This document shows, in pieces, positions 1 to 64,000 of a DNA stretch of 64,000 bases. Position numbers and translations under genes: made by a program. Position 1 is the stretch's first letter. The number at the start of each line of letters is the position of its first letter. Origin of the DNA: Acidobacteriota bacterium (GTDB lineage: Bacteria > Acidobacteriota > Terriglobia > Terriglobales > Acidobacteriaceae); contig JAJYVF010000004.1 of NCBI GenBank assembly GCA_021792135.1, positions 1-64,000 of the forward strand, given 5' to 3'. Below the pieces are notes generated by a model. The model saw nothing but the letters and a program-made list of their open reading frames with translations. It was not told the origin of the DNA and ran no database searches.

Positions 1-2
1 CC

Positions 3-715
3 GTCTCGCTCTCTCAGCTGACCCCCGCCAATCCCGACGACTCAACCCGCCAGGCGATCGAGGACTGGCACTACTGGCTCGCACAGGGATACTGCTTCTG
101 ATCTGTGCATGCCTGCCGAAAGCTCACGGAAGGTCATGGCACGAAGCGGCCCGCCGTAGACATCGTCAGATTGCGATCAGCGATTTTATCAGTGCGGGTG
201 AGTGGCTTGTGTCCAACGCTATAACCTCGCCGCGTCTACTCGGGATATTTGGGGGATCCAACGCGGGCCTATTGGTAGGTGCTGCAATCACTCAACGACC
301 GGATCTCTTCCAAGCCGCACTTTGCATCTCTCCCCTTCTCGATATGGTGCGCTATGAATCGTTCGACGACGCGACGAAATGGCGGCACGAATATGGAACC
401 GTCAATGACAGAGAAGATTTCGCTGCTCTTTATTCCTATTCTCCCTACCATCGAATAGAAACTGAGGTGGACTATCCGTCCACGATGTTTGTAACCGGCG
501 ATCTCGATGATAAATGCAATCCTGCACATGTCCGCAAGATGGTTGCGCTGTTGCAGGCGCGACCACCTCAACGGAACGCGATCATCGTAGATTACAGTCG
601 CGAGAGAGGACATTCTCCTGTCCTACCGCTGTCAGTGCGCATCGAAGCGTTGGCGAGACGTATCGCGTTTCTTTGCCAGGAACTCGGCATGGAGATACCT
701 TCTGGAGGTTTCTGA
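3..715 (+). pseudogene. S9 prolyl-oligopeptidase-type serine peptidase, C-terminal part, frameshifted; 5' end outside window
   Basis: This is the catalytic alpha/beta-hydrolase end of a prolyl-oligopeptidase-family peptidase. From about base 101 to the stop at 713-715 one frame carries Ser in GGSNAGLL, Asp in GDLDDKCNP and His in RERGHSP. The preceding homologous stretch (ending WLAQGYCF, stop at 99-101) is in another frame. The gene is therefore broken by a net one-base shift near 95-101, or there is a sequence error. A GTG at 209 could start a short product, but that would omit the start of the catalytic domain. The TGA overlaps the ATG of the lasso B2 gene by one base, so the two are translationally coupled. 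Peptidases of this class recur in lasso-peptide clusters; the substrate is unknown. Confidence 0.72.
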
Positions 716-1092
716 TGACCAGACTGTTATTCGAGAGTTATTTACTTTTGATTGGGATCGAAGTGATGCTGCGCCGCGCCGATCTCTCCGCAATTCATGC
801 CCGGGTTCGAGACCAGCAGATCTCATTTAGACAGAATCGGCCCGGTCTGGCATTCACGGACATCTCTTCTGCTGTCGATCTAGCCTGTGCATTGTTTCCA
901 AAGCGCGTGCTATGTCTACAACGCGCTGTCGCCACAACTATTGTGCTGCGGAGACATGGGTTTCCAGCTGACATGTTGATTGGCGTGCAGCTCATTCCAT
1001 TCAAGTCCCACGCATGGGTTGAGATCGATGATCAAGTTGTGAACGACAAGCCTTACATGCGCGACATTTATCGAGTGATTGATCATTGCTGA
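715..1092 (+). CDS. Lasso peptide biosynthesis B2 protein (McjB-type transglutaminase-like leader peptidase)
   Basis: This 125-residue protein matches the stand-alone B2 domain that cleaves the leader from a lasso precursor. The cysteine-protease triad is visible: Cys67 in RVLCLQRA, His99 in FKSHAWVE and Asp111 in QVVND. The start is ATG at 715, overlapping the upstream stop as TGATG; longer readings would run through the peptidase gene in another frame. B2 proteins need a small RRE (B1, PqqD-like) partner to bind the leader. None lies between here and the precursor, so it is probably upstream of the window. The next gene, the cyclase, begins 13 bases downstream. Confidence 0.88.
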   Translation: MTRLLFESYLLLIGIEVMLRRADLSAIHARVRDQQISFRQNRPGLAFTDISSAVDLACALFPKRVLCLQRAVATTIVLRRHGFPADMLIGVQLIPFKSHAWVEIDDQVVNDKPYMRDIYRVIDHC

Positions 1093-1105
1093 TAAGGAGA
1101 TGGTA

Positions 1106-3052
1106 ATGAGTATCATCTTCGGAATCCGGAAGCCTATGGGATGTCCCATACACTCCCGAGAACTGGAAGCAAGAGCGACCGCCACGGCTCGGTATGCCCT
1201 TGACGGAACATTCGTGCGAACTGATGGGCCAATCGGAATGGGTTTTCAGCCCTTCCACACCCATGTGCGCTCAAAGCTTGAGGCACAACCGCTCAAAGAC
1301 TGTAGCGGCAATCTACTGGTGTTAGATGGCAGGCTAGACAATTGGCAGCACCTCCGCAATATTCTTCGTATTGAGGATCGCGACGTCTCCGACTCAGCGC
1401 TCATATTAGCAGCATTTCGACGTTGGGGAGAGGATTGCTTCTCAAGACTGATCGGCGACTGGGCGATAGCTCTTTGGTCTCACCAGCTCTGCACACTCTA
1501 TTTGGCGAGAGATCATGCAGGCACACGGACACTTTATTTCTGCAGTACTAGAGAAGCGGTCGGCTTCGCCACCTATTTGGAGACTCTTCTTGCTGGCGGC
1601 GAACAATATGGTCTCGACAAGAAGTATGCTGCTCGGTTCCTTACGCATCAGCCAATCGGAGAGTTAACGCCGTATGACGGGATAAGGGCTGTCCCTCCGG
1701 CTCATTACCTCATAATAAGCAATGACTGCCTACGCGCCAGGTCACATTGGAACTCGATCAGCAGTGTTCAGACTCGCTACAGGCAGAGCAGCGAGTATCA
1801 GGACCACTTCATGGAACTCCTCTCAACCTCGTTATCTCGGAGAACCAGCGAAGGAGCCCCCATCATTGCGCACCTCAGCGGCGGGATGGACTCCACGTCG
1901 CTTGTTTGCCTTTCAGATCATATAAGAACAACTCAGAGCCACGATGCGGAGCTTCTCGATACGCTTTCCTATTACGATGATACGGAGCCAGGCTGGAACG
2001 AAAAGCCTTACTTCTCGCTCGTAGAGGCAAGGCGCAAGAAGACGGGGATTCACATTGCCACTTCGGCGGGCGAGCGCGCTTTCCAGGTCTTAGATCCAGC
2101 CGAGGGCACCTACTGTTTCCCAGGAGACGACAATGGATCCCTCGTGCAAGAGCGTATTTTTGAGGAGTCCACCAACGGTAAGGGGTACAGGGCGGTAATC
2201 TCCGGAATTGGCGGCGATGAACTCCTGGGAGGAGTGCCAACGCCATATCCAGAACTCGCGGATTATATGGTGACCGGGCATATTGCGCGATTATTACGGC
2301 AGGCTATGAAATGGGCTCTCGCCAGTCGGAGGCCAGCCGTCGAACTCTTAGTCGATACTGCCAAATTCGCGTTTGGCCTATATAGCGGCAGACGCTTGGA
2401 CGATTATATGGAACCACCGTGGATCACCGCGTCTCTACGTAGGCAACGCACCGGCCGAGATACTCAGTTGCAAAGTGACCCGAGAAGGTTTGGCCGGCGG
2501 CCGAGTGCGGTGAGCAGCGGGCTAGCCTGGTGGCTCGTTATGGAGACGCTACCGCACAGGCAACCGAGAGTTCTTTCCAGGCTTGAGTATCGCTATCCAT
2601 ATCTCGATCGTGACCTTGTGAACTATCTCTTTAGCCTACCTCGCGAAGAGCTCCTCCGTCCCGGCGAGCGCCGCTCATTGATGCGTGCCGCTTTGGCTGA
2701 TATCGTTCCTCAGGAGATTCTGAATCGGAGACGCAAGGCTTACTTAATTCGCGGGCCTATTGCCTCCTTACAGGCTGCTAAAGCCGCGATTTTGGAGCTG
2801 TTCACGGACCCGCTAACAGCTCAATGGGATCTTATAGATCCGGCGGTCTTCAAGAGACAAGTTGACTGCACAACGCGACGAGCAGATCCCCAATGGTGGG
2901 CGAGCATCACAAACACCATCAGTATGGAATTGTGGCTCCGAGCGTCGCCTTCCTACACTTCGAGTGCGGTGCGCATTCCCGCGACCCAAGACCTGCTTCA
3001 TACACATTGGAGCAAACGAGATCCATGCAAGTCAGGTTGCTCGTTGACTTGA
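1106..3052 (+). CDS. Lasso peptide macrolactam synthetase (asparagine-synthetase-like C protein)
   Basis: This 648-residue protein has a class-II glutaminase-like N-terminal domain (about 1-200) and an asparagine-synthetase ATP-pyrophosphatase domain with the PP-loop SGGMDS at 258-263. In lasso clusters this enzyme adenylates an Asp/Glu side chain and closes the isopeptide ring on the N terminus of the core. The N terminus reads MSIIFG, with Ser where glutamine-dependent enzymes have catalytic Cys2. Glutaminase activity is thus lost, as expected for lasso cyclases. The ATG at 1106 was chosen because AAGGAG lies eight bases upstream; ATG at 1100 is too close to it. It sits between the B2 protease and the candidate precursor. 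Confidence 0.9.
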   Translation: MSIIFGIRKPMGCPIHSRELEARATATARYALDGTFVRTDGPIGMGFQPFHTHVRSKLEAQPLKDCSGNLLVLDGRLDNWQHLRNILRIEDRDVSDSALILAAFRRWGEDCFSRLIGDWAIALWSHQLCTLYLARDHAGTRTLYFCSTREAVGFATYLETLLAGGEQYGLDKKYAARFLTHQPIGELTPYDGIRAVPPAHYLIISNDCLRARSHWNSISSVQTRYRQSSEYQDHFMELLSTSLSRRTSEGAPIIAHLSGGMDSTSLVCLSDHIRTTQSHDAELLDTLSYYDDTEPGWNEKPYFSLVEARRKKTGIHIATSAGERAFQVLDPAEGTYCFPGDDNGSLVQERIFEESTNGKGYRAVISGIGGDELLGGVPTPYPELADYMVTGHIARLLRQAMKWALASRRPAVELLVDTAKFAFGLYSGRRLDDYMEPPWITASLRRQRTGRDTQLQSDPRRFGRRPSAVSSGLAWWLVMETLPHRQPRVLSRLEYRYPYLDRDLVNYLFSLPREELLRPGERRSLMRAALADIVPQEILNRRRKAYLIRGPIASLQAAKAAILELFTDPLTAQWDLIDPAVFKRQVDCTTRRADPQWWASITNTISMELWLRASPSYTSSAVRIPATQDLLHTHWSKRDPCKSGCSLT

Positions 3053-3092
3053 CTTGTACGGATAAATCCAACCAGAAATGAGGACCAATACA

Positions 3093-3236
3093 ATGCGTTA
3101 CACATCTCCACAGCTTTTGACAACCTATCCCGCGATCGCCCGCATCCAGAGCCTTGGCTCCTTCAAGTCGATCCAAGCAGTGGACAACGGCGCTCCAGGC
3201 CTCAACAGCAATACGGCGTACGAGGCAGACGAGTAA
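3093..3236 (+). CDS. Candidate lasso peptide precursor (47 aa)
   Basis: A 47-codon ORF starts 40 bases after the cyclase stop and ends just before a strong hairpin. Its N terminus contains Tyr3-x-x-Pro6-x-Leu8, the YxxPxL leader motif recognised by the RRE of lasso pathways. The C terminus is hydrophilic and ends AYEADE. The usual leader Thr at -2 followed by Gly1 is not seen. Asp31 could be the ring acceptor if the core starts at Ser23, Phe24 or Lys25 (9-, 8- or 7-residue ring). Glu44 would fit a start at Gly36 but leaves only three tail residues. The role is inferred from position and leader motif; the core boundary is undecided. Confidence 0.72.
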   Translation: MRYTSPQLLTTYPAIARIQSLGSFKSIQAVDNGAPGLNSNTAYEADE

Positions 3237-3260
3237 GCCTGACGTCGCACTGCATACAAA

Positions 3261-3302
3261 TACAACCGGACCCGGAGTAAAGACACAACGGGTCCGGTTG
3301 TA
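3261..3302. terminator. Strong hairpin between the convergent lasso operons
   Basis: A perfect 14-bp inverted repeat (arms 3261-3274 and 3289-3302, the left arm starting TACAACCGGACCCG) encloses a 14-base loop. It lies 24 bases after the precursor stop and 37 bases from the 3' end of the convergent isopeptidase gene. It could terminate either operon or stabilise the 3' end of the precursor mRNA. There is no long U tract. Confidence 0.7.
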
Positions 3303-3339
3303 GTCTCTATCTGCAATGCCCACTTGAATCGGGCCGCGA

Positions 3340-5637
3340 TCATTTCCGCCAAGCCGACGTTCCTGCCGCATCGTCTTGCACACCTCGCATCACGCGCCAT
3401 CGATCATATTGAGTGACATCTTCCGGCTGGGGCCTCTCGTATCCTTGCAGCCAGAACCGATACCAATCGACGTTTCGTTGCAAAGAAGCCAATCTAGCAC
3501 GCGGGTGGTCCAGTTGGTGCTCCTCAGTGGGGTAGTAATACAGTTCCACAGGCCTCTTCAAGCGGCTTAAACCGACAACTGTCTCAAATCGGACGGCAAG
3601 ATTTAGCGGAATAGTCATCTGCGTGTCGTACTGCGTACCATAGCCCATCGTCTCCAACAACAGAGGAGTATGAATCTTCTCGAGATTAAACGATAGCGAA
3701 TATGTCTCCCAATTACGCAATGATTGGCCATATGGCGGACCACCATATAGACTCTCAAAGCTCTGCGCCATTGAAGGCGAGAAATTCAGCCAATATTCGC
3801 TCAGATTATATTGGATGTTGTCCGCAGTTGTTGCCGCACGAAAATGGTTCCTTGAGTGGGCGAGGATGAACTCAGTAAGCCATCCAGTATGGCTATACCC
3901 GATAATGCCAATCCGTTTGGGATCTATGATTCCCATCCTGTCCAGCGCCGAGATTGCGCTGTCCCATTTGTCCATGTTGAACTCTGCTTCCCCTATACCC
4001 CCGGGGTACCCCTTAGGGTAGTGTTCTGGATCGTCAGTGGCGGTACCCCCTCGCGGCGGCGTTTCAACAAGGTACATGATTCCGCTGTCCGCGAGGGGTT
4101 GTGGCGCAAAGGAAGGGTAATGAGTCCAGCCGCTATCACAAAAAAAGTCGCTTTGCACCGGCTTCGTTCCTATGACCAGCGGATATCTTGTGCCGACAAC
4201 ATAATTCGGCGGCATAAACAACAGGCCTGTCACCGCGACTCCTGTCGAAGTCTCCCAGCGGATTTGCCGTGTAGGTGCAACCTGAAGTAGCTGGAATTGC
4301 GGGTTCAGGGCGGTCAGCACCTCCATTCGCCCGCCTGGGATGTATCTGAAGATTTCAGGGGGAGTTGCAGGATCCTGGTAGTCACCTATCACACTGGTGC
4401 CGTCAGTCGCCATATGCACAAGATGGCTGCTGGCGGGGAATGGTAACTGTAGGCGAGATAGTTCATTCCACGCTCCGCCTCTGGAGACAAAAGTCGTGAT
4501 CGCGTCCTCGTTCGTCTGAACTAGCAGCTCTCCACTGCTTTTCCACAATAGAGGCTGATCGTTGATCGATGCCGGGTGCGCTGGAATTGTCGCGACTTGT
4601 TTTAGCGTTGGGTCGACCCAGAACAGGGAAAACTCCTGAGAAGGGTCTTTACGTTGCCTTATAGCATCGTCTTCCCACTTGCTGTTAATCGGCGCCGCTG
4701 CGGTCAGAACAAACGCCCTGCCGTCATTCGACCATAGTGGGATACTCATCGACCAGGCTGTACCTATTGGCACGGTGGCAACATTTGTCGCGAGATCCTC
4801 AAGCACAGTAACCTCAGGATCGTACCCTCTACCCATCATGGACTTGATTTGAGCACTGTCCCTCCATTCTGCGGACATTTCTGCGGCGTGCTCCAAATAT
4901 GAGAGTGTCAGATACCTGCCATTAGGAGAAAGGCTCAACCTAAGCGATAGGATATACGGAAAGTGTGTAAGCTCCCGGCTTGTAAATGGCGACATTAGCA
5001 TAAGCCTAATTGGCCTTTTCCAGACTCCGTCTCTGCCCTTACTCAGGACGTTTATGCTTCTGCGGGGAAACATTGAGGCCCTATCGTTTGCGAACGCAAT
5101 ACGATACCCAGATGCAATGGCGGCAGGATCCTGAGAGGGTGAGGGAGGGGGTATGTGTGCCACCTCTGTACCATAGACGACTCGATTACCCTTTCCATCT
5201 ACGCTGAACTCTCTCACGTCACCTGCTGACTCAAGAATCGTCTCTCGCGTATGTCGCACCACGTCGACAAGAACAATGGCTTTCGTGACTCTGTCGCTCA
5301 CAAGTACGGCTACATGTTTCCCGTCCTCCAGCCACTGTAATTGCGAGATGCCCTCCGCTCGAAAGACAACGCGATCCTTCTGTGTCATATCACCTGAGAG
5401 AGGAAGTATGTGGAGCTGTACGTCGTTGCGATTGGTCTTAAGATTAGGGGCCTGAACTAAGTAGGCCGCCAGCGACCCCTGCCTATTTATCGTTATTTCT
5501 CTTCTCATCGAGAGATCGCGAGGCACTCTCCGAATCTCGACACAATCGGCGGCCTCTATCGGCCGTTGTTGCGCCGGCAGCAGACTTATATGTAGGGCGC
5601 ATAATAAGATCCACATGGACCGTCTCCAGCTTGTCAT
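3340..5637 (-). CDS. Secreted S9-family hydrolase, lasso peptide isopeptidase-like
   Basis: This 765-residue protein has a signal peptide at about 1-22 (MTSWRR, then a hydrophobic stretch ending PAQ), a beta-propeller-like middle and a C-terminal alpha/beta-hydrolase domain. Nucleophile Ser582 is in GYSHTGWL and His707 in EEHQLDHP; the acidic residue is less clear. Lasso isopeptidases of the Atxe2 type have this layout and open the ring after uptake. Start 5637 was chosen because it gives a clean signal peptide and AAGGA lies eight bases upstream; ATG at 5697 in the same frame has no ribosome site. It follows the TonB-dependent receptor gene on the same strand and converges on the lasso operon. 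An ordinary exported peptidase is the alternative. Confidence 0.78.
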   Translation of the reverse strand: MTSWRRSMWILLCALHISLLPAQQRPIEAADCVEIRRVPRDLSMRREITINRQGSLAAYLVQAPNLKTNRNDVQLHILPLSGDMTQKDRVVFRAEGISQLQWLEDGKHVAVLVSDRVTKAIVLVDVVRHTRETILESAGDVREFSVDGKGNRVVYGTEVAHIPPPSPSQDPAAIASGYRIAFANDRASMFPRRSINVLSKGRDGVWKRPIRLMLMSPFTSRELTHFPYILSLRLSLSPNGRYLTLSYLEHAAEMSAEWRDSAQIKSMMGRGYDPEVTVLEDLATNVATVPIGTAWSMSIPLWSNDGRAFVLTAAAPINSKWEDDAIRQRKDPSQEFSLFWVDPTLKQVATIPAHPASINDQPLLWKSSGELLVQTNEDAITTFVSRGGAWNELSRLQLPFPASSHLVHMATDGTSVIGDYQDPATPPEIFRYIPGGRMEVLTALNPQFQLLQVAPTRQIRWETSTGVAVTGLLFMPPNYVVGTRYPLVIGTKPVQSDFFCDSGWTHYPSFAPQPLADSGIMYLVETPPRGGTATDDPEHYPKGYPGGIGEAEFNMDKWDSAISALDRMGIIDPKRIGIIGYSHTGWLTEFILAHSRNHFRAATTADNIQYNLSEYWLNFSPSMAQSFESLYGGPPYGQSLRNWETYSLSFNLEKIHTPLLLETMGYGTQYDTQMTIPLNLAVRFETVVGLSRLKRPVELYYYPTEEHQLDHPRARLASLQRNVDWYRFWLQGYERPQPEDVTQYDRWRVMRGVQDDAAGTSAWRK

Positions 5638-5718
5638 CCACATTGTCCTTGATTGCTTGGGATCGATGATTTCCGACGTGCGTGAGTAACTGTGCATCGG
5701 GGAAAGGGCCGCTTCGGG

Positions 5719-8700
5719 CTAAAATATCAACTTGAGAGCAAATTGCATCGAGCGAGGTCCGCCTTGCTGGAATTGCGATGCTAATGTGCCTAGACTCTGG
5801 TTGAGCATTTTGGTGCTCTGACCAAATGTCAGATCCGTCAATCCAGAGTCAACATAGCCAAAGGTTGGATGGTTCAAGATGTTGAATGCTTCTGCGCGGA
5901 ATTGAAGGTTGAAGCGCTCATAGATATGAAACTCTCGCCTTGCCGCTAAATTGATCTCTGTCTCCCCAAATCCTCTTACGAAATTACGTGGTGCGTTCCC
6001 TGCGACAGTCCCTGACGCGGGAGTGAAGGCAGACTTATTGATCGCTTTTCCGCCAGGACATTTCCCTCCTGGAAGATTAGGGCATGAGGAGCCCCGGAGA
6101 TATAGCGGCTGACCAGCCACGAGATTCACGCCGCTGTAGTACTCCTGGCCTGTAGCTGTATTTGTTAGGTATGAGCCTCCGAGAGTTACAGGAAATGCGG
6201 TTCTTGCTATCATGCGGCCGTCCACTCCCCACTTGCCGCCAATACGTTTGAGGAGAGTGCTGTTGCTGGGAAAGGATATGTCCCAACTCAGCCCTGCTGA
6301 GAAACTGCTGCGCACGTCGAAATCCGAGTTTCCGCGCGCTAGCGGCACGACGGAGGCATTTGAGCCGAAGTCGATCGCATGGGACCACGTATACGCACCC
6401 AGTGCTTGAACACCTTTGGTCACCGCCCTCTGAAGCTGAACCTGGAGTGCTTGGTAGTTAGAAGTGACATTGTTCGGAAAGTAATTGATTGAGCCAAAGT
6501 TTGGATTCAGCTGTGTCAAGGTGAGTTGTTGCTCTCCAATCAATCGTCTGCCATTAGCGCCTATATACGATAGTGTGAATGACGCTGTACGAGTAACTGC
6601 TTGTTCGACACTAAGATTCCATTGCCATGTGTATGGCAACTGAAGGTGGCTTGGATATGCCGTGACTACACTACTCGTATAGGGAGGCGTAACCGACGGC
6701 CCAAATGCAAGCTGACTGGGAGTTATCGGGAGTGTCCCCCCCGAGGAAGAAGTTTGAGCACTAAAGCCAATGCCTGACCACCCGACAGATGTAGGCTCAT
6801 TTGCGGAGTCAAAGAAGATGCCGCCGCCCGCACGAACGACTGTTTGCCAATCCGGGTCGGCATGAGTTGCCCAAGCCATTCCGAGACGTGGAGCGAAGTT
6901 GTACCGATACGTATGCCAGAGTGGAGTTCCAAGCGGGGCTAGAGTAAGAGAACTCGGGTTACCAATATTGCCAGCCAGTGTGTAGGCGTCCTTTCCGTTC
7001 GCCCCCGTCGGAGGTGGATCTAGTTCCCACCGTAAGCCGAATGAAAGATGGAGTCTACCATTTACTCGCCATTCATCTTGAGCGAAAAGGGCCAGCTCGT
7101 TGAAGATGGGTTGAGATTGGATGCGCTGGAGAATTTCAAGGTACGAAGCACTGTTGTGGGCTACTGAACTAGCGCTTAGATACTCTCCTAACACGAGTGG
7201 CGAAGATGGAGTGGTAGTGGCTATGAGCCTCCGATAGTCTCCTCCAAATGAAATCTGATGATGTCCTGACGAGATGCTAGTTGTATCGTTGATATTCCAC
7301 TGGCTTAACTGGTTATTTGAGTCTTGATACGTTAGCGTACTGAGTCCGATGCCAGAGATGTAGAGAAGTATGTACGGCTGCGGACTGCTGTACCCAGCGA
7401 TACCCATCGTACTTGGAAGGTTGATAGGGGTCGCACCGCCAAAAGAGTCGATACTACCTGTCAAGGATGCAGACGACTTGGCATATCCCATGCGCACGTC
7501 GGTCGCTATCGTATCTGTCACTTGGCCGGTGAAGCCAAGGGTATACGTAGATGCATTGTTCGCGAGTTCACTTAATGCGGACAGTGAGCGCGTATCTGTC
7601 GAAGTTGGAGTATAGCCGTATCTGAAAAATAGCGCTGCCTTTGGTGTAAGGTGTTGGTCAACTCGTAAACTCGTTGAATCGATGCGGCTTGGTATCGAAT
7701 AAGAGCTGATGAACTGAGCAAGACTGGGACTTCCCGAGGTTCCATAGTCCGTGCCATTCTGCAGTGGAAAAGCATTCAGAATAGGCTGCAACGCAGGAGC
7801 CGCTAGCTGACGCATAAACGTATCAGGCACATAGAGGGTTTGAGCAGCTTGAGGTTGTGTCAACCTCAACCCTTCATAAGATGCAAAGAAAAATGTATCC
7901 TTTCTTCCGTCATATATCCGCGGTAGGCGGATGGGTCCTCCCAGTGTGCCGCCGAAGTCGTTCTGACGTAATGCGGCTTCTGGTTTTCCATAAAGGTCAT
8001 TAAACCAATCGTTAGCGTCAAAGTAATTGTTACGCAGATAGTCAAAGGCGCTGCCGTGAACTTCGTTCGTTCCCGAGCGAGTTATGAATGAGAACTGTCC
8101 GCCCGGCGTACGACCATAGGCAGCCGAATATGTTGAGCTTTGAACTCGGAATTCTTGTAGTGCGTCTACCGAGATGATGCTTTGTGTTGTTCCTAATGCA
8201 GTCGACGCACTGAGCGATCCGCTGGCCCCAGGAGTCGATTGGCCTGACCCATTACCGGGACTTATGTTGGCACTGACGCCGTCGACAGTATAGTAATTGG
8301 ATTCCGTTCGCTGTCCGTTTACACTGAAATCACCATTGTTTCCAACAGCAGATTGAGCCTGAGGGCTTTGTGTTATAATGCCAGGGGTCATTGCGATGAG
8401 ATCTTGGAATGATCTGCCGTTTAGCGGAATGTTCTCGACAAACTTCTGGTCAATGACCGTCCCTACGGATGCATCTGTTGTATTGATCGTTAGACCGCTG
8501 CCATCTACCGTCACTGTTTGTGCTGACGGGCCCACCTTTAGCTTAATGTCAAGGTGCTTCTCATCACCCACGTTCAAGACGATGCTGTTGACGGTAAGGT
8601 CGGCGAAACCTGCCTTTGACAGTGTCAGGTCGTAGTGTCCAGGTTTTAAGAATGGAAAGTTGGCGCTTCCCAATGTGCTGCTGAGCGCAGTCTGCTGCTG

Positions 8701-8886
8701 AGTTGTGTCACGGTTGCGTAGAGTTGCTATTGCGTCGGAAATGACCGCACCAGAAGTGTCTGAGACAGTGATATTTAGGCTAGCTGAACTCGCGTCGGCG
8801 AAAGCCATGGACGAAGCACCGCAACACAGCGAGAGTACGCACATCGAGGAAACAAGTCTGCGAACAAGTACTTCAAAGTAAGACAT
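5719..8886 (-). CDS. TonB-dependent receptor with N-terminal carboxypeptidase-regulatory-like domain
   Basis: This 1055-residue outer-membrane protein has a signal peptide at about 1-30, then a carboxypeptidase-regulatory-like beta-sandwich (about 35-115), a plug region and a large beta-barrel ending in Phe (ALKLIF), the usual outer-membrane insertion signature. This Oar-like form is abundant in Acidobacteria. It lies between the sigma-factor fusion gene (46 bases upstream) and the isopeptidase-like gene on the same strand. In proteobacterial lasso clusters the receptor next to the isopeptidase imports the lasso peptide. Import of the product of the neighbouring cluster is inferred here. Confidence 0.9.
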   Translation of the reverse strand: MSYFEVLVRRLVSSMCVLSLCCGASSMAFADASSASLNITVSDTSGAVISDAIATLRNRDTTQQQTALSSTLGSANFPFLKPGHYDLTLSKAGFADLTVNSIVLNVGDEKHLDIKLKVGPSAQTVTVDGSGLTINTTDASVGTVIDQKFVENIPLNGRSFQDLIAMTPGIITQSPQAQSAVGNNGDFSVNGQRTESNYYTVDGVSANISPGNGSGQSTPGASGSLSASTALGTTQSIISVDALQEFRVQSSTYSAAYGRTPGGQFSFITRSGTNEVHGSAFDYLRNNYFDANDWFNDLYGKPEAALRQNDFGGTLGGPIRLPRIYDGRKDTFFFASYEGLRLTQPQAAQTLYVPDTFMRQLAAPALQPILNAFPLQNGTDYGTSGSPSLAQFISSYSIPSRIDSTSLRVDQHLTPKAALFFRYGYTPTSTDTRSLSALSELANNASTYTLGFTGQVTDTIATDVRMGYAKSSASLTGSIDSFGGATPINLPSTMGIAGYSSPQPYILLYISGIGLSTLTYQDSNNQLSQWNINDTTSISSGHHQISFGGDYRRLIATTTPSSPLVLGEYLSASSVAHNSASYLEILQRIQSQPIFNELALFAQDEWRVNGRLHLSFGLRWELDPPPTGANGKDAYTLAGNIGNPSSLTLAPLGTPLWHTYRYNFAPRLGMAWATHADPDWQTVVRAGGGIFFDSANEPTSVGWSGIGFSAQTSSSGGTLPITPSQLAFGPSVTPPYTSSVVTAYPSHLQLPYTWQWNLSVEQAVTRTASFTLSYIGANGRRLIGEQQLTLTQLNPNFGSINYFPNNVTSNYQALQVQLQRAVTKGVQALGAYTWSHAIDFGSNASVVPLARGNSDFDVRSSFSAGLSWDISFPSNSTLLKRIGGKWGVDGRMIARTAFPVTLGGSYLTNTATGQEYYSGVNLVAGQPLYLRGSSCPNLPGGKCPGGKAINKSAFTPASGTVAGNAPRNFVRGFGETEINLAARREFHIYERFNLQFRAEAFNILNHPTFGYVDSGLTDLTFGQSTKMLNQSLGTLASQFQQGGPRSMQFALKLIF

Positions 8887-8932
8887 AGATCTCCTAAAGG
8901 CTGTGAAAGCCGCAAGTGAAGGGTGCTAGTCG

Positions 8933-11900
8933 CTAGTCGTTGACGTCTGTTCTGTCAAACCTGTAGAGGCGCTCGATGGTTGCGCGGAGCGCGCGTTCCT
9001 CAGCTTCGAGGTCGGAGGTCAATTGCGTAGCGGTAGCAAGGTTGATGTTTTCGGGGAGTCCTGACGTAGAGAGCGTAAAGCCCGTCGTGAGCAGACGGTC
9101 GAGCTGTTCGGCATCATGGTTGAGAAGGATCGTGGATCGGCCGAGTTGGTCCACATTTTGAGGCTGTATGGGCGCACTGAGCGGTGCAGGGAGACGCGCA
9201 TTCGGGTCGCGTCGAATGTGACTGAGGTCGGAGCGGAGGAGGGCACTTTGTCGTTCGAGGGATTGGAGGTGTTTGTCGAGGAGTGTGAGCCAGAGCACCT
9301 GGTCTTCGGTTGACATTCGTCGCAGCTCGTCTGCCGTGAAATCTGTAGCTGCGATCTGACAGAGGGACCATGCTTCGCGATGAAGCTGCGCACCGCGCGT
9401 CGCAATGTCATTTGCGACCTGTCGAACCCGCTCGTCAAGTTGCCCGCCGGAGAGTCCCTCAGTCTCTAATCCGGCGCGCAGCTCGGGATCAAATGGGATC
9501 CTTTTCGTATCGACATCGACGGGCGCGAGCGACTCGATACTTATCTGGTGGGCGACAGATGGCGTGCTTAGTGTCTCGTCGCTGGAGTGAAGATCGAGTC
9601 GAAGTCGATCGCCGCCGTGGAGTGCTTCAAAGATGTGCGCAACCGACGCTTTTTGCTCGGACGTCGAGAAGACTCCATTCAGTTCGATGGTTCCGTCCGG
9701 CTCTCGCTCAAGATTGACGATTTGCTCGACGTCCGGGCCGAGATTATCGAGGAGTTGAAGGGCTTCGAGCGCCAGATGCGCCGAATCTCCGACGCCGGTC
9801 GATGTAGTCAGGGACTCGGCGGGATTGCCGACAAGGGAGGACAGGTCCGGATCGAAGTCGCGGTCAGACACTTTGTCGGCAGGCAGGACCTCATACTTCA
9901 ACTCATTGAATCGGTATTCGCGCGTTGTTTCTCCATTGCGCAGGAGCAGAGTTTCACGGACCGCGCGCATGGAGTCGGCCGCGAGCGCAAGATCCGCCGA
10001 TACGAGTGTGGCTCTATTTCCACCGGCAGTCTCAGGGTTGTCGTATGTGATATCGAAGCTGTCCGCGCGGCGCTGCACCTTCAAGTTGTTCGAATCGGCG
10101 CTTAGTAGATTGAAGTCTTTCGCGTCCGGAGCGTGTGTCCAGGCGTCAAAAAAGGTGAGCGGCACAGCGTCCGCTGCCGGGTGATCGACACCAGACCCTG
10201 CTCTATAGATGGTCATTTTCCCTGCAGCGTCCTTCCAGCGCCCGGCAAGAAGATTTCCCTTTGTGTCGAGGAATCGAGCGGCCGTCCTGCGCGGAGAAGT
10301 GCTGCTCAGCGTGTCGACTGTTCCCGATTGGATAACCCGGCCGTCCTGGGATCGAATCTCAAGCGAGAATGTGCGATGGGCGGCGCCGCGGACTGGAATG
10401 GCGGCGTCGGCCCTGTGCTGAGACTCGGCAAGCAGCGCTGCGGCCTGGAGTTGCACGGGGAAACTCTGATTCGACCTGCTGGCCCAGTACATCGATAGCG
10501 CGAGCAAGCTCATAAGGGCGGTCGCGCTGACAACACTCAGCGGCCAACCAACATCAATCTTTGTCAACCAAGCTGAGAGAATCCTTTTCAGGCGCCTCAG
10601 GGCGCCTAGCGCTTCATGTGGCGCTACTGGATGTGGGGCCTCAGGGAATACCGGAGGACGCAATTCTTCGTCATAGGCCCAATCTTCGTCCGCCGCTTCG
10701 AGGAGTGGGTCGTAATAGCTGACATCGACGATTGGAGCGCCGCCGCCGAAATTGAGTTCGAGCGCGAGTGCCCGGTTATCGCTGAGAGTGGCTTCCGCTT
10801 GAAGTTGTGAGGATTCCAGGACGTCGTAGTTTTCAACGTCGAGACACAGCAGCCGGAGTTTCTGCTCGCTCCTCACTTCAATGAAACTGGGCAGTGAAGC
10901 CGAGTTCAGTTTGATTTGGAATCGGCTTGTCGCTGAGGTGATCTGTTGGGCGCTGTGCACTTCACCATCGACCACCAGTTCAAGTCTCTTTGGTCGGTGT
11001 TCATGAATATCTCGCGCCTTCTTGCGCATCTTGGTCAATGGCTCTTGCTTTGAACGCGAAGACGATTTCGGTGGCTTGCCGTCGTTGGGATCGTTGAAAT
11101 CGTCAGAGAAACGTAGGGGATGGCCGAGTAGTCGAAGCAAGCGATTTGCCCTTTCAAGACATGCTTTACAACTCGCGAGGTGGGCGACTTCATGAGTCGT
11201 CAGTTGTTCCTTGGAGTTGCTGGCATAGAGAAGCTCAAGACGGGCAGGAGCAAAGCAAGGGCCCTCCGGTTCCGCGAAGATGCGCCGGCTCAGCTCAGCG
11301 AACAGGGCTGATGGCGACTCCGGGAGATGGCGCCGGGAGAATGGCGTTGCGGGACGGTTGTTGCTCCCGAGGAAATGAAGCGATTCCGGCCGCGTCAGGA
11401 ACGCCTTGGCTTCAAGGCGACCCGTCTCGGTCAACTTGTATACTGCAGCGCTCGATGCTTTTAGAAGCTGAACGATCTCGGACGGATAGTAGTTGAGAAA
11501 GAACCGGAAGATGAGAACACTGCCGGCCCGCGAGGTTTTTCGGCGCAGGCAACAGTATTCGCAGATCCTGGCCAGATCGCTACGAATATAGAGCAGTCTC
11601 GATCGGTCGACCGATGCAAGGGCGAACTCCATGGAGTCATAGTCCACGGGCTGAAGACTTTGAAAGGCGTCGCGTCCTCCGCTCTCATAGTTTGACTTGG
11701 CGAGGCGCTGGAGCGTCCGGTAGAGGTAGCCACGCAGGCGGTTCTGGTCGTCAAGTTGGATGTCGGTGGCCGCCTGGATGAATCGGACGTAGCAGTCGTG
11801 AACCAGGTCCTCCGCCGCCGATTGCGCGCCATGTGAAAGCTGGAGCGCTCGCCGGAGCAGCCATTCATAGTGATCGAGGAAGACTTTTTCCCGATCCGCG

Positions 11901-11935
11901 GCCTGTTCCACTCTATGGATCCTGCGTGAGCCCAA
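8933..11935 (-). CDS. ECF-type sigma factor fused to zinc-finger, transmembrane and large C-terminal domain
   Basis: This 1000-residue protein looks like a sigma factor and its membrane regulator in one chain. Residues 20-80 resemble sigma region 2 and about 140-180 region 4 (FRFFLNYYPSEIVQLLK). An anti-sigma zinc-binding signature follows at His252-x3-Cys256-x2-Cys259. After a charged linker there is one transmembrane helix at about 463-484, then some 515 residues that would be periplasmic, with coiled-coil-like stretches. The start is TTG at 11935, preceded by AAGGGGGA. It heads the operon with the TonB-dependent receptor and isopeptidase-like genes, the slot usually held by separate FecI and FecR genes. 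Sigma activity is probable but region 4 is divergent. Confidence 0.75.
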   Translation of the reverse strand: MGSRRIHRVEQAADREKVFLDHYEWLLRRALQLSHGAQSAAEDLVHDCYVRFIQAATDIQLDDQNRLRGYLYRTLQRLAKSNYESGGRDAFQSLQPVDYDSMEFALASVDRSRLLYIRSDLARICEYCCLRRKTSRAGSVLIFRFFLNYYPSEIVQLLKASSAAVYKLTETGRLEAKAFLTRPESLHFLGSNNRPATPFSRRHLPESPSALFAELSRRIFAEPEGPCFAPARLELLYASNSKEQLTTHEVAHLASCKACLERANRLLRLLGHPLRFSDDFNDPNDGKPPKSSSRSKQEPLTKMRKKARDIHEHRPKRLELVVDGEVHSAQQITSATSRFQIKLNSASLPSFIEVRSEQKLRLLCLDVENYDVLESSQLQAEATLSDNRALALELNFGGGAPIVDVSYYDPLLEAADEDWAYDEELRPPVFPEAPHPVAPHEALGALRRLKRILSAWLTKIDVGWPLSVVSATALMSLLALSMYWASRSNQSFPVQLQAAALLAESQHRADAAIPVRGAAHRTFSLEIRSQDGRVIQSGTVDTLSSTSPRRTAARFLDTKGNLLAGRWKDAAGKMTIYRAGSGVDHPAADAVPLTFFDAWTHAPDAKDFNLLSADSNNLKVQRRADSFDITYDNPETAGGNRATLVSADLALAADSMRAVRETLLLRNGETTREYRFNELKYEVLPADKVSDRDFDPDLSSLVGNPAESLTTSTGVGDSAHLALEALQLLDNLGPDVEQIVNLEREPDGTIELNGVFSTSEQKASVAHIFEALHGGDRLRLDLHSSDETLSTPSVAHQISIESLAPVDVDTKRIPFDPELRAGLETEGLSGGQLDERVRQVANDIATRGAQLHREAWSLCQIAATDFTADELRRMSTEDQVLWLTLLDKHLQSLERQSALLRSDLSHIRRDPNARLPAPLSAPIQPQNVDQLGRSTILLNHDAEQLDRLLTTGFTLSTSGLPENINLATATQLTSDLEAEERALRATIERLYRFDRTDVND

Positions 11936-12271
11936 GATTCCCCCTTCACTCTAACTACCGATTGAAGCGCCATTTCTGACGTTCTGCGAACGATTGCCAA
12001 TTTCGTTAGATTTGGGCGCGCAGAATTCTCCAAGGCCGCAAAACTCGACAGTCTTGCAAGGTTGTGAGCTTTGCGAATCAAGATCGAGGATGTCGTTGCG
12101 GGCGGCCTGTCGGTGTCCGAGTGGTGGGGAGAGGCAGGGTCTACAAAGCTGCAGCTACAAAGGGATGGAAGAGGATTTGGGAACAACGACAGCAAGCCCT
12201 CTGTGCTAGAAGCACAGCGAGCGTCGAGGCTGGCAAAATCGAGAGCAGATTGTATGGTGTGGCGCCGGCAG
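11936..12271. other. Intergenic region upstream of the sigma-fusion operon
   Basis: These 336 bases separate the response-regulator 3' end from the sigma-fusion start and must hold the promoter of the latter operon. No confident -35/-10 pair was identified. A small perfect hairpin, CTGTGCT/AGCACAG with a 3-base loop (12201-12217), lies 55 bases after the response-regulator stop but lacks a U tract. Confidence 0.4.
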
Positions 12272-13009
12272 TTATTGGGCAGGCACGACGCTGGTCACAG
12301 CCAGCCTGTATCCCTGGCCCCGAACGTTCTCGATCAGATCCTGAACCTTGGCCTTCTCGAACTTCTGGCGAAGGCGATAGAGGATCGTGTCCAACGCAGA
12401 GGTCTCACGCCGCACGTCCTTACCCCACGCGATCGTGAGCAATTCTTCCGAGGAGAAGATTTTTGAGGGGCTTGCAGTGAGCGCCGCCATGATCTTGGTC
12501 TGCTGCACACTCAGCTCGATGAAGGTGTTGCCGACGGCCAGCTGTCTTTCCTGCCGATCCACCTTGATCTGGTTGGCTGCGACCCAGCGGGTCGTGGGCG
12601 ATTTGGTCCCCAATAGCCGCTCATCTCGGCGGAAATGCGCCTGGATGCGGGCCAGAAGCACGCGAAACGATTCTCCCCGCTTGATGATGTATTCATCAGC
12701 TCCAGCGTCGAGCGATGCGGTCATGTGGAACTCGCTCGACATGACCGAGTGGACGAGTATCGGCACGTTGATGCCCGCAGCACGAAACTGCCGTACCAGT
12801 CCTGTTCCGTAGGCCGGGTTCGGACTTCCTTTGCTTTCCTCTTTAAGGTTCAGGTCGAGGATGATCAGATCAAAATGGGTCTTGTCCACCAGATCCTGTG
12901 CCGATTCAACGTCTCGGGCCAGTTCCACATGGAATTTTGCCCGTTCAAGCTTCCGTTGAATTTCAACACTCATCTCCAACTCGTCATCGACGAGCAGCAA
13001 CGATTTCAT
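12272..13009 (-). CDS. OmpR/PhoB-type response regulator
   Basis: This 245-residue regulator has a receiver domain at 1-120 with acidic pocket Asp8-Asp9-Glu10, phosphoacceptor Asp52 in LIILDLNL and conserved Lys110 in EYIIKRG. A C-terminal winged-helix DNA-binding domain follows (about 145-240, ending RGQGYRL). No histidine kinase is adjacent, so it is an orphan whose kinase must lie elsewhere. It is on the same strand as the sigma-fusion operon, 336 bases upstream, but a regulatory link is only a guess. The receiver has an insertion after the phosphorylation site (EESKGSPNPAYGTG). Confidence 0.9.
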   Translation of the reverse strand: MKSLLLVDDELEMSVEIQRKLERAKFHVELARDVESAQDLVDKTHFDLIILDLNLKEESKGSPNPAYGTGLVRQFRAAGINVPILVHSVMSSEFHMTASLDAGADEYIIKRGESFRVLLARIQAHFRRDERLLGTKSPTTRWVAANQIKVDRQERQLAVGNTFIELSVQQTKIMAALTASPSKIFSSEELLTIAWGKDVRRETSALDTILYRLRQKFEKAKVQDLIENVRGQGYRLAVTSVVPAQ

Positions 13010-13447
13010 AGCACTCCGTATCAGGGGAGTAGCAATTAGAGCCAGGGCTTGAGCGGTACAGCCGACGCGATCGCATTGGCCATACCGCAGATTATATCGG
13101 GAGCAACTTGCAAAATACTACATGTTCAGTATGCCAGTCTTGCTAGGTTGCGAGATGGAGCCTCGTTGCCGTTTTCAAAAATAATTCATTTTCGAGCGCG
13201 GTCCCTGTTCTGCAATGTCTGGAGTTCGACATGTCCAGCCGCAACCGGCTTCATACTGAATCGCTTTATCGCAATATGTCTCAGCACCGCGATCTTGGAA
13301 ACAGTCAATTACTGACCTCGCGGCTTGAGGAAGGTGGCTGTTGTCAAAAAGTCTGGCCACGTATACCAGAGTTGACCACAATGCGAGATTCTTGGTCAGT
13401 TTCAGGCGGCAAGATCGGTAGGACAATTGTCCCAGGACGTCGCCGTC
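13010..13447. other. Intergenic region with one operator-like palindrome
   Basis: These 438 bases lie between the response-regulator start and the 3' end of the first XRE gene. Apart from the GGACAATTGTCC palindrome near the right end (listed separately) no gene, RNA or repeat was recognised. The promoter of the response regulator must lie near 13010-13080. Confidence 0.4.
13421..13432. promoter_or_regulatory. Operator-like palindrome GGACAATTGTCC, 3' of XRE gene
   Basis: This perfect 12-bp palindrome is identical to the core of the operator upstream of the same XRE gene (13815-13828). It lies 16 bases beyond the stop codon, so the gene is bracketed by two copies of the site. Confidence 0.55.
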
Positions 13448-13780
13448 CTAGCGGTCGCGGTACTTCTTAGGCCGCCGGCGCAATTTCTCGGCTTCGAGCA
13501 TTTCCTGTATCCGGGCTCGAGGCACAATTTCAAAACCAGCCTCTTTCTCTATTCGGCTCATGACAGTGGACGGTCGTAGACCGAGCACACCGAAGAGGTC
13601 GAAGATGGCTCCGAGGGAGGGATTGCGCGTTCCATTTTCGATTTTTCTTACCGAGGACTGTTCATAGCCCGCGAGAAACGCCAACTGATCCCGGGACAGG
13701 CCCAGTTGATTCCTTTTCTCTTTGATCAGCGCCCGAATTGCATCCTGCGGCGCGATCGTTTTTCGTTCACCCTGGGCCAT
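13448..13780 (-). CDS. XRE-family small transcriptional regulator
   Basis: This 110-residue protein has a Cro/C1-type helix-turn-helix at about 15-70 (LGLSRDQLAFLAGYEQSSV then RKIENGTRNPS) and a basic tail. It is a paralogue of the - strand regulator at 14575-14895; both start MAQ, share the TIAP-D-IRA segment and have a glycine-phenylalanine-glutamate segment near the C terminus. Palindromic GGGACAATTGTCCC sites upstream of the start suggest autorepression. Its target genes are not apparent, and no toxin gene is adjacent. Confidence 0.85.
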   Translation of the reverse strand: MAQGERKTIAPQDAIRALIKEKRNQLGLSRDQLAFLAGYEQSSVRKIENGTRNPSLGAIFDLFGVLGLRPSTVMSRIEKEAGFEIVPRARIQEMLEAEKLRRRPKKYRDR

Positions 13781-13800
13781 GAATTAAGCATGGCGAGGTT

Positions 13801-13828
13801 GGGACAATTGTGCTGGGACAATTGTCCC
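13801..13828. promoter_or_regulatory. Tandem operator-like sites upstream of XRE gene
   Basis: A perfect 14-bp palindrome GGGACAATTGTCCC (13815-13828) is preceded by a partial copy GGGACAATTGTGCT exactly 14 bases earlier (13801-13814). The pair lies 21-48 bases upstream of the XRE start codon, where it would overlap the promoter. This fits an autorepressor operator. Confidence 0.65.
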
Positions 13829-14270
13829 ACCATAAGAGAAGCCATTTCAATCGGTTATGGGTTCCGGCGGGTGGCTCTGAGATGCCTTCGAAGCGTTCGT
13901 TTCGGAGCTCGATCAGGCTGCGGACTTCGTCACTCTCGCTAATCTCATGTGCCCGCGGCTTGTGATCTGGCGCACAGTGGGCATGCCAAAAAAGGGGGTC
14001 CGGCAACTGCCAAACCCCCTTATCCATCTCGGGAAGGTCCCGAAGCCGGAGCTCCACTCCCCGTGGAAGCTTTGGACTCGGGATCGTCGCGACCGGTAGT
14101 TACAATGCACTTCGCCCCGCTCAGAACGAAGCGGCATTGCATGTATGTTTACAGTCCTTGTAGCCAATTGTCTACTATTTGCAGAAACAACGCCTCATCC
14201 GGGCGGCGGTTTCCCGCTGGTGACGAGGTGCATCCCAGTGGGTAGTCCTTATTAGGTACTTTAACGCGGA
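13829..14270. other. Intergenic region between divergent XRE genes
   Basis: These 442 bases hold an operator-like site at 14160-14175 and a weak stem (AAGGGGG at 13992-13998 with CCCCCTT at 14015-14021). No coding sequence is convincing in either strand. The promoter of the + strand XRE gene should lie in the right part. Confidence 0.4.
14160..14175. promoter_or_regulatory. Operator-like site GTAGCCAATTGTCTAC
   Basis: This imperfect palindrome centred on CAATTG closely resembles the sites at 14918-14948. It sits about 95 bases upstream of the + strand XRE gene, so the 14575-14895 regulator may also control that gene. Confidence 0.5.
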
Positions 14271-14555
14271 TTGACAAGACTGTCATCTGTGAAGCAAGCG
14301 AGATCCGCAGAGACACGAAAATCACGCAAAGCAAGGACCGCCAAGTTCCAGGAGGCTTATGACACGCTCTTGGAACGTCTCATCGCCGCGCGCGAGAAGG
14401 CAGGCTTGACGCAGCATGAGGTTTCTAAAATGATGGGCCGGTCCCCGAACTTCATGACCAAGTGCGAGAGCGGCCAGCGCAGTATCGATGTGATGGAATT
14501 GATGGAGCTGGCGCAGATTTATAACAAGCCGGTCAACCACTTCTTCTCATCTTGA
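14271..14555 (+). CDS. XRE-family small transcriptional regulator
   Basis: This protein of about 94 residues has a basic N terminus and a Cro/C1-type helix-turn-helix (KAGLTQHEVSKMMGRSPNFM, then CESGQRSIDVMEL). It differs from its two - strand neighbours and lacks their C-terminal part. The start is uncertain: TTG at 14271 lies in a TTGACA that could instead be a -35 box, and GTG at 14289 is an in-frame alternative. It is convergent with the 14575-14895 gene, with only 19 bases between the stops. Confidence 0.75.
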   Translation: MTRLSSVKQARSAETRKSRKARTAKFQEAYDTLLERLIAAREKAGLTQHEVSKMMGRSPNFMTKCESGQRSIDVMELMELAQIYNKPVNHFFSS

Positions 14556-14574
14556 AATAGCTGCCACTGCACGG

Positions 14575-14895
14575 CTATCTCTTGAATCTGGCGACACGCT
14601 TTCGCCTGATGAGACCGATAGCCAGCTGTTGCTCAGAAATAAATTCGAAGCCGACTTCCTTCTCGACCGTGCGCATCGTGGCAGACGGGAAAATGCGAAG
14701 CACCATGCAGATGTTGAGAATGGCGGTGAACGACGGGTTGCGTCTGCCTCTCTCGACTCTATTGATGTAGGTGCGGTCGTAGCCGGTGAGAAAGCTGAGC
14801 TGCTCTTGCGTCAGATTCAGTTCCTTGCGTTTGTCTCGGATAATCGCTCGCAGCGAGTCCAACGGAGCGATCGTATTTTTCCGAGCTTGCGCCAT
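14575..14895 (-). CDS. XRE-family small transcriptional regulator, paralogue of 13448-13780
   Basis: This 106-residue protein has a Cro/C1-type helix-turn-helix at about 15-70 (ELNLTQEQLSFLTGYDRTY, then NRVERGRRNPS). It shares domain layout and flanking segments with the 13448-13780 protein and is evidently a diverged duplicate. Two CCAATTGG-centred palindromes lie 24-52 bases upstream of the start, suggesting autoregulation. The operator flanks differ from those of the paralogue (GCCAATTGGC against GGACAATTGTCC), so specificity seems to have split after duplication. Confidence 0.85.
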   Translation of the reverse strand: MAQARKNTIAPLDSLRAIIRDKRKELNLTQEQLSFLTGYDRTYINRVERGRRNPSFTAILNICMVLRIFPSATMRTVEKEVGFEFISEQQLAIGLIRRKRVARFKR

Positions 14896-14917
14896 CTACC
14901 CAGCATCATGTCTGGGT

Positions 14918-14948
14918 GTAGCCAATTGGACAGTGGCCAATTGGCTAC
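14918..14948. promoter_or_regulatory. Paired operator-like palindromes centred on CCAATTGG
   Basis: GTAGCCAATTGG (14918-14929) and GTGGCCAATTGGCTAC (14933-14948) lie side by side upstream of the XRE gene at 14575-14895. The whole stretch is itself roughly symmetric. Two adjacent sites 15 bases apart suit cooperative binding of a dimeric repressor. Confidence 0.62.
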
Positions 14949-15066
14949 TTTGACGGCTAATAGCCTTGGACCATAATAGCTCTCTACCCGATAGTGCATC
15001 CAGTATACGAACTTGGCGGACGCAACTGACCCAGCCCCAGGTGTGCCGGCCAGACCTAGGCAGTCT

Positions 15067-15498
15067 TTACTCAGGAGCTTCGTCCGGCAGATTGTAGCGC
15101 CGGACCGTAAAATCCCCGTCTAGCTCCTCGAGATCAACCTCGATGACTTCATTGATGAAGTGCTCGGCACTGCCGATCTCTTCGAGGGCAGCCTGAAAGA
15201 GCTCGCGCTGAAGGGGGGACCTCATGCCGTCAGGGCCATTGAGGCACACCAATCCGGCGTGGATCGGGACATCTGCATACTGCCCCTTTGTGCCTGGGCT
15301 TTCTGCCGGTCCCCTGAAATCGGCGCTGTTCCGGGTAACGAACGTCCAGTCGCCGTTCAGGATGAAGGTTTTTAACTCCCAGTCCTTCCACCCGGCCTTG
15401 CCTAGCCAAGTGACATGGGAGCTCTCCGGAAACCCCGCACCAACTGCCACCGCTACTAAATCCGGGCTCAGGCACTCATCGATCAAAAACTTGAGCAC
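15067..15498 (-). CDS. DUF5615-like PIN-fold toxin
   Basis: This 143-residue protein has the Mut7-C/DUF5615-type PIN-like start VLKFLIDECLSPDLV, with acidic residues for metal binding. A second conserved part reads WTFVTRNSADFRG. Members paired with DUF433 proteins are regarded as VapC-like toxins acting on RNA. GTG at 15498 was chosen because GGAGGG lies seven bases upstream and the reading then begins directly with the first beta strand. The antitoxin gene ends four bases upstream on the same strand. Confidence 0.82.
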   Translation of the reverse strand: MLKFLIDECLSPDLVAVAVGAGFPESSHVTWLGKAGWKDWELKTFILNGDWTFVTRNSADFRGPAESPGTKGQYADVPIHAGLVCLNGPDGMRSPLQRELFQAALEEIGSAEHFINEVIEVDLEELDGDFTVRRYNLPDEAPE

Positions 15499-15502
15499 GC
15501 AG

Positions 15503-16135
15503 TCACCCTCCAATAGAGGAGGGCCGTAGCCGCTTTTTGATATATGACTTTCCTGCAGTCATAGTGGATGGTTTTTGCCTCGGGCGCCCCTTCGGCGGAA
15601 CTGCCCGAGCGTATACGGGAGCCAGTTCAACCTGCCAGTTTTTCAGGCTGGGGTAAGTATCGAGGATCTCTTCCGTCGACACGCCCGCTTCGACCATGGC
15701 GGCGACATCGTAGACCGGAACGCGGGTCCCTTTGAAGACCGGCGTGCCGCTCAAGATCTCGGGATCCTCGATCACCGCTTCGCGGGCTCTCGCCAGCTTG
15801 TGGAGGCGTTCATCGACGCCCTTCCATATCTCGGAGAAATGCACGGTTACAGAATTCTCTTCGAAGACGCAGTTCTTCCAAGCATCCCAGCCGGAACAAT
15901 GCGTTAGTGCGTTCCGAATCGCGCGGTTGCGGGCCTGCGCCGTGAGCTGCTCCGCGGTTTCGAAATAGAACGCGATCAGGACACACGCGTCCGTTCGGAA
16001 TGTCCTCATCTGTGCCGTGCTGTACAGGTCTTCGGGCAGGATCTTTTCATCGATCATGCGGTGGATCTGTAAAACCGACACCCCAGCCGCAATGGCTGCT
16101 TCGGTGGTTGTCAGACGCTCCATGAAGACTTCCAT
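15503..16135 (-). CDS. DUF433 antitoxin with extra N-terminal helix-turn-helix domain
   Basis: This 210-residue protein has a canonical DUF433 segment at about 130-170 (SGTPVFKGTRVPVYD, then GVSTEEILDTYPSL), the usual antitoxin of DUF5615 toxins. Stand-alone DUF433 proteins are about 75 residues. Here a MerR-like helix-turn-helix (LTTTEAAIAAGVSVLQIHRM) and a middle domain precede it, and a basic tail follows. ATG at 16135 has GGGAGG five bases upstream. The gene is divergent from imuA and four bases upstream of the toxin; it probably represses its own promoter. Confidence 0.82.
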   Translation of the reverse strand: MEVFMERLTTTEAAIAAGVSVLQIHRMIDEKILPEDLYSTAQMRTFRTDACVLIAFYFETAEQLTAQARNRAIRNALTHCSGWDAWKNCVFEENSVTVHFSEIWKGVDERLHKLARAREAVIEDPEILSGTPVFKGTRVPVYDVAAMVEAGVSTEEILDTYPSLKNWQVELAPVYARAVPPKGRPRQKPSTMTAGKSYIKKRLRPSSIGG

Positions 16136-16330
16136 GAATGCCTCCCGTTCTTTCGATTATAAAACATCTCTGAAGAGTCAGAGGTATTATTCTGATCTTA
16201 TACATAATCCACTCGGAATGAGCAGCTTGACACCCAAGGCTAGCTTCCAGCATTCGTCCAGCTCTTGACAGTCCGCGCCTGGAACCGCAAAATCGAAATT
16301 CCGATAGGCGAATAAAAAGCGAAATAAATC

Positions 16331-17092
16331 ATGCAGAGCGCAGCGATTGTACGAACACAAATTGAAAGCATGCTCGAGGCGCGTATTCCCTCAGCGTTGA
16401 CGCCGAAACTGCGACCTGCACAGGAGTGCATCTGTTGCGGAATAAATGACATAGATCTCCTTGAGGTTTTCCGGCGTGGAAGTCTGGTGGAAGTTTGCGG
16501 CCCTTCTTCATCGGGTCGGACAACGCTGTTTCACGGATTGTTGTCCCGCTGCACATCCGGGGGAGAGGCGGCCGCGGTTCTCGACGTCACGGATAGCTTT
16601 GACCCGGTTTCTGCCTCCCACCTTGGCGTGGTCCTGAGTGAAGTCCTATGGGTTCGTTGCGGAGCGGCTCGAAGCCAGGGGCGTCCCCTTTCGGCCCTCG
16701 AACAGGCGCTGGCTGCTGCGGATCTCCTGCTGCAAAGCGGAGGATTCGGGCTCCTTGCACTCGATCTCGCGAATATACCGATGAAGGAGGCGCGGCAGAT
16801 TCCGCTGACGGTCTGGTTCAAATTCCGCCGCGCCGTTGAGGCGACTCGGACACTGTTCCTGCTTCTCGCCCAGCAGCCGAATGCCGGCAGCAGTGCGAAC
16901 ACGCTCGATGTCTCTCAGGCTGGGATTGATGTCGAGGAATCGGCAAGGTCCTCGACTGGGGAACACATCGATGGCGACTGCCTGATCAGGACCCTCCGCT
17001 CTCGCGCGCAGGTGATGAGCGGACAGGTGCGCAAGCCGGTCGGTTCTGTCCGTACAGAGGGCGAGTTTTCGGCCCGCCTTTATGAGTTGTAG
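16331..17092 (+). CDS. imuA: ImuA, RecA-like mutasome accessory protein
   Basis: This 253-residue RecA/SulA-like protein opens the imuA-imuB-dnaE2 operon for damage-induced mutagenic synthesis. A P-loop-like motif GPSSSGRTT is at 57-65. The invariant Walker A Lys is Arg, as in other ImuA proteins to my knowledge, so ATP hydrolysis may be lost. ImuA proteins recruit or regulate ImuB and DnaE2. ATG at 16331 lacks an evident ribosome site. The imuB start codon follows nine bases after its stop. A GGAACCGCAAAA motif lies 50 bases upstream of the start and resembles one before dinB. Confidence 0.88.
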   Translation: MQSAAIVRTQIESMLEARIPSALTPKLRPAQECICCGINDIDLLEVFRRGSLVEVCGPSSSGRTTLFHGLLSRCTSGGEAAAVLDVTDSFDPVSASHLGVVLSEVLWVRCGAARSQGRPLSALEQALAAADLLLQSGGFGLLALDLANIPMKEARQIPLTVWFKFRRAVEATRTLFLLLAQQPNAGSSANTLDVSQAGIDVEESARSSTGEHIDGDCLIRTLRSRAQVMSGQVRKPVGSVRTEGEFSARLYEL

Positions 17093-17101
17093 GGGCGCAT
17101 C

Positions 17102-18607
17102 GTGCTGTTCGCCTCCGCATACGTCCCAAATTTTCTGGCGCAGGCCGCGCTGCGCAATGATCTTGGGCCACGCGAAAAACCGTCCGTTGTCGTCGATGGA
17201 AAGCCGCCCCAAGTCCGTATCGTGGCCCTCAATTCCGCGGCAAAAGAAATGGGCCTTTGGGTAGGGATGACCAGAGCCGATGCGGAAGCACAGAGCTGTG
17301 TTCAGATTCACGAGCGGTCCGCCCGGCTCGAATCCCTGGCGCACCTGGCACTGCAGGATTGCCTGGCGCGCTTCTCCCCCAGGTGTGAGGATGTCGCCCC
17401 AGACCTGTTTGTCCTTGACATCAGCGGCCTCTCGACCTTGATGGGAACGCCAGCCAAGATCGCAGGAGGCATGAGGGACCAGGCTCGAAATCTAGCCCTC
17501 TATATAAGGGTAGGCGTCGCCGGGAACATTGATTCGGCGATCCATGCCGCCCGGACTGCAAAGGACATTCTGATTCTCCCCGGCGGCCGGGAGGCGGAAC
17601 TCCTCAAAGGTGCTCCGCTCGATATTCTCGATCCTGCTCCAGAGATCCTGGCGATCCTCCATCGTTGGGGCGTACGCCGCTTCGGCCAACTTGCGGCGCT
17701 GCCACACTTGGCTTTGAGTGAGCGTCTTGGTCAGGAAGGCTTGCGTCTCCAGCGCCTGACTCAGGGACTGTCTACGCGCATCCTGTCTCCTGCGTCTCCG
17801 GTACAGGTTTTTGAAGAGGAGATGGAATTCGATTACCCGGTCGAAGACCTCGAATCTCTTGCCTTTGTGTTTCATCGTCTCCTCGGCCAGCTTGTCCTTC
17901 GGCTGACCGCTCGTGCACTTGCTGCTGGTGAAATACATCTCCGGCTGCATCTCGATCTCGCTACGGACGGTGCGACCGCAACCCAGAAGGTCTTCGCGCG
18001 CGTATTGAAGCTTCCGGTGCCCACGGTGGACACCCCATTTCTGGTGAAGCTCCTGCAGCTCGACCTTGAATCGCATCCCCCGGGCGCACCAGTCGCGAAG
18101 GTTCTTCTTTATATCGAACCGGCACGTCCACGAAGGGTCCAGGAGGGGATGTTCATTCCACGAGGACCGGAGCCGCAGCGCCTGGAATTGACTCTTGCCA
18201 GGCTCAGAAGGCTTGTGGGAGAAGATCGGGTCGGCTCCCCCGAACTGATCGACAGGCACCTTCCAGTTCAGTTCCGTATGGTGGGGTTCATGCCCAAGGG
18301 GTCTGCTCCTGCTGGCTCTCTCCGGCCGATTGGCCAAACCGCAGCGCGCATCTTCCGTCCGAATGTACCCATCAGAGTCGAAAAAATGCGCGGTTCTCCG
18401 CGGAGGGTCTGGTTCTCCGGCAAGAACTATTCGGTGCTCCATGCTTCCGGTCCATGGAGGCGGTCCGGAGAATGGTGGGCCCGGGACCGCTGGGGAAGAG
18501 ACGAATGGGATCTGGTTCTCGATAACGGCGATGGCAAGTGTCTTCTTATTCGCGCGTATCGCGATCTTGTGACGAAGCATTGGTACATCGAAGCGGAGTA
18601 CGACTGA
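17102..18607 (+). CDS. imuB: ImuB, Y-family polymerase-like mutasome hub
   Basis: This 501-residue protein has Y-family fold features without the catalytic acids. The first motif reads FASAYVPNFLAQA instead of the Asp-containing HADMDAFYASVE type, and the second reads DLFVLDISG instead of SLDEAYLD. ImuB proteins are non-catalytic hubs linking the beta clamp, ImuA and DnaE2. No clear QxxLF clamp motif was spotted. The start is GTG at 17102, after AGGGG. Its TGA overlaps the dnaE2 ATG by one base (TGATG), giving tight coupling. Confidence 0.9.
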   Translation: MLFASAYVPNFLAQAALRNDLGPREKPSVVVDGKPPQVRIVALNSAAKEMGLWVGMTRADAEAQSCVQIHERSARLESLAHLALQDCLARFSPRCEDVAPDLFVLDISGLSTLMGTPAKIAGGMRDQARNLALYIRVGVAGNIDSAIHAARTAKDILILPGGREAELLKGAPLDILDPAPEILAILHRWGVRRFGQLAALPHLALSERLGQEGLRLQRLTQGLSTRILSPASPVQVFEEEMEFDYPVEDLESLAFVFHRLLGQLVLRLTARALAAGEIHLRLHLDLATDGATATQKVFARVLKLPVPTVDTPFLVKLLQLDLESHPPGAPVAKVLLYIEPARPRRVQEGMFIPRGPEPQRLELTLARLRRLVGEDRVGSPELIDRHLPVQFRMVGFMPKGSAPAGSLRPIGQTAARIFRPNVPIRVEKMRGSPRRVWFSGKNYSVLHASGPWRRSGEWWARDRWGRDEWDLVLDNGDGKCLLIRAYRDLVTKHWYIEAEYD

Positions 18608-21600
18608 TGGGATATGTCGAACTCCATGCTCGTTCTGCATTCAGTTTCCTGGCAGGAGCTTCCTTACCAGAAATGCTCGCCGAGGTCTGCGCGGCACAAG
18701 GCATCTCCGCCATCGGGCTGTTGGATCAAGACGGTCTTTACGGTTCACCGCGCATGCACATGGCGGCGCAAAAGCTGGGATTGAAAGCGCATGTTGGCGC
18801 GGAAGTTTCTGTAGAAGACCTGCTCTTCGGAGAAGCTGCCCGGTGTCGATATCCCCTCCTGGTTGAGACGCGGACAGGTTATCAGAACCTCTGTCGGCTG
18901 ATCACGACTTTCAAGCTGCGGGAGAACCATAAAGGTGAAGGCGCTGCGGCGTTCAGCGAGGTCGAAGAACATGCCAGCGGCCTTATCTGCTTGACGGGCG
19001 GTGACGAGGGGCCTTTGAGTGAAGCCCTCGTGCGCGGCGGCTTCGATGAAGCTTTGCGCACAGTCGAGCGCCTGGCCCACACGTTCGGTCCCAAGAATGT
19101 ATACGTCGAACTGCAGCGGCATCGCAACCGGCAGCAGGCCATTCGAAATAAAGCTGCAGTTTCGATAGCCAGGGCTCTGCATCTTCCGCTTCTGGCAACG
19201 AACGGAGTGCTCTATGCCACTCCGCGGGAGCGCGAGATTCAGGATGTCATGACGGCGATCCGCCTGCACAGCACTCTTGAGGGCGCAGGAACGACATTGC
19301 AGGGAAATGCCGAACGCTATCTCCGCTCCGGTACGGAGATGGAAACGCTGTTTGCCGATCTTCCGGACGCGGTCCGGAACACTGAAGTGCTGTCGGAACG
19401 TTTGAAGTTCGAGCTGAAGGACCTTGGTTATGAACTTCCGCGCTATCCTGTGCCGCAAGGCGAGAGCATGATGTCCTTTCTCCGCGAGAGAACGCGCGAA
19501 GGATGGAACTGGCGTTACGGGAGCAGCACAAGCGAAAGCCTTAAGGAGCGTGCGCGCAAGCAGGTTGAACGGGAACTGGCGCTGATCGAGAAGCTCGATC
19601 TCGCTGGCTATTTCTTGATCATGTGGGATCTTGTGCGCTTTTGCAAAGAAAGAGGGACCTTGGCCCAAGGGCGTGGATCCGCCGCCAACAGTGCGGTTTG
19701 TTTCTCGTTGGGCATTACCATCGTCGATCCCGTAGGCATGGATCTCCTGTTCGAGAGATTCCTGAGCGAAGAGCGAGGGGAATGGCCCGACATTGATCTC
19801 GACCTTCCGAGCGGTGATCAGCGCGAAGAGGTCATCCAGTACCTCTACAGGAAATACGGTCAACGCGGCGCCGCCATGACCGCCAATGTGATCACCTATC
19901 GTACGAAGTCGGCCGCACGTGAGGTCGGCAAAGTCCTCGGCTTGGCGGAAGACACATTGGCTGAGGTCTCAGCCGCTGTGAGTTCGTTTGAATGGAGAGA
20001 TCCTACTGACACGCTCGAGGAGCACTTCCGCCATGCTGGGCTTGATCTTACGAATCCCACAATTCATACGTATCTGAGTCTTTCAGCGAGAATGCAAGAC
20101 CTTCCTCGCCATCTTGGCCAGCACTCGGGAGGCATGGTCGTTTGCCAGGGACACTTGGACGCGGTCGTGCCACTTGAGCCGGCATCGATGCCTGGGCGGG
20201 TCGTATTGCAGTGGGATAAGGATGATTGTTCTGATTTTGGGTTGATCAAGTTTGATTTGCTCGGCCTCGGCATGATGGCTGTCATCGATGAGTCTCTGTC
20301 CCTGATTCGGAGTGAGTACGAAGAGGACCTGGATCTTGCGCATTTGCCCCAAGATGATCCTGACGTGTATCGAGCCATTCAAGAGGCCGATACGATCGGC
20401 GTCTTCCAGATTGAATCTCGAGCGCAGATGAGCTCGCTGCCTCGAACTCGCCCGAAATGCTTTTACGATCTTGTGAAACAGGAAGCGATTATCCGTCCTG
20501 GGCCGATCCAGGGGGACTTCGTGAATCCGTATATCCTCCGCGTGCTCGGTAGGCAAGAAATCACCTATCCTCATCCACTGCTTGAACCGATCCTGGCCCG
20601 CACTCTCGGAGTTCCGCTCTTTCAGGAACAGATTCTGAAGATCGCGATGGTCATGGCCGACCTTTCTGGTGGTGAAGCCGAACAGCTGCGCCGTGCGATG
20701 GGAAGCAAACGCTCTGTTGCCAAAGTACAGGCGATGGAATCGCTGCTGCGCAGCCGCATGACGGCGAAAAAAGTTGTGCCTAAGGTTCAGTATGAGATCA
20801 TCCGGTTGATCCAGGCGGTCGGCCACTATATGTTTCCCGAATCGCATGCCGCCAGCTTTGCAAGCCTTACCTACGCAAGCGCCTATCTCCGCGAACATTA
20901 TCGTGCCGCCTTTACCGCGGCGATTCTCAATCAGCAGCCGATGGGCTTTTATTCGCCCGATAGCATCATCAGTGACTCGCAGCGTCACGGGCTCAAGGTT
21001 CACTACATCGACGTCAATGCCTCCGCCTGGCTCTGCACTTTGGAACTTTCGAATGATCTGGCGCCAAAACAGCAGTTGCGGGTTGGGCTGCGCTATGTGA
21101 GAGAACTTCGACAAACTGCCGGAGACGCTATTGTGCGGGCACGCGAGGAAGGTGGCCGATTTCTTTCCGTGTCTGACCTATGGGAGCGGGTTCCAGAGCT
21201 TCACGGTGATGAGCTGACCAAGCTTGCCGAAGTAGGCGCTTTGAATTCGACCTATGAATCGAAAACGGATGGTCATCGCCGCGCGGCGCTGTGGGATGCT
21301 GCCCGTGCTATCCAGTCGCCAGGGCCCCTCTTTCGAAATCTCAAGGACGAGGCATCGAATGCTCCACTGGAGCGGATGACTGATGAAGAGCGTCTGCTTG
21401 CGGATTATCAGGGCACAGGGATGACGACCGGCCCTCATCCCCTGTTCTATAGCCGGGGCCAATTGAACGGGATGGGAGTGACAACGGCAGTGCGGCTCCG
21501 ATCGGTTTCGAACGAGTTCCGAGTGACGATTGCCGGCTTTGCTATCACAACGCAGCGCCCCGGAACAGCAAATGGGTTCCTGTTCATGAGCATTGAGGAC

Positions 21601-21792
21601 GAAACGGGGATCGCGAATGCCGTCATTACGCCGAGACTATACGACCGGTATCGTCTTCTGCTGAACAAGGCGAGATTCCTTCTCATTGAAGGAAAAATGC
21701 AAAACCTGGATGGTGTTCGCACTGTGCGTGCAGAGACCATTCAGCCGTTGAATGTAACCGGTGTTTCGATGGCTTCGCGCAGCTTCCGATAG
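18607..21792 (+). CDS. dnaE2: Error-prone DNA polymerase DnaE2 (ImuC)
   Basis: This 1061-residue C-family polymerase alpha subunit has an N-terminal PHP domain (YVELHARSAFSFLAGAS), the catalytic Asp motif PDIDLDLPSG and the downstream KFDLLGLG motif. A C-terminal OB-fold follows (about 980-1045). The length matches DnaE2 rather than replicative DnaE1. The enzyme carries out damage-induced translesion synthesis with ImuA and ImuB. ATG at 18607 overlaps the imuB stop and gives the normal N terminus MGYVELHARS. Confidence 0.95.
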   Translation: MGYVELHARSAFSFLAGASLPEMLAEVCAAQGISAIGLLDQDGLYGSPRMHMAAQKLGLKAHVGAEVSVEDLLFGEAARCRYPLLVETRTGYQNLCRLITTFKLRENHKGEGAAAFSEVEEHASGLICLTGGDEGPLSEALVRGGFDEALRTVERLAHTFGPKNVYVELQRHRNRQQAIRNKAAVSIARALHLPLLATNGVLYATPREREIQDVMTAIRLHSTLEGAGTTLQGNAERYLRSGTEMETLFADLPDAVRNTEVLSERLKFELKDLGYELPRYPVPQGESMMSFLRERTREGWNWRYGSSTSESLKERARKQVERELALIEKLDLAGYFLIMWDLVRFCKERGTLAQGRGSAANSAVCFSLGITIVDPVGMDLLFERFLSEERGEWPDIDLDLPSGDQREEVIQYLYRKYGQRGAAMTANVITYRTKSAAREVGKVLGLAEDTLAEVSAAVSSFEWRDPTDTLEEHFRHAGLDLTNPTIHTYLSLSARMQDLPRHLGQHSGGMVVCQGHLDAVVPLEPASMPGRVVLQWDKDDCSDFGLIKFDLLGLGMMAVIDESLSLIRSEYEEDLDLAHLPQDDPDVYRAIQEADTIGVFQIESRAQMSSLPRTRPKCFYDLVKQEAIIRPGPIQGDFVNPYILRVLGRQEITYPHPLLEPILARTLGVPLFQEQILKIAMVMADLSGGEAEQLRRAMGSKRSVAKVQAMESLLRSRMTAKKVVPKVQYEIIRLIQAVGHYMFPESHAASFASLTYASAYLREHYRAAFTAAILNQQPMGFYSPDSIISDSQRHGLKVHYIDVNASAWLCTLELSNDLAPKQQLRVGLRYVRELRQTAGDAIVRAREEGGRFLSVSDLWERVPELHGDELTKLAEVGALNSTYESKTDGHRRAALWDAARAIQSPGPLFRNLKDEASNAPLERMTDEERLLADYQGTGMTTGPHPLFYSRGQLNGMGVTTAVRLRSVSNEFRVTIAGFAITTQRPGTANGFLFMSIEDETGIANAVITPRLYDRYRLLLNKARFLLIEGKMQNLDGVRTVRAETIQPLNVTGVSMASRSFR

Positions 21793-22008
21793 CATATCGC
21801 GCTTCGCCACTGAACGAGGAATTGCGTTTTGCGCGGGATGTTCTCCGGATGAACAGTCGAGCGCATTGCTTCAGTTGGTGGTTCTCATCGCGTGCGCTCT
21901 GGCGAAAGTCGTCCCGTGGCCCGCTCGTAAGGCCCCTCGCTCGCAGGCATCGGCGCGAACTCCTGAAACCAGGTTGCCCTATACAATGACTTGGGGAGCA
22001 TAGCACTC

Positions 22009-22224
22009 ATGGCAATCACCGAAATCATTGCGGAACTCGATGCGGAAATAGGCCGGTTAGAGCAGGTCAGAAAACTGCTGTCAAACGGGGGCAACGCCCA
22101 GCTTGGCAATCTCGCCGCTAAAAAAAGCACCGGTCGGAAAAGACGTAAGCTTAGTCCCGAGGCGCGAAAGAGAATCGCCGACGCGCAGCGCAAACGCTGG
22201 GCTGCACAGAAAGCACAGAAGTAG
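22009..22224 (+). CDS. Small coiled-coil protein with basic C-terminal motif, downstream of dnaE2
   Basis: This 71-residue protein has an N-terminal amphipathic heptad-like helix (EIIAELDAEIGRLEQVRKLL), a Lys/Arg-rich linker and a C-terminal segment LSPEARKRIADAQRKRWAAQ. The ATG at 22009 follows a weak purine-rich site. A second protein with the same layout is encoded at 39080-39382, directly downstream of dinB. Function is unknown; the layout suggests self-association plus nucleic-acid binding. It lies 216 bases after dnaE2 on the same strand. Confidence 0.75.
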   Translation: MAITEIIAELDAEIGRLEQVRKLLSNGGNAQLGNLAAKKSTGRKRRKLSPEARKRIADAQRKRWAAQKAQK

Positions 22225-22253
22225 ATCGAGCACACGGAAAGGAACTCTTCCGA

Positions 22254-23270
22254 ATGGATTCGCTCGTTGTCGATGTCACTCGCCGCCGATTCCTGCGGCA
22301 GACCTTCGCCTTTAGCGCTCTGGCCGCACTCGGCTCGGTACCAGGCATTGCTGCACCACAAACCTCCGATGCTTCCGCCGCAGACTTGTTGATGATTGGC
22401 GACTGGGGCTATGACACCCAGCATGAAGCGCAGGCCGGTGTTGCCGTCGCGATGCGCAAGTATGCGCAGAATCGCCGGCTGCGGACTCAAGCTCTCCTGA
22501 TGCTCGGGGACAACTGGTACGGCGCGCTCGAAGGAGGCGCCACGTCGGAACGGTGGCAAACGCAGTTCGAGCAGCTATACCCTGCAAGCGTGTTTGACTG
22601 CCCGTCCTACGCCATCCTCGGCAATCACGACTACCAGCGTTGGCCGGAGAGTAAGGTGGAAGCCGAATTGGAATACGCTCGTGCCGGGAGGTCCCGCTGG
22701 AAAATGCCGGCACGGTGGTATCGGTTCGACTTTCCGGAGCGGAATCCACTCATCACATTCATCGCTCTCGACAGCAATATGCCGTTCAAAGACGGGACTT
22801 CGGATCACGGCCGAGACTTTACGCTGACGCCGCAGCAGCAGGTAGAGCAGCTTGCCTGGCTTGAAGCTGAATTCAAGCGTCCACGCGCGACTCCGTTTCT
22901 GGTCGTCATGGGCCATCACCCGGTGTACTCGGACGGTCCGCACGGCGACCATCCGGTGTTGATACGCGATTGGGATCCCCTGTTTCGCAAATACAAAGTG
23001 GACCTTTACCTCGCTGGGCACGACCATGATTTGCAGCACCTTGAATTTGAAAACCATCCGACGAGTTTCTTTTTGTCGGGCGGCGGCGGAGCCGACCTCT
23101 ACGATCTGAAAATCGATCCCTCAAAACGTGGCCCCTTTGCGCAAAAGGTGTACGGTTTTAGCCATCTATCCGTGACGTCAGAGAAGATGGTTCTCCGTCA
23201 TTTGAGCGACGGCGGGAGCATTCTGCACGCATTCACTAAAACACGGGATGGCAAGGTCAATATCGCCTAA
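22254..23270 (+). CDS. Tat-exported metallophosphoesterase (purple acid phosphatase-like)
   Basis: This 338-residue protein has a twin-arginine signal (TRRRFLRQTF plus a hydrophobic stretch, cleavage near AAPQ). Calcineurin-like metal-binding motifs follow: IGDWGYD at 48-54, LGDNWY at 84-89, GNHDY at 123-127, GHHPVYS and AGHDHD. The protein should be folded before export and act in the periplasm on phosphate esters; the natural substrate is unknown. It starts 29 bases after the small coiled-coil gene and may be cotranscribed with it. Confidence 0.9.
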   Translation: MDSLVVDVTRRRFLRQTFAFSALAALGSVPGIAAPQTSDASAADLLMIGDWGYDTQHEAQAGVAVAMRKYAQNRRLRTQALLMLGDNWYGALEGGATSERWQTQFEQLYPASVFDCPSYAILGNHDYQRWPESKVEAELEYARAGRSRWKMPARWYRFDFPERNPLITFIALDSNMPFKDGTSDHGRDFTLTPQQQVEQLAWLEAEFKRPRATPFLVVMGHHPVYSDGPHGDHPVLIRDWDPLFRKYKVDLYLAGHDHDLQHLEFENHPTSFFLSGGGGADLYDLKIDPSKRGPFAQKVYGFSHLSVTSEKMVLRHLSDGGSILHAFTKTRDGKVNIA

Positions 23271-23649
23271 CGCGGATTGACTGATTCACTCAAGCGGCTC
23301 GGAACGCCGTAGCGCGACTGCGGGCCGGCGCACGACAGTATTGTTTTTTCTTCTCTGATGGCGCAACTTGCGCACATGCTCCCAGCTCACAGCAGCTTGG
23401 CAAGAACACGGCACGATCCCTCGCCGCGCTCATCAGCCGCGCCGATCCGTGCCCGAAGATCGGCGGAATATGCTCGTCCCATCTGCTCTTATCGCGACCG
23501 ATTCACCAGGCAAGCACAGAGTAGCGAATTGTCGCTGCGAGGAGTATAGCCATCTGGATACCGCTCTAATTGCTCCATCTTGCAGCGCAGCCTCGTAAAC
23601 AGCTATACCTCGTCACGGAAGGTGACATGCTCAACGCCGGAGTTTGCGC
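23271..23649. other. Intergenic region with no recognised feature
   Basis: These 379 bases lie between the convergent phosphatase and methyltransferase genes. Neither strand gives a protein with recognisable motifs, and no clear terminator hairpin was seen. Confidence 0.4.
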
Positions 23650-24510
23650 TTATTCCCGGAACCGCACATGGACGATCTTGGCGACCTGCCTTGCCATGGC
23701 CGGAGAGAATTTCTGCCGGAGTGCTTCGGGGAACTGGTCGTAGTGCTTCTCCAGATATTTCTCCAACAGCGGAAATTCCTGCACAAATTCCACGTTCGGA
23801 TTGAGAGCCGATACCTGCCTGCTATCGTCCAGCCCCCATTGCATCTCGACCTTCATGCCCAGCTTTGACAGCGCGGTATATTGGGCGAGTCCGGCCGTCA
23901 GCGATGGAGCGTTCGTCTGAAACAGCATCTCTGCCCCAGGAAACTTGTTGGCCAGGCAATTGAAGATCTTTCTGTGTTCTTCCTCCGTAAAGTACGGAAG
24001 CAGTCCCTCCGCGACGAACAGAACTCGGCTTCTCGCGCACCGCTTGATCTCCACGACCCAGTAGTCATCAAGAATGGACGCTGCAATCATCTGGTGCCGC
24101 CTGTTTCCAGGCTCATGAAGCTTCTGCCGGAAAGCGATCACGCCGGGCAGATCGAGTTCAATCCATTCGACGCGGCCGTTATCCAGGCGATGGAAACGCG
24201 TATCCAGCCCAGCGCCGAGGTTGACCACCAGTCCGTCCGGCGCCTTCTCAAGAAAGCTCCTTACCTGTTCGTCGAAGACGGCTCTTCTCGTATAAAACGT
24301 GGCTGTTGCCGCGGCCGTCATCCAGCCTTGCGATGCGTCAGCGTCAAATTTGCTCCAGTCATAAGCGATGGCGTCATGGAAGCTCTCGGCAATCTCATCC
24401 TTGAAGCTGCTGGACTCGCTTCTACTTTCTTCGACCCGGTAATGCAGCGGGATGAGCAGCGTTTGAGAGACGCCCTTGAGTTCGTCAGATTGAATCTGTT
24501 GCATTGGCAT
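23650..24510 (-). CDS. Class I SAM-dependent methyltransferase (leucine carboxyl methyltransferase/PPM-like)
   Basis: This 286-residue protein belongs to the PPM/LCMT-like O-methyltransferase family found in secondary metabolism. It has the SAM motif VVNLGAGLDTRFHRL, then WIELDLPGVI and FVAEGLLPYF. The substrate cannot be inferred. The gene is divergent from a TetR gene and shares the intergenic region with two TTAGATRCA-type inverted repeats, so it is very probably that TetR protein's target. GAGGAG precedes the ATG at 24510; an in-frame ATG two codons later is possible. Confidence 0.85.
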   Translation of the reverse strand: MPMQQIQSDELKGVSQTLLIPLHYRVEESRSESSSFKDEIAESFHDAIAYDWSKFDADASQGWMTAAATATFYTRRAVFDEQVRSFLEKAPDGLVVNLGAGLDTRFHRLDNGRVEWIELDLPGVIAFRQKLHEPGNRRHQMIAASILDDYWVVEIKRCARSRVLFVAEGLLPYFTEEEHRKIFNCLANKFPGAEMLFQTNAPSLTAGLAQYTALSKLGMKVEMQWGLDDSRQVSALNPNVEFVQEFPLLEKYLEKHYDQFPEALRQKFSPAMARQVAKIVHVRFRE

Positions 24511-24561
24511 GTTCTCCTCTACCGATGCACCTCATCTCGCAATCCAAACCTCGATTGCAGA

Positions 24562-24583
24562 TTAGATGCATGAGTGTATCTAA
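24562..24583. promoter_or_regulatory. Operator-like inverted repeat for the TetR regulator (site 1)
   Basis: TTAGATGCA, four bases, TGTATCTAA: 9-bp arms with one mismatch. It lies between the divergent methyltransferase and tetR genes, in the usual position for a TetR operator. Confidence 0.6.
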
Positions 24584-24606
24584 GCAAAGGCCCGGGCCAA
24601 AGTCAA

Positions 24607-24628
24607 TAGAGTACAATTATGTATCTAA
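24607..24628. promoter_or_regulatory. Operator-like inverted repeat for the TetR regulator (site 2, degenerate)
   Basis: TAGAGTACA, four bases, TGTATCTAA: the same 22-bp layout as site 1, with an identical right arm and a weak left arm. It ends 12 bases before the tetR ATG, so binding here would block tetR itself. Confidence 0.5.
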
Positions 24629-24640
24629 TGGTGGAGTGCG

Positions 24641-25246
24641 ATGAAGGGTCATACTGTCGAACGGAGGCGCGGCAAAGCGCTTGAAGACGCAATGCTGGAT
24701 GCGGCGTGGAGCGAGTTGCTCGACGGCGGCTACGCGAGATTCACCATGGAGGCTGTGGCGGCGCGCGCACGCACCAGCCGCCCCGTACTGTATCGCCGCT
24801 GGCCGAATCGCGCCGATCTCGCCATCGCTGCGATACGGCACATTCTGCAGCAACATCCTGTCAATGCTCCCGATACAGGGAATGTGCGTGACGATCTGAT
24901 TGCGTTGCTGCGACAGTTTTCAAAGAATCGCGCGGTGTTCGTCGTCCTCTCTTTTCAAATGAGTGAATACTTCTCGGAGACGAACACCAGCTTGGCCGAT
25001 CTGAGGAGGACCTTGCTTCAGGGCGGCCATAGCCAGATCGATGTGGTGCTTGCGCGAGGAGTCAATCGCGGTGAGATCGATCGGAGCAGGCTGACGCCCC
25101 GAATTCGGTCGCTGCTTCCTGATTTGTTGCGGCACGAGTTTCTGATGACCCTAAGACCGGTTCCCAACACCGTCATTACGGAATTGGTCGACGACATCTT
25201 CCTGCCATTGGTTCACCCGATGCCGCCGCGTGAAAAGAAGAAGTAG
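24641..25246 (+). CDS. TetR-family transcriptional regulator
   Basis: This 201-residue protein has an N-terminal TetR helix-turn-helix at about 15-60 (GYARFTMEAVAARARTS, then PVLYRRWPNRADL) and a helical ligand-binding domain. It is divergent from the methyltransferase at 23650-24510, and two 22-bp inverted repeats lie between the starts. This suggests repression of both genes until an effector binds. Confidence 0.9.
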   Translation: MKGHTVERRRGKALEDAMLDAAWSELLDGGYARFTMEAVAARARTSRPVLYRRWPNRADLAIAAIRHILQQHPVNAPDTGNVRDDLIALLRQFSKNRAVFVVLSFQMSEYFSETNTSLADLRRTLLQGGHSQIDVVLARGVNRGEIDRSRLTPRIRSLLPDLLRHEFLMTLRPVPNTVITELVDDIFLPLVHPMPPREKKK

Positions 25247-25309
25247 AGATGGAACAGAACCTTCGGGGATGGCTGTGCCCCTTCCGATGCCCTCGGAATT
25301 CTCGATATG

Positions 25310-25510
25310 AGGTAGATGCAATGCAAGGATGGTCCGAAGAATCGCTTCTGCAACATTCGCCGCACCGTCCAAATCGGTGTCGTAGAGAATCACGGCAATC
25401 TCTTCGCCTTCGTAGCGGGCCACGGCATCGCCGGGGCGGTGAACGACGCTCTTGATGGCAGCGGCAACAGCGCGCAGGCAATCATCGCCCACTCATGCAG
25501 GATTATCCAG
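25310..25510 (-). pseudogene. Remnant of a GGDEF (diguanylate cyclase) domain
   Basis: A short - strand reading (GDDCLRAVAAAIKSVV, then RYEGEEIAVILYDTDL) matches the second half of a GGDEF domain, with the signature changed to EGEEI. A stop codon lies in frame immediately before GDDCL. No N-terminal half or sensor domain remains, and the reading loses similarity after about 60 codons. It is a decayed fragment squeezed between two tetR genes. Confidence 0.6.
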
Positions 25511-25515
25511 GCTCT

Positions 25516-26145
25516 TTAACAAGAACCCGAGGTAAGAAGAACAAGCATCTTTGCTGCTACACGGCGAGCATGTGCCGCAATTTCAGAATCTGAGAATTTG
25601 CGAAGCCCATGCAGAACTTCCTCAAAGATCCCCGCGCGAAGGAGTGCGGCAAATATCACGGCGGCACCACTCTTATCGCGGATCTTCCAGCCCTCGGAGG
25701 AACTCCATCGATCCAGGTAGCCGATGAAGATGTCATGCGAACGCTCGACAACCTGCTCTCTGTAACGCCGCCCGAGTTCTGGAAAGCTGTACGCATCCTG
25801 GGTGACGACCCGATAGAGAGCCATTTGCTCATCAGAGAGGACATGCTGCAGATATTCGATCCCCGCGGCAGCCAACGCGGCGCGAGGCGGTTTTGAGAAC
25901 CAGGGCCTCTCCGGCTCTTTGATCTGTTCTCTCCACGCTCCGCTCACCTCATCGAAAGCCTGTGGATTGCAGGCCGCTTGCATTACAGCGCTGAACAGAT
26001 CATCCTTGTTTTCAAAGTGGCGGTAGAGCGTTTTGATTCCGACTTCCGCCGCTTTGGCAATGCTATCCATCGAGGTCTTTGCGTATCCTCCCTCAAGGAA
26101 AGCCTGCCGGGCAGCGCTCACGATCGCCACCCTCTTGCGGCTCAT
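25516..26145 (-). CDS. TetR-family transcriptional regulator
   Basis: This 209-residue protein has a TetR helix-turn-helix at about 7-50 (GYAKTSMDSIAKAAEVGIKT, then LYRHFENKDDLF) and a helical C-terminal domain typical of AcrR/TetR_C regulators. ATG at 26145 was chosen because GAAGG lies eight bases upstream; TTG at 26184 in the same frame is weaker. It is divergent from a frameshifted SDR gene, with two GACAA/TTGTC palindromes between. Confidence 0.88.
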   Translation of the reverse strand: MSRKRVAIVSAARQAFLEGGYAKTSMDSIAKAAEVGIKTLYRHFENKDDLFSAVMQAACNPQAFDEVSGAWREQIKEPERPWFSKPPRAALAAAGIEYLQHVLSDEQMALYRVVTQDAYSFPELGRRYREQVVERSHDIFIGYLDRWSSSEGWKIRDKSGAAVIFAALLRAGIFEEVLHGLRKFSDSEIAAHARRVAAKMLVLLTSGSC

Positions 26146-26224
26146 GAGTGACGCCTTCGGATCGTCGTTCGACCAGGTTCGCAAATTATTCTTCTCCCCG
26201 ACAGCTTCGTCGTTTCAATATTAT

Positions 26225-26244
26225 ACGACAACTATCGTTGTCAT
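26225..26244. promoter_or_regulatory. Operator-like palindrome ACGACAA-N6-TTGTCAT
   Basis: This 20-bp palindrome with 7-bp arms and one mismatch has the same layout as the copy at 26273-26292 and a centre-to-centre spacing of 48 bp. It lies upstream of the TetR gene and fits its own operator. Confidence 0.6.
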
Positions 26245-26272
26245 GTAGTTGCTGGACGGGTTGACGTCACAC

Positions 26273-26292
26273 ACGACAACGTATATTGTCGT
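26273..26292. promoter_or_regulatory. Operator-like palindrome ACGACAA-N6-TTGTCGT
   Basis: This perfect 20-bp palindrome (7-bp arms, 6-base centre) lies about 77 bases before the SDR start, where the SDR promoter is expected. Its pairing with 26225-26244 marks a TetR-controlled divergent promoter. Confidence 0.65.
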
Positions 26293-26368
26293 TTGTGACG
26301 GTGGTGATGTCTTATGGGAAACGTCATCCGGATGGACATCTTCGCCAAAACTGACAGGAGCGAAGACG

Positions 26369-27161
26369 ATGAAGAGGTTTGAGGGAAAGGTCGTTATCGT
26401 GACAGGGGCGGGTTCTGGAATTGGCGCCGCGACCGCCAAACGGTTCCTCCAGGAAGGCGCCTCCGTTGTTCTCAACGGCCGGCGCAAGGACAAGCTTGAA
26501 GTGACAGCCAACGATTTTCCAAATGACAGAGTTCTGGTTGACAGCGGCGACATCTCCCAAAAAGGGCTATGTCTTCGGACTGATCGAGCGAACCGTTCAG
26601 CGATTCAATCGAATCGACGTTCTGGTGAACAATGCCGCCGTCTCAGCACTTGGCCCCTTTGGCACAACTTCCGAAGAAGAATGGCACAAAGTGATGAGCA
26701 CGAACGTGGACGGCGTCTTCTATGGCATCCGCGCCGCTCTTCCGCACTTGCTCGAGTCCCGAGGATCGATTGTGAACGTGTCATCCGTTTCAGGCCTTGG
26801 CGGGGACTGGTATCAGAGCTTTTACAACGCTTCCAAGGGAGCCATATCGAACCTGACACGATCCCTGGCTCTCGAGTTAGCTCCCCGCGGCGTGAGAGTC
26901 AATGCCGTGAATCCGAGCCTTACATTGACCGAGATGACGGCTGCATTCCAGCAACATCAGCCGCTGATGGAGAAAGTCCTCGAACGTATCCCCCTGGGAC
27001 GTGGTGCAAAGCCTGAGGAAGTCGCCGGCGTAATAGCTTTCCTGGCCAGCGAGGATGCATCGTTCGTAAACGGAGTGAATCTTCCGGTCGATGGTGGAGT
27101 AACGGCCTCGAATGGACAACTGAACCCGACCGCTTTTTTGAAGGACTTCGGGCTGAACTGA
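26369..27161 (+). pseudogene. Short-chain dehydrogenase/reductase, frameshifted
   Basis: The two halves of an SDR enzyme of about 263 residues lie in different frames. The N-terminal half has the cofactor motif [13 protein letters not shown]; the C-terminal half has [16 protein letters not shown]-type VNVSSVSG and the active site Tyr-x3-Lys as YNASKGA. The shift falls near 26560-26567, in a run of A then G within CCCAAAAAGGG, a typical slippage or sequencing-error site. ATG at 26369 has GGAG upstream. The divergent TetR gene and operator palindromes suggest that it is, or was, an inducible detoxification or redox enzyme. Confidence 0.8.
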
Positions 27162-27215
27162 GTCCGATCGGTTGGGAAAAAACATCCGCAAGTCTCAAAA
27201 GAAATCGAGGTAGAG

Positions 27216-27629
27216 ATGACGGACAAAGTAGTGGAGAAGTACCTGAACAACTTTTCCCTGATCAATACGCAGGGCTTGGAGGCTTTCGCCCAGGAGCAGT
27301 CAAAGCTGCTCTCGCCCGATCTTGTCGCTACGACCACCGATTATCGGGGCACGCTCACGAAACATGGTATCGACGGATTCTTCCGCGGTCTGGCAGAGTG
27401 GTCGAAGCATTTTCAATCGAATCATCAATCGCGCAAAGAATTCCTCGAAGACACTCCTGTGCGTGTTTCAGTTCGCGTGTTGAACCGGCTTGGGCTTGTC
27501 ATACCGGTCAATGGCAGGACTGTGAGCGAGGAGAACGAACATGAGTGGACTGAGGAATTCGAGGTGGGTTCTGACGGTCTCATCACAAAAGTTCACGTGA
27601 CCGTGCACTTGAAGGAGCCGCGATCTTAG
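27216..27629 (+). CDS. NTF2/SnoaL-like domain protein
   Basis: This 137-residue protein has an NTF2-like alpha+beta cone layout: an N-terminal helix, a middle region DFVATTTDYRG-like (LVATTTDYRGTLTKHGIDGF) and C-terminal strands ending VHVTVHLK. Members serve as small isomerases, hydrolases or ligand-binding proteins, and the activity cannot be told. It follows the frameshifted SDR gene by 54 bases with its own GAGGTAGAG ribosome site and is probably in the same TetR-controlled unit. Confidence 0.6.
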   Translation: MTDKVVEKYLNNFSLINTQGLEAFAQEQSKLLSPDLVATTTDYRGTLTKHGIDGFFRGLAEWSKHFQSNHQSRKEFLEDTPVRVSVRVLNRLGLVIPVNGRTVSEENEHEWTEEFEVGSDGLITKVHVTVHLKEPRS

Positions 27630-27910
27630 ACGCGGAGTTCTCCACTGCGCGATAGGATTGGCAGAAGGGTTCGTGTTGCTTCGGACAGCTTCGATCGCTG
27701 GAGGGAAACGTGAACGAGGCCAAAATCAGGTGACGCAACCAGGTGGTCGGGCCATCACTTTTTTTCGGGTTAGACAGAAATACATGCCCCAGCCAAACTT
27801 CTGGTGACTGTGGCTGCTCGTTCGCAGCAGCACACTGCCTACCTCAATGGAATCATGGTGGCGGTCCACAAGCCTGTACGCGACCATTCCGGGTGCTGGA
27901 TCGAGCGTCG

Positions 27911-29047
27911 TCACGATGTCCCTTCTCGCCCTCTTGCGAAAGACGCCAAAGTCAGCATTTTCGCATGTTCGGCGATCATGACTTGGTTGATTCCGACCCC
28001 GCTGTCGGGACGACTCGCACGAATCAACTGACGAAAGCACTCGTGCGCTGCAGGTGGAAGTCCCTCGGGACTCTTAATAAGGCTTCGCGTATAACGCATA
28101 CAGAAGCCCGCCAGAAGATCCGCGAGTTGCAAGCCGAGGGAGTCGCCGGATCGAGCAAAAGATAAGGGTGCAGATTCGAGAAACTTGAAATCTGAATGCG
28201 GCGTGTACACGTTCACCGCTGGACTCTCCAGCGATTCTGCGGCTGTCTTGTTTGACTGAAGGATCTCGTCAAAATGGATTTGCTCATCATGGATCATGGC
28301 AACGTCCGACAGCATCCCGCCCTCGTACCGATTGATTCTGGCATAGATATTCATGAGCGATGTCAGATTTGGCAAAAGCCAGATCGGTCTGCCACGCTTG
28401 CTGTTGTCCGGAGGCGGAAGAAACGAGCGCCACGCATCGTTATTTTCGCGTGACTCAGTCTCATACTCATCCAGCACAAGGGTGGCGCTCTTTTGAATCG
28501 CCTGTGCTCTGCCCGTCTCGTCCTGGGTGCTACGAGAGAAATTGAGAAGAGTCTGGAATTCAGCGCGAAGAGTAGAGTCTTCCGGAGTATTGCACGCTGC
28601 GACAAAGGCGTCGAACACTTCGGCGGGAGCATTGCGGTAAAGGAACTCGGCCAGCTCATTTCTCACATAAGCGGTCCTTGGACCTTCAGGGCTTCCCTCG
28701 AAGGGGCGTAGAAGCTGAAATGTGAGGATGCCCATGCAGAGGAAGAACTTCTTGTCGACGATTTCAATGAAGTAGGGCAGATCATGGTCACAGATCAGAC
28801 GTACGACGTCCAGAATGAACCCGGGCTTGTCCGACAGAGCTGAGGACTTCAATTCCTGGATGCGGACCCTGTGTTTGCGCCTAAGCGCAGGGAGGACCTC
28901 CTCAACCAGAGCAATATCTGGAATTCCGACGGCGGCCAGCGAAAAGTACGGTTGATCTCCGAAACCGAGAAGGCCATCGTACCTGGCAAGATCCCCGGTG
29001 TTGCCACTCTCGTCGATGTAATAGGAAATGCGGATTGGTTCTTGCAT
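27911..29047 (-). CDS. DUF3800 domain protein
   Basis: This 378-residue protein has an N terminus YYIDESGNTGDLARYDG, the hallmark of DUF3800, an RNase H-like family frequent in defence islands. A second conserved block near the C terminus (SFARSGDSLGLQLADLLAGF) supplies the later acidic residues. Function is not established; nuclease activity is the usual proposal. It is 48 bases downstream of the RES toxin gene on the same strand. Confidence 0.82.
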   Translation of the reverse strand: MQEPIRISYYIDESGNTGDLARYDGLLGFGDQPYFSLAAVGIPDIALVEEVLPALRRKHRVRIQELKSSALSDKPGFILDVVRLICDHDLPYFIEIVDKKFFLCMGILTFQLLRPFEGSPEGPRTAYVRNELAEFLYRNAPAEVFDAFVAACNTPEDSTLRAEFQTLLNFSRSTQDETGRAQAIQKSATLVLDEYETESRENNDAWRSFLPPPDNSKRGRPIWLLPNLTSLMNIYARINRYEGGMLSDVAMIHDEQIHFDEILQSNKTAAESLESPAVNVYTPHSDFKFLESAPLSFARSGDSLGLQLADLLAGFCMRYTRSLIKSPEGLPPAAHECFRQLIRASRPDSGVGINQVMIAEHAKMLTLASFARGREGTS

Positions 29048-29095
29048 GAGCGGAGTGCGACGACCAGCCTTTCTTGGATTGTCTTGTGGCCGGCA

Positions 29096-29791
29096 TTAGA
29101 GGCCCGACGGGGTAGCCTCGAAGTCGATTGTGTCTGTGCCCGCCTCTACTGTGAGCCGATATTGCTGGCCACGGCGAGGATGAAAGACGAGCGCAGGACG
29201 GAAGCAGGCAATGCAGGTCCCGGAGAATCTCCGGACGCTTGGGTACACAATTCCATTCGACCCCTCAAACAGGAGTTTGGTCGCGAGCGCTTGCGAAGCG
29301 CTGTAGCACTGCGGAACGGGTCCGGGTTGCAGGCAATCCCTCTGCTCTTCCGCGTCCAAGCTGTGGAACCATCCTGAGAAGTCGGCGAGGAACTCGATGT
29401 AATCGAAGGTGTGCTTTCCCGGAATCCGGCCTTCAGAGAGGAAGCGGCGCTTGTGAAATGCGACCTCGGCAGCCGACGTCTCGATCTCAAAACCGGCGTA
29501 CCAGGCGCCACGCTGCGCACCATGGAAACGGCCACCGTGCGGGCCGTGGTGACTGAAGGCGGCATTGACGATGTGCGCTTCAGGCACGCCTAACAGCAAT
29601 TCGCCGGGGCCAAGTGCGCTGTTTCCTCCTCGTTCGGCAATCCGGCGCTCGTTTGTTGCGGCGTCAAGTTCGCTCAGGTCCGCGAGCACATTGGCAGGCA
29701 GGGGGAGGCTTTCGAGAACGCTCTCTGCGCCATACTTTGCAGGGATCAGCCTGTGCGTACCCGCCTGGTCGAACTGTTCGAGCCGTGCCAA
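29096..29791 (-). CDS. RES-domain toxin
   Basis: This 231-residue protein has a RES domain, named for conserved Arg, Glu and Ser. The Arg lies in GGRFHGAQRGAWYAGFE with the following Glu in IETSAAEVAFHK, and a Ser-containing segment FEGSNGIVYPSVR comes later. RES toxins degrade NAD+ or ADP-ribosylate targets and pair with Xre/MbcA/ParS antitoxins. The start appears to be TTG at 29791, directly abutting the antitoxin stop (TGATTG). Confidence 0.88.
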   Translation of the reverse strand: MARLEQFDQAGTHRLIPAKYGAESVLESLPLPANVLADLSELDAATNERRIAERGGNSALGPGELLLGVPEAHIVNAAFSHHGPHGGRFHGAQRGAWYAGFEIETSAAEVAFHKRRFLSEGRIPGKHTFDYIEFLADFSGWFHSLDAEEQRDCLQPGPVPQCYSASQALATKLLFEGSNGIVYPSVRRFSGTCIACFRPALVFHPRRGQQYRLTVEAGTDTIDFEATPSGL

Positions 29792-30226
29792 TCAGTGCCC
29801 ACCACGCTCCGCGTCAAGGAGACTTCGCACCTGCTGCAGCCCGGGGATTCCTTCACGCACCATGTAATCGATGGGGGTCTGCCCTCGGAAGAGCAGATTG
29901 TCGTTCGGCTGCGTGATCCAGCGATCTGCCAGATCATCTGGCAGGAGGATATGGAGAGCCTTGTAGATTCCGACGATGTAAGAAATCCGTGTCAGTTCGT
30001 CCTGCCGTAGCGTTCCGGCGGCGGACTTCAACTTGTAGACGGTCGAGCGGGGCATCCCCCCAAGCAGTTCCCCAGCGCGCTCGATCGGAATCTGCCACTT
30101 GTCCATAATGGCGAAGAACCCATCAATCGCAGACTGGCTCAACCGCTCACGCGTCTCCAGACGGCTCAAATCCGGGGTGGCATCGAACTGGTACCCGGGA
30201 GCGGCATAGGTAGGAAATGTCGCCAT
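29792..30226 (-). CDS. Xre/MbcA/ParS-type antitoxin of the RES toxin
   Basis: This 144-residue protein has the Xre-like N-terminal fold and a C-terminal MbcA/ParS toxin-binding segment (NDNLLFRGQTPIDYMV, then QVRSLLDAERGG), where DUF2384-type proteins contact RES toxins. The start at 30226 (MATFPTY) was preferred to the ATG at 30241. It precedes the toxin without a gap and should repress its own promoter in the short stretch shared with the divergent nuclease-STAND gene. Confidence 0.88.
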   Translation of the reverse strand: MATFPTYAAPGYQFDATPDLSRLETRERLSQSAIDGFFAIMDKWQIPIERAGELLGGMPRSTVYKLKSAAGTLRQDELTRISYIVGIYKALHILLPDDLADRWITQPNDNLLFRGQTPIDYMVREGIPGLQQVRSLLDAERGGH

Positions 30227-30409
30227 AGCTATTGCCTCCACACTTGAATTGTCTCATAATAGATAAAATATGTCTACATCTGGATGGATGCCAGGGGCGA
30301 CATCCTGCGTTGTGGACACAGATATGAGGCGAGGCGGTCCTCGGCAGTGCCAAACGCAGTGACAACAATACGATCGGCAAGACAGCGAGGCCGTGCAGGC
30401 GGCCCTGGG

Positions 30410-33400
30410 ATGCAGGGCGGAGCACGGTATCAGAATCAGGTAACGGCATGGCTGGCTGTCAAGATGCTCTCCGAGCGGCCTGCGGCACCGATCCTCTCGC
30501 GCGGGACGTTGAGTTACATCGCTGCAGAGTCGGGTGAGGCTGTCGATGACGTGCTCGCCGGGACCGACCAAGGGAGTTTCGCGTTCGTCCAAGCCAAGCG
30601 GAGACTCTCACTTTCGACGCGAGAGGGCTCTGACCTTGAAGGAGTGGTGAATCAGGCCGTCCGCCAGATTGCGGGCGCGGTGGAGCCTCACCTCCGGCCG
30701 TGGTCGAGAACGCTGAATCCAGGTTCGGACCGCCTGCTGCTGGTCACATCATCGGATTCTCCGGCGACAATCAAAACGCATCTGCGGGATGCGCTTCAAC
30801 GGATTGGTGGCCTGCACCCTGACCAGACGGTCATGGATGCGGCTAAGAACGGTGGGGAAAAAGGCGCATTGGCTGACCTCCTCACTCTGGTGGACCGCGA
30901 ATGGGTCAAAGTGACGGGCGCTGCACCGACAGTGGAGGAGCAAAAACTATTCTTGAAGCTCTTCGACGTAGAGGTGCTTGATCCCGATGACGGAGAGGTT
31001 CACGAGGGTGGAGCGAAAGCGGACCTCGCAGCCTTTGTGCTCGAAGACGCAGGCCAGGAGCACGTCGCCTGGAACTCGCTCGTCACTCTCTGCGGATCGA
31101 GTGCGACTCGACAGACGGGCTTCACCATCGAAGCACTGCGACGCAACCTTCGCGACGATAACCTCGCGCTCAAGGCGGTGCAGAGCTTTGCCGCCGACAT
31201 CGAGGCGCTTCGCCAGCACACCAAGGCCACCCTCGACCGGCTGGCAGGGCTGTCGCGCATTCGGATCGGAGGCCAGGACCTCAAAGTCGAACGGCCTGCG
31301 GTGACGGAACTGCTCCAAATCTCCAGCCAAACATCGAGTCTGGTTGTCGGCCAGCCGGGAGCGGGCAAGTCAGGCGCCACCCACGATGTAGGCCGTCAAC
31401 TGTTGGAGCAAGGCCGCGATGTGATTTGCTTCGCGGTCGATCGGTTGGATTTTACCAACCTCTCTCTTGTCCGTGCCGAATTGGGCTTGCAGCACTCGTT
31501 GACCGATGTGATCAAGGCCTGGGACGGAGACGGCAAGGGCGTCATTCTCATCGACGCTCTGGACGCTGCGCGGGGTGTCGCTGCCGGAGAAGTTATTCTC
31601 TCGCTGATTCAGGAGCTTAAGAACGGCTCGCGCTGGAACGTCGTTGCGAGCGTGCGCAAATGGGACCTGCGCTACAACCCCGATCTACGCGCAACCTTCC
31701 GCCCGACCGCCGCAGTCGACGTTTCCCCGAGCCTTATCGACTCCGAGTTCTCGGATGTAACGCACGTCAATGTTTCTGTGTTCTCCCTCGAAGAGCTGGA
31801 CGAGATCTGCTCCGGCTCTCCGGCCCTGCGAACACTCAAAGAGAGCGCAAATCAGGTCACCCTTGGGCTCCTTCGCGTCCCCTTCAACCTGCGCCTCGCG
31901 GCTGAGTTGCTGGACAGCGGGATGCAGCCGGCGGAGTTCTCCCCGCTGCGCGACCAGGTGGGGCTTCTTGAAGCGTACTGGAAGCGGAGAGTTGCCGTTG
32001 TCCCTGGCGGCGACGGCCGCGAACAAGTGCTTCGCCTCTGCCTCGCGGATATGGTTGCGAATCGACGGCTGCGCACCAGCCGCGGGAAAGCTCTCGAAGG
32101 CGGCGGAACACAGTCCCTTGAGGAATTGCTCAGCCTGAACGTCCTGGGCGAGTGGCAGGCACCCTCGGCCAGCAGTCCAAACCGTCAGCTCCTTGCCTTT
32201 GCCCACAATGTCCTGTTCGACTTTGGAGCAGCGGAACTCTATCTGCCGCAGGAGCCGGACGACTTCCTCGCGATGATGGCGGCACAGCCGGACCTCGCAC
32301 TGTTGCTTCGTCCCAGCTTGCATATGTGGTTCCAGCGCCTCTGGATAACGGACAAGACGGCGTTCTGGCGCCTGGCCTTTCAGCTGTGCGCGAACGAGGC
32401 ACTTCCTGCGCTCTTGCAGTCCTGCCCGCTGGCGATCGTCGCCCAAAACGCGAAGACCCCAGACGAAGTGGAGCTACTCGCCGTACAACTTCGGAAGCAG
32501 CCTGCAGATCAAACTCCAGGCGCTGCGCGGGCCTACCGCCATCTGGTGGGCGTGCTCGTAGCAGGCGGGGACGATAGCCAGCCCGATCTCGGCGAGGCCG
32601 CCGGCCCTTGGCTAGATCTTGCATCGGACGCCCTGGTTCCTGTCGGCGCGAGCCAGGCGGTCGATGCTCACTCATGGCTCGACTCGGCACTCCAGAAGTG
32701 GGGCACGCAGACGCTCCAGCAAATGACCCGGTTAGGCGAACTCGCGCGCATCGTGCTTGAGCGCGTTTGGGCAGCCGAGAATCGCAATAGCCCTTGGGCG
32801 AAGGCTGCGATCAAGAACGTCGTCATTACCTTCGGGAGCGATTGCGAGGCCTCCGCTACGCTGCTGCGGAAGGCATTTGAGATCGACCATCTCAAGCAGT
32901 ACGGCCATGAAGAACTCACACCGATGGCGCGCGAAGCCGCCCGTCTTGCGAGACTTGAACCCGATTTCGTGCGCGATCTCTACATCGCCGCCTTCAGTTG
33001 GCAAGAGACATCAGATGACCAGACGTTCCTTCTGCAGAGCCGGCTGAACGGCTTCTTGTCGAATCGTGCGCAGGACTACAAACACGCCCGCTGGGAGCTG
33101 GCGCAGCGTTACGGGCGATTCCTGGAAGCGGCGCCGACCGCCGCAACGCAGGCCCTCTTATCGATCATTGAAGCGGAGTGCCGGAAGAAGCACCGGGACA
33201 CCACCGAAATGGTTCCATTCACGATTGCGGGCATCACCACCGGAATCCGCGAGGACCACTCCCACGTCTGGGACACAGGCTATGGCATGGACGAGAATGC
33301 CCACGCCATCCTGAACGGCTTCTTTCATTACCTGCAGACGTGCCTGGAGAATCCCACGCGCGCCGCATTTACTACGGCTCTCATCCGGTACTTACTCGCT

Positions 33401-35314
33401 GCCGCACGAGACGCGATCTTCTGGCGTCGCCTCCTGACCCTCGCCACAAGATTCCCGGCACTCGCCCAACAGATGAGTGATGCCGCCTCTGCTGAGCCTC
33501 TGCTTCTGGCGTCCGACATGGAACGCCCCATGTACCTGCTTATCGAAGTACTTCACCCGGTTTCAAGCCCGGAGGAGCGGGCCGCTATTGAAACCGCCAT
33601 CATGGCGCTGGGTAATCTGGATGAACCGCGGCGACGGTGGGGAGAACATCGGCGCGACACGTACTTGGCAGCGCTGCGCGACGATGCCATCGTGACCGAC
33701 CAAGTTCGTGCCAGGATTGCGGAGCTGCGCGCAGCCTCTACCCTGCGCACGAGTGCGCCGATGGACCCCACCGCACAAGGGGGCGCAATGGCGGTCGAGC
33801 CCGATCAGATCTATGAGATGGGTGGCATCTCCACGGAAGGGCCGGCCAATCAACACCTCGTAGCTCTGCTGCATCCGGTACGTGAGTTCTGCGGCCTCTT
33901 TTCGAGGAATGGGGACGGGCCGGGTATCTCGGAGGCGGCCGCAGCACTACCCGCACTGAATACCCTCGAAAGCGCGCTCCGCGCTGCCGACCCGGCGGCA
34001 ACGACAAAGGAATTTGTCCAGATCGGTTACGGATTCCTGATCGAAGCAGCATCGAAGATCGCTCACATTCCGGAGCTGGACGCCACAAGCGACCTCGGCA
34101 TCCTGGTACAGCGGCTTCTCGACGAGGGCGTAACAGCGTACTGGCCGGCAACGGGTTCCGACGATGCGCAGTACGAGGGCGGATGGAGTTCCTGGCCTGG
34201 AAGGATCGAAGCAGTTAAGGGACTATTCTCGCTCTTCGCCAAAGCTAGTTTCAACGCTCAGCACACTCTTGATGGCATTCGGACCCTCGCTCAGGACCGC
34301 CTGCCCGTCGTGCGCTTCCAGGTTGCCCAGAGGGTGACGCTGCTCTATGAGCGCGCCCCAGAGGTGATGTGGGAGTTGATCGAGTCGCTGGCCAACGACC
34401 CCAACTACAGAATTCGAATAGAAGTGATCGCCAACCTCGACCGGCTTGGACGCGCGCATCCGGACCGCGCTTTGGCGCTGGTCGCGAAGATGCTGGACGA
34501 GGCCGGGACCGTCCACAGCAAATCGGAAGAGGTCGCGCGGAGCGCCATCGCCTCTCTCACCTGCTACTACGCCTGGCGCGACGACCCGACAGCGAAGGCT
34601 TCGATCGAACAGATCGTCGCGGGACTGCCGGCGACCGCACACAATGCCGGTAGAGTGTTTCCCACTCTTCGGAACGCCCTGCAGTACACGGAACCCGCCA
34701 ATCCCGAGCGAGCACTTAAGACACGAGAGCGGGCAGCGAAGCTCTTCAACGCGATTATCAGTACGGCCGTTCCAACGCTACGGGAGCTCATTGAAAAGCG
34801 CTTGCGGCGCGAGGAACTGACAGAAGAGGAGTGGGCACAATTCAACGATCTGGAACGCCTGCTCGTCGTCTGCAGCACCGAGCTCTACTTCGCGTCAGGA
34901 GCGTTCCAGGAGCCTCGTTACGGGCTGCCTCCAGTGCTGACCAACCCGGAGCAGACGGAGCTCTATCACGCCCTCGCTCCAAGCTGGGACCTGCTGGCCG
35001 AGATTGGCTCCCCAAACCTGGTTCATCACCTGGTCCAGACGCTCGAGATGTTCGTGCCAATCGATCCTGCGAGGGCCTTCCTTCTCATAGGCAAGGCGGT
35101 GCTGGCTGGCAAACTTTGGAGCTATCACTTCGAAGATCAAGCCGTGGAACTCGTCGTGCGGATCATCCGCACTTACATCGCCGAGCATCGGTCGATCTTT
35201 GAGAACAACCCGGACTGCCTCAGGGCGCTCCGCGAGTTGCTCGATCTCTTTATCACCGCGGGCTGGCCAGCAGCCAGGATCGTTGCCTACCGGGTGGATG
35301 AAGTATTTCGGTAG
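30410..35314 (+). CDS. Nuclease-STAND NTPase fusion, probable anti-phage defence protein
   Basis: This protein of about 1634 residues has three parts. Residues 1-150 resemble the PD-(D/E)xK nuclease domain found at the N terminus of Cap4/Avs-type proteins: GARYQNQVTAWLA, Asp46-Asp47 in EAVDDVLAG and Gln61-Ala-Lys63 in FVQAKRR. A P-loop NTPase follows, with Walker A GQPGAGKS at 314-321 and Walker B VILIDALD at 378-385. The last 1000 residues are helical and repeat-rich (ARM/HEAT-like, for example VRFQVAQRV, then DPNYRIRIEVIANL), a likely sensor. ATG at 30410 places the nuclease motif at the N terminus as in relatives; ATG at 30284 would add 42 low-quality residues. A second nuclease-like gene follows after 30 bases. 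Confidence 0.8.
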   Translation: MQGGARYQNQVTAWLAVKMLSERPAAPILSRGTLSYIAAESGEAVDDVLAGTDQGSFAFVQAKRRLSLSTREGSDLEGVVNQAVRQIAGAVEPHLRPWSRTLNPGSDRLLLVTSSDSPATIKTHLRDALQRIGGLHPDQTVMDAAKNGGEKGALADLLTLVDREWVKVTGAAPTVEEQKLFLKLFDVEVLDPDDGEVHEGGAKADLAAFVLEDAGQEHVAWNSLVTLCGSSATRQTGFTIEALRRNLRDDNLALKAVQSFAADIEALRQHTKATLDRLAGLSRIRIGGQDLKVERPAVTELLQISSQTSSLVVGQPGAGKSGATHDVGRQLLEQGRDVICFAVDRLDFTNLSLVRAELGLQHSLTDVIKAWDGDGKGVILIDALDAARGVAAGEVILSLIQELKNGSRWNVVASVRKWDLRYNPDLRATFRPTAAVDVSPSLIDSEFSDVTHVNVSVFSLEELDEICSGSPALRTLKESANQVTLGLLRVPFNLRLAAELLDSGMQPAEFSPLRDQVGLLEAYWKRRVAVVPGGDGREQVLRLCLADMVANRRLRTSRGKALEGGGTQSLEELLSLNVLGEWQAPSASSPNRQLLAFAHNVLFDFGAAELYLPQEPDDFLAMMAAQPDLALLLRPSLHMWFQRLWITDKTAFWRLAFQLCANEALPALLQSCPLAIVAQNAKTPDEVELLAVQLRKQPADQTPGAARAYRHLVGVLVAGGDDSQPDLGEAAGPWLDLASDALVPVGASQAVDAHSWLDSALQKWGTQTLQQMTRLGELARIVLERVWAAENRNSPWAKAAIKNVVITFGSDCEASATLLRKAFEIDHLKQYGHEELTPMAREAARLARLEPDFVRDLYIAAFSWQETSDDQTFLLQSRLNGFLSNRAQDYKHARWELAQRYGRFLEAAPTAATQALLSIIEAECRKKHRDTTEMVPFTIAGITTGIREDHSHVWDTGYGMDENAHAILNGFFHYLQTCLENPTRAAFTTALIRYLLAAARDAIFWRRLLTLATRFPALAQQMSDAASAEPLLLASDMERPMYLLIEVLHPVSSPEERAAIETAIMALGNLDEPRRRWGEHRRDTYLAALRDDAIVTDQVRARIAELRAASTLRTSAPMDPTAQGGAMAVEPDQIYEMGGISTEGPANQHLVALLHPVREFCGLFSRNGDGPGISEAAAALPALNTLESALRAADPAATTKEFVQIGYGFLIEAASKIAHIPELDATSDLGILVQRLLDEGVTAYWPATGSDDAQYEGGWSSWPGRIEAVKGLFSLFAKASFNAQHTLDGIRTLAQDRLPVVRFQVAQRVTLLYERAPEVMWELIESLANDPNYRIRIEVIANLDRLGRAHPDRALALVAKMLDEAGTVHSKSEEVARSAIASLTCYYAWRDDPTAKASIEQIVAGLPATAHNAGRVFPTLRNALQYTEPANPERALKTRERAAKLFNAIISTAVPTLRELIEKRLRREELTEEEWAQFNDLERLLVVCSTELYFASGAFQEPRYGLPPVLTNPEQTELYHALAPSWDLLAEIGSPNLVHHLVQTLEMFVPIDPARAFLLIGKAVLAGKLWSYHFEDQAVELVVRIIRTYIAEHRSIFENNPDCLRALRELLDLFITAGWPAARIVAYRVDEVFR

Positions 35315-35344
35315 AAGAGCCTGAACATCAGGGAGAACCGTACC

Positions 35345-36514
35345 ATGCCACTATTTGAGCCCTCTGCGGCGCCGATCGGACAGCGGCCCAAGCGCTACGG
35401 AGAATCGATCTACGCCTATTATCGCGACAGCGAGAGACCGGGCATCGCAGCTATCCGCACGCTCCTCGAAGATTGGTTCCTCGAACTGCCCGAAGACGAA
35501 CGATTGGATCTCCAGCAACGCTTCAGGTCGCGCATTGATCGGCAGCACCGGTCCGCTGTTTTTGAGCTGTTCCTCCACCACCTGCTTCTTCGCTGCGGAT
35601 TCGAAGTCGGATTTCACCCGGACATTCCAGGCGTCGCAACACACCCCGATTTTCTAGTCAGCCGGAATGGGCAAGAGCTCTTTTATCTGGAGGCTATCGC
35701 CGTCGGCAATTCTATGAGGGAAGAGGCTGAGGCGAACCGGATGAACCAGGTATACGACGCACTGAACAACCTCGCTTCACCGGACTTCTATCTTGGATTG
35801 CGAGTGGAGGGCGCGCCTGATACCCCACCGCCAGGCGCAAGGCTGCGCGGAGAAATCGGTCGATGGTTGGCGACGTTGGATCGGCAGGCAATCCAGCAGT
35901 GCTATCTCGAGGAACGATATGGAGACGTTCCAACGTATGAATGGGCCCATGACGGCTGGCGCATCATCTTCGATCCGATACCCAAGGGCGACGAGGCCCG
36001 GACGAACCCTTCAGTGCGCCCTATCGGCATGACTATGCCGATGCAGGCTACACAACTCAGTCTGGATGAATCGTTGAAGGACGGTGTAGCAACGAAAGAC
36101 AGGTATGGGCGACTGGCTTTACCGTTCGTCGTTGCCATACAGGTCGTCGACGAGTTCCGCATCGCTAAGATCGACGTCATGAACGGCTTATTCGGACCGG
36201 AAGCAGTGACAATCGACGCACAAGGAAACCCGCGAACAGCGCGAGTCCCGGACGGCGCGTGGATAACTGCGAATGGGCCCATTCACCGGACTATCAGCGC
36301 CGTGATGGCTTGGTCCACGCTTGAGCCGTGGAACTTCACTGCGATCGAACCCATCGTAGTCCACAATCCATATGCTTCTTTGCCTCTCGCCAACGACACC
36401 CTGCCGCTCCTCCAACATGTCGTGGATCATCAAAAAGGCGTCCTGGCTGAACAGGCTGGGCGATCTATGGAAGATATCCTGGGACTAGCGAAAGAATGGG
36501 TGCGCGAGGCATAA
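35345..36514 (+). CDS. Restriction-endonuclease-fold-like protein downstream of nuclease-STAND gene
   Basis: This 389-residue protein has a segment resembling a PD-(D/E)xK core at about 70-120: Glu74 in FELFLHHLLLRCGFEV, Asp102 in HPDFLV and Glu116 in YLEAIAVG. The Lys of the third motif is replaced (EAIA), so catalysis is uncertain. The rest is unfamiliar. AGGGAGAA lies seven bases upstream of ATG 35345. Thirty bases separate it from the nuclease-STAND gene, so the two form an operon and probably one defence system. Confidence 0.62.
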   Translation: MPLFEPSAAPIGQRPKRYGESIYAYYRDSERPGIAAIRTLLEDWFLELPEDERLDLQQRFRSRIDRQHRSAVFELFLHHLLLRCGFEVGFHPDIPGVATHPDFLVSRNGQELFYLEAIAVGNSMREEAEANRMNQVYDALNNLASPDFYLGLRVEGAPDTPPPGARLRGEIGRWLATLDRQAIQQCYLEERYGDVPTYEWAHDGWRIIFDPIPKGDEARTNPSVRPIGMTMPMQATQLSLDESLKDGVATKDRYGRLALPFVVAIQVVDEFRIAKIDVMNGLFGPEAVTIDAQGNPRTARVPDGAWITANGPIHRTISAVMAWSTLEPWNFTAIEPIVVHNPYASLPLANDTLPLLQHVVDHQKGVLAEQAGRSMEDILGLAKEWVREA

Positions 36515-36533
36515 GAACGCTCGCCTGGACCGG

Positions 36534-37388
36534 CTATGAAGACTTCTTACCGTCGTAAACCATCATGCCTGAAGCTCCAATGGAGCATGTCTGACTCGGC
36601 AATACATTGCTTGCGATCGTCGGATAGATCGGCAAAAAGCGCTCGAGACCGACATCGGCGATAAACGTGGGGTCGATCCGGAAGTTTTCAAATGCCTCCG
36701 CCAGCCCTTTCCACGCGCCCTGCAGGTAAGCCGCTAGTTCCGCCCAGAGCTCCGACTGGTAGTTGAGGCTATCCGTCATCTCATTCGCGTTTAGCCCCAT
36801 CGCGTAGCTCCAAAGCAGCTTGGGATCATCCTTCGACTCGGGTAGGTGCTCCAGCTTGGGTATGAGCCCACGGCCGTGTTGAGAGCCACGGCCGAGGTGG
36901 CCACGGTGAGTGAACACATCACGATACGAAGTGATGGCGTGAATCAATTTGTCAGGCGACTTAGGGAGAGACGGCGTGACATCTGCCCGACGCAGAAGTT
37001 CACCGGCCAACCCATGAAGAGCTTTGAGGTTCTCCAAGCATGCCTTGGCTGAGAAGAAAAAGAGTTCTGGATGATTGAAGCCTCGCTCTGCCTTCGCCTT
37101 TCGTCCGATCTCAAGCTGTTCGCTGGCTACAACACAATGGTAGAAAGTTGAGTAATTCGCCATCAGCAAGGCCTCGTATTCTTGAGGTAGGCCTTTCCGG
37201 AGCATGATCCACTCCGTCTTCGCTAGCCGATTGACGCGGTTGGTCAGCAGGACTACGAATCTCTTCCAGAAGGTTTCATATTCAGAGAGCGGCTTAGAGA
37301 CCCGAGGCCAGTAGAAGCGCTCAACTGCATCTCCATGATTGAGAAGTCGGAGATTTTCAAGACCCGCGAAGTCGGCTTGCGAAGGCAT
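36534..37388 (-). CDS. Hypothetical protein with HEPN-like motif
   Basis: This mostly helical protein of about 284 residues is of unknown family. Residues 156-161 read RDVFTH, the R-x4-H pattern of HEPN ribonuclease or toxin domains, in a helical context (LIHAITSYRDVFTHRGHLG). The assignment is tentative. ATG at 37388 was preferred because the sequence then begins MPSQADFAGLENL; ATG at 37469 would add 27 residues. It is convergent with the defence operon and at the edge of the backbone. Confidence 0.55.
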   Translation of the reverse strand: MPSQADFAGLENLRLLNHGDAVERFYWPRVSKPLSEYETFWKRFVVLLTNRVNRLAKTEWIMLRKGLPQEYEALLMANYSTFYHCVVASEQLEIGRKAKAERGFNHPELFFFSAKACLENLKALHGLAGELLRRADVTPSLPKSPDKLIHAITSYRDVFTHRGHLGRGSQHGRGLIPKLEHLPESKDDPKLLWSYAMGLNANEMTDSLNYQSELWAELAAYLQGAWKGLAEAFENFRIDPTFIADVGLERFLPIYPTIASNVLPSQTCSIGASGMMVYDGKKSS

Positions 37389-37490
37389 GGTACCTATTTT
37401 CCCTCGTTCCTCTTCTGAGCGCCATACGGCAGCGGAAAATCGCGAATGAAGCGTGTGAGTCGAGGTCATTCTCGCTTAGAACGCCACGTC

Positions 37491-37805
37491 TCATCGCCAC
37501 TCATAGGCAATGAGCTTTGTGAAGTTGTCGTCCAGAGATACTTCAAAGCCGTTCGTTGTCTCTCGCACGCAACTCGCCTTTGGCCAGTAAAGCCACGACA
37601 GTGTTCCTCCCTCGCTGCTGAAGGCGATGGCGTTAGTTTGTACGACTGCAACCGTACGTACATCGAACATACGGAGGAAGGCGGCTTTCTTCTTTTCGAT
37701 GGCTTCAGTTGTTTCATGAGAGAAGACCACAGGGGGATGATCATGCCGCACCATCTGGAGGGCTGTGCCAACCTGGATGCGGCGCTTGATAGCTGTGAGG
37801 CTCAT
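37491..37805 (-). CDS. Hypothetical protein
   Basis: This 104-residue protein is of unknown family, with an N-terminal helix (SLTAIKRRIQVGTALQM) and a C-terminal beta-rich part with aromatic residues (SWLYWPKASCVRETTNGFEV). AAGGAG lies upstream of ATG 37805, which is why the longer 144-residue reading was not used. It is divergent from dinB and probably part of the mobile-element gene set. Confidence 0.6.
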   Translation of the reverse strand: MSLTAIKRRIQVGTALQMVRHDHPPVVFSHETTEAIEKKKAAFLRMFDVRTVAVVQTNAIAFSSEGGTLSWLYWPKASCVRETTNGFEVSLDDNFTKLIAYEWR

Positions 37806-37899
37806 CGCTAAACTCCTTTTTTGAAATGGGAGGGAATGGTGTGCCGCCAGGAATCGCAATAAGGTTGCGACCGCGGAATAAGATGGATCAGGAGCGCTC

Positions 37900-38982
37900 A
37901 TGCGCAAAATCGTGCATGCGGACATGGACGCGTTCTATGCGTCGGTCGAACAGAGAGACGATCCGAAGCTGCGCGGCAAGCCCGTGGTTGTTGCGTGGCG
38001 CGGCAATCGTTCTGTCGTCTGCGCAGCCTCGTATGAAGCACGTCGTTTCGGGATCCGCTCGGCCATGCCGGCCTCACGCGCAGAGCGGCTATGTCCCGAT
38101 GCGGTCTTTGTCCCTCCGGACTTTCCCCGCTATCGCTCGGTTTCCCGACAGGTGAGAGAGATCTTTGCCCGCTACACTGACCTCATCGAGCCGCTCTCGC
38201 TGGACGAGGCGTATCTTGATGTGACCGAGAACAAGACCGGCCTGCCAACTGCAACTCGCGTGGCGCAGATGATTCGCAAACAGATTCGAGAAGAGCTGAC
38301 TCTCACGGCATCCGCAGGAGTGGCGCCGAATAAGTTTCTCGCCAAGATTGCTTCCGATTGGCGAAAGCCCGATGGACTGTTCGTCATTCAGCCCGCCGAT
38401 ATTGCGACGTTTCTTCCCCCTCTGCCGGTGGGCCGCATTCCGGGTGTCGGAAAAGTCACTGAGAAGGTACTGGGACAACTCGGTGTTAAAACAGTTGGCG
38501 ACCTGGAAAAGCTCGAGCTATTGGCCTTGCAAGATCGATTCGGCCGGCATGGGCTCCGGCTCTATGAACTGGCGCGCGGCATAGACGAGAGCCCTGTGCG
38601 ACCGAACCGGCTGGCGCAGTCCGTTTCGGCCGAGGATACATTTGAGTCCGACGTACTACTCGGGGAAACCGAACCGATGATTCGCCGTCTTGCCGAAAAG
38701 ACATGGTCCGCCTCGCGGAAGGAGTTGCGCATTGGCCGTACAGTTGTGCTCAAGCTGAAGACAAGTGACTTCAGTATCCTCACTCGGAGTTTGACTCCTG
38801 CCACGCCTCCTTTATCCTGCGAAGAACTGACCAGCATCGCACTCTCCTTGCGAGACCGGGTGAATCTTGCACCAGAGCGCCGATTCCGCCTTGTTGGCGT
38901 TGGCTTGAGTAACTTTTGCGATGCGGGAAAAGAAGAGTTACAGCAGCCACTATTCACCGGTGACTTGACCTCGGGGCGATAA
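37900..38982 (+). CDS. dinB: DNA polymerase IV (Y-family, DinB)
   Basis: This 360-residue translesion polymerase has intact catalytic acids: Asp8 in HADMDAFYASVE and Asp102-Glu103 in SLDEAYLD. A helix-hairpin-helix thumb (GRIPGVGKVTEKVL) and little-finger domain follow. The C terminus carries QQPLF at 348-352, a beta-clamp binding motif. The same region encodes its own clamp at 56883-58046. GGAGCG precedes ATG 37900. A GGAATCGCAATA motif lies 50 bases upstream, as before imuA. Confidence 0.95.
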   Translation: MRKIVHADMDAFYASVEQRDDPKLRGKPVVVAWRGNRSVVCAASYEARRFGIRSAMPASRAERLCPDAVFVPPDFPRYRSVSRQVREIFARYTDLIEPLSLDEAYLDVTENKTGLPTATRVAQMIRKQIREELTLTASAGVAPNKFLAKIASDWRKPDGLFVIQPADIATFLPPLPVGRIPGVGKVTEKVLGQLGVKTVGDLEKLELLALQDRFGRHGLRLYELARGIDESPVRPNRLAQSVSAEDTFESDVLLGETEPMIRRLAEKTWSASRKELRIGRTVVLKLKTSDFSILTRSLTPATPPLSCEELTSIALSLRDRVNLAPERRFRLVGVGLSNFCDAGKEELQQPLFTGDLTSGR

Positions 38983-39079
38983 TGGTTCCTGTTGCCAGAA
39001 TAGGATCCGAGGGCCGTGTCTGTTCATCGGCCAGACAGGCTCCTGAGTTTGGCGGATAACAGGCTAGTGTGGAGGATGC

Positions 39080-39382
39080 ATGAGCATCGAAGGTGCAGCA
39101 AAGGAATTGACCAAAGAGATTGAACGCCTGACAAGAGAAACCGAGCGTCTCACCAGACTGAGGGATTCGCTCGTACCGGGTTCTGTATCTGCGGATCCAG
39201 GGAGTGTCCCGACAGTTGTAAGAAAAAGCGCAAGCAAAACAGCCGCCAGAAAAACCGCTCCAAAGAAAGCGGCCGGGCCGAAGAAGAGGACTCTCTCCCG
39301 AGCGGGGAGAAAGGCCATCTCCGAAGCAGCGAAGCGCATGTGGGCCGAGAAGAAGAAAAAAAAGGCAGCGGTGGCGAAATAG
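39080..39382 (+). CDS. Small coiled-coil protein with basic C-terminal motif, downstream of dinB
   Basis: This 100-residue protein has an N-terminal heptad-like helix (KELTKEIERLTRETERLTRL), a Lys/Ala-rich middle and a C-terminal segment LSRAGRKAISEAAKRMWAEK that matches the end of the protein downstream of dnaE2 (22009-22224). Composition suggests nucleic-acid binding by the tail. It starts 97 bases after dinB on the same strand. The function is unknown. Confidence 0.78.
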   Translation: MSIEGAAKELTKEIERLTRETERLTRLRDSLVPGSVSADPGSVPTVVRKSASKTAARKTAPKKAAGPKKRTLSRAGRKAISEAAKRMWAEKKKKKAAVAK

Positions 39383-39407
39383 TACGGCCTGCAGCGCGGT
39401 CCGGGCG

Positions 39408-40013
39408 CTAGGCTACACGGAGATGCTCTCCGCGTTTAACCTGCGCGCCCGGAACCTGCTCCTGTCTCATGGCCGCGCGCTTAATGGCGTCGTTATCGGG
39501 TGTTGAGTCTTTCACGGTGCCTTTGAGCGCTCGCCTGAGTTCATCCGGTACGACATCGAGGATTGCATTCCAGAGTCCGCCGTTGATCGCGATCCCAATC
39601 GTTTTGTACTCGATGGGTATTTGTTCTTCATCGTGGATGATCACGCTGTCCTGTGAATTCGTCTGGGCCCTCAGGGTGAACTCGATGCCCTCGATCTTTT
39701 TCAGATTTCGGCTCTTGAGATAGTAAAGGACCATCGACTTGGTTCGAAGAGTCTTGCTCTCCGCGGATCGTGCGCGGTCAGAGAGGCGTTGAACTTCGGA
39801 GCGGCAGAACTGGGTCCGTGCTTCCATGGAGCGAACAAAGCGGCCGATGCGGTCGACCTTTTCCCCGTGAGCTTTGCAGAATTCCTGAAAGCGGTCCAGA
39901 AGCGCGGCCGACGGTTCGCCATTGGAAGTGATCTCTTCCTGAATCGCTTCCATTAGATCGTCAAGCTCTGCGTCGATTTCGAACAGTGAGTTGGTTTCGA
40001 CTATGGCGGGCAT
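39408..40013 (-). CDS. Siphovirus Gp157-like protein
   Basis: This 201-residue, Glu/Lys-rich helical protein resembles the Gp157 family, found in phages and plasmids and first linked to phage resistance in streptococcal phages. It has an N-terminal acidic helix (LDDLMEAIQEEITSNGE), a central coiled coil and a C-terminal beta region (FTLRAQTNSQDSVIIHDEEQIP). The start at 40013 has AAGGAG seven bases upstream; the ATG one codon earlier is possible. It lies 72 bases downstream of the DUF932 gene. Confidence 0.72.
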   Translation of the reverse strand: MPAIVETNSLFEIDAELDDLMEAIQEEITSNGEPSAALLDRFQEFCKAHGEKVDRIGRFVRSMEARTQFCRSEVQRLSDRARSAESKTLRTKSMVLYYLKSRNLKKIEGIEFTLRAQTNSQDSVIIHDEEQIPIEYKTIGIAINGGLWNAILDVVPDELRRALKGTVKDSTPDNDAIKRAAMRQEQVPGAQVKRGEHLRVA

Positions 40014-40085
40014 CATCTTCTCCTTGTTCATGCACATCGCGTGCGAGCGCATGGGAAAACAGGGTCTTCCCATGCGTCCGTGTGT

Positions 40086-41210
40086 TTAGGCGGCCTTGGC
40101 AGTTGGTTCTGCGGCCGTGCTGCGGGGCTTCGGGAGGACATCGCCGGCGATCTTCATCAGTTCCAGCTTCCGTTCAGCGTCCTCTGTCTTCCCGGCAACC
40201 CAGGAGATGGCGTTTGAAAGGCGCCAGTTAGTGTTGCCTGCCGGCAGATTGTAGGTGTCGGGTGAGTTGTAAGCTTCGATCACCTCGTCGGTTTCCGACT
40301 TCAGGAGCACCTTCTTGAGCGTTTCCTTCGCGGCTGACGGGTCGATCGCCGTTTCGTTTGCCTGTCGAATCGAGTCCATTCGATTGTGGAGAGCCTCGGC
40401 ATTGAGCTGAGTCCCGATCACGTCGCGGAGGGCGCTCACGGTTGTCTCGGCATCCAGTTCGTAGGTTCTCTGCGAATAGATCATCGACTCGTCGAGCCTC
40501 CGGCCAAGGTGTACCTGACGCATCTCTTCCTGCGTGATGGCCAGGTTCGAGCACCAGATGCGGAGAAGGTAGGCACGCACAGAGAGTGCGCCGTTTCCGA
40601 AGTCGGAGTTCTCGAGGCTGAGGCCGTAGGCAACGAGTTCGCCCGGCACTGGCTCATAGACCTCCGGCATGATGGCTTGGATCGCGACCTTGGTGTCGGT
40701 TACGTATCCGGCGTAAGGCAGTGCACCTTTGCGCTGGACTTCAGTGGCGAAGGCTTCGATGATCGGCCTTGAGTCCAGTCGGCGATAGCGGTCCGACAGA
40801 AAGCCTCGAACTTCTCCTTGAACGGAACGGAGCAAATACCGCTGTTTCCGGAAGCGGTTGCCGAACATCGTACTCAGGTTGTGAGCGAGCAGTTCTTTGG
40901 CCCACGTCTCAGGGGTAGTGAGTAGCCCATCGATGAATTTGATGGGGAGGTCCGTGGTCTGGGCCATCTGCTGGACAGCGTGCCGATGCAGCTTCAGGCG
41001 GATCGTCCCCGCCTCGGAATCTCCGAAGCTGACATGGACACCGTGTCCGTCTCCGGCGTCAAACGAGAGAGTAGCGCCGGACTGCAGACGGTCGGCGGGT
41101 TGGTTGTTCATGACGTGGTCGATGACCTCGCCTGCCTTGGCGCGTCCTTGAGCGATCAGTTGCTCAAGTTTGTGGGCGGCCGCTGTCTTTGACTCCATTG
41201 TGAGGAGCAT
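40086..41210 (-). CDS. DUF932-like phage/plasmid protein
   Basis: This 374-residue protein has the DUF932 landmark GFLSDRYRRLDSRPIIEAF and downstream blocks (FGNGALSVRAYLLRIWCSN, then LGRRLDE) typical of proteins encoded by plasmids, ICEs and phages. The biochemical role is unknown. AGGAGAACC precedes the ATG at 41210. It forms a unit with the Gp157-like gene. Confidence 0.8.
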   Translation of the reverse strand: MLLTMESKTAAAHKLEQLIAQGRAKAGEVIDHVMNNQPADRLQSGATLSFDAGDGHGVHVSFGDSEAGTIRLKLHRHAVQQMAQTTDLPIKFIDGLLTTPETWAKELLAHNLSTMFGNRFRKQRYLLRSVQGEVRGFLSDRYRRLDSRPIIEAFATEVQRKGALPYAGYVTDTKVAIQAIMPEVYEPVPGELVAYGLSLENSDFGNGALSVRAYLLRIWCSNLAITQEEMRQVHLGRRLDESMIYSQRTYELDAETTVSALRDVIGTQLNAEALHNRMDSIRQANETAIDPSAAKETLKKVLLKSETDEVIEAYNSPDTYNLPAGNTNWRLSNAISWVAGKTEDAERKLELMKIAGDVLPKPRSTAAEPTAKAA

Positions 41211-41449
41211 GTGCGTGGTTCTCCTTAGTTTGGTGTGGGTGGAAAGAGAAGAGAAAGAAGAGAGGCGTCCAACAGACAAACAGACTTTCGTATCGCGGTC
41301 GGCCTCAATGGTTGCCGTAGGGTCGCATCGCGGGAGAGGAAGGCTCGGTTTGCTCGCGTCAGTGAAGTGAGGTACGGCGGGACGGGGAATCCTTCGATAT
41401 ATCCGCTTGCCCAGCCCTTTCCAAAACTCCCCAGAACCGAACTAGGGCA

Positions 41450-41695
41450 CTACCCGGCGAAGCGATGGCCATGCTGCGCCGCAAGGACGCCAAACTGATA
41501 GCCGCACCTGAGACCACAGAAGAAGCCATCCCCATAATCGCCTCCCTTGGCATACAGATTGGGTCGTTCACCGATTGGTATCGGTACCCCTCGCGGCCCC
41601 GGCGTCAACGTGCGTTTTATCCATCGCAGCTTACGTCCGCAATAGAGACAGGTTTCCCGCCGAGTAGACGGATTAAGCGCGCGAAACTCAGCCAT
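41450..41695 (-). CDS. Small zinc-ribbon-like protein
   Basis: This 81-residue protein has Cys pairs in TCLYCGRKLRW and FFCGLRCGYQFG (CxxC and CxxxC), a likely structural zinc site. Between them is a Pro/Gly-rich stretch. ATG at 41695 is used because it directly follows the upstream gene's stop region with AGAAAGG nearby. The function is unknown; DNA or RNA binding is possible. Confidence 0.65.
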   Translation of the reverse strand: MAEFRALNPSTRRETCLYCGRKLRWIKRTLTPGPRGVPIPIGERPNLYAKGGDYGDGFFCGLRCGYQFGVLAAQHGHRFAG

Positions 41696-41697
41696 GA

Positions 41698-42171
41698 TTA
41701 TGCCTTTCTGATTACACGATCGCTCGGCGCGTTGAAGTTTTGGTACGGCTGCACGAAGTAACCGTAGACGCATCGCGTTCCTGCACGCGAGCAATCGTGG
41801 GTATCATGAAGTTCACCGTCGATGACCGCCGTCAGATGCCGCGACAGCCGAACGATGAGAGCGCCCGGCGGTAGCTCAGACGCCCGCAAGTGCACCTTGC
41901 ACCCTGAGCCGATCGACATCGTCGGTGTCCATTGCCAGCCGAGAGACCGGAGATAGCGGCTATAGGTTTGTGGGTACACCCCGCTGCGACTGTTGGATAT
42001 CTTCCTCTTTCGCCTCCCGATTCTCTCGGTTGTGGCAAGCGCATTCAGGGCGTCGTAGACCTCGCGATATGGCTTTCCGGTGGCAATGGCGATCGCGCGC
42101 ACTACGCAGTCACCGGCACGGCCATGAAATCCGGCCGAAGCTCGGCCGCCGTCATTGAAGATGAATGTCAT
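41698..42171 (-). CDS. Papain/C39-like cysteine-hydrolase fold protein of mobile elements
   Basis: This 157-residue protein has a recurring mobile-element pattern: Cys in GDCVVRAIAIATGKPYREVY, then LRSLGWQWTPTM, His in LPPGALIVRLSRHLTAVIDG and a closing LHDTHDCSR. Cys, His and Asp/His are placed as in papain-like or C39 hydrolases, so a peptidase or amidase role is plausible but unproven. ATG at 42171 has AGAGGTTC upstream. It lies between the zinc-ribbon gene and the DpdA-like gene. Confidence 0.66.
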   Translation of the reverse strand: MTFIFNDGGRASAGFHGRAGDCVVRAIAIATGKPYREVYDALNALATTERIGRRKRKISNSRSGVYPQTYSRYLRSLGWQWTPTMSIGSGCKVHLRASELPPGALIVRLSRHLTAVIDGELHDTHDCSRAGTRCVYGYFVQPYQNFNAPSDRVIRKA

Positions 42172-42194
42172 GGCAGAACCTCTTTGTAGTCGTT

Positions 42195-43322
42195 TCACGC
42201 AGCTTGCTTGAGCTGGTTCGAGATGCGTGAGCTTCCGAAAACATCTGTAATCGCGGCGCTTCGAACTCCCGACCGGAGCCTGTGGTCGACGAACTGGTGC
42301 CATGCTCGATCAAGCTCCTGAGCCAGGACCGGATGCTCGATCCAAGTGAGGTCGACAAATTCTGCGCACGGAGCTTGCAGAAATTCATCGGGCGAGGTGG
42401 TGAACGATTGGCAAGCCGATTGCGGCAGGTTGAGTGCGCCCGCAATCGCTGTTAATTGTTCGGGAGTCGCCCACAGCGATGGAAATGCGATCAGGTCGGT
42501 GTAGTCGAGCACTTCGCCATTGAGCCTGAGAATGGGGGATTCCACTGCGCCGTAGAGGCTTTCTGCGGGCAGCGACCGGAATTCGGCCTCAAGCTGCGTC
42601 AGAGGGCGATTCTTGCCGACCACTGCGCGCAGGCGATTCGAGTCCATGCTGATAGATGTTGCCGGACTCACATATCGAAGCGCACGAATCAGTTTGTCGG
42701 TGCGGCGGTTCTCTATGCCGATGCCGAGTAGGTGGATGTGTCGCGGTCTTGTCCTTTCAACAAAGGAAAGCAGCGCCTCAGCGGTTGTTGCAGCTTTCCG
42801 CATAGGCATGGCCGGTGTCAATGGAGCGCCGGTGATATTCCGAGCGGCCTCAAGGAACTCGTCGTGCGACACCGCGCCAACCTGCAGCGGCAGAAGAATA
42901 GCGGCTCCGGTCGCGGCGATGGCCGCGAGCTGTGTACGATACCTGCCCAGCCGTGATAGTGTTTCGCGCTGGTCGCCCACCATATCCGGGGCAACAAACA
43001 TAGCCCGTCTGCCTAACGCCGCTGCCAGTTGTAGATAAAGTCCGAGTCGACTCTTCCACTCTGTCTCGTCAATGGGCCGGACCGTGTGAGTTCCTGTGGA
43101 CGTGAAGACCACCTCGCTGAATGCGCCACTGTCTACCAACACGGGTTGGTTGAGCTCAATCAGGGCGGCGATTGCGCTCTCGTTCAAATGATTGACGGAG
43201 ACGCCGACCGGGATTCCCAGACGCGCAAAGCCCCGAATCTCACATTCCCTGTTCGCGCCCGATGCAAACACCTGCACGCCGGCCGGGACTGGCGTGCGGA
43301 AATCCGAGAGATTGAAAAGCAT
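42195..43322 (-). CDS. tRNA-guanine-transglycosylase-like protein (DpdA-related)
   Basis: This 375-residue TIM-barrel protein resembles the TGT/DpdA family that exchanges guanine for 7-deazaguanine bases in tRNA or DNA. Visible elements are VLVDSGAFSEV at 62-72 (the TGT DSGGF position), APDMVGD, LPLQVGA and GIGIENRRTDKLIRAL, followed by ISMDSNRLR, where the catalytic Asp is expected. Mobile elements carry DpdA-like enzymes that modify DNA. No preQ0 synthesis genes are present in the window. GAGGAGAAACC precedes the ATG. Confidence 0.75.
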   Translation of the reverse strand: MLFNLSDFRTPVPAGVQVFASGANRECEIRGFARLGIPVGVSVNHLNESAIAALIELNQPVLVDSGAFSEVVFTSTGTHTVRPIDETEWKSRLGLYLQLAAALGRRAMFVAPDMVGDQRETLSRLGRYRTQLAAIAATGAAILLPLQVGAVSHDEFLEAARNITGAPLTPAMPMRKAATTAEALLSFVERTRPRHIHLLGIGIENRRTDKLIRALRYVSPATSISMDSNRLRAVVGKNRPLTQLEAEFRSLPAESLYGAVESPILRLNGEVLDYTDLIAFPSLWATPEQLTAIAGALNLPQSACQSFTTSPDEFLQAPCAEFVDLTWIEHPVLAQELDRAWHQFVDHRLRSGVRSAAITDVFGSSRISNQLKQAA

Positions 43323-43376
43323 GGTTTCTCCTCTCGGCTGGACATGTGGGGATAACTGTATTGGGAGCGAGCTGTT

Positions 43377-43742
43377 TCAACTCTGGACTTCGTGGAGGGA
43401 GTCCAGCGTCCACTTTGGTGCGTAGATCAGGCCGGTATCGAGATCGTGTACGCGAATCCGGTCGACAAAGCTGGTGTCGCTCGCTTCCAGCTGTCGCATG
43501 ATCCCTGTCATCAGGTCGTCGAAGTAAGCCCAGAGCGTGTCGCCAAAGACGCTCTGCTCAAGAGCGACATACCGGCTCGAGAAACTGGGCAAGATGAGGC
43601 CGTTTTCGATAGCGGGTGCATTGCTGAAGAGTTCGGTGAGTCTTTCGATCCTCTTATCCATCAGGGCTTCGCCTTTACCGCTTGCATGATTTCCAGGTTG
43701 CAGCAGCGATGGCTTGATCGTTGTTCTTCGAGAACGCTCCAT
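43377..43742 (-). CDS. Hypothetical protein
   Basis: This 121-residue protein is of unknown family, with a basic N terminus, a helix (DKRIERLTELFSNAPAIENG) and a C-terminal acidic part. AAGGAG lies eight bases upstream of ATG 43742; an internal ATG at 43661 is weaker. It is encoded 48 bases downstream of the DNA methyltransferase gene. Confidence 0.58.
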   Translation of the reverse strand: MERSRRTTIKPSLLQPGNHASGKGEALMDKRIERLTELFSNAPAIENGLILPSFSSRYVALEQSVFGDTLWAYFDDLMTGIMRQLEASDTSFVDRIRVHDLDTGLIYAPKWTLDSLHEVQS

Positions 43743-43790
43743 CGGGAGATCTCCTTATCAGATGGGAAAACCTGAGTGACGGAAGGCTGC

Positions 43791-44963
43791 TCATGGGAAT
43801 AACCGCAGGATCCCGCCCTCGAGATAATGGCGGCTTCGATCGCCCACGATGAATTGACGGCCAAGGCGCTGTGCGACCGAGGCAGTTACGAGGCTGCCTC
43901 CGAACGGGTCAAGAACCGTGTCTCCAGGTTCGGTGGTCAGTCGCATCGCAAATTCCGGAAGGGCTTCCGGGAACCTTGCGGGGTGCGGCCGAATACCGGC
44001 TTCCCGGCATCGCCTCAGATATCGAGTGTTGGAAGCTGTGTTCGCCGCAACCAGGAGGCAATGCGGGATGGCTCCGCCGTTGTCAGCACGGAAGGCGTCA
44101 TCTCGGACGAAGTGGCCGCTGGGGCGGGTGCCCGCATTGGTCCCTCGCGAGAGAGTTCTGCGCATACTGGGCGAATAGTCGACCAGAACATTGCGGTTAT
44201 CCGCTTTAGGGTTTGGCGTGAGCGCGAGCCACCAGATGTTTTCAATCGAGGGCGTGACACGGATTCTGCGGATAGTGACATATTCCGCTGGGGCCGGCAT
44301 CTTTGCCGGATTCTCCCAGTAGAGTTTTTGAATCAGGTGGTAGCCGAGACGGTCTACAAGTTCGAGCAGAAGGCGCTCCTGGTAGAGGCTCACCGTTGGA
44401 GAATTGGGTAGCCAGACGTCGCCGAGGTTCAGCATCACGCTGCCGTCTTCGGTCAGGAGCCGCTTCCATGACTCAGCCCTTTCCGTCAGCCAGCGTACGT
44501 GCTCCGATTCACTGCGGCCTTCGTCATATGCCTTGCGGCGGGTTAGTTCGTAGGGCGGGGATGTGCAGACCAGATGAATGGAGCGGTCGGCGAGTCTGCT
44601 CTCCAGTGCTTCGGCCGTTGCCCAGAGGACGACGCCGGCGTCGTTTTCAAAGAGCGTGACAACGACGGCAGGGCGGATGTTCTCCAGTTTGTCTTCCGCC
44701 CGCTCGGTCAACCGCCACAAGCCGGAGCCTTCATTCGCCGTGAGCCCGCGGAGCTTGCCAAGCTGGTGCGTCCAACGGATGGTCCGATCAAGGATATTGA
44801 AGCGTTTCCCTCCGCGTGTGCGCGCGCATTCATCACGCTGCTCGGTGCTGAGTTCAAGTTTTGAGGCGATAGCGTCCGATGCGTCTTTTGCCCGCATGGA
44901 ACCGCCTGAAGCCGCTATCACTTCTACTAGCGGCAGGAGGAGCTGATTCTGTGTTGGGAGCAT
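43791..44963 (-). CDS. DNA methyltransferase (beta-class, N4-cytosine/N6-adenine) with Mrr-type N-terminal domain
   Basis: This 390-residue protein has an Mrr_N-like winged helix at 5-90 (LLLPLVEVIAASGGSMRAKD), then catalytic motif IV TSPPY at 134-138 and the SAM motif DPFGGS at 352-357. The order IV before I is that of beta-class enzymes, and Ser-Pro-Pro-Tyr is common in N4-cytosine methyltransferases. No restriction enzyme gene is adjacent, so it looks like a solitary modification enzyme of the element. ATG at 44963 was chosen because the Mrr_N domain begins there. Confidence 0.88.
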   Translation of the reverse strand: MLPTQNQLLLPLVEVIAASGGSMRAKDASDAIASKLELSTEQRDECARTRGGKRFNILDRTIRWTHQLGKLRGLTANEGSGLWRLTERAEDKLENIRPAVVVTLFENDAGVVLWATAEALESRLADRSIHLVCTSPPYELTRRKAYDEGRSESEHVRWLTERAESWKRLLTEDGSVMLNLGDVWLPNSPTVSLYQERLLLELVDRLGYHLIQKLYWENPAKMPAPAEYVTIRRIRVTPSIENIWWLALTPNPKADNRNVLVDYSPSMRRTLSRGTNAGTRPSGHFVRDDAFRADNGGAIPHCLLVAANTASNTRYLRRCREAGIRPHPARFPEALPEFAMRLTTEPGDTVLDPFGGSLVTASVAQRLGRQFIVGDRSRHYLEGGILRLFP

Positions 44964-45010
44964 GTTCTGACTCTCGTCATACGGCTGTGCGCCGTATGGG
45001 GATGCCCCGG

Positions 45011-45427
45011 CTAGACCAGGGTCGATCCTGTCCACTGCTCGGCTTCTGCCTTGGTCACGCGCTTCCAGTTCGGATCGCACGCGTATCCATCTTCGCCGCG
45101 GGAGAAGGAGACGAGATCGAAAGTCTCTCTTGTCGTGGGAGGCCGGGCTCCGGAGACAGCCGGCCGCGATGAAGATCGATCGTCGTAGTGTTCGATGACC
45201 ACAAGCCTCTCGCGGTGAATCTCCGGATGAGCCTGGAGCAGAGCGTCGATTAGTTCTTCGATGGAGTTGGTGACGCTTGGACAACGATGCTTTACCGAGC
45301 GGTCTGTGATTAGCACAGTGGTCCAGGTTCCCGGCCTGAAGATGCGAATGCGGTGGGTTGCCCTGCGAGCAAGCCGGTCGGTATAAGAAAACTCATAATC
45401 GGCGACTGCTGCATGAACGGTATCCAT
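45011..45427 (-). CDS. Hypothetical protein
   Basis: This 138-residue protein is of unknown family, starting MDTVHAAVADYEFSY and predicted mostly beta in its first half, with a C-terminal CDPNWKRVTKAEAEQW segment. AAAGGAGG upstream of ATG 45427 is a strong ribosome site. It is probably cotranscribed with the methyltransferase gene, which begins 47 bases downstream. Confidence 0.65.
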   Translation of the reverse strand: MDTVHAAVADYEFSYTDRLARRATHRIRIFRPGTWTTVLITDRSVKHRCPSVTNSIEELIDALLQAHPEIHRERLVVIEHYDDRSSSRPAVSGARPPTTRETFDLVSFSRGEDGYACDPNWKRVTKAEAEQWTGSTLV

Positions 45428-45615
45428 GCGCCTGCCTCCTTTCTTTGAAGTTGGGATGGCTGAGACAACTACATGGGGACGCCTCGGGACGTAGCAGGTG
45501 TGCCGATCGAGGATCGTGGGCGATTCCAGTACTCTCTGAGCTATCGCGGGGGTACAAGGCCATCCCCCATGCGGCCGCAGCGCAGAAATGTTTTGGCAGG
45601 AAGGTTCGGATGAGG

Positions 45616-45915
45616 TTACAGCTTGGCTAGGATAACCGGATTCTGGACCAGGCTTTGCTCAATGGCACTGAGGTCGCCGCCGTAGATATAGAAGGTCTGT
45701 ATCGCGCTTCTCCCGCGAACCTGGACGCGCAATGCGTGCGGATCGGTTTTGATCTTGATTCGGATAGGGCCTGAGGGACATGGAGTGATCAGGCCAATCG
45801 AGATCTTATTGACCAGGGCTATGCCCTTGGCGCACGCCAGGAATTCTACGGCCTCAGGAATCACAGTCGTGTGGCTTCGGCTGAATTTATTACCGCGCAG
45901 CAAACCTTTCTTCAT
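45616..45915 (-). CDS. Hypothetical protein, weakly DUF2103-like
   Basis: This 99-residue protein starts MKKGLLRGNKFSRSHTTVIP and continues with a helix and four strands (LRVQVRGRSAIQTFYIYGGD). The SHTTVIP start and strand pattern recall DUF2103, proposed to bind metal, but the match is weak. It lies between two unknown genes of the same strand, with 188 bases to the next gene downstream. Confidence 0.55.
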   Translation of the reverse strand: MKKGLLRGNKFSRSHTTVIPEAVEFLACAKGIALVNKISIGLITPCPSGPIRIKIKTDPHALRVQVRGRSAIQTFYIYGGDLSAIEQSLVQNPVILAKL

Positions 45916-46006
45916 GGCAGTCTCGATCTCAGGATACCCCTAAAGCGCAACGATCCCGCCAGCGGTGTGCGAACGATGATCGTGCGCTCCTGGTCCACGC
46001 GGGCGC

Positions 46007-46972
46007 CTATGCAGCCCGAGCTGGTTGGATTTGGACGAGCTCGGACGCCGCCTCTGGGAATGGCAAGAAATACCCTTTGGTCTTTTCCTCGAGTAATCGC
46101 ATAAATGTTGCAATCCCGTTGGGACCGAATCGTTCTCCGTGTCGAACCATTTGCCAGAACTGCTCGGGCAAGACATCGAGTCTATCCCGGATGGTCCTGG
46201 CGTCAGCGGCGCTGAGTTCCGCTACGAAGGCTTGTTTGCCATTACGCATGGCATCGTTCACCAGACCGCGTCTATCGCCTAGCACGTTTTTGAAAGTATC
46301 CCTGAATTCCCAGCGCATCCGAAGTTTACTGGTCGCCTTCAATGTGTACGTAATGTTGCGCGGATACAGCCAATCGTCCGGCCGCAGCGGCTCAAGAGCG
46401 ACAATCGTTCCCCAATTCTTGCTTTTCGCGATGTCTCCGGCGTCGTGAATGCAACCCAGAACGATCGCATGCTCGAACTCGACCCGCATTGGCGGATTCG
46501 CGCGAATCTTCTCTGCCGTCCAAAGCTTCCGGAATTGCGAATCCTGTTGAAAGTCCTGGATGGCAACATTGGACAGAGCGGCATCAACGAAACGAGGCAG
46601 GCTCACTTGCCGCTGCAACTCATCGATCTCTTCAGGTGAAATGCCGAGCATTGCCCCCACCGCCCCTATCTTCGCTTTCATCATCTTCACGGCAGCATCA
46701 GGGCATTCTCGCGCCATCTGTACCATCTTTTGTCGAGCCATCGGCCAGAAGACTCGCTCGTCCGCATCTTCAGGAAGCTGCCGCGACCGCAGGCTCTCGA
46801 GTTCGAAGTATGCATCACGAGAAATGACGCATCTAACCGCTTCTCGGTCGATCTGCCATGCTTCAATCCGGGATCGACGTATTCTCCTCTTGCGTCGTGG
46901 TGAGGGCTCAACTGCCGCTGTTGGAGCTTGCTCTGCACCGGGAGCTAGGCATGTTTCTGCACTGCTGCTCAT
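46007..46972 (-). CDS. Hypothetical protein
   Basis: This 321-residue protein is of unknown family. The N-terminal 35 residues are Pro/Arg-rich and probably disordered; a helical region follows (KMVQMARECPDAAVKMMKAK), then a mixed region with aromatic motifs (RPDDWLYPRNITYTLKATSK) and a C-terminal helical part. AGGAGACTGCC precedes ATG 46972. It is the first gene after a 383-base intergenic region and may head the operon running to 39.4 kb. Confidence 0.65.
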   Translation of the reverse strand: MSSSAETCLAPGAEQAPTAAVEPSPRRKRRIRRSRIEAWQIDREAVRCVISRDAYFELESLRSRQLPEDADERVFWPMARQKMVQMARECPDAAVKMMKAKIGAVGAMLGISPEEIDELQRQVSLPRFVDAALSNVAIQDFQQDSQFRKLWTAEKIRANPPMRVEFEHAIVLGCIHDAGDIAKSKNWGTIVALEPLRPDDWLYPRNITYTLKATSKLRMRWEFRDTFKNVLGDRRGLVNDAMRNGKQAFVAELSAADARTIRDRLDVLPEQFWQMVRHGERFGPNGIATFMRLLEEKTKGYFLPFPEAASELVQIQPARAA

Positions 46973-47355
46973 GGCAGTCTCCTGTCGCTGAAGAATGTCG
47001 TTTGAGTGCGCTGCCGATCAACACGCGAGGGTCGTCGGTGAACGTGTTCGGGGATCTCGTGAACCAATCCTTGCGCAGTCACCTGACATCTTGTTCGTCT
47101 CTCATTTCCGGTGGCTGCCGGTGACCGACACACACTAGCCCGCTGTCAGTAAGCAGATTTTTATATTGGCCATTGGGCGTGTTGGGGTATAGTGACTGTG
47201 CCAGGTCTTCTGCGCGGTTGGGAAGCCGCACCGTCCGGGATCACCAGATCAGGACGCCAAGCTCACTGGGGAGGATGCTGGCTATGACAGTGGTTTGACC
47301 CTGTCTGCCGCGTTGTCCCCCTTTGTTCCCTGAGCTCTTCGATCCTTTCGGTGCG
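46973..47355. other. Intergenic region, likely holding divergent-looking promoters
   Basis: This 383-base stretch has no supported gene. It should hold the promoter for the - strand operon starting at 46972. A + strand promoter-like pair is listed separately. No strong hairpin was noticed. Confidence 0.4.
47166..47193 (+). promoter_or_regulatory. Promoter-like sequence without a downstream + strand gene
   Basis: TTGGCC, 16 bases, TATAGT form a plausible sigma-70-type promoter on the + strand. All nearby genes are on the - strand, so a transcript would be antisense to 47356-47685 or a small RNA. The -35 match is only moderate. Confidence 0.3.
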
Positions 47356-47685
47356 TCACCAGGCAAGGCCGGCATCCGCACATCTGAGAAGCAACCAGTC
47401 GGCAATCTGTGTTGTCCGCCGGGAATCGCGCAGTGACCGAACGAGCGCGAGGTGCCCGCCAGCGCATGGGACGCTGCGATGGAGTCCGGTGAGCGGATCG
47501 CGCACCGTGTATTGCCTGGGAATCCACGCCTCGACTCTCCATGGTTCCCGGCGGATGGTGCGTTCTGGAAACCTGAAAGGCCTGACGCCGTCCTGGATAT
47601 ATAGGATCGTTCCCACATTAATCGTGCCCACCTGCCTGCCATCAGGCAGCAGACGGAATCGCTGAGCGTGGTATTGGTGTTCCAT
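47356..47685 (-). CDS. Hypothetical protein
   Basis: This 109-residue protein is of unknown family. The N terminus (MEHQYHAQRFRLLPDGRQ) is followed by strands (VGTINVGTILYIQDGV) and an Arg-rich C terminus with Cys in LLRCADAG. ATG at 47685 with GGAGAG upstream was preferred; the longer reading overlaps the neighbouring gene. It is the last gene of a - strand run. Confidence 0.6.
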   Translation of the reverse strand: MEHQYHAQRFRLLPDGRQVGTINVGTILYIQDGVRPFRFPERTIRREPWRVEAWIPRQYTVRDPLTGLHRSVPCAGGHLALVRSLRDSRRTTQIADWLLLRCADAGLAW

Positions 47686-47722
47686 GGCTCTCTCCGGCGG
47701 GCTGGACGTGGTGTCTCGGTGG

Positions 47723-48184
47723 TCAGAAAAAGGTGACTTCGATTGGCGAGAATGCGGGAACCGCGTCTTCGAAGAGCGAAGGCGTTCCGGCAACGAATCT
47801 TTCCTCAGGCCCTGAGAGGACAAATGCCGCGCCGCCGCGCTTGACTCGCACACCGTGATAGAAACCCATGGGATCTCTGCGGGCCGCTCTCGCCGCTCTT
47901 TCATTGGCGCATCTGTCTCTATACGTCGTTATGGTCCCCTTGAATGATTCAGCCGCAACGAGACGGACTGCCTCCGCTTGCTCAACTCCGCCGATTCCGG
48001 TCAGGCCGACCGCAACCCATGCCTCTCCCTTCCAGAGAAATGGCTTCCTGACTGTGCTCTGAAATGCGATCGTGTCGGCGCTGTACGAGGTATGAATGTC
48101 GCCGCCGGCTGTGTGTTTGCCCCTTTCTTGCTCCGGCCACTCTAGTCGCGATGCCTCTACCACGTTGATTCTGGATTCGCTCAT
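47723..48184 (-). CDS. Hypothetical protein
   Basis: This 153-residue protein is of unknown family, starting MSESRINVVEASRLEW. It is probably a mixed alpha/beta domain with conserved-looking segments KPFLWKGEAWVAVGLTG and GFYHGVRVKRGGAAFVL. The next gene upstream ends 12 bases before its start, so the two are one transcript. Confidence 0.62.
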   Translation of the reverse strand: MSESRINVVEASRLEWPEQERGKHTAGGDIHTSYSADTIAFQSTVRKPFLWKGEAWVAVGLTGIGGVEQAEAVRLVAAESFKGTITTYRDRCANERAARAARRDPMGFYHGVRVKRGGAAFVLSGPEERFVAGTPSLFEDAVPAFSPIEVTFF

Positions 48185-48196
48185 ATCGATCGGCCC

Positions 48197-48454
48197 TCAG
48201 CGATCCTCGGTGAAGGAGAAATAGAAGCGCGGATGATGCTGAAACTCCAGACTGCCTTTCTGGTTATCGCTCCTGCGCCTCACGACGACAAAGGGCGCCA
48301 TGAACTCCAGAACTTCGAACTCCGTCCGCAGCTCCTCAGTGTCCCATATCCTGCCGTACCGCTCTTCGAGCCTTGCTCGGTCACCTGCGTCCGTGTTGAT
48401 CTCTTGCAGCCGAACCCGTCGAGCATCCTCTAATGTTTGATCCAGGTTGTTCAT
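48197..48454 (-). CDS. Hypothetical protein
   Basis: This 85-residue protein is of unknown family: a charged N-terminal helix (LEDARRVRLQEINTDAGDRA) and a C-terminal strand-rich part (FMAPFVVVRRRSDNQKG). It resembles the small hypothetical proteins common on plasmids, without a recognised domain. It precedes the 47723-48184 gene closely. Confidence 0.6.
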   Translation of the reverse strand: MNNLDQTLEDARRVRLQEINTDAGDRARLEERYGRIWDTEELRTEFEVLEFMAPFVVVRRRSDNQKGSLEFQHHPRFYFSFTEDR

Positions 48455-48566
48455 ATCCTCTCCATCCGCTCCTACTGGTTGCAGTGATTGCTCTTGCTTT
48501 CGTGATGGCTTTCTGCCAATCCTTCCGAATGCCGCGGCGTACCTCTCTCAAACCGCACGAACACTC

Positions 48567-49586
48567 TCAGGCTGCCGTTTTCGCGGCTCGCTCCCACGCA
48601 GCGAGGCTTTCCGCGCTCTTCGTCGCCCGGCGGTACTCATTCCAGGGCACTCTGCGGTAGAGCCCTCTGATCACCCAGCGCTGAAAGCAGAGAAGATCGA
48701 TCCGCGAGCGGTCATACACCATCGGATAGGGGCGAATCTCCCGCTCAACCATCCGGTGGAAGCGGTGCCAGATGCGATCCCACGTCTCGGCGGGATCAAA
48801 GCCGATCAGCATATAGGCCATGACATGCCCCGAGGGAATACCCGCCCGATTGAGCCGGTCGATTCCCCGGAAGAAAATCGCCTCATCGTGCAGGTTGTCC
48901 CAGGCCGTATACAGAGTCCGCTTCCGGAACTGGTCATCCCGGTACTCGATGCTCGAGAGGGCCTCGGCTGCCTCGTCGTTGATCAGACGTACATTGATGC
49001 CCTGATTGAGGCAGACGCGAAAGCCCCCTTCGCGAATCTCCCGGATGCGCTCTCGCCAGTTGTCACGCGGCTGGCCGAAGAAATCGTTGTCGAGGAGATG
49101 AAGCTTCTTCGGGTGGCCAAGGCCGCGCCATATCTCAGCGATGGACTTTGCCGAGCGATTTTTGCCTTCCTTCTGTGGGACAACACAGAATCTGCATGAC
49201 AGACGGCAACCACGCTGAGTAAATCCAAGCGAGGCTGAGAATCCCGGATAGATCGAATAGTCGAGTGTCTCCGGCACTCCAACTGCGGACTCGACCGTGA
49301 TCGAAGTAGCACTACTCGTGCCGTCCATGCCAATCAAGTTGGGCGGCTGAACTCCTGTGCCTCCCACTATGGCATTGGGAAAGTTCCTTACAAATCGCTG
49401 GAGGCGATGTTGACTGAACCGGAAGATGCAGCTTCCATAAACACGGTCGTAGTCGTCTTCGAAAAGGCCGCGATCGACGTCGCGCGTGAAATGGACGGAG
49501 TCGCCGCGGCTGCGGTGAATCCCGGAGATCGCCATCAAGGCAAGATTGGGGAGCTTGCCATCTATGTGTGTGATGCGAACATGCAT
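48567..49586 (-). CDS. Radical SAM protein
   Basis: This 339-residue protein has the radical SAM iron-sulfur motif Cys127-x3-Cys131-x2-Cys134 in GFTQRGCRLSCRFCVVP. It is preceded by a region resembling a degenerate cobalamin- or substrate-binding domain (YGSCIFRFSQHRLQRF). The substrate is unknown. Similar genes occur on phages and plasmids near DNA-modification genes. ATG at 49586 has GGGAGG five bases upstream and is preferred to the ATG at 49625. It directly follows the helix-turn-helix gene at 49627. Confidence 0.85.
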   Translation of the reverse strand: MHVRITHIDGKLPNLALMAISGIHRSRGDSVHFTRDVDRGLFEDDYDRVYGSCIFRFSQHRLQRFVRNFPNAIVGGTGVQPPNLIGMDGTSSATSITVESAVGVPETLDYSIYPGFSASLGFTQRGCRLSCRFCVVPQKEGKNRSAKSIAEIWRGLGHPKKLHLLDNDFFGQPRDNWRERIREIREGGFRVCLNQGINVRLINDEAAEALSSIEYRDDQFRKRTLYTAWDNLHDEAIFFRGIDRLNRAGIPSGHVMAYMLIGFDPAETWDRIWHRFHRMVEREIRPYPMVYDRSRIDLLCFQRWVIRGLYRRVPWNEYRRATKSAESLAAWERAAKTAA

Positions 49587-49626
49587 AGCGGCCTCCCACG
49601 AGATGAGCTGCGCGTTCAATGGCACA

Positions 49627-50172
49627 TCATTCCTTCATCAGCACGCGGAAGAGCCTGTCGATCCGCGCCGCGGTGCGCGCCTGAATCCTGGTTTTCCCTA
49701 TCTGAAGCGACGGGGAGCGATAGCCTAGCCTGCGCGCCAGCTCTGCCTTTGTGAATCCGTCGGCAAGTAGCGCTTTGATTTGCTTCCGGGCGCCGTGGGC
49801 CGGGATGAGTGCGCCATCGCTTTGCGCTTGGTCCGATACGGCAAGGAGTTTGTCTTCCGTGCTTTTGCGGACGTTCGATTGCCTGCCGGATCGGATCCTG
49901 GAGATCACCCTCTCTGCGACATCGGAAGCCGCGGCGATGGCGCGTCGTCCGACACCTCGTCTCGACAGCTTCAGAATGTGTTTACGTGCAGCTTCTGCTG
50001 GGACAAGGCCGTTCCAGTTTCCCGAACTGGAAGCCCGAGCTCTGGAAGTCTCGTACCGCGCGTTAGCGGCCCTGCATATCAGGCATCGACAGCCAGCCTT
50101 GTACTTGAGGCGCGTGCCATGCGGCTTGTTCTCCGCGAGCTTCGCAACATTGGGAGGATTCCTGAATTGCAT
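49627..50172 (-). CDS. Helix-turn-helix protein with Cys-rich N-terminal motif
   Basis: This 181-residue protein has an N-terminal block HGTRLKYKAGCRCLICRAANARYE, a Cys motif (CxCxxC) shared with small actinobacterial and phage proteins. Two similar helix-turn-helix repeats follow (AARKHILKLSRRGVGRRAIA and GARKQIKALLADGFTKAELA). It is a likely DNA-binding protein of the element. The downstream radical SAM start lies 40 bases beyond its stop. Confidence 0.66.
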   Translation of the reverse strand: MQFRNPPNVAKLAENKPHGTRLKYKAGCRCLICRAANARYETSRARASSSGNWNGLVPAEAARKHILKLSRRGVGRRAIAAASDVAERVISRIRSGRQSNVRKSTEDKLLAVSDQAQSDGALIPAHGARKQIKALLADGFTKAELARRLGYRSPSLQIGKTRIQARTAARIDRLFRVLMKE

Positions 50173-50299
50173 GGGCAGTCCTCCTTGAGGGCGCGCGAAA
50201 GCCGCGCGGCCGATTCGAGTGGTGTTCTTGACTTGAGAGTGATTTGAGGGCGAGGAAGAGTCTGCAGGTCAGCCAAGAGCTAAAGAGCCGATCTGTGCA

Positions 50300-50530
50300 T
50301 TACGCGGCCGGTTTGTGCGCCGCCCCGATGGCCCGGCCGGCAGCGGATTCCGCTTCAAACAGGACTTCCAGCGCGGCGATGATAAACAGGTGCTGGAGCC
50401 CTCTGTGTTGAAAGCGATCCTGCGCGGCCTTTTCGGCAGCCGTAGGCGTGATCTCGACGCCGTTTTTCAGTTGGCGCTTGGCCCATCGTCTGCCGGCGTT
50501 CATGGCGCTGCGAATGCGATCAATTGCCAT
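50300..50530 (-). CDS. Hypothetical small protein
   Basis: This 76-residue protein is of unknown family and mostly helical, with a basic first half (SAMNAGRRWAKRQLKNGVEI) and a hydrophobic second half (LFIIAALEVLFEAESAAGRA). AAGGAG precedes ATG 50530, which excludes the longer reading. It follows the PAPS-reductase-like gene by 16 bases. Confidence 0.6.
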   Translation of the reverse strand: MAIDRIRSAMNAGRRWAKRQLKNGVEITPTAAEKAAQDRFQHRGLQHLFIIAALEVLFEAESAAGRAIGAAHKPAA

Positions 50531-50546
50531 GACAAGCTCCTTTGCA

Positions 50547-51704
50547 TCACGTTGTGATCTGCCTGGCTGCTTTGGCCTCCAAGAGCGCCGCATATCTGGA
50601 TCGCACGGTCTCCGCTGTGAGGAAATCGCCCGGGATCGGGATCAGAGCCGAAATGCGTCGCCTGGCGTATGCGATAAGTTCCGCTTCACCGAAGGTCGGC
50701 AAGGCGGTCGGCCATCCTTTCGAATAGAGGAGGTGGCCGGGAATCTCGCCTTCGATGCGTTGTCGCTCGAGAGCCTTCTCTTTGGCTTGCTGTATGCGCG
50801 CGCGGAGGTCTGCATCAAGCAGTTGCGGCGCCACGTCGGCAAGCCACCGTGCGCCCTGAAAGGCAAAGGTGGACTCCGCTTCGAGCTCGACCATGGCCCG
50901 GTAGACTGCATGGTTGTGCGCGCAACTGGCCGCTGCGAAGAGGTCGTGAGCCGAACTCATAATGCAGAACGCGCAGCTTACGCGGCTGGACCGATATATC
51001 TCGTAAGCTTCGTGCAGCCGCATCCCACTCCGCCGAATCTCGCGCAGGACCTCTGCGAGACTCCAGTCGAGAATCGGATTCCACGTAAAGCCCGGGTAAT
51101 GCACACGGGTAAGCCGCGGTTCGAGTTGAGCGATCGGCATACGGCTCCGCACGGCGCTCTCCTGTCTGCGGATTCCGGAAACATTGATGATCGATTGGGC
51201 ACGAAAACGCTTCTTCAACGCTGATGCAATCGGAGCCAGTTTGAGCTCCGATGTGCAGTAGCGCATCGAAGGGGTGCTCCATGGGACAATCAACCGCACA
51301 CACGAGAGTTCACGATAGCGCAGGACGTTGTTTCGCCATCTCTGCTGCCATCTGGCCAGCATGTCACCGGCCTTACGGCGAACGACAATCAGTTCCAAGT
51401 TGAGGTGGTCCGCAAGCCTCGTGCAGGCTGGGAGGCTGTCCTCCCATTCCACAGATCCGAGGTCGGCATGCACGAGAACCCTGGGGCCGTTGTGTCCCAC
51501 CTCATTGAGGTGCCGCATCACGCGGAGCGCGCAGGCCTGGCTATCCTTGCCGCCACTGACACCGATCGCGACAGGACTGGAGAGGGTGAGCAGATGCTCG
51601 ATTTCCGTGGTGATCGAGAGCCCGGCCTCTGGTGTCGGATTGAATGGGAAGGCGAGTTGGCCTTCGGTTGAGTGGCCATAGAGAGTTACAAGTTGCGTGG
51701 GCAT
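50547..51704 (-). CDS. PAPS-reductase-family PP-loop protein
   Basis: This 385-residue protein has the PP-loop SGGKDS at 50-55. Later Cys residues in SMRYCTSELK and RVSCAFCIM could bind an iron-sulfur cluster, as in PAPS/APS reductases and DndC-like proteins. Family members reduce sulfate adducts or activate substrates by adenylation; mobile-element members such as DndC act in DNA modification. No dnd neighbours are present. The start at 51704 has GAAGG seven bases upstream; ATG at 51731 is an alternative. Confidence 0.82.
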   Translation of the reverse strand: MPTQLVTLYGHSTEGQLAFPFNPTPEAGLSITTEIEHLLTLSSPVAIGVSGGKDSQACALRVMRHLNEVGHNGPRVLVHADLGSVEWEDSLPACTRLADHLNLELIVVRRKAGDMLARWQQRWRNNVLRYRELSCVRLIVPWSTPSMRYCTSELKLAPIASALKKRFRAQSIINVSGIRRQESAVRSRMPIAQLEPRLTRVHYPGFTWNPILDWSLAEVLREIRRSGMRLHEAYEIYRSSRVSCAFCIMSSAHDLFAAASCAHNHAVYRAMVELEAESTFAFQGARWLADVAPQLLDADLRARIQQAKEKALERQRIEGEIPGHLLYSKGWPTALPTFGEAELIAYARRRISALIPIPGDFLTAETVRSRYAALLEAKAARQITT

Positions 51705-51778
51705 GGGAGTGCCTTCGGAGTAAGGGCGCATGGCCTTTCGCGTCGGGCATGAGGAAGAGGCGACTGGTTTGTGGCTGT

Positions 51779-52141
51779 TCAGGCTGCGGTATCGAGCCTC
51801 GATGGTTCCGGATCGAAGAGCTGGGGCAGGTGGGGGAAGATCTCCTCCTCGGTAGCGAGACCCTGCTCGAGGATAGAGTCCTGAATGAAGTCGAGCAGGT
51901 TGAGCATGCCATCGGCTGCAGTCTCTTGCTCATTGGTGATCGTGGCTCCCTCGTGGAGGCCGATGAGGGCACGCTTCTGCTTCCGGAGAAGGAGAAGGTC
52001 GATATCGCAGTCGAGCGTAACTTTGATTGTTGATGACCTGCTCGCTTGAGGTTGTGCATCGCCAGATGTCGTCGGCATGGTGGTGCGGGCCGGCGCAGCA
52101 TTTGCGTCGGTGATCAGGCGGATCCCGTTTTCTTCAGGCAT
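51779..52141 (-). CDS. Hypothetical protein
   Basis: This 120-residue protein is of unknown family. A probably disordered Pro/Ser/Thr-rich N-terminal third is followed by TIKVTLDCDIDLLLLRKQKR and an acidic helical C terminus (LDFIQDSILEQGLATEEEIF). AAGGAG precedes ATG 52141. It is part of the - strand run of small plasmid-type genes. Confidence 0.6.
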   Translation of the reverse strand: MPEENGIRLITDANAAPARTTMPTTSGDAQPQASRSSTIKVTLDCDIDLLLLRKQKRALIGLHEGATITNEQETAADGMLNLLDFIQDSILEQGLATEEEIFPHLPQLFDPEPSRLDTAA

Positions 52142-52170
52142 GATGGCTCCTTTGTATGGACCGTTCAGGG

Positions 52171-52314
52171 TCAGTAACCGGCTTTTTCCATCGTTTCGTA
52201 GAACTCGTTGAGTGCCTCTTCGGCTCCCTTCAGGGATCGAAGATCTTTTGTGACTTCGTCGGCTGTCGTCGAGTACATCTCGGCGATGGGTTCGATGATT
52301 GCCGTTCGCAGCAT
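52171..52314 (-). CDS. Hypothetical small protein
   Basis: A 47-residue protein MLRTAIIEPIAEMYSTTADE followed by a Lys/Glu-rich helix, of unknown function. ATG at 52314 has GGGAGG five bases upstream; an in-frame GTG at 52392 lacks a ribosome site. It lies 29 bases upstream of the 51779-52141 gene. Confidence 0.5.
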   Translation of the reverse strand: MLRTAIIEPIAEMYSTTADEVTKDLRSLKGAEEALNEFYETMEKAGY

Positions 52315-52395
52315 CGGACGCCTCCCATCCGGAGCGCCCGGGCACTTCTTCAGCCACTTCTGGTTGCGGGGTGATGGCATCACGCTGCGCACACG

Positions 52396-52815
52396 TCAGC
52401 GCGACTGAAGCAAGAGTGGGGCGGTTGGCTGGATTCCCTTTGCCTCAAGGGACTGGCAGCGTGCCGCGACCTCCTGTGCGTCTCTAAGCATCCGCTCACG
52501 CCATCCCGGCTGCTTCCATACCGCATGGTCGAACTGTTCAACCGCGATTCCGCGCCAGCGAACCACTCCGTGTTGATCGATGGTCAGGTTCTCGATTCCG
52601 AACAGGAATGGTGTGGTATAGCCTCCGGCCTTGGTGGCATTGCCGAAGAGCGCCTGGAACATGGCGAGACCTTCCTGATTCAGCATGTTGTTAACGGCCA
52701 GTTCGACAAGTTTGAGGTGGTGCGGAGCGAGCATGTCTCCATCTTTGGTGGCTCGCAGAATCGCAAGCGACATCTCGATAATCTGGTCCTTGGTGAGGAC
52801 GAGTCGTGGTTTCAT
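52396..52815 (-). CDS. Hypothetical protein
   Basis: This 139-residue protein is of unknown family: helical N terminus (LTKDQIIEMSLAILRATKDG), a middle with FQALFGNATKAGGYTTPFLF and a C-terminal helix (RERMLRDAQEVAARCQSLEA). It is encoded in the same - strand series as its neighbours. Confidence 0.62.
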   Translation of the reverse strand: MKPRLVLTKDQIIEMSLAILRATKDGDMLAPHHLKLVELAVNNMLNQEGLAMFQALFGNATKAGGYTTPFLFGIENLTIDQHGVVRWRGIAVEQFDHAVWKQPGWRERMLRDAQEVAARCQSLEAKGIQPTAPLLLQSR

Positions 52816-52883
52816 GAGTGTTGGCCTCTGGCCTGTAACGGCCCCGCTGGCGATTCGCTGGGGTGACGAGCAAAACAGCGTGG

Positions 52884-53117
52884 TTAGGTCTGTTCGCTGG
52901 ACCCCGAGGGCGGGTCGAGTTCGTCATATGGGTTGGCGTCGAACATGCGCGCCATGGGAACCATCTGGTATTCCTTCCCATCGAAAGTGACGGCAACCAC
53001 GACGATGGCGGGCTTTCCTGTCGCTTTTTCCGTCGTTTCGAGCAGGGCCGCATCGCCGTTGGAGACGGCGCGGCGCAGTTCATTGAAGTTGTGTTTGTAT
53101 CCTTCGGCGATCGCCAT
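52884..53117 (-). CDS. DUF6117-like small protein
   Basis: This 77-residue protein starts MAIAEGYKHNFNELRRAVSN, with NPYDELDPP near the end and a central strand-rich stretch (AIVVVAVTFDGKEYQMVPM). The arrangement, EGYK-x-NF at the start and NPYD at the end, is that of DUF6117-type proteins of plasmids and ICEs, whose role is unknown. GGAGGAAG precedes ATG 53117. Confidence 0.68.
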   Translation of the reverse strand: MAIAEGYKHNFNELRRAVSNGDAALLETTEKATGKPAIVVVAVTFDGKEYQMVPMARMFDANPYDELDPPSGSSEQT

Positions 53118-53190
53118 TGGGGCTTCCTCCTGGATCTCGAAGCCGGTGCGGTCAGAGCCGCACGCCCTGACCGCGGCCCTGCGGCGTCTG

Positions 53191-53769
53191 TTATAAGGCA
53201 GACTCCGTGTCCATCGCTTGCGGTATGCGCGGCAGGACCTGTGCCCACCTTCTTCCGCCCTTGCGTCTGCTCTTCAGCCGTCCTTCGAGAAAGGCGGTGC
53301 AGATTTCGTGCCGCTCGGCGTCTCGGGCCGTGTTGTATGCATGAGCGATTTGGTTGCAAAGATTCCAGATCATCTCCGGCTTGAACTGCGCCGCGATGTA
53401 ACCCCATGTTTCGCCGGCAACAAGATTGTCGAAGGCATATCCGCGCATGCCGCCACCGTGGCATTCGAGAATCACGATCCCGCTACGATATAGCCCGGCG
53501 GGGTTGCGATAGATCCCGTAACGATGGCTGGACCCGGTCCAGCGTGTCGAGACTCCAAGGCCGCTTGGACGCGCTTCGCCGAAGATGCCCGCTGCGAGGT
53601 ATTCGAGTGTGGTTACTGGAACGTAGCGGAATTCTCCCTTGTTGAGGTGATCCTGCATGTTGTAACAGCGGACCGTCATTGGCTGATCGGGACCGGATTC
53701 GTTGAATGCGAGATCTGCAGGATCGTCCGTGTGCCAGTAGTGACCGGGATGGGGTTGGGTTGGATTCAT
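53191..53769 (-). CDS. Hypothetical protein
   Basis: This 192-residue protein is of unknown family. The first half is rich in aromatic and Gly residues (SSHRYGIYRNPAGLYRSGIV, then FDNLVAGETWGYIAAQ), the second is helical and basic (NLCNQIAHAYNTARDAERHE). ATG at 53769 has GAGGGGA eight bases upstream and is preferred to 53787. It is the first gene of the long - strand series. Confidence 0.62.
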   Translation of the reverse strand: MNPTQPHPGHYWHTDDPADLAFNESGPDQPMTVRCYNMQDHLNKGEFRYVPVTTLEYLAAGIFGEARPSGLGVSTRWTGSSHRYGIYRNPAGLYRSGIVILECHGGGMRGYAFDNLVAGETWGYIAAQFKPEMIWNLCNQIAHAYNTARDAERHEICTAFLEGRLKSRRKGGRRWAQVLPRIPQAMDTESAL

Positions 53770-54100
53770 ATTGTTGTCCCCTCTCATCGGTGTTGAGGCA
53801 GACCACTAGGCGCGGGAGCGAGGTGCTCTATGGAAGAGATCGGCATAACGTCTCGTCTGCGTGCACAAGCAGGGTGGCTCCGGAATAGACATTGCTCTGA
53901 AGTCGCCAACTGAGATTCAACCGTGTCTGTGTAAACGGAACAACACCCGCCAAACCCGCTGGACTCGTAGGCCGCTCAGGCAGCGTGGAAAAATCGCAGC
54001 CGTGATCTCATCAAACGAGCCTTTCAGGAAACAGAGGCATGGAACTCCATGCAACGCATATCATCTGAGTGTGTAGCATCGCTCGGGAGGGGCATCATGT
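53770..54100. other. Intergenic region between divergent genes
   Basis: These roughly 330 bases separate the - strand series (start 53769) from the + strand gene at 54101. They should hold both promoters. No palindrome, RNA or small gene was convincing. Confidence 0.4.
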
Positions 54101-54919
54101 ATGGCTAACATTCGTACAGTTATCGACTCGTATGCCGACCTCTTGGCGCGATATCCAAGGCTGCACAGACAATTTCAGAAGAGGCGGCGGGATAATCACG
54201 AAGCAGCCCTCGCTGAAGCCGTGATCTTCTCTATATTGCAGCAATGCTGCGTGAAGCCGGAGATCGCGGATCAGCTAAATAAGGGCGGCCCGGACTTTCG
54301 GTGCACCGGAATCCGCGGCGCTCAGTTCATGGTTGAAGCGACATCGTTTGAGCCGGACAAGGTCACGAAGGACACCTCAATTGAAAATGAGTTGTCGCCT
54401 GGCTTGAGAGGTCAGGCGTACGCTTTCCTGACGCGACAGCTCGAAGAGAAGGCGGGAGCGAAGAGAAGGCAGTTCGAGCAACTCCAGTGCCCTGGCATCC
54501 TGGCGATAGCGTCGAGCCATATAGGGTCTTCCCTCGTGCTCGATGCGGACGCGGCAAACAACGCTCTGATATCTCAGCCGTTCTGGGTGGGCAATGAGGA
54601 AGGAATGTCTACGGATCTGGCCTCGTCGCTGTTCTTGCATCTTGAGGACAACGGAGAAATCACGGGTCGGAATCAAAGTATTTCGGCGGTCCTGCTTGTG
54701 TCAGTCGGCGAGGATCGGAGCTATGTTTGCGGAGCGCTCAACCCTGCGGCCACACAAAAGTTCGAATCCGAATCGCTGTGGATGGTGCCCTTTGTCTATC
54801 TCAAGGATTGGCCAATCGAGGGTCGAGACCTGCGCTGCGAGTGGACGATGGGTAGCACGCATTCCTACGCTGTGGAGCACAAAGCGATCCGCGCTTCAAA
54901 GCCCGGCTCGGGGAAGTGA
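54101..54919 (+). CDS. Hypothetical protein with restriction-endonuclease-like motif
   Basis: This 272-residue protein is of unknown family. Glu39 in ALAEAVIFSILQQ, Asp65 in GGPDFRC and Glu79 in FMVEATSFE are spaced like a PD-(D/E)xK core with Thr in place of the Lys. The same PDF...EA pattern occurs in the 35345-36514 protein. A nuclease or inactive nuclease fold is possible. It is a lone + strand gene interrupting the - strand backbone, as cargo genes often are. Confidence 0.58.
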   Translation: MANIRTVIDSYADLLARYPRLHRQFQKRRRDNHEAALAEAVIFSILQQCCVKPEIADQLNKGGPDFRCTGIRGAQFMVEATSFEPDKVTKDTSIENELSPGLRGQAYAFLTRQLEEKAGAKRRQFEQLQCPGILAIASSHIGSSLVLDADAANNALISQPFWVGNEEGMSTDLASSLFLHLEDNGEITGRNQSISAVLLVSVGEDRSYVCGALNPAATQKFESESLWMVPFVYLKDWPIEGRDLRCEWTMGSTHSYAVEHKAIRASKPGSGK

Positions 54920-55032
54920 GCCAGGTGGCCCACTTCTCTTCCTGGATTCAGTAGGTTCGACATGGTTGTGTGACGAAACGGTCTAGACCTCTTTCCCGCG
55001 AATAATCCTGTGTTCACGCATTTTGCGCGCTG

Positions 55033-55761
55033 TTAGGAAAACAGTGTCGGCGGCTCATCCGGAGGCTCGATTGGGTCAATCAAGTCCGGACGATCATTCC
55101 GGACATTGCCCACGTCCGGTTTCACTTGCCATATCTTCATCAGCTCATCATCGTACGGGCGCAGCAGGTCTACAGGCGGCCGTTGCGGGTCTCCGGGTTC
55201 GAGCCAGCGGGTGTAATCCCGGGGATCGATGATCAGCGGCATGCGGTCATGCATGAATCTAAGCAGGTCGTTCGGCACGACCGTAATGACACTGTAGCTC
55301 TCAAGTTGAAGCTGCTTATCCGGACTCACCCAGCGGTCCCAGATGCCGCCGAGTGCAAATGGCCCCTCGGTTTTCAGGCCGATCGCCCAGGTCACCTTTT
55401 TCTTTCCCTTCGGATCGAGCGCCTGCCACTCATAATATGAGTTCACCGGCACGAGACAGCGTCGCCTGCGAAACGGCTCTCTAAATGCCGGCTTGGTCAG
55501 CAGCGTTTCAGCTTTGGCGTTGATGGTGGAGTAGTTGACGGCGGGGCTCTCGGCAAAGAATGGCACGAGGCCCCACCGCATCAGAACCATTTCCCGTGCC
55601 CCGATGTCGGTGTTGAGCCGAATCACCGGTTGCATGGTCTGAGGCGCAACATTCCACGAGGGAGCGAACTCGGAGCCGGATGATTCCAGCGATCGATCCC
55701 GGATGCCGAAGTGCCGATAGATCAGTTCCGTTGCTGCGAAACGTGTGTAGCGTCCACACAT
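55033..55761 (-). CDS. SRAP/HMCES-family protein (SOS response-associated peptidase)
   Basis: This 242-residue protein starts MCGRYTRF, leaving Cys2 at the N terminus for covalent attachment to abasic sites after Met removal. Other conserved blocks are WNVAPQTMQPVIRL, NYSTINAKAETL, RRCLVPVNSYYEW and RFMHDRMPLII. SRAP proteins shield abasic sites in single-stranded DNA at replication forks. The start was set to 55761 so that Cys is second; upstream Mets would destroy that feature. It adds to the DNA-damage functions of this window. Confidence 0.92.
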   Translation of the reverse strand: MCGRYTRFAATELIYRHFGIRDRSLESSGSEFAPSWNVAPQTMQPVIRLNTDIGAREMVLMRWGLVPFFAESPAVNYSTINAKAETLLTKPAFREPFRRRRCLVPVNSYYEWQALDPKGKKKVTWAIGLKTEGPFALGGIWDRWVSPDKQLQLESYSVITVVPNDLLRFMHDRMPLIIDPRDYTRWLEPGDPQRPPVDLLRPYDDELMKIWQVKPDVGNVRNDRPDLIDPIEPPDEPPTLFS

Positions 55762-55863
55762 CGGCCGCATGCCCCCCATAAATCCAGATGCCAGAGCGCC
55801 TTGTGGCGCACCTTCTGAATGATCTCAGATAATGGACAGAGATACCCGAAAATGAGGATGTCC

Positions 55864-56763
55864 ATGAGCCTGAAGTCTCCGAATCCGAGTGTCAGTCCGG
55901 CCAAGTTAGTGCTATCGAATGCAACTGATTTCCTGAATGCAGGCCTGACTCTTCTATTTTCGCCGAATGTCACAAGTGCCGAAGCAAAGGTCGCAATCAT
56001 ATCGATTCAGACGGCCATCGAGCTACTCGTAAAATACAGGCTCATTCGACAGTTCGGGCTTTCCTCAATTGTTCGCGGGAATGTTCCCGAAGGCCCCATA
56101 GAGAAAGCGTCGCGCGAAGGCAGGCTCTACACAATCGGCTATAGCGAATGTTTGAAGAGGATTCAGGAGGAGGAGGCCTTCAGCGAAGCAGAACGGAAAC
56201 TCGTGCGGGGTCTACAAAATCTGCGGAATTCCCTCGTCCACTTCACCGCAGACATTGACGTGCTGGATGTCCGCCGCGACGCGGCGAGTCTGCTTGTCCG
56301 ATCCCTCAGTATGTTTGCCGCGGGAGCGGAGCGCGACGATGGGCAGTTCCAGACACATAGCAGATTTCTCAACGATATGAACTTCCAGACACTCACCAAC
56401 TACGAACCTTATCGCCTTGGAGCTGTTGATTCGGCAAGGTCCAGTTTGGATAGCGATGAAGTGCTTCGTTGTTGGGCGTGCGGAGTTGATGCGATGAGCT
56501 TTCGTCCTTCCGATAACTACTTTTGTCATTGTTGCGGTCTGACGGTGCTTACTGTCGCAGTGGCATATGCGGATTGTGGACTTTGTGGAGCTCAGAGGGG
56601 CGCCGTCTATGACCCTCTTAATCTCACGGACGGCTTTCATCACGGCAGGTGTCTGCATTGCGGCAAAGAGTTGTGGATCCGCAGCTGTCCTTCCTGTGGG
56701 TCCACCCGTTCATTTCCGATGAATGAGCAGCCTCCTGGGATTTGTGAAGATTGCCCGGCGTGA
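55864..56763 (+). CDS. HEPN-like protein with six CxxC zinc-ribbon pairs
   Basis: This 299-residue protein has a helical N-terminal domain with R-N-x3-H (residues 121-126, LRNSLVHF), the HEPN RNase or toxin motif. A C-terminal array of CxxC pairs follows at 203/206, 221-224, 238/241, 263/266, 275/278 and 294/297, probably three zinc ribbons. Such proteins are unstudied; RNA cleavage or binding is the natural guess. ATG at 55864 with GAGG six bases upstream was chosen over ATG 55819. It is divergent from the SRAP gene and convergent with the clamp gene. Confidence 0.7.
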   Translation: MSLKSPNPSVSPAKLVLSNATDFLNAGLTLLFSPNVTSAEAKVAIISIQTAIELLVKYRLIRQFGLSSIVRGNVPEGPIEKASREGRLYTIGYSECLKRIQEEEAFSEAERKLVRGLQNLRNSLVHFTADIDVLDVRRDAASLLVRSLSMFAAGAERDDGQFQTHSRFLNDMNFQTLTNYEPYRLGAVDSARSSLDSDEVLRCWACGVDAMSFRPSDNYFCHCCGLTVLTVAVAYADCGLCGAQRGAVYDPLNLTDGFHHGRCLHCGKELWIRSCPSCGSTRSFPMNEQPPGICEDCPA

Positions 56764-56882
56764 CCTGGCCCGCCCCGCCGCCAGGTCTCTTGCGTTGGTG
56801 GGACTTCGCATCAGTGCTGATTCGTTGCCGCTGCCACTATCGGCTGGGCGTTGCCGGGAAAAGGAAGAGATGATCCTCCTGC

Positions 56883-58046
56883 TCAGATCCTCATCGGCAT
56901 AACCACGTAGCGCTGTTGGTATTCCAGGTTCATGCTCTCCGGCACCAGAACGCCTGCAGTGGTTGCGTCTTTGAGGGAGAGCCGCATGGCTCCTTTCTCG
57001 CCGATGGTTTTCAGGAACTCGACTAGGTAAGCACCGTTGAATCCGATGGTGATCGGCTCATTGCTGTAGCTTACGGCCAGAGTCTCTTCCGACTCCCCAA
57101 ATTCCGGAGTTGACGAGCTGATCGTCAGCGTATTCTCCGCCAGGTGCAGCCTCACTCCATTCGAGCGCGAGTCTGCGAACTCGAGGACTCGCTGGATCGA
57201 GCTCATCAGATCCGCTGAGCGAACTACGGTTGAGTTGGGAAGATCCGTCGGCATGACGGCTTCATAGTTCGGAAACTGGCCTACGATTTTGCGGACGGAC
57301 AATTGTCGGGAGCCAAGGCGGAAAAAGAGACTCTTGTCATCTTCGCCGAAGTCGACTCCCTCTTCTTTGGTCGAAGACAGCAGAGAGAGAAGGTCCAGGA
57401 GGCCCTCCCGCGGAATCAGCGATTTCTGAGTATCAGCGACTGGAATTCCATCCTCTGGGACCACAACGAACGACAATCGGTGTCCATCGGTGGCTACCAT
57501 GCCTGCGCGGTCCGGGCGCAACAGCAACAGGGCTGCCTTGAGCGTGAAGCGATCTTCCTGAGTGGAGACGGCGAAGAGACTCTGCCGCACCAAAGTTTTG
57601 AGTACGCGGCAGCTGAGGGGGATGATTTTGGACGGGGGGTCGGCTATCTTTGGAAACTCGGAGGCCGCGCGCCCCGGCATGCGGGTACGAGAACTGCCCG
57701 CGTTCACTTGGAGGTAGTCGTTTGCGAGGGCCTTGATATGGACTGGACCGGGTGCCAGGAGTTTGAGGTAATCGAGGAACCGCTGGGCCTGAACGGTCAC
57801 AGTCCCGGCGACTTTCACCTGCGACGGGCATTCGGTTGTGAGTGAACGTTGCAAGTCTGTGCTGGTGATCGTGAGCGTGCCGCCCGCCTTCGCCTGGAGC
57901 AGCAAGTGCGTGAGAATCGGCATGGTGACCTTGCTCTCGCTGATTCGCGCGGCAGCAGCAACCTCGGCGAGCAGATTGTTGCGGTCGACACTCAGATCCA
58001 TCAGCTTGGCGTCGGCGGCCTTGGGTGTGGTGTTGGGAGAAGCCAT
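56883..58046 (-). CDS. dnaN: DNA polymerase III beta subunit (sliding clamp)
   Basis: This 387-residue protein has the three repeated clamp domains of DnaN, including VATDGHRLSF in the middle domain, VGQFPNYEAVMP in the third domain and a C terminus ending YVVMPMRI, which forms part of the partner-binding pocket. The length is that of a full clamp. Carriage amid plasmid-type genes suggests a second, element-borne clamp able to recruit DinB (QQPLF) or ImuB. GGAAAGC precedes ATG 58046; the upstream in-frame ATG at 58121 adds an unlikely basic leader. Confidence 0.92.
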   Translation of the reverse strand: MASPNTTPKAADAKLMDLSVDRNNLLAEVAAAARISESKVTMPILTHLLLQAKAGGTLTITSTDLQRSLTTECPSQVKVAGTVTVQAQRFLDYLKLLAPGPVHIKALANDYLQVNAGSSRTRMPGRAASEFPKIADPPSKIIPLSCRVLKTLVRQSLFAVSTQEDRFTLKAALLLLRPDRAGMVATDGHRLSFVVVPEDGIPVADTQKSLIPREGLLDLLSLLSSTKEEGVDFGEDDKSLFFRLGSRQLSVRKIVGQFPNYEAVMPTDLPNSTVVRSADLMSSIQRVLEFADSRSNGVRLHLAENTLTISSSTPEFGESEETLAVSYSNEPITIGFNGAYLVEFLKTIGEKGAMRLSLKDATTAGVLVPESMNLEYQQRYVVMPMRI

Positions 58047-58269
58047 GTGGGTGCTTTCCTTTCGAAGAAGATGAGAGAAGAGAGACAGTTTGGAGTGGCG
58101 ACGAGCGCTCCGCTGAAACACGCCAAATGGAGGAAGAGTGGTGCTTGGCCGTCACGCGGGGCGTCAAAGCGACGGTGGCTGGCATTCCCGGAAGGAGTCG
58201 TAGGACGGCAGCGTTCCCCGGGCATCTTCACGGCCTTGACCACGGGCGGGCGAAGGGGCGCAATTCAAG

Positions 58270-58452
58270 ATGAACGATAATAAGGAGGAGGACGTTGTCC
58301 GCGTGGCGATGCGAGTTTACTGGGAAGGCGGGGCGGTATTGCTGGTGGGCGGACTGGCTCTTTACGGCTGGTGGCGCTTGCGCCGGCGTTCGTGGTCGGT
58401 CTCCCCGAGGGATGAGGCCATGCGACGCCACATCAATCAACACTACTCGTGA
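58270..58452 (+). CDS. Possible small membrane protein
   Basis: A 60-residue reading with an acidic start (MNDNKEEDVVRVAMRVYWEG), one likely transmembrane stretch (AVLLVGGLALYGWW) and a basic tail, which is plausible topology. No ribosome site is evident, and its end overlaps the convergent gene at 58443 by ten bases, so support is weak. Confidence 0.35.
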   Translation: MNDNKEEDVVRVAMRVYWEGGAVLLVGGLALYGWWRLRRRSWSVSPRDEAMRRHINQHYS

Positions 58453-58775
58453 GCCTCATGTCGGCGTTTACGAAAACGCAGTGGCCGAAATCGCCGATTC
58501 GATCCCTTCCGATATAGTTTGCGTACCCGGCAGCCCTGGCGGCATTCTGGGCTCAGCTTCCGGGGAGTTTTACCGAGGGAGGTACTGAGGGCTTGCATGC
58601 GCACTTCAATAAGGCGCCGAATGCGGTCAGTCTCACAGAAGAGAAGAAACGCGACAAGTCCCGCGACCTTTGCGTAGGCATGCTCCTCAACACGGACGTA
58701 TACCCAGTATCCGATCCATATGTCGACCAGGAGCGGTCCTCCGAATTCCACCACTGAATTGAAGTTGTCCCGCAT
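58443..58775 (-). CDS. Small membrane-associated protein of unknown function
   Basis: This 110-residue protein has one or two hydrophobic stretches near the N terminus (GGPLLVDIWIGYWVYV and VAGLVAFLLF) and a basic, Arg-rich C-terminal half (RKLYRKGSNRRFRPLRFRKR). AAAGGACT precedes ATG 58775, which excludes the longer reading. It follows the methylase-like gene on the same strand. Confidence 0.55.
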   Translation of the reverse strand: MRDNFNSVVEFGGPLLVDIWIGYWVYVRVEEHAYAKVAGLVAFLLFCETDRIRRLIEVRMQALSTSLGKTPRKLSPECRQGCRVRKLYRKGSNRRFRPLRFRKRRHEAHE

Positions 58776-58830
58776 ATGAGTCCTTTCCATTTCGGCTGAT
58801 TTCGCTGTCGTGGGGGCACTCCCGCTACTT

Positions 58831-59685
58831 TCAGGCGGCTCGTGGAAGCGAAGCCGGGTCTGGCTCTTGTTCCCGAGCAGGTTCGGCCCCCTCGCTGCCC
58901 TCTGAGGCATGGATGATTGCGTCCGGAAACGGAAACGACAGCCACGGTGCGTAGAAAGCGCCATTGCAGAGGCAGATCTCCACCACGAGTTTGTCGATGT
59001 CCTGACCGTAGAGGCGATAGGAATAGTTGCTTGCTGCCAGCAGCATTCTGCCTGTCCCTGCCGCCGGCTCTTGAACAAGGCGGAGACGCGGGTCGCGCCC
59101 GTCGTCTTCGCTCGTCCCTTCGAAAATCATTTGTGCCATGAATTCGCACACAATCTGTGGCGTTGGGAAGTAGGCGTTTGGGTTCCAGCCCTTGCTCCGA
59201 TTGTCGGCAAGGTAGTGCCCCAGGTAATCGTGCGGGTGGAGGATGAAGGATTCGAAATTGAAGGTGCGGTAGAGCGCCTCCGAGGTGGCTTCTTCGATCT
59301 CAGGCCTGACCTTCGAGACTGCCAGCCCCCAGCCGAGCCAGGCGACGAACTTCTCAAACGCCGTCCAGGGAGAGTCACGATAGGAGAGCAGTTCCACGCA
59401 CTTTTCAACCATCTTGAGTCCCTCCGGCGATGGCATGGAAGTGAAATTGATCCGTGGAATCGGTTCGTCGAGAAGTCGTCCTGCCTCGAACGTCCGCATG
59501 TAGTGAGCCCAGCGTCCGAGGGCACCGGGGTGCGCGTCGGCAAGCTGAACTTGAAACAGAAGCCAGCCGCGATAGTGCCAGGGTGGAATCGGGTCGCTCA
59601 GGAAAGGCATCCGTCCGTGTTCGAGGACGAATTTGTTGACGTCGAGGTTCTGTGGCACCTCGGCGGTGCGTGTGGCGAGGCGCAT
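58831..59685 (-). CDS. N6-adenine methylase-like protein lacking the catalytic motif
   Basis: This 284-residue protein has a helical N-terminal domain, then the gamma-class methylase start F-x-T-P (AYFPTPQIVCEFM at 171-183), the SAM motif EPAAGTGRMLLAA at 206-218 and motif II GQDID at 227-231. It ends 50 residues later without the NPPY/DPPY catalytic motif. It is therefore probably a SAM-binding or DNA-binding relative rather than an active enzyme. No downstream frame restores an NPPY motif on inspection. It is 78 bases downstream of the PRTRC protein E gene. Confidence 0.75.
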   Translation of the reverse strand: MRLATRTAEVPQNLDVNKFVLEHGRMPFLSDPIPPWHYRGWLLFQVQLADAHPGALGRWAHYMRTFEAGRLLDEPIPRINFTSMPSPEGLKMVEKCVELLSYRDSPWTAFEKFVAWLGWGLAVSKVRPEIEEATSEALYRTFNFESFILHPHDYLGHYLADNRSKGWNPNAYFPTPQIVCEFMAQMIFEGTSEDDGRDPRLRLVQEPAAGTGRMLLAASNYSYRLYGQDIDKLVVEICLCNGAFYAPWLSFPFPDAIIHASEGSEGAEPAREQEPDPASLPRAA

Positions 59686-59763
59686 GAGTACCTCCCGTGT
59701 CGGATCGAAGCATGCCGTGGCTACGGATGGGCGTAAGCGGCGGTGCCCGCGCCCTCCGGTTTC

Positions 59764-60363
59764 TTAGGCGGCCGGATCGAGTTCGTCGTCCGTCTGCTCG
59801 TCCTCAGCGATTTCGTCCAGGATCTCTTCCTCATCATTGGTGTCGTCATCGCTGGTTTCCTCCGATACCGTGACTGGTGCCGGAGCCGTGACGGGAGCCG
59901 CGACCGGCGCCGGCGCCGGTGTAGCGCCAAAGTCGAACAGGTTTGCGGTCGTCGGTGGCGGTAGTTTCTTCGGCTCGGCAGGCTTGGCGCTCGCCTTCGC
60001 CGGTTTTGCCGTCGTTGTCGTCATGTTCGCGGTGCTCGCTTCTGTGGACTCGGCCTTCGGCGTTGTTTTGGCTTTCGAGCCCTGTCGGGCAGTCTTGGCG
60101 GCCTGCGCCATCTCTTCTTTCGCGATCTCGAGCGTGTTCTTCAGATCAAGATGCGCCCCAACGAATTGCGTCAGTGTGGATGGCAGTTGATCATCGAGCT
60201 CTTGGGGTGTGCCGGTGATGCTGACCGGAGTGGAGAGGGCGCCGTTTTCGCCCTCGGTGAGCTTCTTCGGCATGACGATGACGCGAAGCGTGTCGCTTTC
60301 GAGCGGATTCACCATGATGACGACGGACCGCTGATGAAGCAAGGGAGCTAGTTCTTTGAACAT
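59764..60363 (-). CDS. PRTRC system protein E
   Basis: This 199-residue protein has an N-terminal domain MFKELAPLLHQRSVVIMVNP, with MPKKLTEGE typical of PRTRC protein E, then a Lys/Ala/Thr/Pro-rich disordered middle and an acidic C-terminal tail (DDDTNDEEEILDEIAEDE). PRTRC cassettes sit on plasmids and ICEs; no biochemical role is established. AAGGTAG precedes ATG 60363. It is downstream of the ThiF-family gene. Confidence 0.86.
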   Translation of the reverse strand: MFKELAPLLHQRSVVIMVNPLESDTLRVIVMPKKLTEGENGALSTPVSITGTPQELDDQLPSTLTQFVGAHLDLKNTLEIAKEEMAQAAKTARQGSKAKTTPKAESTEASTANMTTTTAKPAKASAKPAEPKKLPPPTTANLFDFGATPAPAPVAAPVTAPAPVTVSEETSDDDTNDEEEILDEIAEDEQTDDELDPAA

Positions 60364-60439
60364 GGTTCTACCTTCCTGTCGGAGTGAAGTGTGAGGATTT
60401 CGAAGAGAGTTCGAGGGAGGCGCGATGCAAGAGCCCACG

Positions 60440-61264
60440 CTATGCGACCTGTTGGCCCTGGGACTTTAGAAGTCTCAGCGAGCGCCTGCGCGTCTTTCTC
60501 CAGAGCTCCGGATCGATTGGAATCGCGCTCATCCGTCCGGTCGCCGCGTTGTAAAAGGCCCCGTGATGTGCAATGGTTCCGTAGCGAAACAGCCGCGCCA
60601 GCATAGCGAGAGAGCTCGTTGCTAACACGTGGTTGATGTAAGGCTCCTGCCGCTCCAGTGCTTCGACTGCACTGCAACTGGGCAGCGGGTCCTCGCCGAT
60701 CTCGGCAGCCATAATTTCCGGGTAAAGCTCCGCGACCGTGCGAAGCCGCGAGCCGATGCGTCTGTTCCGCTGGTTCAGAGGCTGGCCAAGAATGTATTGT
60801 CCGCTGGCCGCATTGTTCCCGAGGTCAAGCCAGTAGGCAGTGTGACTCCTGGCTCTGGTCACCGTCTGCGCGACCGCCTGCCGTGCGGCCCGCGTGTCGA
60901 CGCAACTGATGATCAGATGGGGGTAACTGCTGTCGTCCTTGAGCGAATCTTTGCGGAAATGGTGCGGATAGGCCTGCCAGTAAAGGCCCCAGAAGAGGTT
61001 CACCCGGTTTACCAGGACGGTAGCCTTGTTCAGGCCGATATCGGCTGCAGCAAACGGCTGGCGGACACAATTGGATTCCGACACCGGATCGCCATCGGCC
61101 AATGTCACCTGCAGCCCGCCACACCCCCACGCCAACAACGCTTGATGTAGGTAGGGAAGATGCAGAAAGACGGCGCTGCCATTCCCGCCGGCGCCGATAA
61201 CGAGAATGCTCAGCGGCTGTGATGGTCTCACGAGCGATTTGTCGAGAACATGTTCAGCGGCCAT
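60440..61264 (-). CDS. PRTRC system ThiF-family protein
   Basis: This 274-residue ThiF/E1-like protein has a nucleotide-binding glycine motif VIGAGGNGS at 22-30 and downstream LADGDPVSESNCVRQPF, the ThiF D-x-D-x5-N-x2-RQ pattern. ISCVDTRAARQAV follows. E1-like enzymes adenylate the C terminus of small proteins; the cassette partner is unknown, although PRTRC protein C is small and ends in Gly. The gene overlaps the PRTRC B gene by 11 bases. Confidence 0.9.
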   Translation of the reverse strand: MAAEHVLDKSLVRPSQPLSILVIGAGGNGSAVFLHLPYLHQALLAWGCGGLQVTLADGDPVSESNCVRQPFAAADIGLNKATVLVNRVNLFWGLYWQAYPHHFRKDSLKDDSSYPHLIISCVDTRAARQAVAQTVTRARSHTAYWLDLGNNAASGQYILGQPLNQRNRRIGSRLRTVAELYPEIMAAEIGEDPLPSCSAVEALERQEPYINHVLATSSLAMLARLFRYGTIAHHGAFYNAATGRMSAIPIDPELWRKTRRRSLRLLKSQGQQVA

Positions 61265-61991
61265 GGCTGCGCCTCTTTCCCCCGAGAAACTCCTCGACCG
61301 TCTGCGGTAGCTCGATCAGGGAGTCGACCGGGAATTCGTCCCTGCCCGCCAATTCCTTCCACAACCCTTCGAAGCCGCCCGGATGCCGGGTGACGCGGCC
61401 CACATTGCCGTGTGTGAATTTGCTCTCGTAGAAGCTTTGCTCCCACTGGGGGATGGAGGCCACTTCCGAGATTTTTGGAGCGCGCATCGATCCCAGGCAG
61501 ACGTCACCGGATTCATAGAGATTCCAGTAGGGGGCGACTGCGAGTGTGGTTTCCGCCCTGGGCCGGTTGCTCTCCTTGAGAGCGCGGACGAAGAGTGCTC
61601 CATCGAGCGTGAGCCAGACAAGTGCCGGTTGCGGGAAGATTCGACCGCTGATTCCCTGGAGATCTCCCTGGGTATCCCCGAAAAACATCGGCCGCTTCCC
61701 GGTCGGAGTCCACCAGGCAAGCGTGCGGTCGGTGCGCGCAAGTATGTTGTCGGGAAGAAACTCGACCGGTATCTGCCCTCCGAGAGAGTGCATGAGCGAG
61801 CGCACGAATTCAACCGTAAGCGGATTCGCGGGACCAAGCTCTGGTTTCTTTGCGCCATTGGTTGTCACGGGATGGTGCGTGACGAACGCACTGCCAGACT
61901 CCCACTGGCGCCGGTCGCTTGAGTGATAGATCAGCAGGGCCTCACGCAGCTCGAAGTGACGGTTCTTCCCGATGCTCACGTCCACGTGCAT
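61254..61991 (-). CDS. PRTRC system protein B
   Basis: This 245-residue protein matches PRTRC protein B: ALLIYHSSDRRQWESGSAFV near the start, LARTDRTLAWWTPTGKRPMF in the middle and FYESKFTHGNVGRVTRHPGG near the end. The function is unknown. It overlaps the F gene by 50 bases upstream and the ThiF gene by 11 bases downstream, so translation of the three is coupled. Confidence 0.9.
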   Translation of the reverse strand: MHVDVSIGKNRHFELREALLIYHSSDRRQWESGSAFVTHHPVTTNGAKKPELGPANPLTVEFVRSLMHSLGGQIPVEFLPDNILARTDRTLAWWTPTGKRPMFFGDTQGDLQGISGRIFPQPALVWLTLDGALFVRALKESNRPRAETTLAVAPYWNLYESGDVCLGSMRAPKISEVASIPQWEQSFYESKFTHGNVGRVTRHPGGFEGLWKELAGRDEFPVDSLIELPQTVEEFLGGKRRSHGR

Positions 61992-62955
61992 GCTTGGCCT
62001 CCCAGTCGTTGAGCAGGTTTACGAGTTCCGCGAGTTCCATATTCATCTTGAGGAAGATGTACAGCGTGCGCAGCGCACGGTCGAAATCCTCAGGATGATC
62101 CGGTCGAAAGGCGACCGCGCAGGCTGGTTCGTTGCTCGCTTCGTTGTAGTGTTCAGCCTCGTGGTCCCAGCAAGCCTGGATGGCGTCGTTTTCGCGGAAG
62201 ACAATCAGCACACTGGGCACTGGCTCGCGGTCATACTCACCCTCAAAGCTCTCCGTGTCGCACTTGAGGCGGGACAGCCGCTCGATCGTGAACAGCTTGT
62301 TGATCCATACCGCATACGGCCCATTCCGGTGCTTTCGCAACAGTTTTCGGGTTGTCCGCCAGTTCCACTCGCCGACGACTTTCACCGAAGGGGGAGTGGC
62401 CTCTTCGACAAGCGGAAACTCATAACTCTCCTGGTTGTCCGGGTCGTCGTCCGCCATCATGTCGTGAAGCTGTTCGTTGTACCATTCGGCGGCGAAGTGG
62501 TCGTAGATGGGCATGCGCCGCCTGAGGGCTCGGCCGAGAAGAAGGTAGAAGGCTGCGCCGAGCAGTGCCTCCTCCTCGTCCAGCGCCTTCATCGCTTCGC
62601 CGATGATGACGAAGCCTGCCGTCTGCAGATCGAACAGCGCTGCCAGTCGGCCCACGCCTACGTTTTCGCCGCGGTGATAGCCCGTTCCAACATCGTCGCG
62701 AATCTCGCAGGCATATTGGAGATTGTCCTTGAAGGCGTCTCCGCACATCTGGTCGATCATCTTTTCGACACCATTCCGTGCGAAGACGATCGGAATCCTT
62801 CCCGATTCGAGCCACAGGTCTTCGTCGACCAGCTTTCGTTCCACCAGAGCGACACAGAGGCGATAAAGAAGCTCGGCGTTCGTCTCAATGTGGTATGTGG
62901 AAGGGACGGAATCGAGCGAGGGAAACTCTTCGCCCGTGCCGGCCCCGAGAAGCAT
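61942..62955 (-). CDS. PRTRC system protein F
   Basis: This 337-residue protein matches PRTRC protein F: HIETNAELLYRLCVALVERK near the N terminus and ALDEEEALLGAAFYLLLGRA in the middle. The start was set to ATG 62955, which overlaps the stop of a small upstream gene as TGATG. An in-frame ATG at 63069 would add 38 unrelated-looking residues and lacks a ribosome site. The function is unknown. Confidence 0.85.
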   Translation of the reverse strand: MLLGAGTGEEFPSLDSVPSTYHIETNAELLYRLCVALVERKLVDEDLWLESGRIPIVFARNGVEKMIDQMCGDAFKDNLQYACEIRDDVGTGYHRGENVGVGRLAALFDLQTAGFVIIGEAMKALDEEEALLGAAFYLLLGRALRRRMPIYDHFAAEWYNEQLHDMMADDDPDNQESYEFPLVEEATPPSVKVVGEWNWRTTRKLLRKHRNGPYAVWINKLFTIERLSRLKCDTESFEGEYDREPVPSVLIVFRENDAIQACWDHEAEHYNEASNEPACAVAFRPDHPEDFDRALRTLYIFLKMNMELAELVNLLNDWEAKHARGREHREEPSLRAA

Positions 62956-63176
62956 CACGCCAGTGGCGGCAGCAGTTCGCCCGGGGTCTCCAGAGTTGCG
63001 GCCGAATTCTGGGAGGACCTTCGTGCTGCCTCGGCGAGGGCGTTCGAGAGCTGGAGGGATTTTTCGCATCGGAGGTGCCTCGCAAGCAGGCGGTTCGCTC
63101 TTTTCGGCGGAGTGTGTTCGAGGGCGCGAAGCTCCTCAAGGACGGTCATCGCCTTCTCCTGTTTCTTCTTCCGCAT
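62955..63176 (-). CDS. Small basic protein within the PRTRC cassette
   Basis: This 73-residue protein starts MRKKKQEKAMTVLEELRALE and continues with an Arg/Lys-rich helical stretch. GGAGG precedes ATG 63176, and the TGA overlaps the PRTRC F start by one base, so it is probably translated. It resembles no PRTRC family known to me. It lies between the C and F genes. Confidence 0.6.
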   Translation of the reverse strand: MRKKKQEKAMTVLEELRALEHTPPKRANRLLARHLRCEKSLQLSNALAEAARRSSQNSAATLETPGELLPPLA

Positions 63177-63238
63177 AACTCCTCCTGGAACTGGCTGGAT
63201 GCCAAGCGAAAGGTCAGGATTGTTTGATGAATTTCAGG

Positions 63239-63451
63239 CTAGCCTTTGGTTCCAATTGCGCGAGTGAAGGTGTAGCGTGCAGCGTCGCCCTTCACCTCGG
63301 GTCCGGCGAGCGCGGCGGTGGCAATCTCTGGAAAAGCTGCGACGAGGGTGTCCCGCACCTGCTCCGGGGAGAGTGAGGGGTTGGGATCGGGGATGACGGT
63401 GCCGTTATATGCGAATTCGCGGCGAAGAACGGAGGCGGTTACGGTGGCCAT
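63239..63451 (-). CDS. PRTRC system protein C
   Basis: This 70-residue protein matches PRTRC protein C: REFAYNGTVIPDPNPSLSPE followed by VRDTLVAAFPEIATA. It ends FTRAIGTKG. The compact alpha/beta size and C-terminal Gly make it a conceivable substrate of the ThiF-family protein, but this is speculation. It is 62 bases upstream of the small basic gene on the same strand. Confidence 0.9.
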   Translation of the reverse strand: MATVTASVLRREFAYNGTVIPDPNPSLSPEQVRDTLVAAFPEIATAALAGPEVKGDAARYTFTRAIGTKG

Positions 63452-63737
63452 GACTGAGACTCCTTTGGGGGGATTTTCGGACGATGTTGCTATTGATTGA
63501 CTCCGGGAATGGGCTATTCCTAAATGTCGTTGGGAGAATTTATTGCCGGGATCGCGAGCTCAATAGGCAGCTCGCCCCGCGCATCCAGACTTCATTGCTC
63601 GCATTGGCCGGATTTCACTACGCGTGGACAAGGAGCATTGAACATCTTTGCCGATGCCGGCGTATTCCGGCATGGTCAGAATTCGTTCAGGATTTTCAGG
63701 CGCCCTTACTGTGTTCTATTTCGAGCCTCAGCCATTC

Positions 63738-63938
63738 TCAGCTCAACTCCACGCGGGAGCCCAGCGGAATTGTCTCCCACGTCTTCTTGCTGCCGCTGAT
63801 AACCCGTCCGTAGACAACTCCTTTGCGGGTGCGGGCGCGGCTGATCCGGATTCTCCGGCCATCCGGTAGGTCGACATAGCAATAACCTGTCGCGGCCCAA
63901 AGATGCGCATTGATTTCGCGTACTGACGGCATCGCCAT
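63738..63938 (-). CDS. Hypothetical small protein
   Basis: This 66-residue protein starts MAMPSVREINAHLWAATGYC, then has strand-rich basic segments (DLPDGRRIRISRARTRKGVV), suggesting a small beta-barrel. AAGGGA precedes ATG 63938. The function is unknown. The 286 bases between it and the PRTRC C gene hold no supported gene. Confidence 0.55.
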   Translation of the reverse strand: MAMPSVREINAHLWAATGYCYVDLPDGRRIRISRARTRKGVVYGRVISGSKKTWETIPLGSRVELS

Positions 63939-64000
63939 TTCCAATCCCTTTCGGTTAACATTCCGCCCGTGGTTTTTCTAGGACACGCGACGTTACGTGA

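Follow-up and report, generated by a model that had tools for sequence, protein, structure and literature searches.

In envelope-stress control by sigmaE-RseA-RseB (RpoE/AlgU), three separate proteins serve as the sigma factor, a transmembrane anti-sigma factor without zinc, and a LolA-fold periplasmic regulator. Proteins that combine such roles in one chain have also been described. IutY of P. putida (374 aa) is reported to be cut by Prc and RseP, which frees the sigma factor, and has been called the unique hybrid of cell-surface signaling (PMC5411451), and a review assigns a zinc finger and a transmembrane (TM) helix to the ECF48, ECF52 and ECF53 groups (PMC8999054). For isopeptidase-type lasso peptide clusters, a third article describes sigma/anti-sigma pairs with a TonB-dependent receptor as usual, names a GntR-like regulator, and calls the roles of lasso peptides enigmatic (PMC9266682).

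Here, we describe a hybrid protein encoded in a 64,000-nucleotide stretch of DNA from an Acidobacteriaceae genome (the window) that is likely a single-chain cell-surface-signaling regulator, paired with an Oar-like receptor gene and freed by proteolysis. A first-pass annotation had contrasted this protein with the separate FecI and FecR proteins of the standard pathway; a single chain beside a receptor gene is indeed what we find, but single-chain versions were known already (IutY and ECF48/52/53).

A conserved one-gene form and its unfused cousins

8933-11935, minus strand: single-chain ECF sigma, predicted ZAS anti-sigma, TM and periplasmic sensor protein (1000 aa, TTG start)

The coordinates and the length of about 1000 residues given by the first-pass annotation are correct, and the strand is minus. 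The chain runs from ECF sigma regions 2 and 4 through a zinc site and a single TM helix to 513 further residues, close to the 515 estimated earlier, and the combination of sigma factor, H-x3-C-x2-C signature and membrane helix reported for this frame was recovered (HLASCKAC; helix at about 466-487). Neither of the two observations named in advance as fatal to that description was made: Pfam Sigma70_r2 matches at 29.3 bits against a gathering cut-off of 24, and no frameshift merges two genes, as 37 homologues have uninterrupted frames (844-1010 aa) with identical domain order.

These homologues and the window protein form the 38-protein set used throughout; the 40 fetched loci comprise the 37 plus one locus with a broken frame (L056), one cut by a contig end (L068) and one unfused (L074). 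All 37 carry the zinc motif, and in 36 the hydrophobicity peaks at 1.5 or more between residues 439 and 510, L045 lacking such a peak there. Compared with a 69%-identical relative (L035), dN was below dS in every block including the linkers; the highest dN/dS, about 0.36 in the juxtamembrane block, comes from a comparison in which dS is saturated in three blocks.

Unfused cousins were found at 19 loci and at L074, where a separate ECF gene directly precedes a gene for a protein with zinc site, TM helix and the same sensor. They occur in the same bacterial family as the fused form, and genome G065 holds both, in L051 and L074. The existence of separate sigma and anti-sigma genes in related loci would suit the suspicion that a sequencing error or the annotation joined two genes in the window. 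We count this explanation as refuted, with next to no probability left to it, given the 37 further open frames of the same layout, the grouping of the fused sigma domains into a single clade (support 100/100), and linkers that themselves show dN below dS.

Within the family, 14 of the 79 genera searched have the fused form, and fused loci occur in other families of the phylum too (L150, L151). Nine of 11 named loci belong to records of Acidobacteriaceae or Acidobacteriales; the remaining two are a Pyrinomonadaceae MAG and a Sphingomonas record with a 70-residue region-2 match. A search of a plasmid collection returned no match.

The cytosolic half joins a sigma factor to a predicted zinc module and a beta domain

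11666-11914, minus strand: sigma region 2, residues ~8-90 (Pfam Sigma70_r2 E 7.6e-7 at residues 20-84; helices in the model)
11366-11545, minus strand: sigma region 4, residues ~131-190 (SigH alignment of residues 7-185; Sigma70_r4_2 in relatives)
11159-11257, minus strand: predicted zinc anti-sigma site C227-x24-H252-x3-C256-x2-C259 (column conservation in 38 proteins)
10700-11050, minus strand: conserved cytosolic beta domain, residues 296-412 (model pLDDT 88)

Profile searches for both sigma regions, proposed by the first-pass annotation, succeeded for region 2 in the window protein and in 34 of the 38 members, and for region 4 (Sigma70_r4_2) only in 9 of 38; the window protein itself has no Pfam match for region 4. 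Its predicted structure over residues 7-185 aligns with M. tuberculosis SigH (Z 10.6) at an rmsd of 19, a value that we attribute to a different placement of the two domains. The N-terminal part has the two regions, 2 and 4, of an ECF (group 4) sigma factor.

ZAS class I modules follow the motif [C/H]-x24/25-H-x3-C-x2-C, with spacing as in RsrA. The hybrid has this pattern: H252, C256 and C259 are invariant in all 38 proteins, and column 227, the fourth ligand beside the H-x3-C-x2-C seen earlier, holds C in 35 proteins and H in the other 3. No zinc-finger family is among the 13 Pfam families matched by the 38 members (E up to 0.05), so the assignment of a predicted class I ZAS anti-sigma module is made on motif and position. 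The FecR-like frame in which the protein was first placed does not hold, as the hybrid bears a ZAS motif and neither FecR nor STN was matched in the 38 hybrids (Pfam, E up to 0.05), nor in the window's hybrid or receptor at E up to 1. Membership of the FecI/FecR type is rejected for want of these matches.

Between the zinc site and the membrane lies a beta domain with invariant residues H313, P315, L318 and Y407. A search of 396 phylum genomes gave 14 matches, 12 of them within frames of 937-1036 aa and the other two in a 144-aa fragment and in a 471-aa protein with a separate sigma gene. Comparison with solved structures found weak C2-like rows (best Z 5.0) and no reliable relative, and the domain's profile (A4) yielded nothing meaningful against PDB sequences.

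The conservation of this domain and its invariant residues raises an alternative in which there is no proteolysis and the sigma factor stays tethered to the membrane, switched as the zinc module and the beta domain change conformation; unfused anti-sigma proteins, with the zinc site near residue 39 and the TM helix near 120, have little room for such a domain. We judge this improbable. IutY, the only hybrid that a review calls experimentally characterized in this respect, is activated by cleavage (PMC8999054), and the stretch before the helix (~413-465) is modeled with low confidence and evolves fast, features that would fit cutting better than transmission.

The periplasmic half is predicted to adopt a LolA/RseB fold

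10475-10540, minus strand: TM helix, residues 466-487 (hydrophobicity in relatives; helix in the model)
9821-10456, minus strand: predicted periplasmic LolA/RseB-fold domain, residues 494-705 (Foldseek, VIA)
9584-9793, minus strand: BON-like alpha/beta domain, residues 715-784 (model topology)
8939-9490, minus strand: C-terminal helical region, residues 816-999 (model)

The large C-terminal domain of the first-pass annotation is present as a large region, which in fact resolves into a predicted LolA/RseB-fold domain, a BON-like domain and helices. Foldseek returned LolA (E 1.3e-5) and RseB (E 5.5e-4), and VIA gave Z scores of 15.7 for a LolA-type protein, 12.7 for RseB and 11.4 for MucB; the list for the full model covers residues 494-704. 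A profile of the sensor (A5) found no LolA or RseB match among PDB sequences, so the relationship is one of predicted fold. A LolA/RseB/MucB fold at residues 494-705 would place sigma factor, anti-sigma factor and RseB-like sensor in one chain. BON-type Pfam matches are weak and occur in one or two of the 38 members.

The hybrid gene neighbors an Oar-like receptor gene and lasso-type genes

12272-13009, minus strand: PhoB/OmpR-type response regulator, on the upstream side of the hybrid gene (Pfam)
5719-8886, minus strand: Oar-like TonB-dependent receptor, CarboxypepD_reg plus OMP_b-brl_4, downstream of the hybrid gene (Pfam)
3340-5697, minus strand: S9-type peptidase, lasso-peptide isopeptidase-like (NCBIfam NF033523 best family, 174 bits, below the cut-off of 400)
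3093-3236, plus strand: candidate lasso precursor (ORF; YTSPQL leader-like motif, YEADE end)
1079-3052, plus strand: lasso cyclase-like asparagine synthetase homologue (NF033535 best family, 234 bits, below the cut-off of 525)
715-1092, plus strand: lasso B2 protease-like protein, Transglut_core3 (PF13471 E 1.8e-24)
2-715, plus strand: S9 prolyl-oligopeptidase family protein, truncated at the contig end (PF00326 E 2.5e-35)

The receptor ATG lies 46 bp beyond the hybrid stop codon, in agreement with the earlier placement of the hybrid directly upstream of a TonB-dependent receptor gene. An Oar-like match directly downstream recurs in 39 of the 40 loci that were fetched, of which 38 are fused and one, L074, is not (L068, the 40th, ends with its contig), and an Oar-like receptor gene is next downstream in five further fused loci (L123, L129, L135, L150, L151). 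The co-occurrence with such receptors that had been suggested as a check thus extends to every fused locus examined that has downstream sequence. The window's own genome yields 31 Oar-like matches at E 1e-20. Because the receptor of the window gave no STN match, a FecA-FecR-like contact between receptor and hybrid is unlikely.

The hybrid of the window and its nearest relatives sits in a lasso-peptide-like cluster, in the slot held elsewhere by separate sigma/anti-sigma pairs. Receptor, sigma and anti-sigma functions of an isopeptidase-type cluster are all represented, the latter two as one fused gene, and so is the B2 protease, for which the L036 relative exceeds the NF033537 cut-off. No B1/RRE gene was identified in the cluster. 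ORFs with the precursor motif occur in 10 of 11 relatives; by tblastn, 3 of 11 show weak similarity to the precursor, at E 2e-4 to 4e-4, and four precursor candidates had no NCBIfam match. An S9 prolyl-oligopeptidase match lies at the corresponding place in 11 relatives, and a response-regulator ORF similar to that of the window is found upstream in L036 and L037 (by Pfam for L036). Lasso-type genes were seen in 11 of the 40 loci, the nearest kin with contigs reaching far enough, as well as in L129 and partly in L135; most loci of the wider fused family lie outside lasso clusters. Both the lasso-like cluster and the unfused versions in the same family had been overlooked by the first-pass annotation.

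The sensor co-diverges with the receptor

In fused proteins, it is the sensor whose divergence follows that of the receptor, and not the cytosolic half. Over 34 fused loci, the sensor-receptor partial r was 0.415 (p 0.0005) and that of cytosolic half and receptor 0.022 (p 0.37); leaving out the lasso clade gave 0.404 for sensor and receptor (n = 23), and 13 unfused loci gave 0.384 (p 0.0045). Between fused and unfused loci (cross-chassis), the sensor-receptor correlation was absent (0.062, p 0.31). These values follow a post hoc change. A first run took in 51 of 56 loci, four of them with an unchecked neighbor, and gave 0.167 (p 0.006) for sensor and receptor given sigma, 0.275 (p 0.107) for sigma and receptor given sensor, and -0.08 (p 0.75) across chassis. 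After this first look, L106, L118, L119 and L120 were removed, as the gene that follows them is not of the Oar type (Pfam), and over all 47 loci left the sensor-receptor value rose to 0.294. Since sensor and receptor are neighboring DNA, joint recombination alone could produce the correlation. Fused and unfused sensors interleave in their tree (AU p 2e-72), in which bootstrap support had not settled and two long branches are joined.

A different role for the sensor is suggested by its predicted fold at residues 494-705. LolA and RseB bind lipid or lipoprotein, and the hybrid might act in envelope stress like sigmaE-RseA-RseB, its sensor domain binding lipid or a mislocalized lipoprotein or receptor, with the receptor gene merely a regulon member. 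The unfused loci L118-L120 precede large proteins without TonB-receptor domains and fall near a fused member in the sensor tree, as this explanation would allow. It nonetheless appears unlikely to us, if less so than a tethered sigma factor, in view of a receptor gene next downstream in all examined fused loci with sequence there, the co-divergence of sensor and receptor, and the lasso-gene context of the window's clade.

A model for signaling by proteolytic release

We favor a receptor-coupled regulator, by means of which the cell probably switches on the receptor genes once the receptor has met its target. In the resting state, the zinc module would silence the sigma domains at the inner membrane. 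Upon ligand binding, the state of the receptor would be relayed to the periplasmic sensor, and site-1 followed by site-2 (RseP-like) proteolysis would liberate an N-terminal piece that could bring RNA polymerase to the regulator/receptor/isopeptidase operon. M50 and S41 protease families are present in the window's own genome. For the window, the ligand would most plausibly be the lasso peptide of the neighboring genes, or its cargo; against this part of the model stand an isopeptidase and a cyclase below their NCBIfam cut-offs, precursor candidates without an NCBIfam match, and the location of most fused kin elsewhere.

Ahead of the hybrid gene, the window, L035 and L036 each match an AAC[A/G]TCA...GTAG pair, and a looser pattern also matches in L040. 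Expectation maximization (EM) on 12 upstream regions scored 131, against 77-84 in six shuffled sets, and its motif, considered as a shared ECF promoter, mostly picked up the ribosome-binding region and sequence shared by descent. When 11 loci were scanned with the pattern, only the copies already known in L035 and L036 came up, and the classical AAC-N-CGT form is absent upstream in nearly all loci. We do not claim a shared promoter motif.

The regulator reading is favored by the layout kept in 38 proteins, the C/H exchange at the fourth zinc ligand, the unfused cousins, the downstream Oar-like gene, the LolA/RseB/MucB fold, the number of Oar-like matches in the genome, sensor-receptor co-divergence, the lasso-gene context, the protease families and the IutY precedent. 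It is weakened by the lack of an STN match in the window's receptor, a shared promoter motif and a zinc-finger Pfam match, by the weaker first co-divergence run and the absent cross-chassis correlation, and by a LolA/RseB link that is one of predicted fold. More tentatively, and with odds that we put somewhat short of even, one polypeptide may embody the whole sigmaE-RseA-RseB-type relay, with the sensor an exchangeable cassette that moves with the receptor between one- and two-gene chassis and that, in one clade, serves as a dedicated autosensor of the next-door lasso peptide.

Comparison with known systems

Literature searches on Acidobacteria lasso peptides or ECF/anti-sigma factors, fused ECF proteins, fused RseB/LolA and IutY, and likewise on lasso peptides, isopeptidase and FecI/FecR, gave no description of the hybrid in the text they made available. 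Through this locus, lasso peptides are linked with a receptor and with an output at the level of transcription, and a reporter could test what these peptides are for. As the unfused form exists in the same family and even in the same genome (G065), the two forms invite a side-by-side comparison of the effects of fusion.

A TonB-dependent receptor gene beside sigma and anti-sigma functions is the feature shared with FecI/FecR/FecA signaling. The FecI/FecR-like sigma/anti-sigma pairs of lasso clusters share the setting with receptor and isopeptidase; they are two genes there, whereas here, in Acidobacteriaceae, a single gene takes their place and combines ZAS and LolA-fold parts (both predicted). 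SigmaE-RseA-RseB has the same three roles; here they would reside in one chain, with BON-like and helical parts and an adjoining receptor gene added. ECF52 (SCO4117) and ECF48/53 likewise combine ECF sigma, zinc finger, TM helix and a long extracytoplasmic part, with proteolytic release proposed; in contrast to the hybrid, the available review text reports them from Actinobacteria alone, describes parts in them that are rich in proline or bind carbohydrate, and makes no mention of a TonB receptor partner (PMC8999054). No Pfam family of such parts, among them the carbohydrate-binding C-terminal module of ECF52, was matched in our 38 members. IutY (an ECF243 hybrid) resembles the hybrid in that a single chain holds ECF sigma, one TM helix and a periplasmic half with the anti-sigma/sensor part, and in having a TonB-dependent receptor partner, whose gene it regulates. 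It differs in its 374 aa and FecR-like periplasmic part, against about 1000 aa, a predicted zinc-type anti-sigma module, an extra beta domain, a predicted LolA/RseB-fold sensor, a receptor without a matched STN domain, and another phylum here. The idea thus has precedents in IutY and ECF52, and lineage, sensor and setting differ; beside IutY, the hybrid represents another lineage of such proteins, far larger, zinc-based by prediction, and with a predicted sensor fold known from envelope-stress control.

Domain architecture of the hybrid protein

The first-pass annotation had read one gene of the window as a single ORF combining sigma regions 2 and 4, an H-x3-C-x2-C anti-sigma signature, one membrane helix and about 515 further residues. 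All of these elements were borne out, and the hybrid is real and well conserved, its 1000-residue frame being open throughout and accompanied by 37 relatives with uninterrupted fused frames. Its features are as follows.

8933-11935, minus strand: hybrid ORF, 1000 aa, TTG start, one open frame
Residues 296-412: cytosolic beta domain, after the zinc motif
Residues 466-487: single transmembrane (TM) helix, followed by 513 residues
Residues 494-705: LolA-fold domain (predicted fold)
Residues 715-784: BON-like domain (model; weak BON-type Pfam matches in one or two of 38 members)
Residues 816-999: C-terminal helical region (model)

Sigma-70 region 2 scores over the Pfam cut-off. Region 4 is matched by Pfam in 9 of 38 family members and not in the window hybrid, where the sequence is too diverged; in an AlphaFold2 model (mean pLDDT 79.8, pTM 0.47), residues 7-185 align with M. 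tuberculosis SigH at Z 10.6, with an rmsd of 19 presumably because the two domains differ in placing. The zinc motif, C227-x24-H252-x3-C256-x2-C259, is fuller than noted at first, C227 being an additional position; this position is cysteine in 35 and histidine in 3 of 38 proteins, and H252, C256 and C259 are invariant. Judged by its residues, this is the arrangement of a zinc (ZAS) anti-sigma factor, with a spacing that we take to be that of RsrA, and none of the 38 members matched a Pfam zinc-finger family. H313, P315, L318 and Y407 of the beta domain occur in 38/38 proteins and rank among the best-conserved positions of the whole protein; modelled by itself the domain reaches pLDDT 88, and comparison with solved structures returned no convincing relative. 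The juxtamembrane stretch is modelled with low confidence and evolves fast.

On the periplasmic side, Foldseek matched the hybrid model to LolA (E 1.3e-5) and RseB (E 5.5e-4). In VIA-align comparisons of residues 494-705, LolA rows rank above RseB, the best being a Bacteroides LolA-type protein (Z 15.7, rmsd 3.4, 175 residues), with RseB at Z 12.7 and MucB at Z 11.4. A sequence profile of the sensor, run against PDB sequences, found neither LolA nor RseB, and the assignment therefore concerns fold: residues 494-705 are predicted to adopt a LolA fold, and residues 715-784 look BON-like in the model.

Distribution and receptor linkage

The hybrid has matches at E 1e-10 in 32 of 398 same-family genomes, in 14 of 79 genera. 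From 45 match places we took 40 loci for comparison, the other five being the window, the second piece of a gene already taken, a C-terminal fragment (genome G174), a partial gene (G288) and L106, which was added later. Uninterrupted fused frames of 844-1010 aa were found in 37/40 loci; the frame is broken in L056, and the gene of L068 ends at the contig end. Relatives include Acidicapsa dinghuensis (69% identity), Granulicella sp. L60 and Silvibacterium bohemicum (two copies), all of the same bacterial family as the window, Paracidobacterium acidisoli, and MAGs of Edaphobacter (L129) and Pyrinomonadaceae (L135), where a single frame spans 1021 and 1051 codons, respectively.

A beta-domain profile run over 396 genomes of the phylum gave 14 matches in 10 genomes. 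Twelve lie in frames of 937-1036 aa; two of these, L150 and L151, are fused and come from outside the window's family. Another match (G162) is a fragment of 144 aa. The last, in L152 (G729), is a 471-aa zinc/beta/TM protein with a separate sigma gene nearby, perhaps the state before fusion. L152 comes from another family of the phylum, its sigma gene is of the fused type, and its periplasmic part looks different.

The adjacency to a TonB-dependent receptor gene, also noted in the first-pass annotation, recurs in every fused locus examined with sequence downstream. An Oar-like receptor gene (Oar; window copy 5719-8886, minus strand) lies directly downstream on the same strand in 39/40 loci (38 fused plus L074), the fortieth, L068, ending with its contig, and equally in five further fused loci (L123, L150, L151, L129 and L135). 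At E 1e-20 the window's own genome of 5.1 Mb yields 31 Oar-like matches, a density at which chance neighbours would be uncommon.

Upstream of the hybrid gene, a PhoB/OmpR-type response regulator occurs in the window (12272-13009), L036 and L037. Farther along, a DUF433 gene adjoins a DUF5615 gene (15067-16135, minus strand), which we take to be the make-up of a toxin-antitoxin-like pair. Three consecutive genes at 16331-21792 (plus strand) encode a RecA-like protein, a Y-family polymerase of ImpB/MucB type and a product of 1084 aa, presumably an arrangement like the ImuA-ImuB-DnaE2 mutasome.

Unfused relatives and the history of the sensor

In L074 the stop of an ECF gene (190 aa) overlaps the start of a second gene, coding for a 632-aa zinc/TM protein that shares its periplasmic part with the hybrids. 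With this protein as query (E 1e-8), we found matches in 38/398 genomes; of the 49 matches, 45 belong to frames either 585-689 aa or 950-1050 aa long. Among 20 further loci drawn from this match list, 19 are pairs of an ECF gene and a zinc/TM/sensor gene, and L123 is fused. The distance from ECF stop to anti-sigma start is -17 to +29 bp in 17/19 pairs (L107 falls outside owing to our start choice). In the unfused anti-sigma proteins the zinc site falls close to residue 39 and the TM helix close to 120, leaving little room for a beta domain. In L122 (G106) the sigma-region-2 frame continues without a stop into the anti-sigma, with sigma region 4 in another frame.

Oar lies directly downstream in 16/20 unfused loci (L074 and 19 others). 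In L106 the downstream gene encodes another TonB receptor-type protein (CarboxypepD_reg plus Plug). The pairs of L118, L119 and L120 are followed by proteins of 1309-1374 aa without TonB-receptor domains.

Across 34 fused loci, sensor and receptor distances correlate after correction for the cytosolic half (partial r 0.415, p 0.0005), and cytosolic half and receptor do not after correction for the sensor (0.022, p 0.37). The LolA part gives the strongest value (0.458). The correlation persists without the window's lasso clade (0.404, n=23) and in 13 unfused loci (0.384, p 0.0045), is absent between the fused and unfused layouts (0.062, p 0.31), and was weaker in a first run that still included four non-Oar neighbours. 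Sensor and receptor behave as a unit, whether by direct contact or by joint recombination, an alternative that arises because the 3' end of the sensor adjoins the receptor gene.

In a sigma-domain tree, 38 fused and 19 unfused proteins split on one branch (100/100, one change). In the tree of the 57 corresponding sensors, the fused/unfused labels need 7 changes, well-supported branches forcing at least 4, and fused sensors group together in 0% of 200 bootstrap trees, from a bootstrap that had not converged and in a tree with some long branches. With 8 rows omitted, seven long ones and L122, constraining the fused sensors to one group costs 210.8 log units (AU p 2.19e-72). L051, L074 and L105, fused/unfused neighbours, all come from genome G065. 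One sigma split with scattered fused sensors argues for one chassis lineage with several sensor exchanges, or splits and refusions; the main caveat is alignment at large distances, often under 30% identity.

A lasso-peptide-like setting

In the window and 11/40 loci (L035-L045, its nearest relatives among loci whose contigs extend that far), the genes for hybrid, Oar and an isopeptidase-like S9 peptidase, in this order, run towards an S9 peptidase, a B2 and a cyclase gene on the opposite strand. B2 clearly belongs to its family; for cyclase and isopeptidase, lasso models rank first with scores below cut-off. No B1/RRE gene was identified in these clusters. Beside the cyclase gene, short ORFs with a YxxPx[L/I/V] motif and an acidic end occur in the window and 10/11 loci (not L042); we take the motif, itself the criterion for picking candidate precursors, to be that of lasso leaders. 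None of 4 candidates tested matched NCBIfam.

L040 has two tandem precursor-like ORFs (12069-12215 and 12345-12494, minus strand). A second S9 peptidase, of prolyl-oligopeptidase type, lies next to B2 on the biosynthetic strand (window 2-715 and L035-L045). The biosynthetic operon opens with an APH kinase family gene in L036, a position the window contig stops short of. This clade, the window and all 11 relatives, seems TTG/GTG-started and most other fused members ATG-started, with starts as chosen here.

L129 has the same gene set as the window. The other fused loci have no such set within the stretch examined, L050 and L053 showing an isopeptidase-like match. In L135, from another family of the phylum, isopeptidase-like and cyclase-like matches follow Oar before the contig ends; the tie to lasso genes may therefore be ancient or the result of transfer. 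A review describes isopeptidase clusters as carrying a TonB-dependent transporter together with pairs of sigma and anti-sigma factors (PMC9266682), and the hybrid looks like a one-gene form of such a pair.

Proposed mechanism and comparison with known hybrids

The window receptor has no STN domain match, so the signal probably passes through another contact, plausibly via the LolA-fold domain. M50 and S41 proteases are present in the window's own genome and likewise in most control genomes. The papers that literature searches turned up contain, as far as their excerpts show, no description of the ZAS plus LolA/RseB-fold design, the receptor-linked sensor exchange or the lasso setting of a fused regulator. 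The concept of a sigma/anti-sigma hybrid is already known: IutY of P. putida is a 374-aa hybrid with a FecR-like periplasmic part, and aerobactin leads to its processing by Prc and RseP to a 23-kDa sigma fragment (PMC5411451, PMC9249621), and ECF52 proteins are expected to act in an IutY-like manner (PMC8999054, PMC5826349). By analogy with both, proteolysis would free the sigma part of the hybrid.
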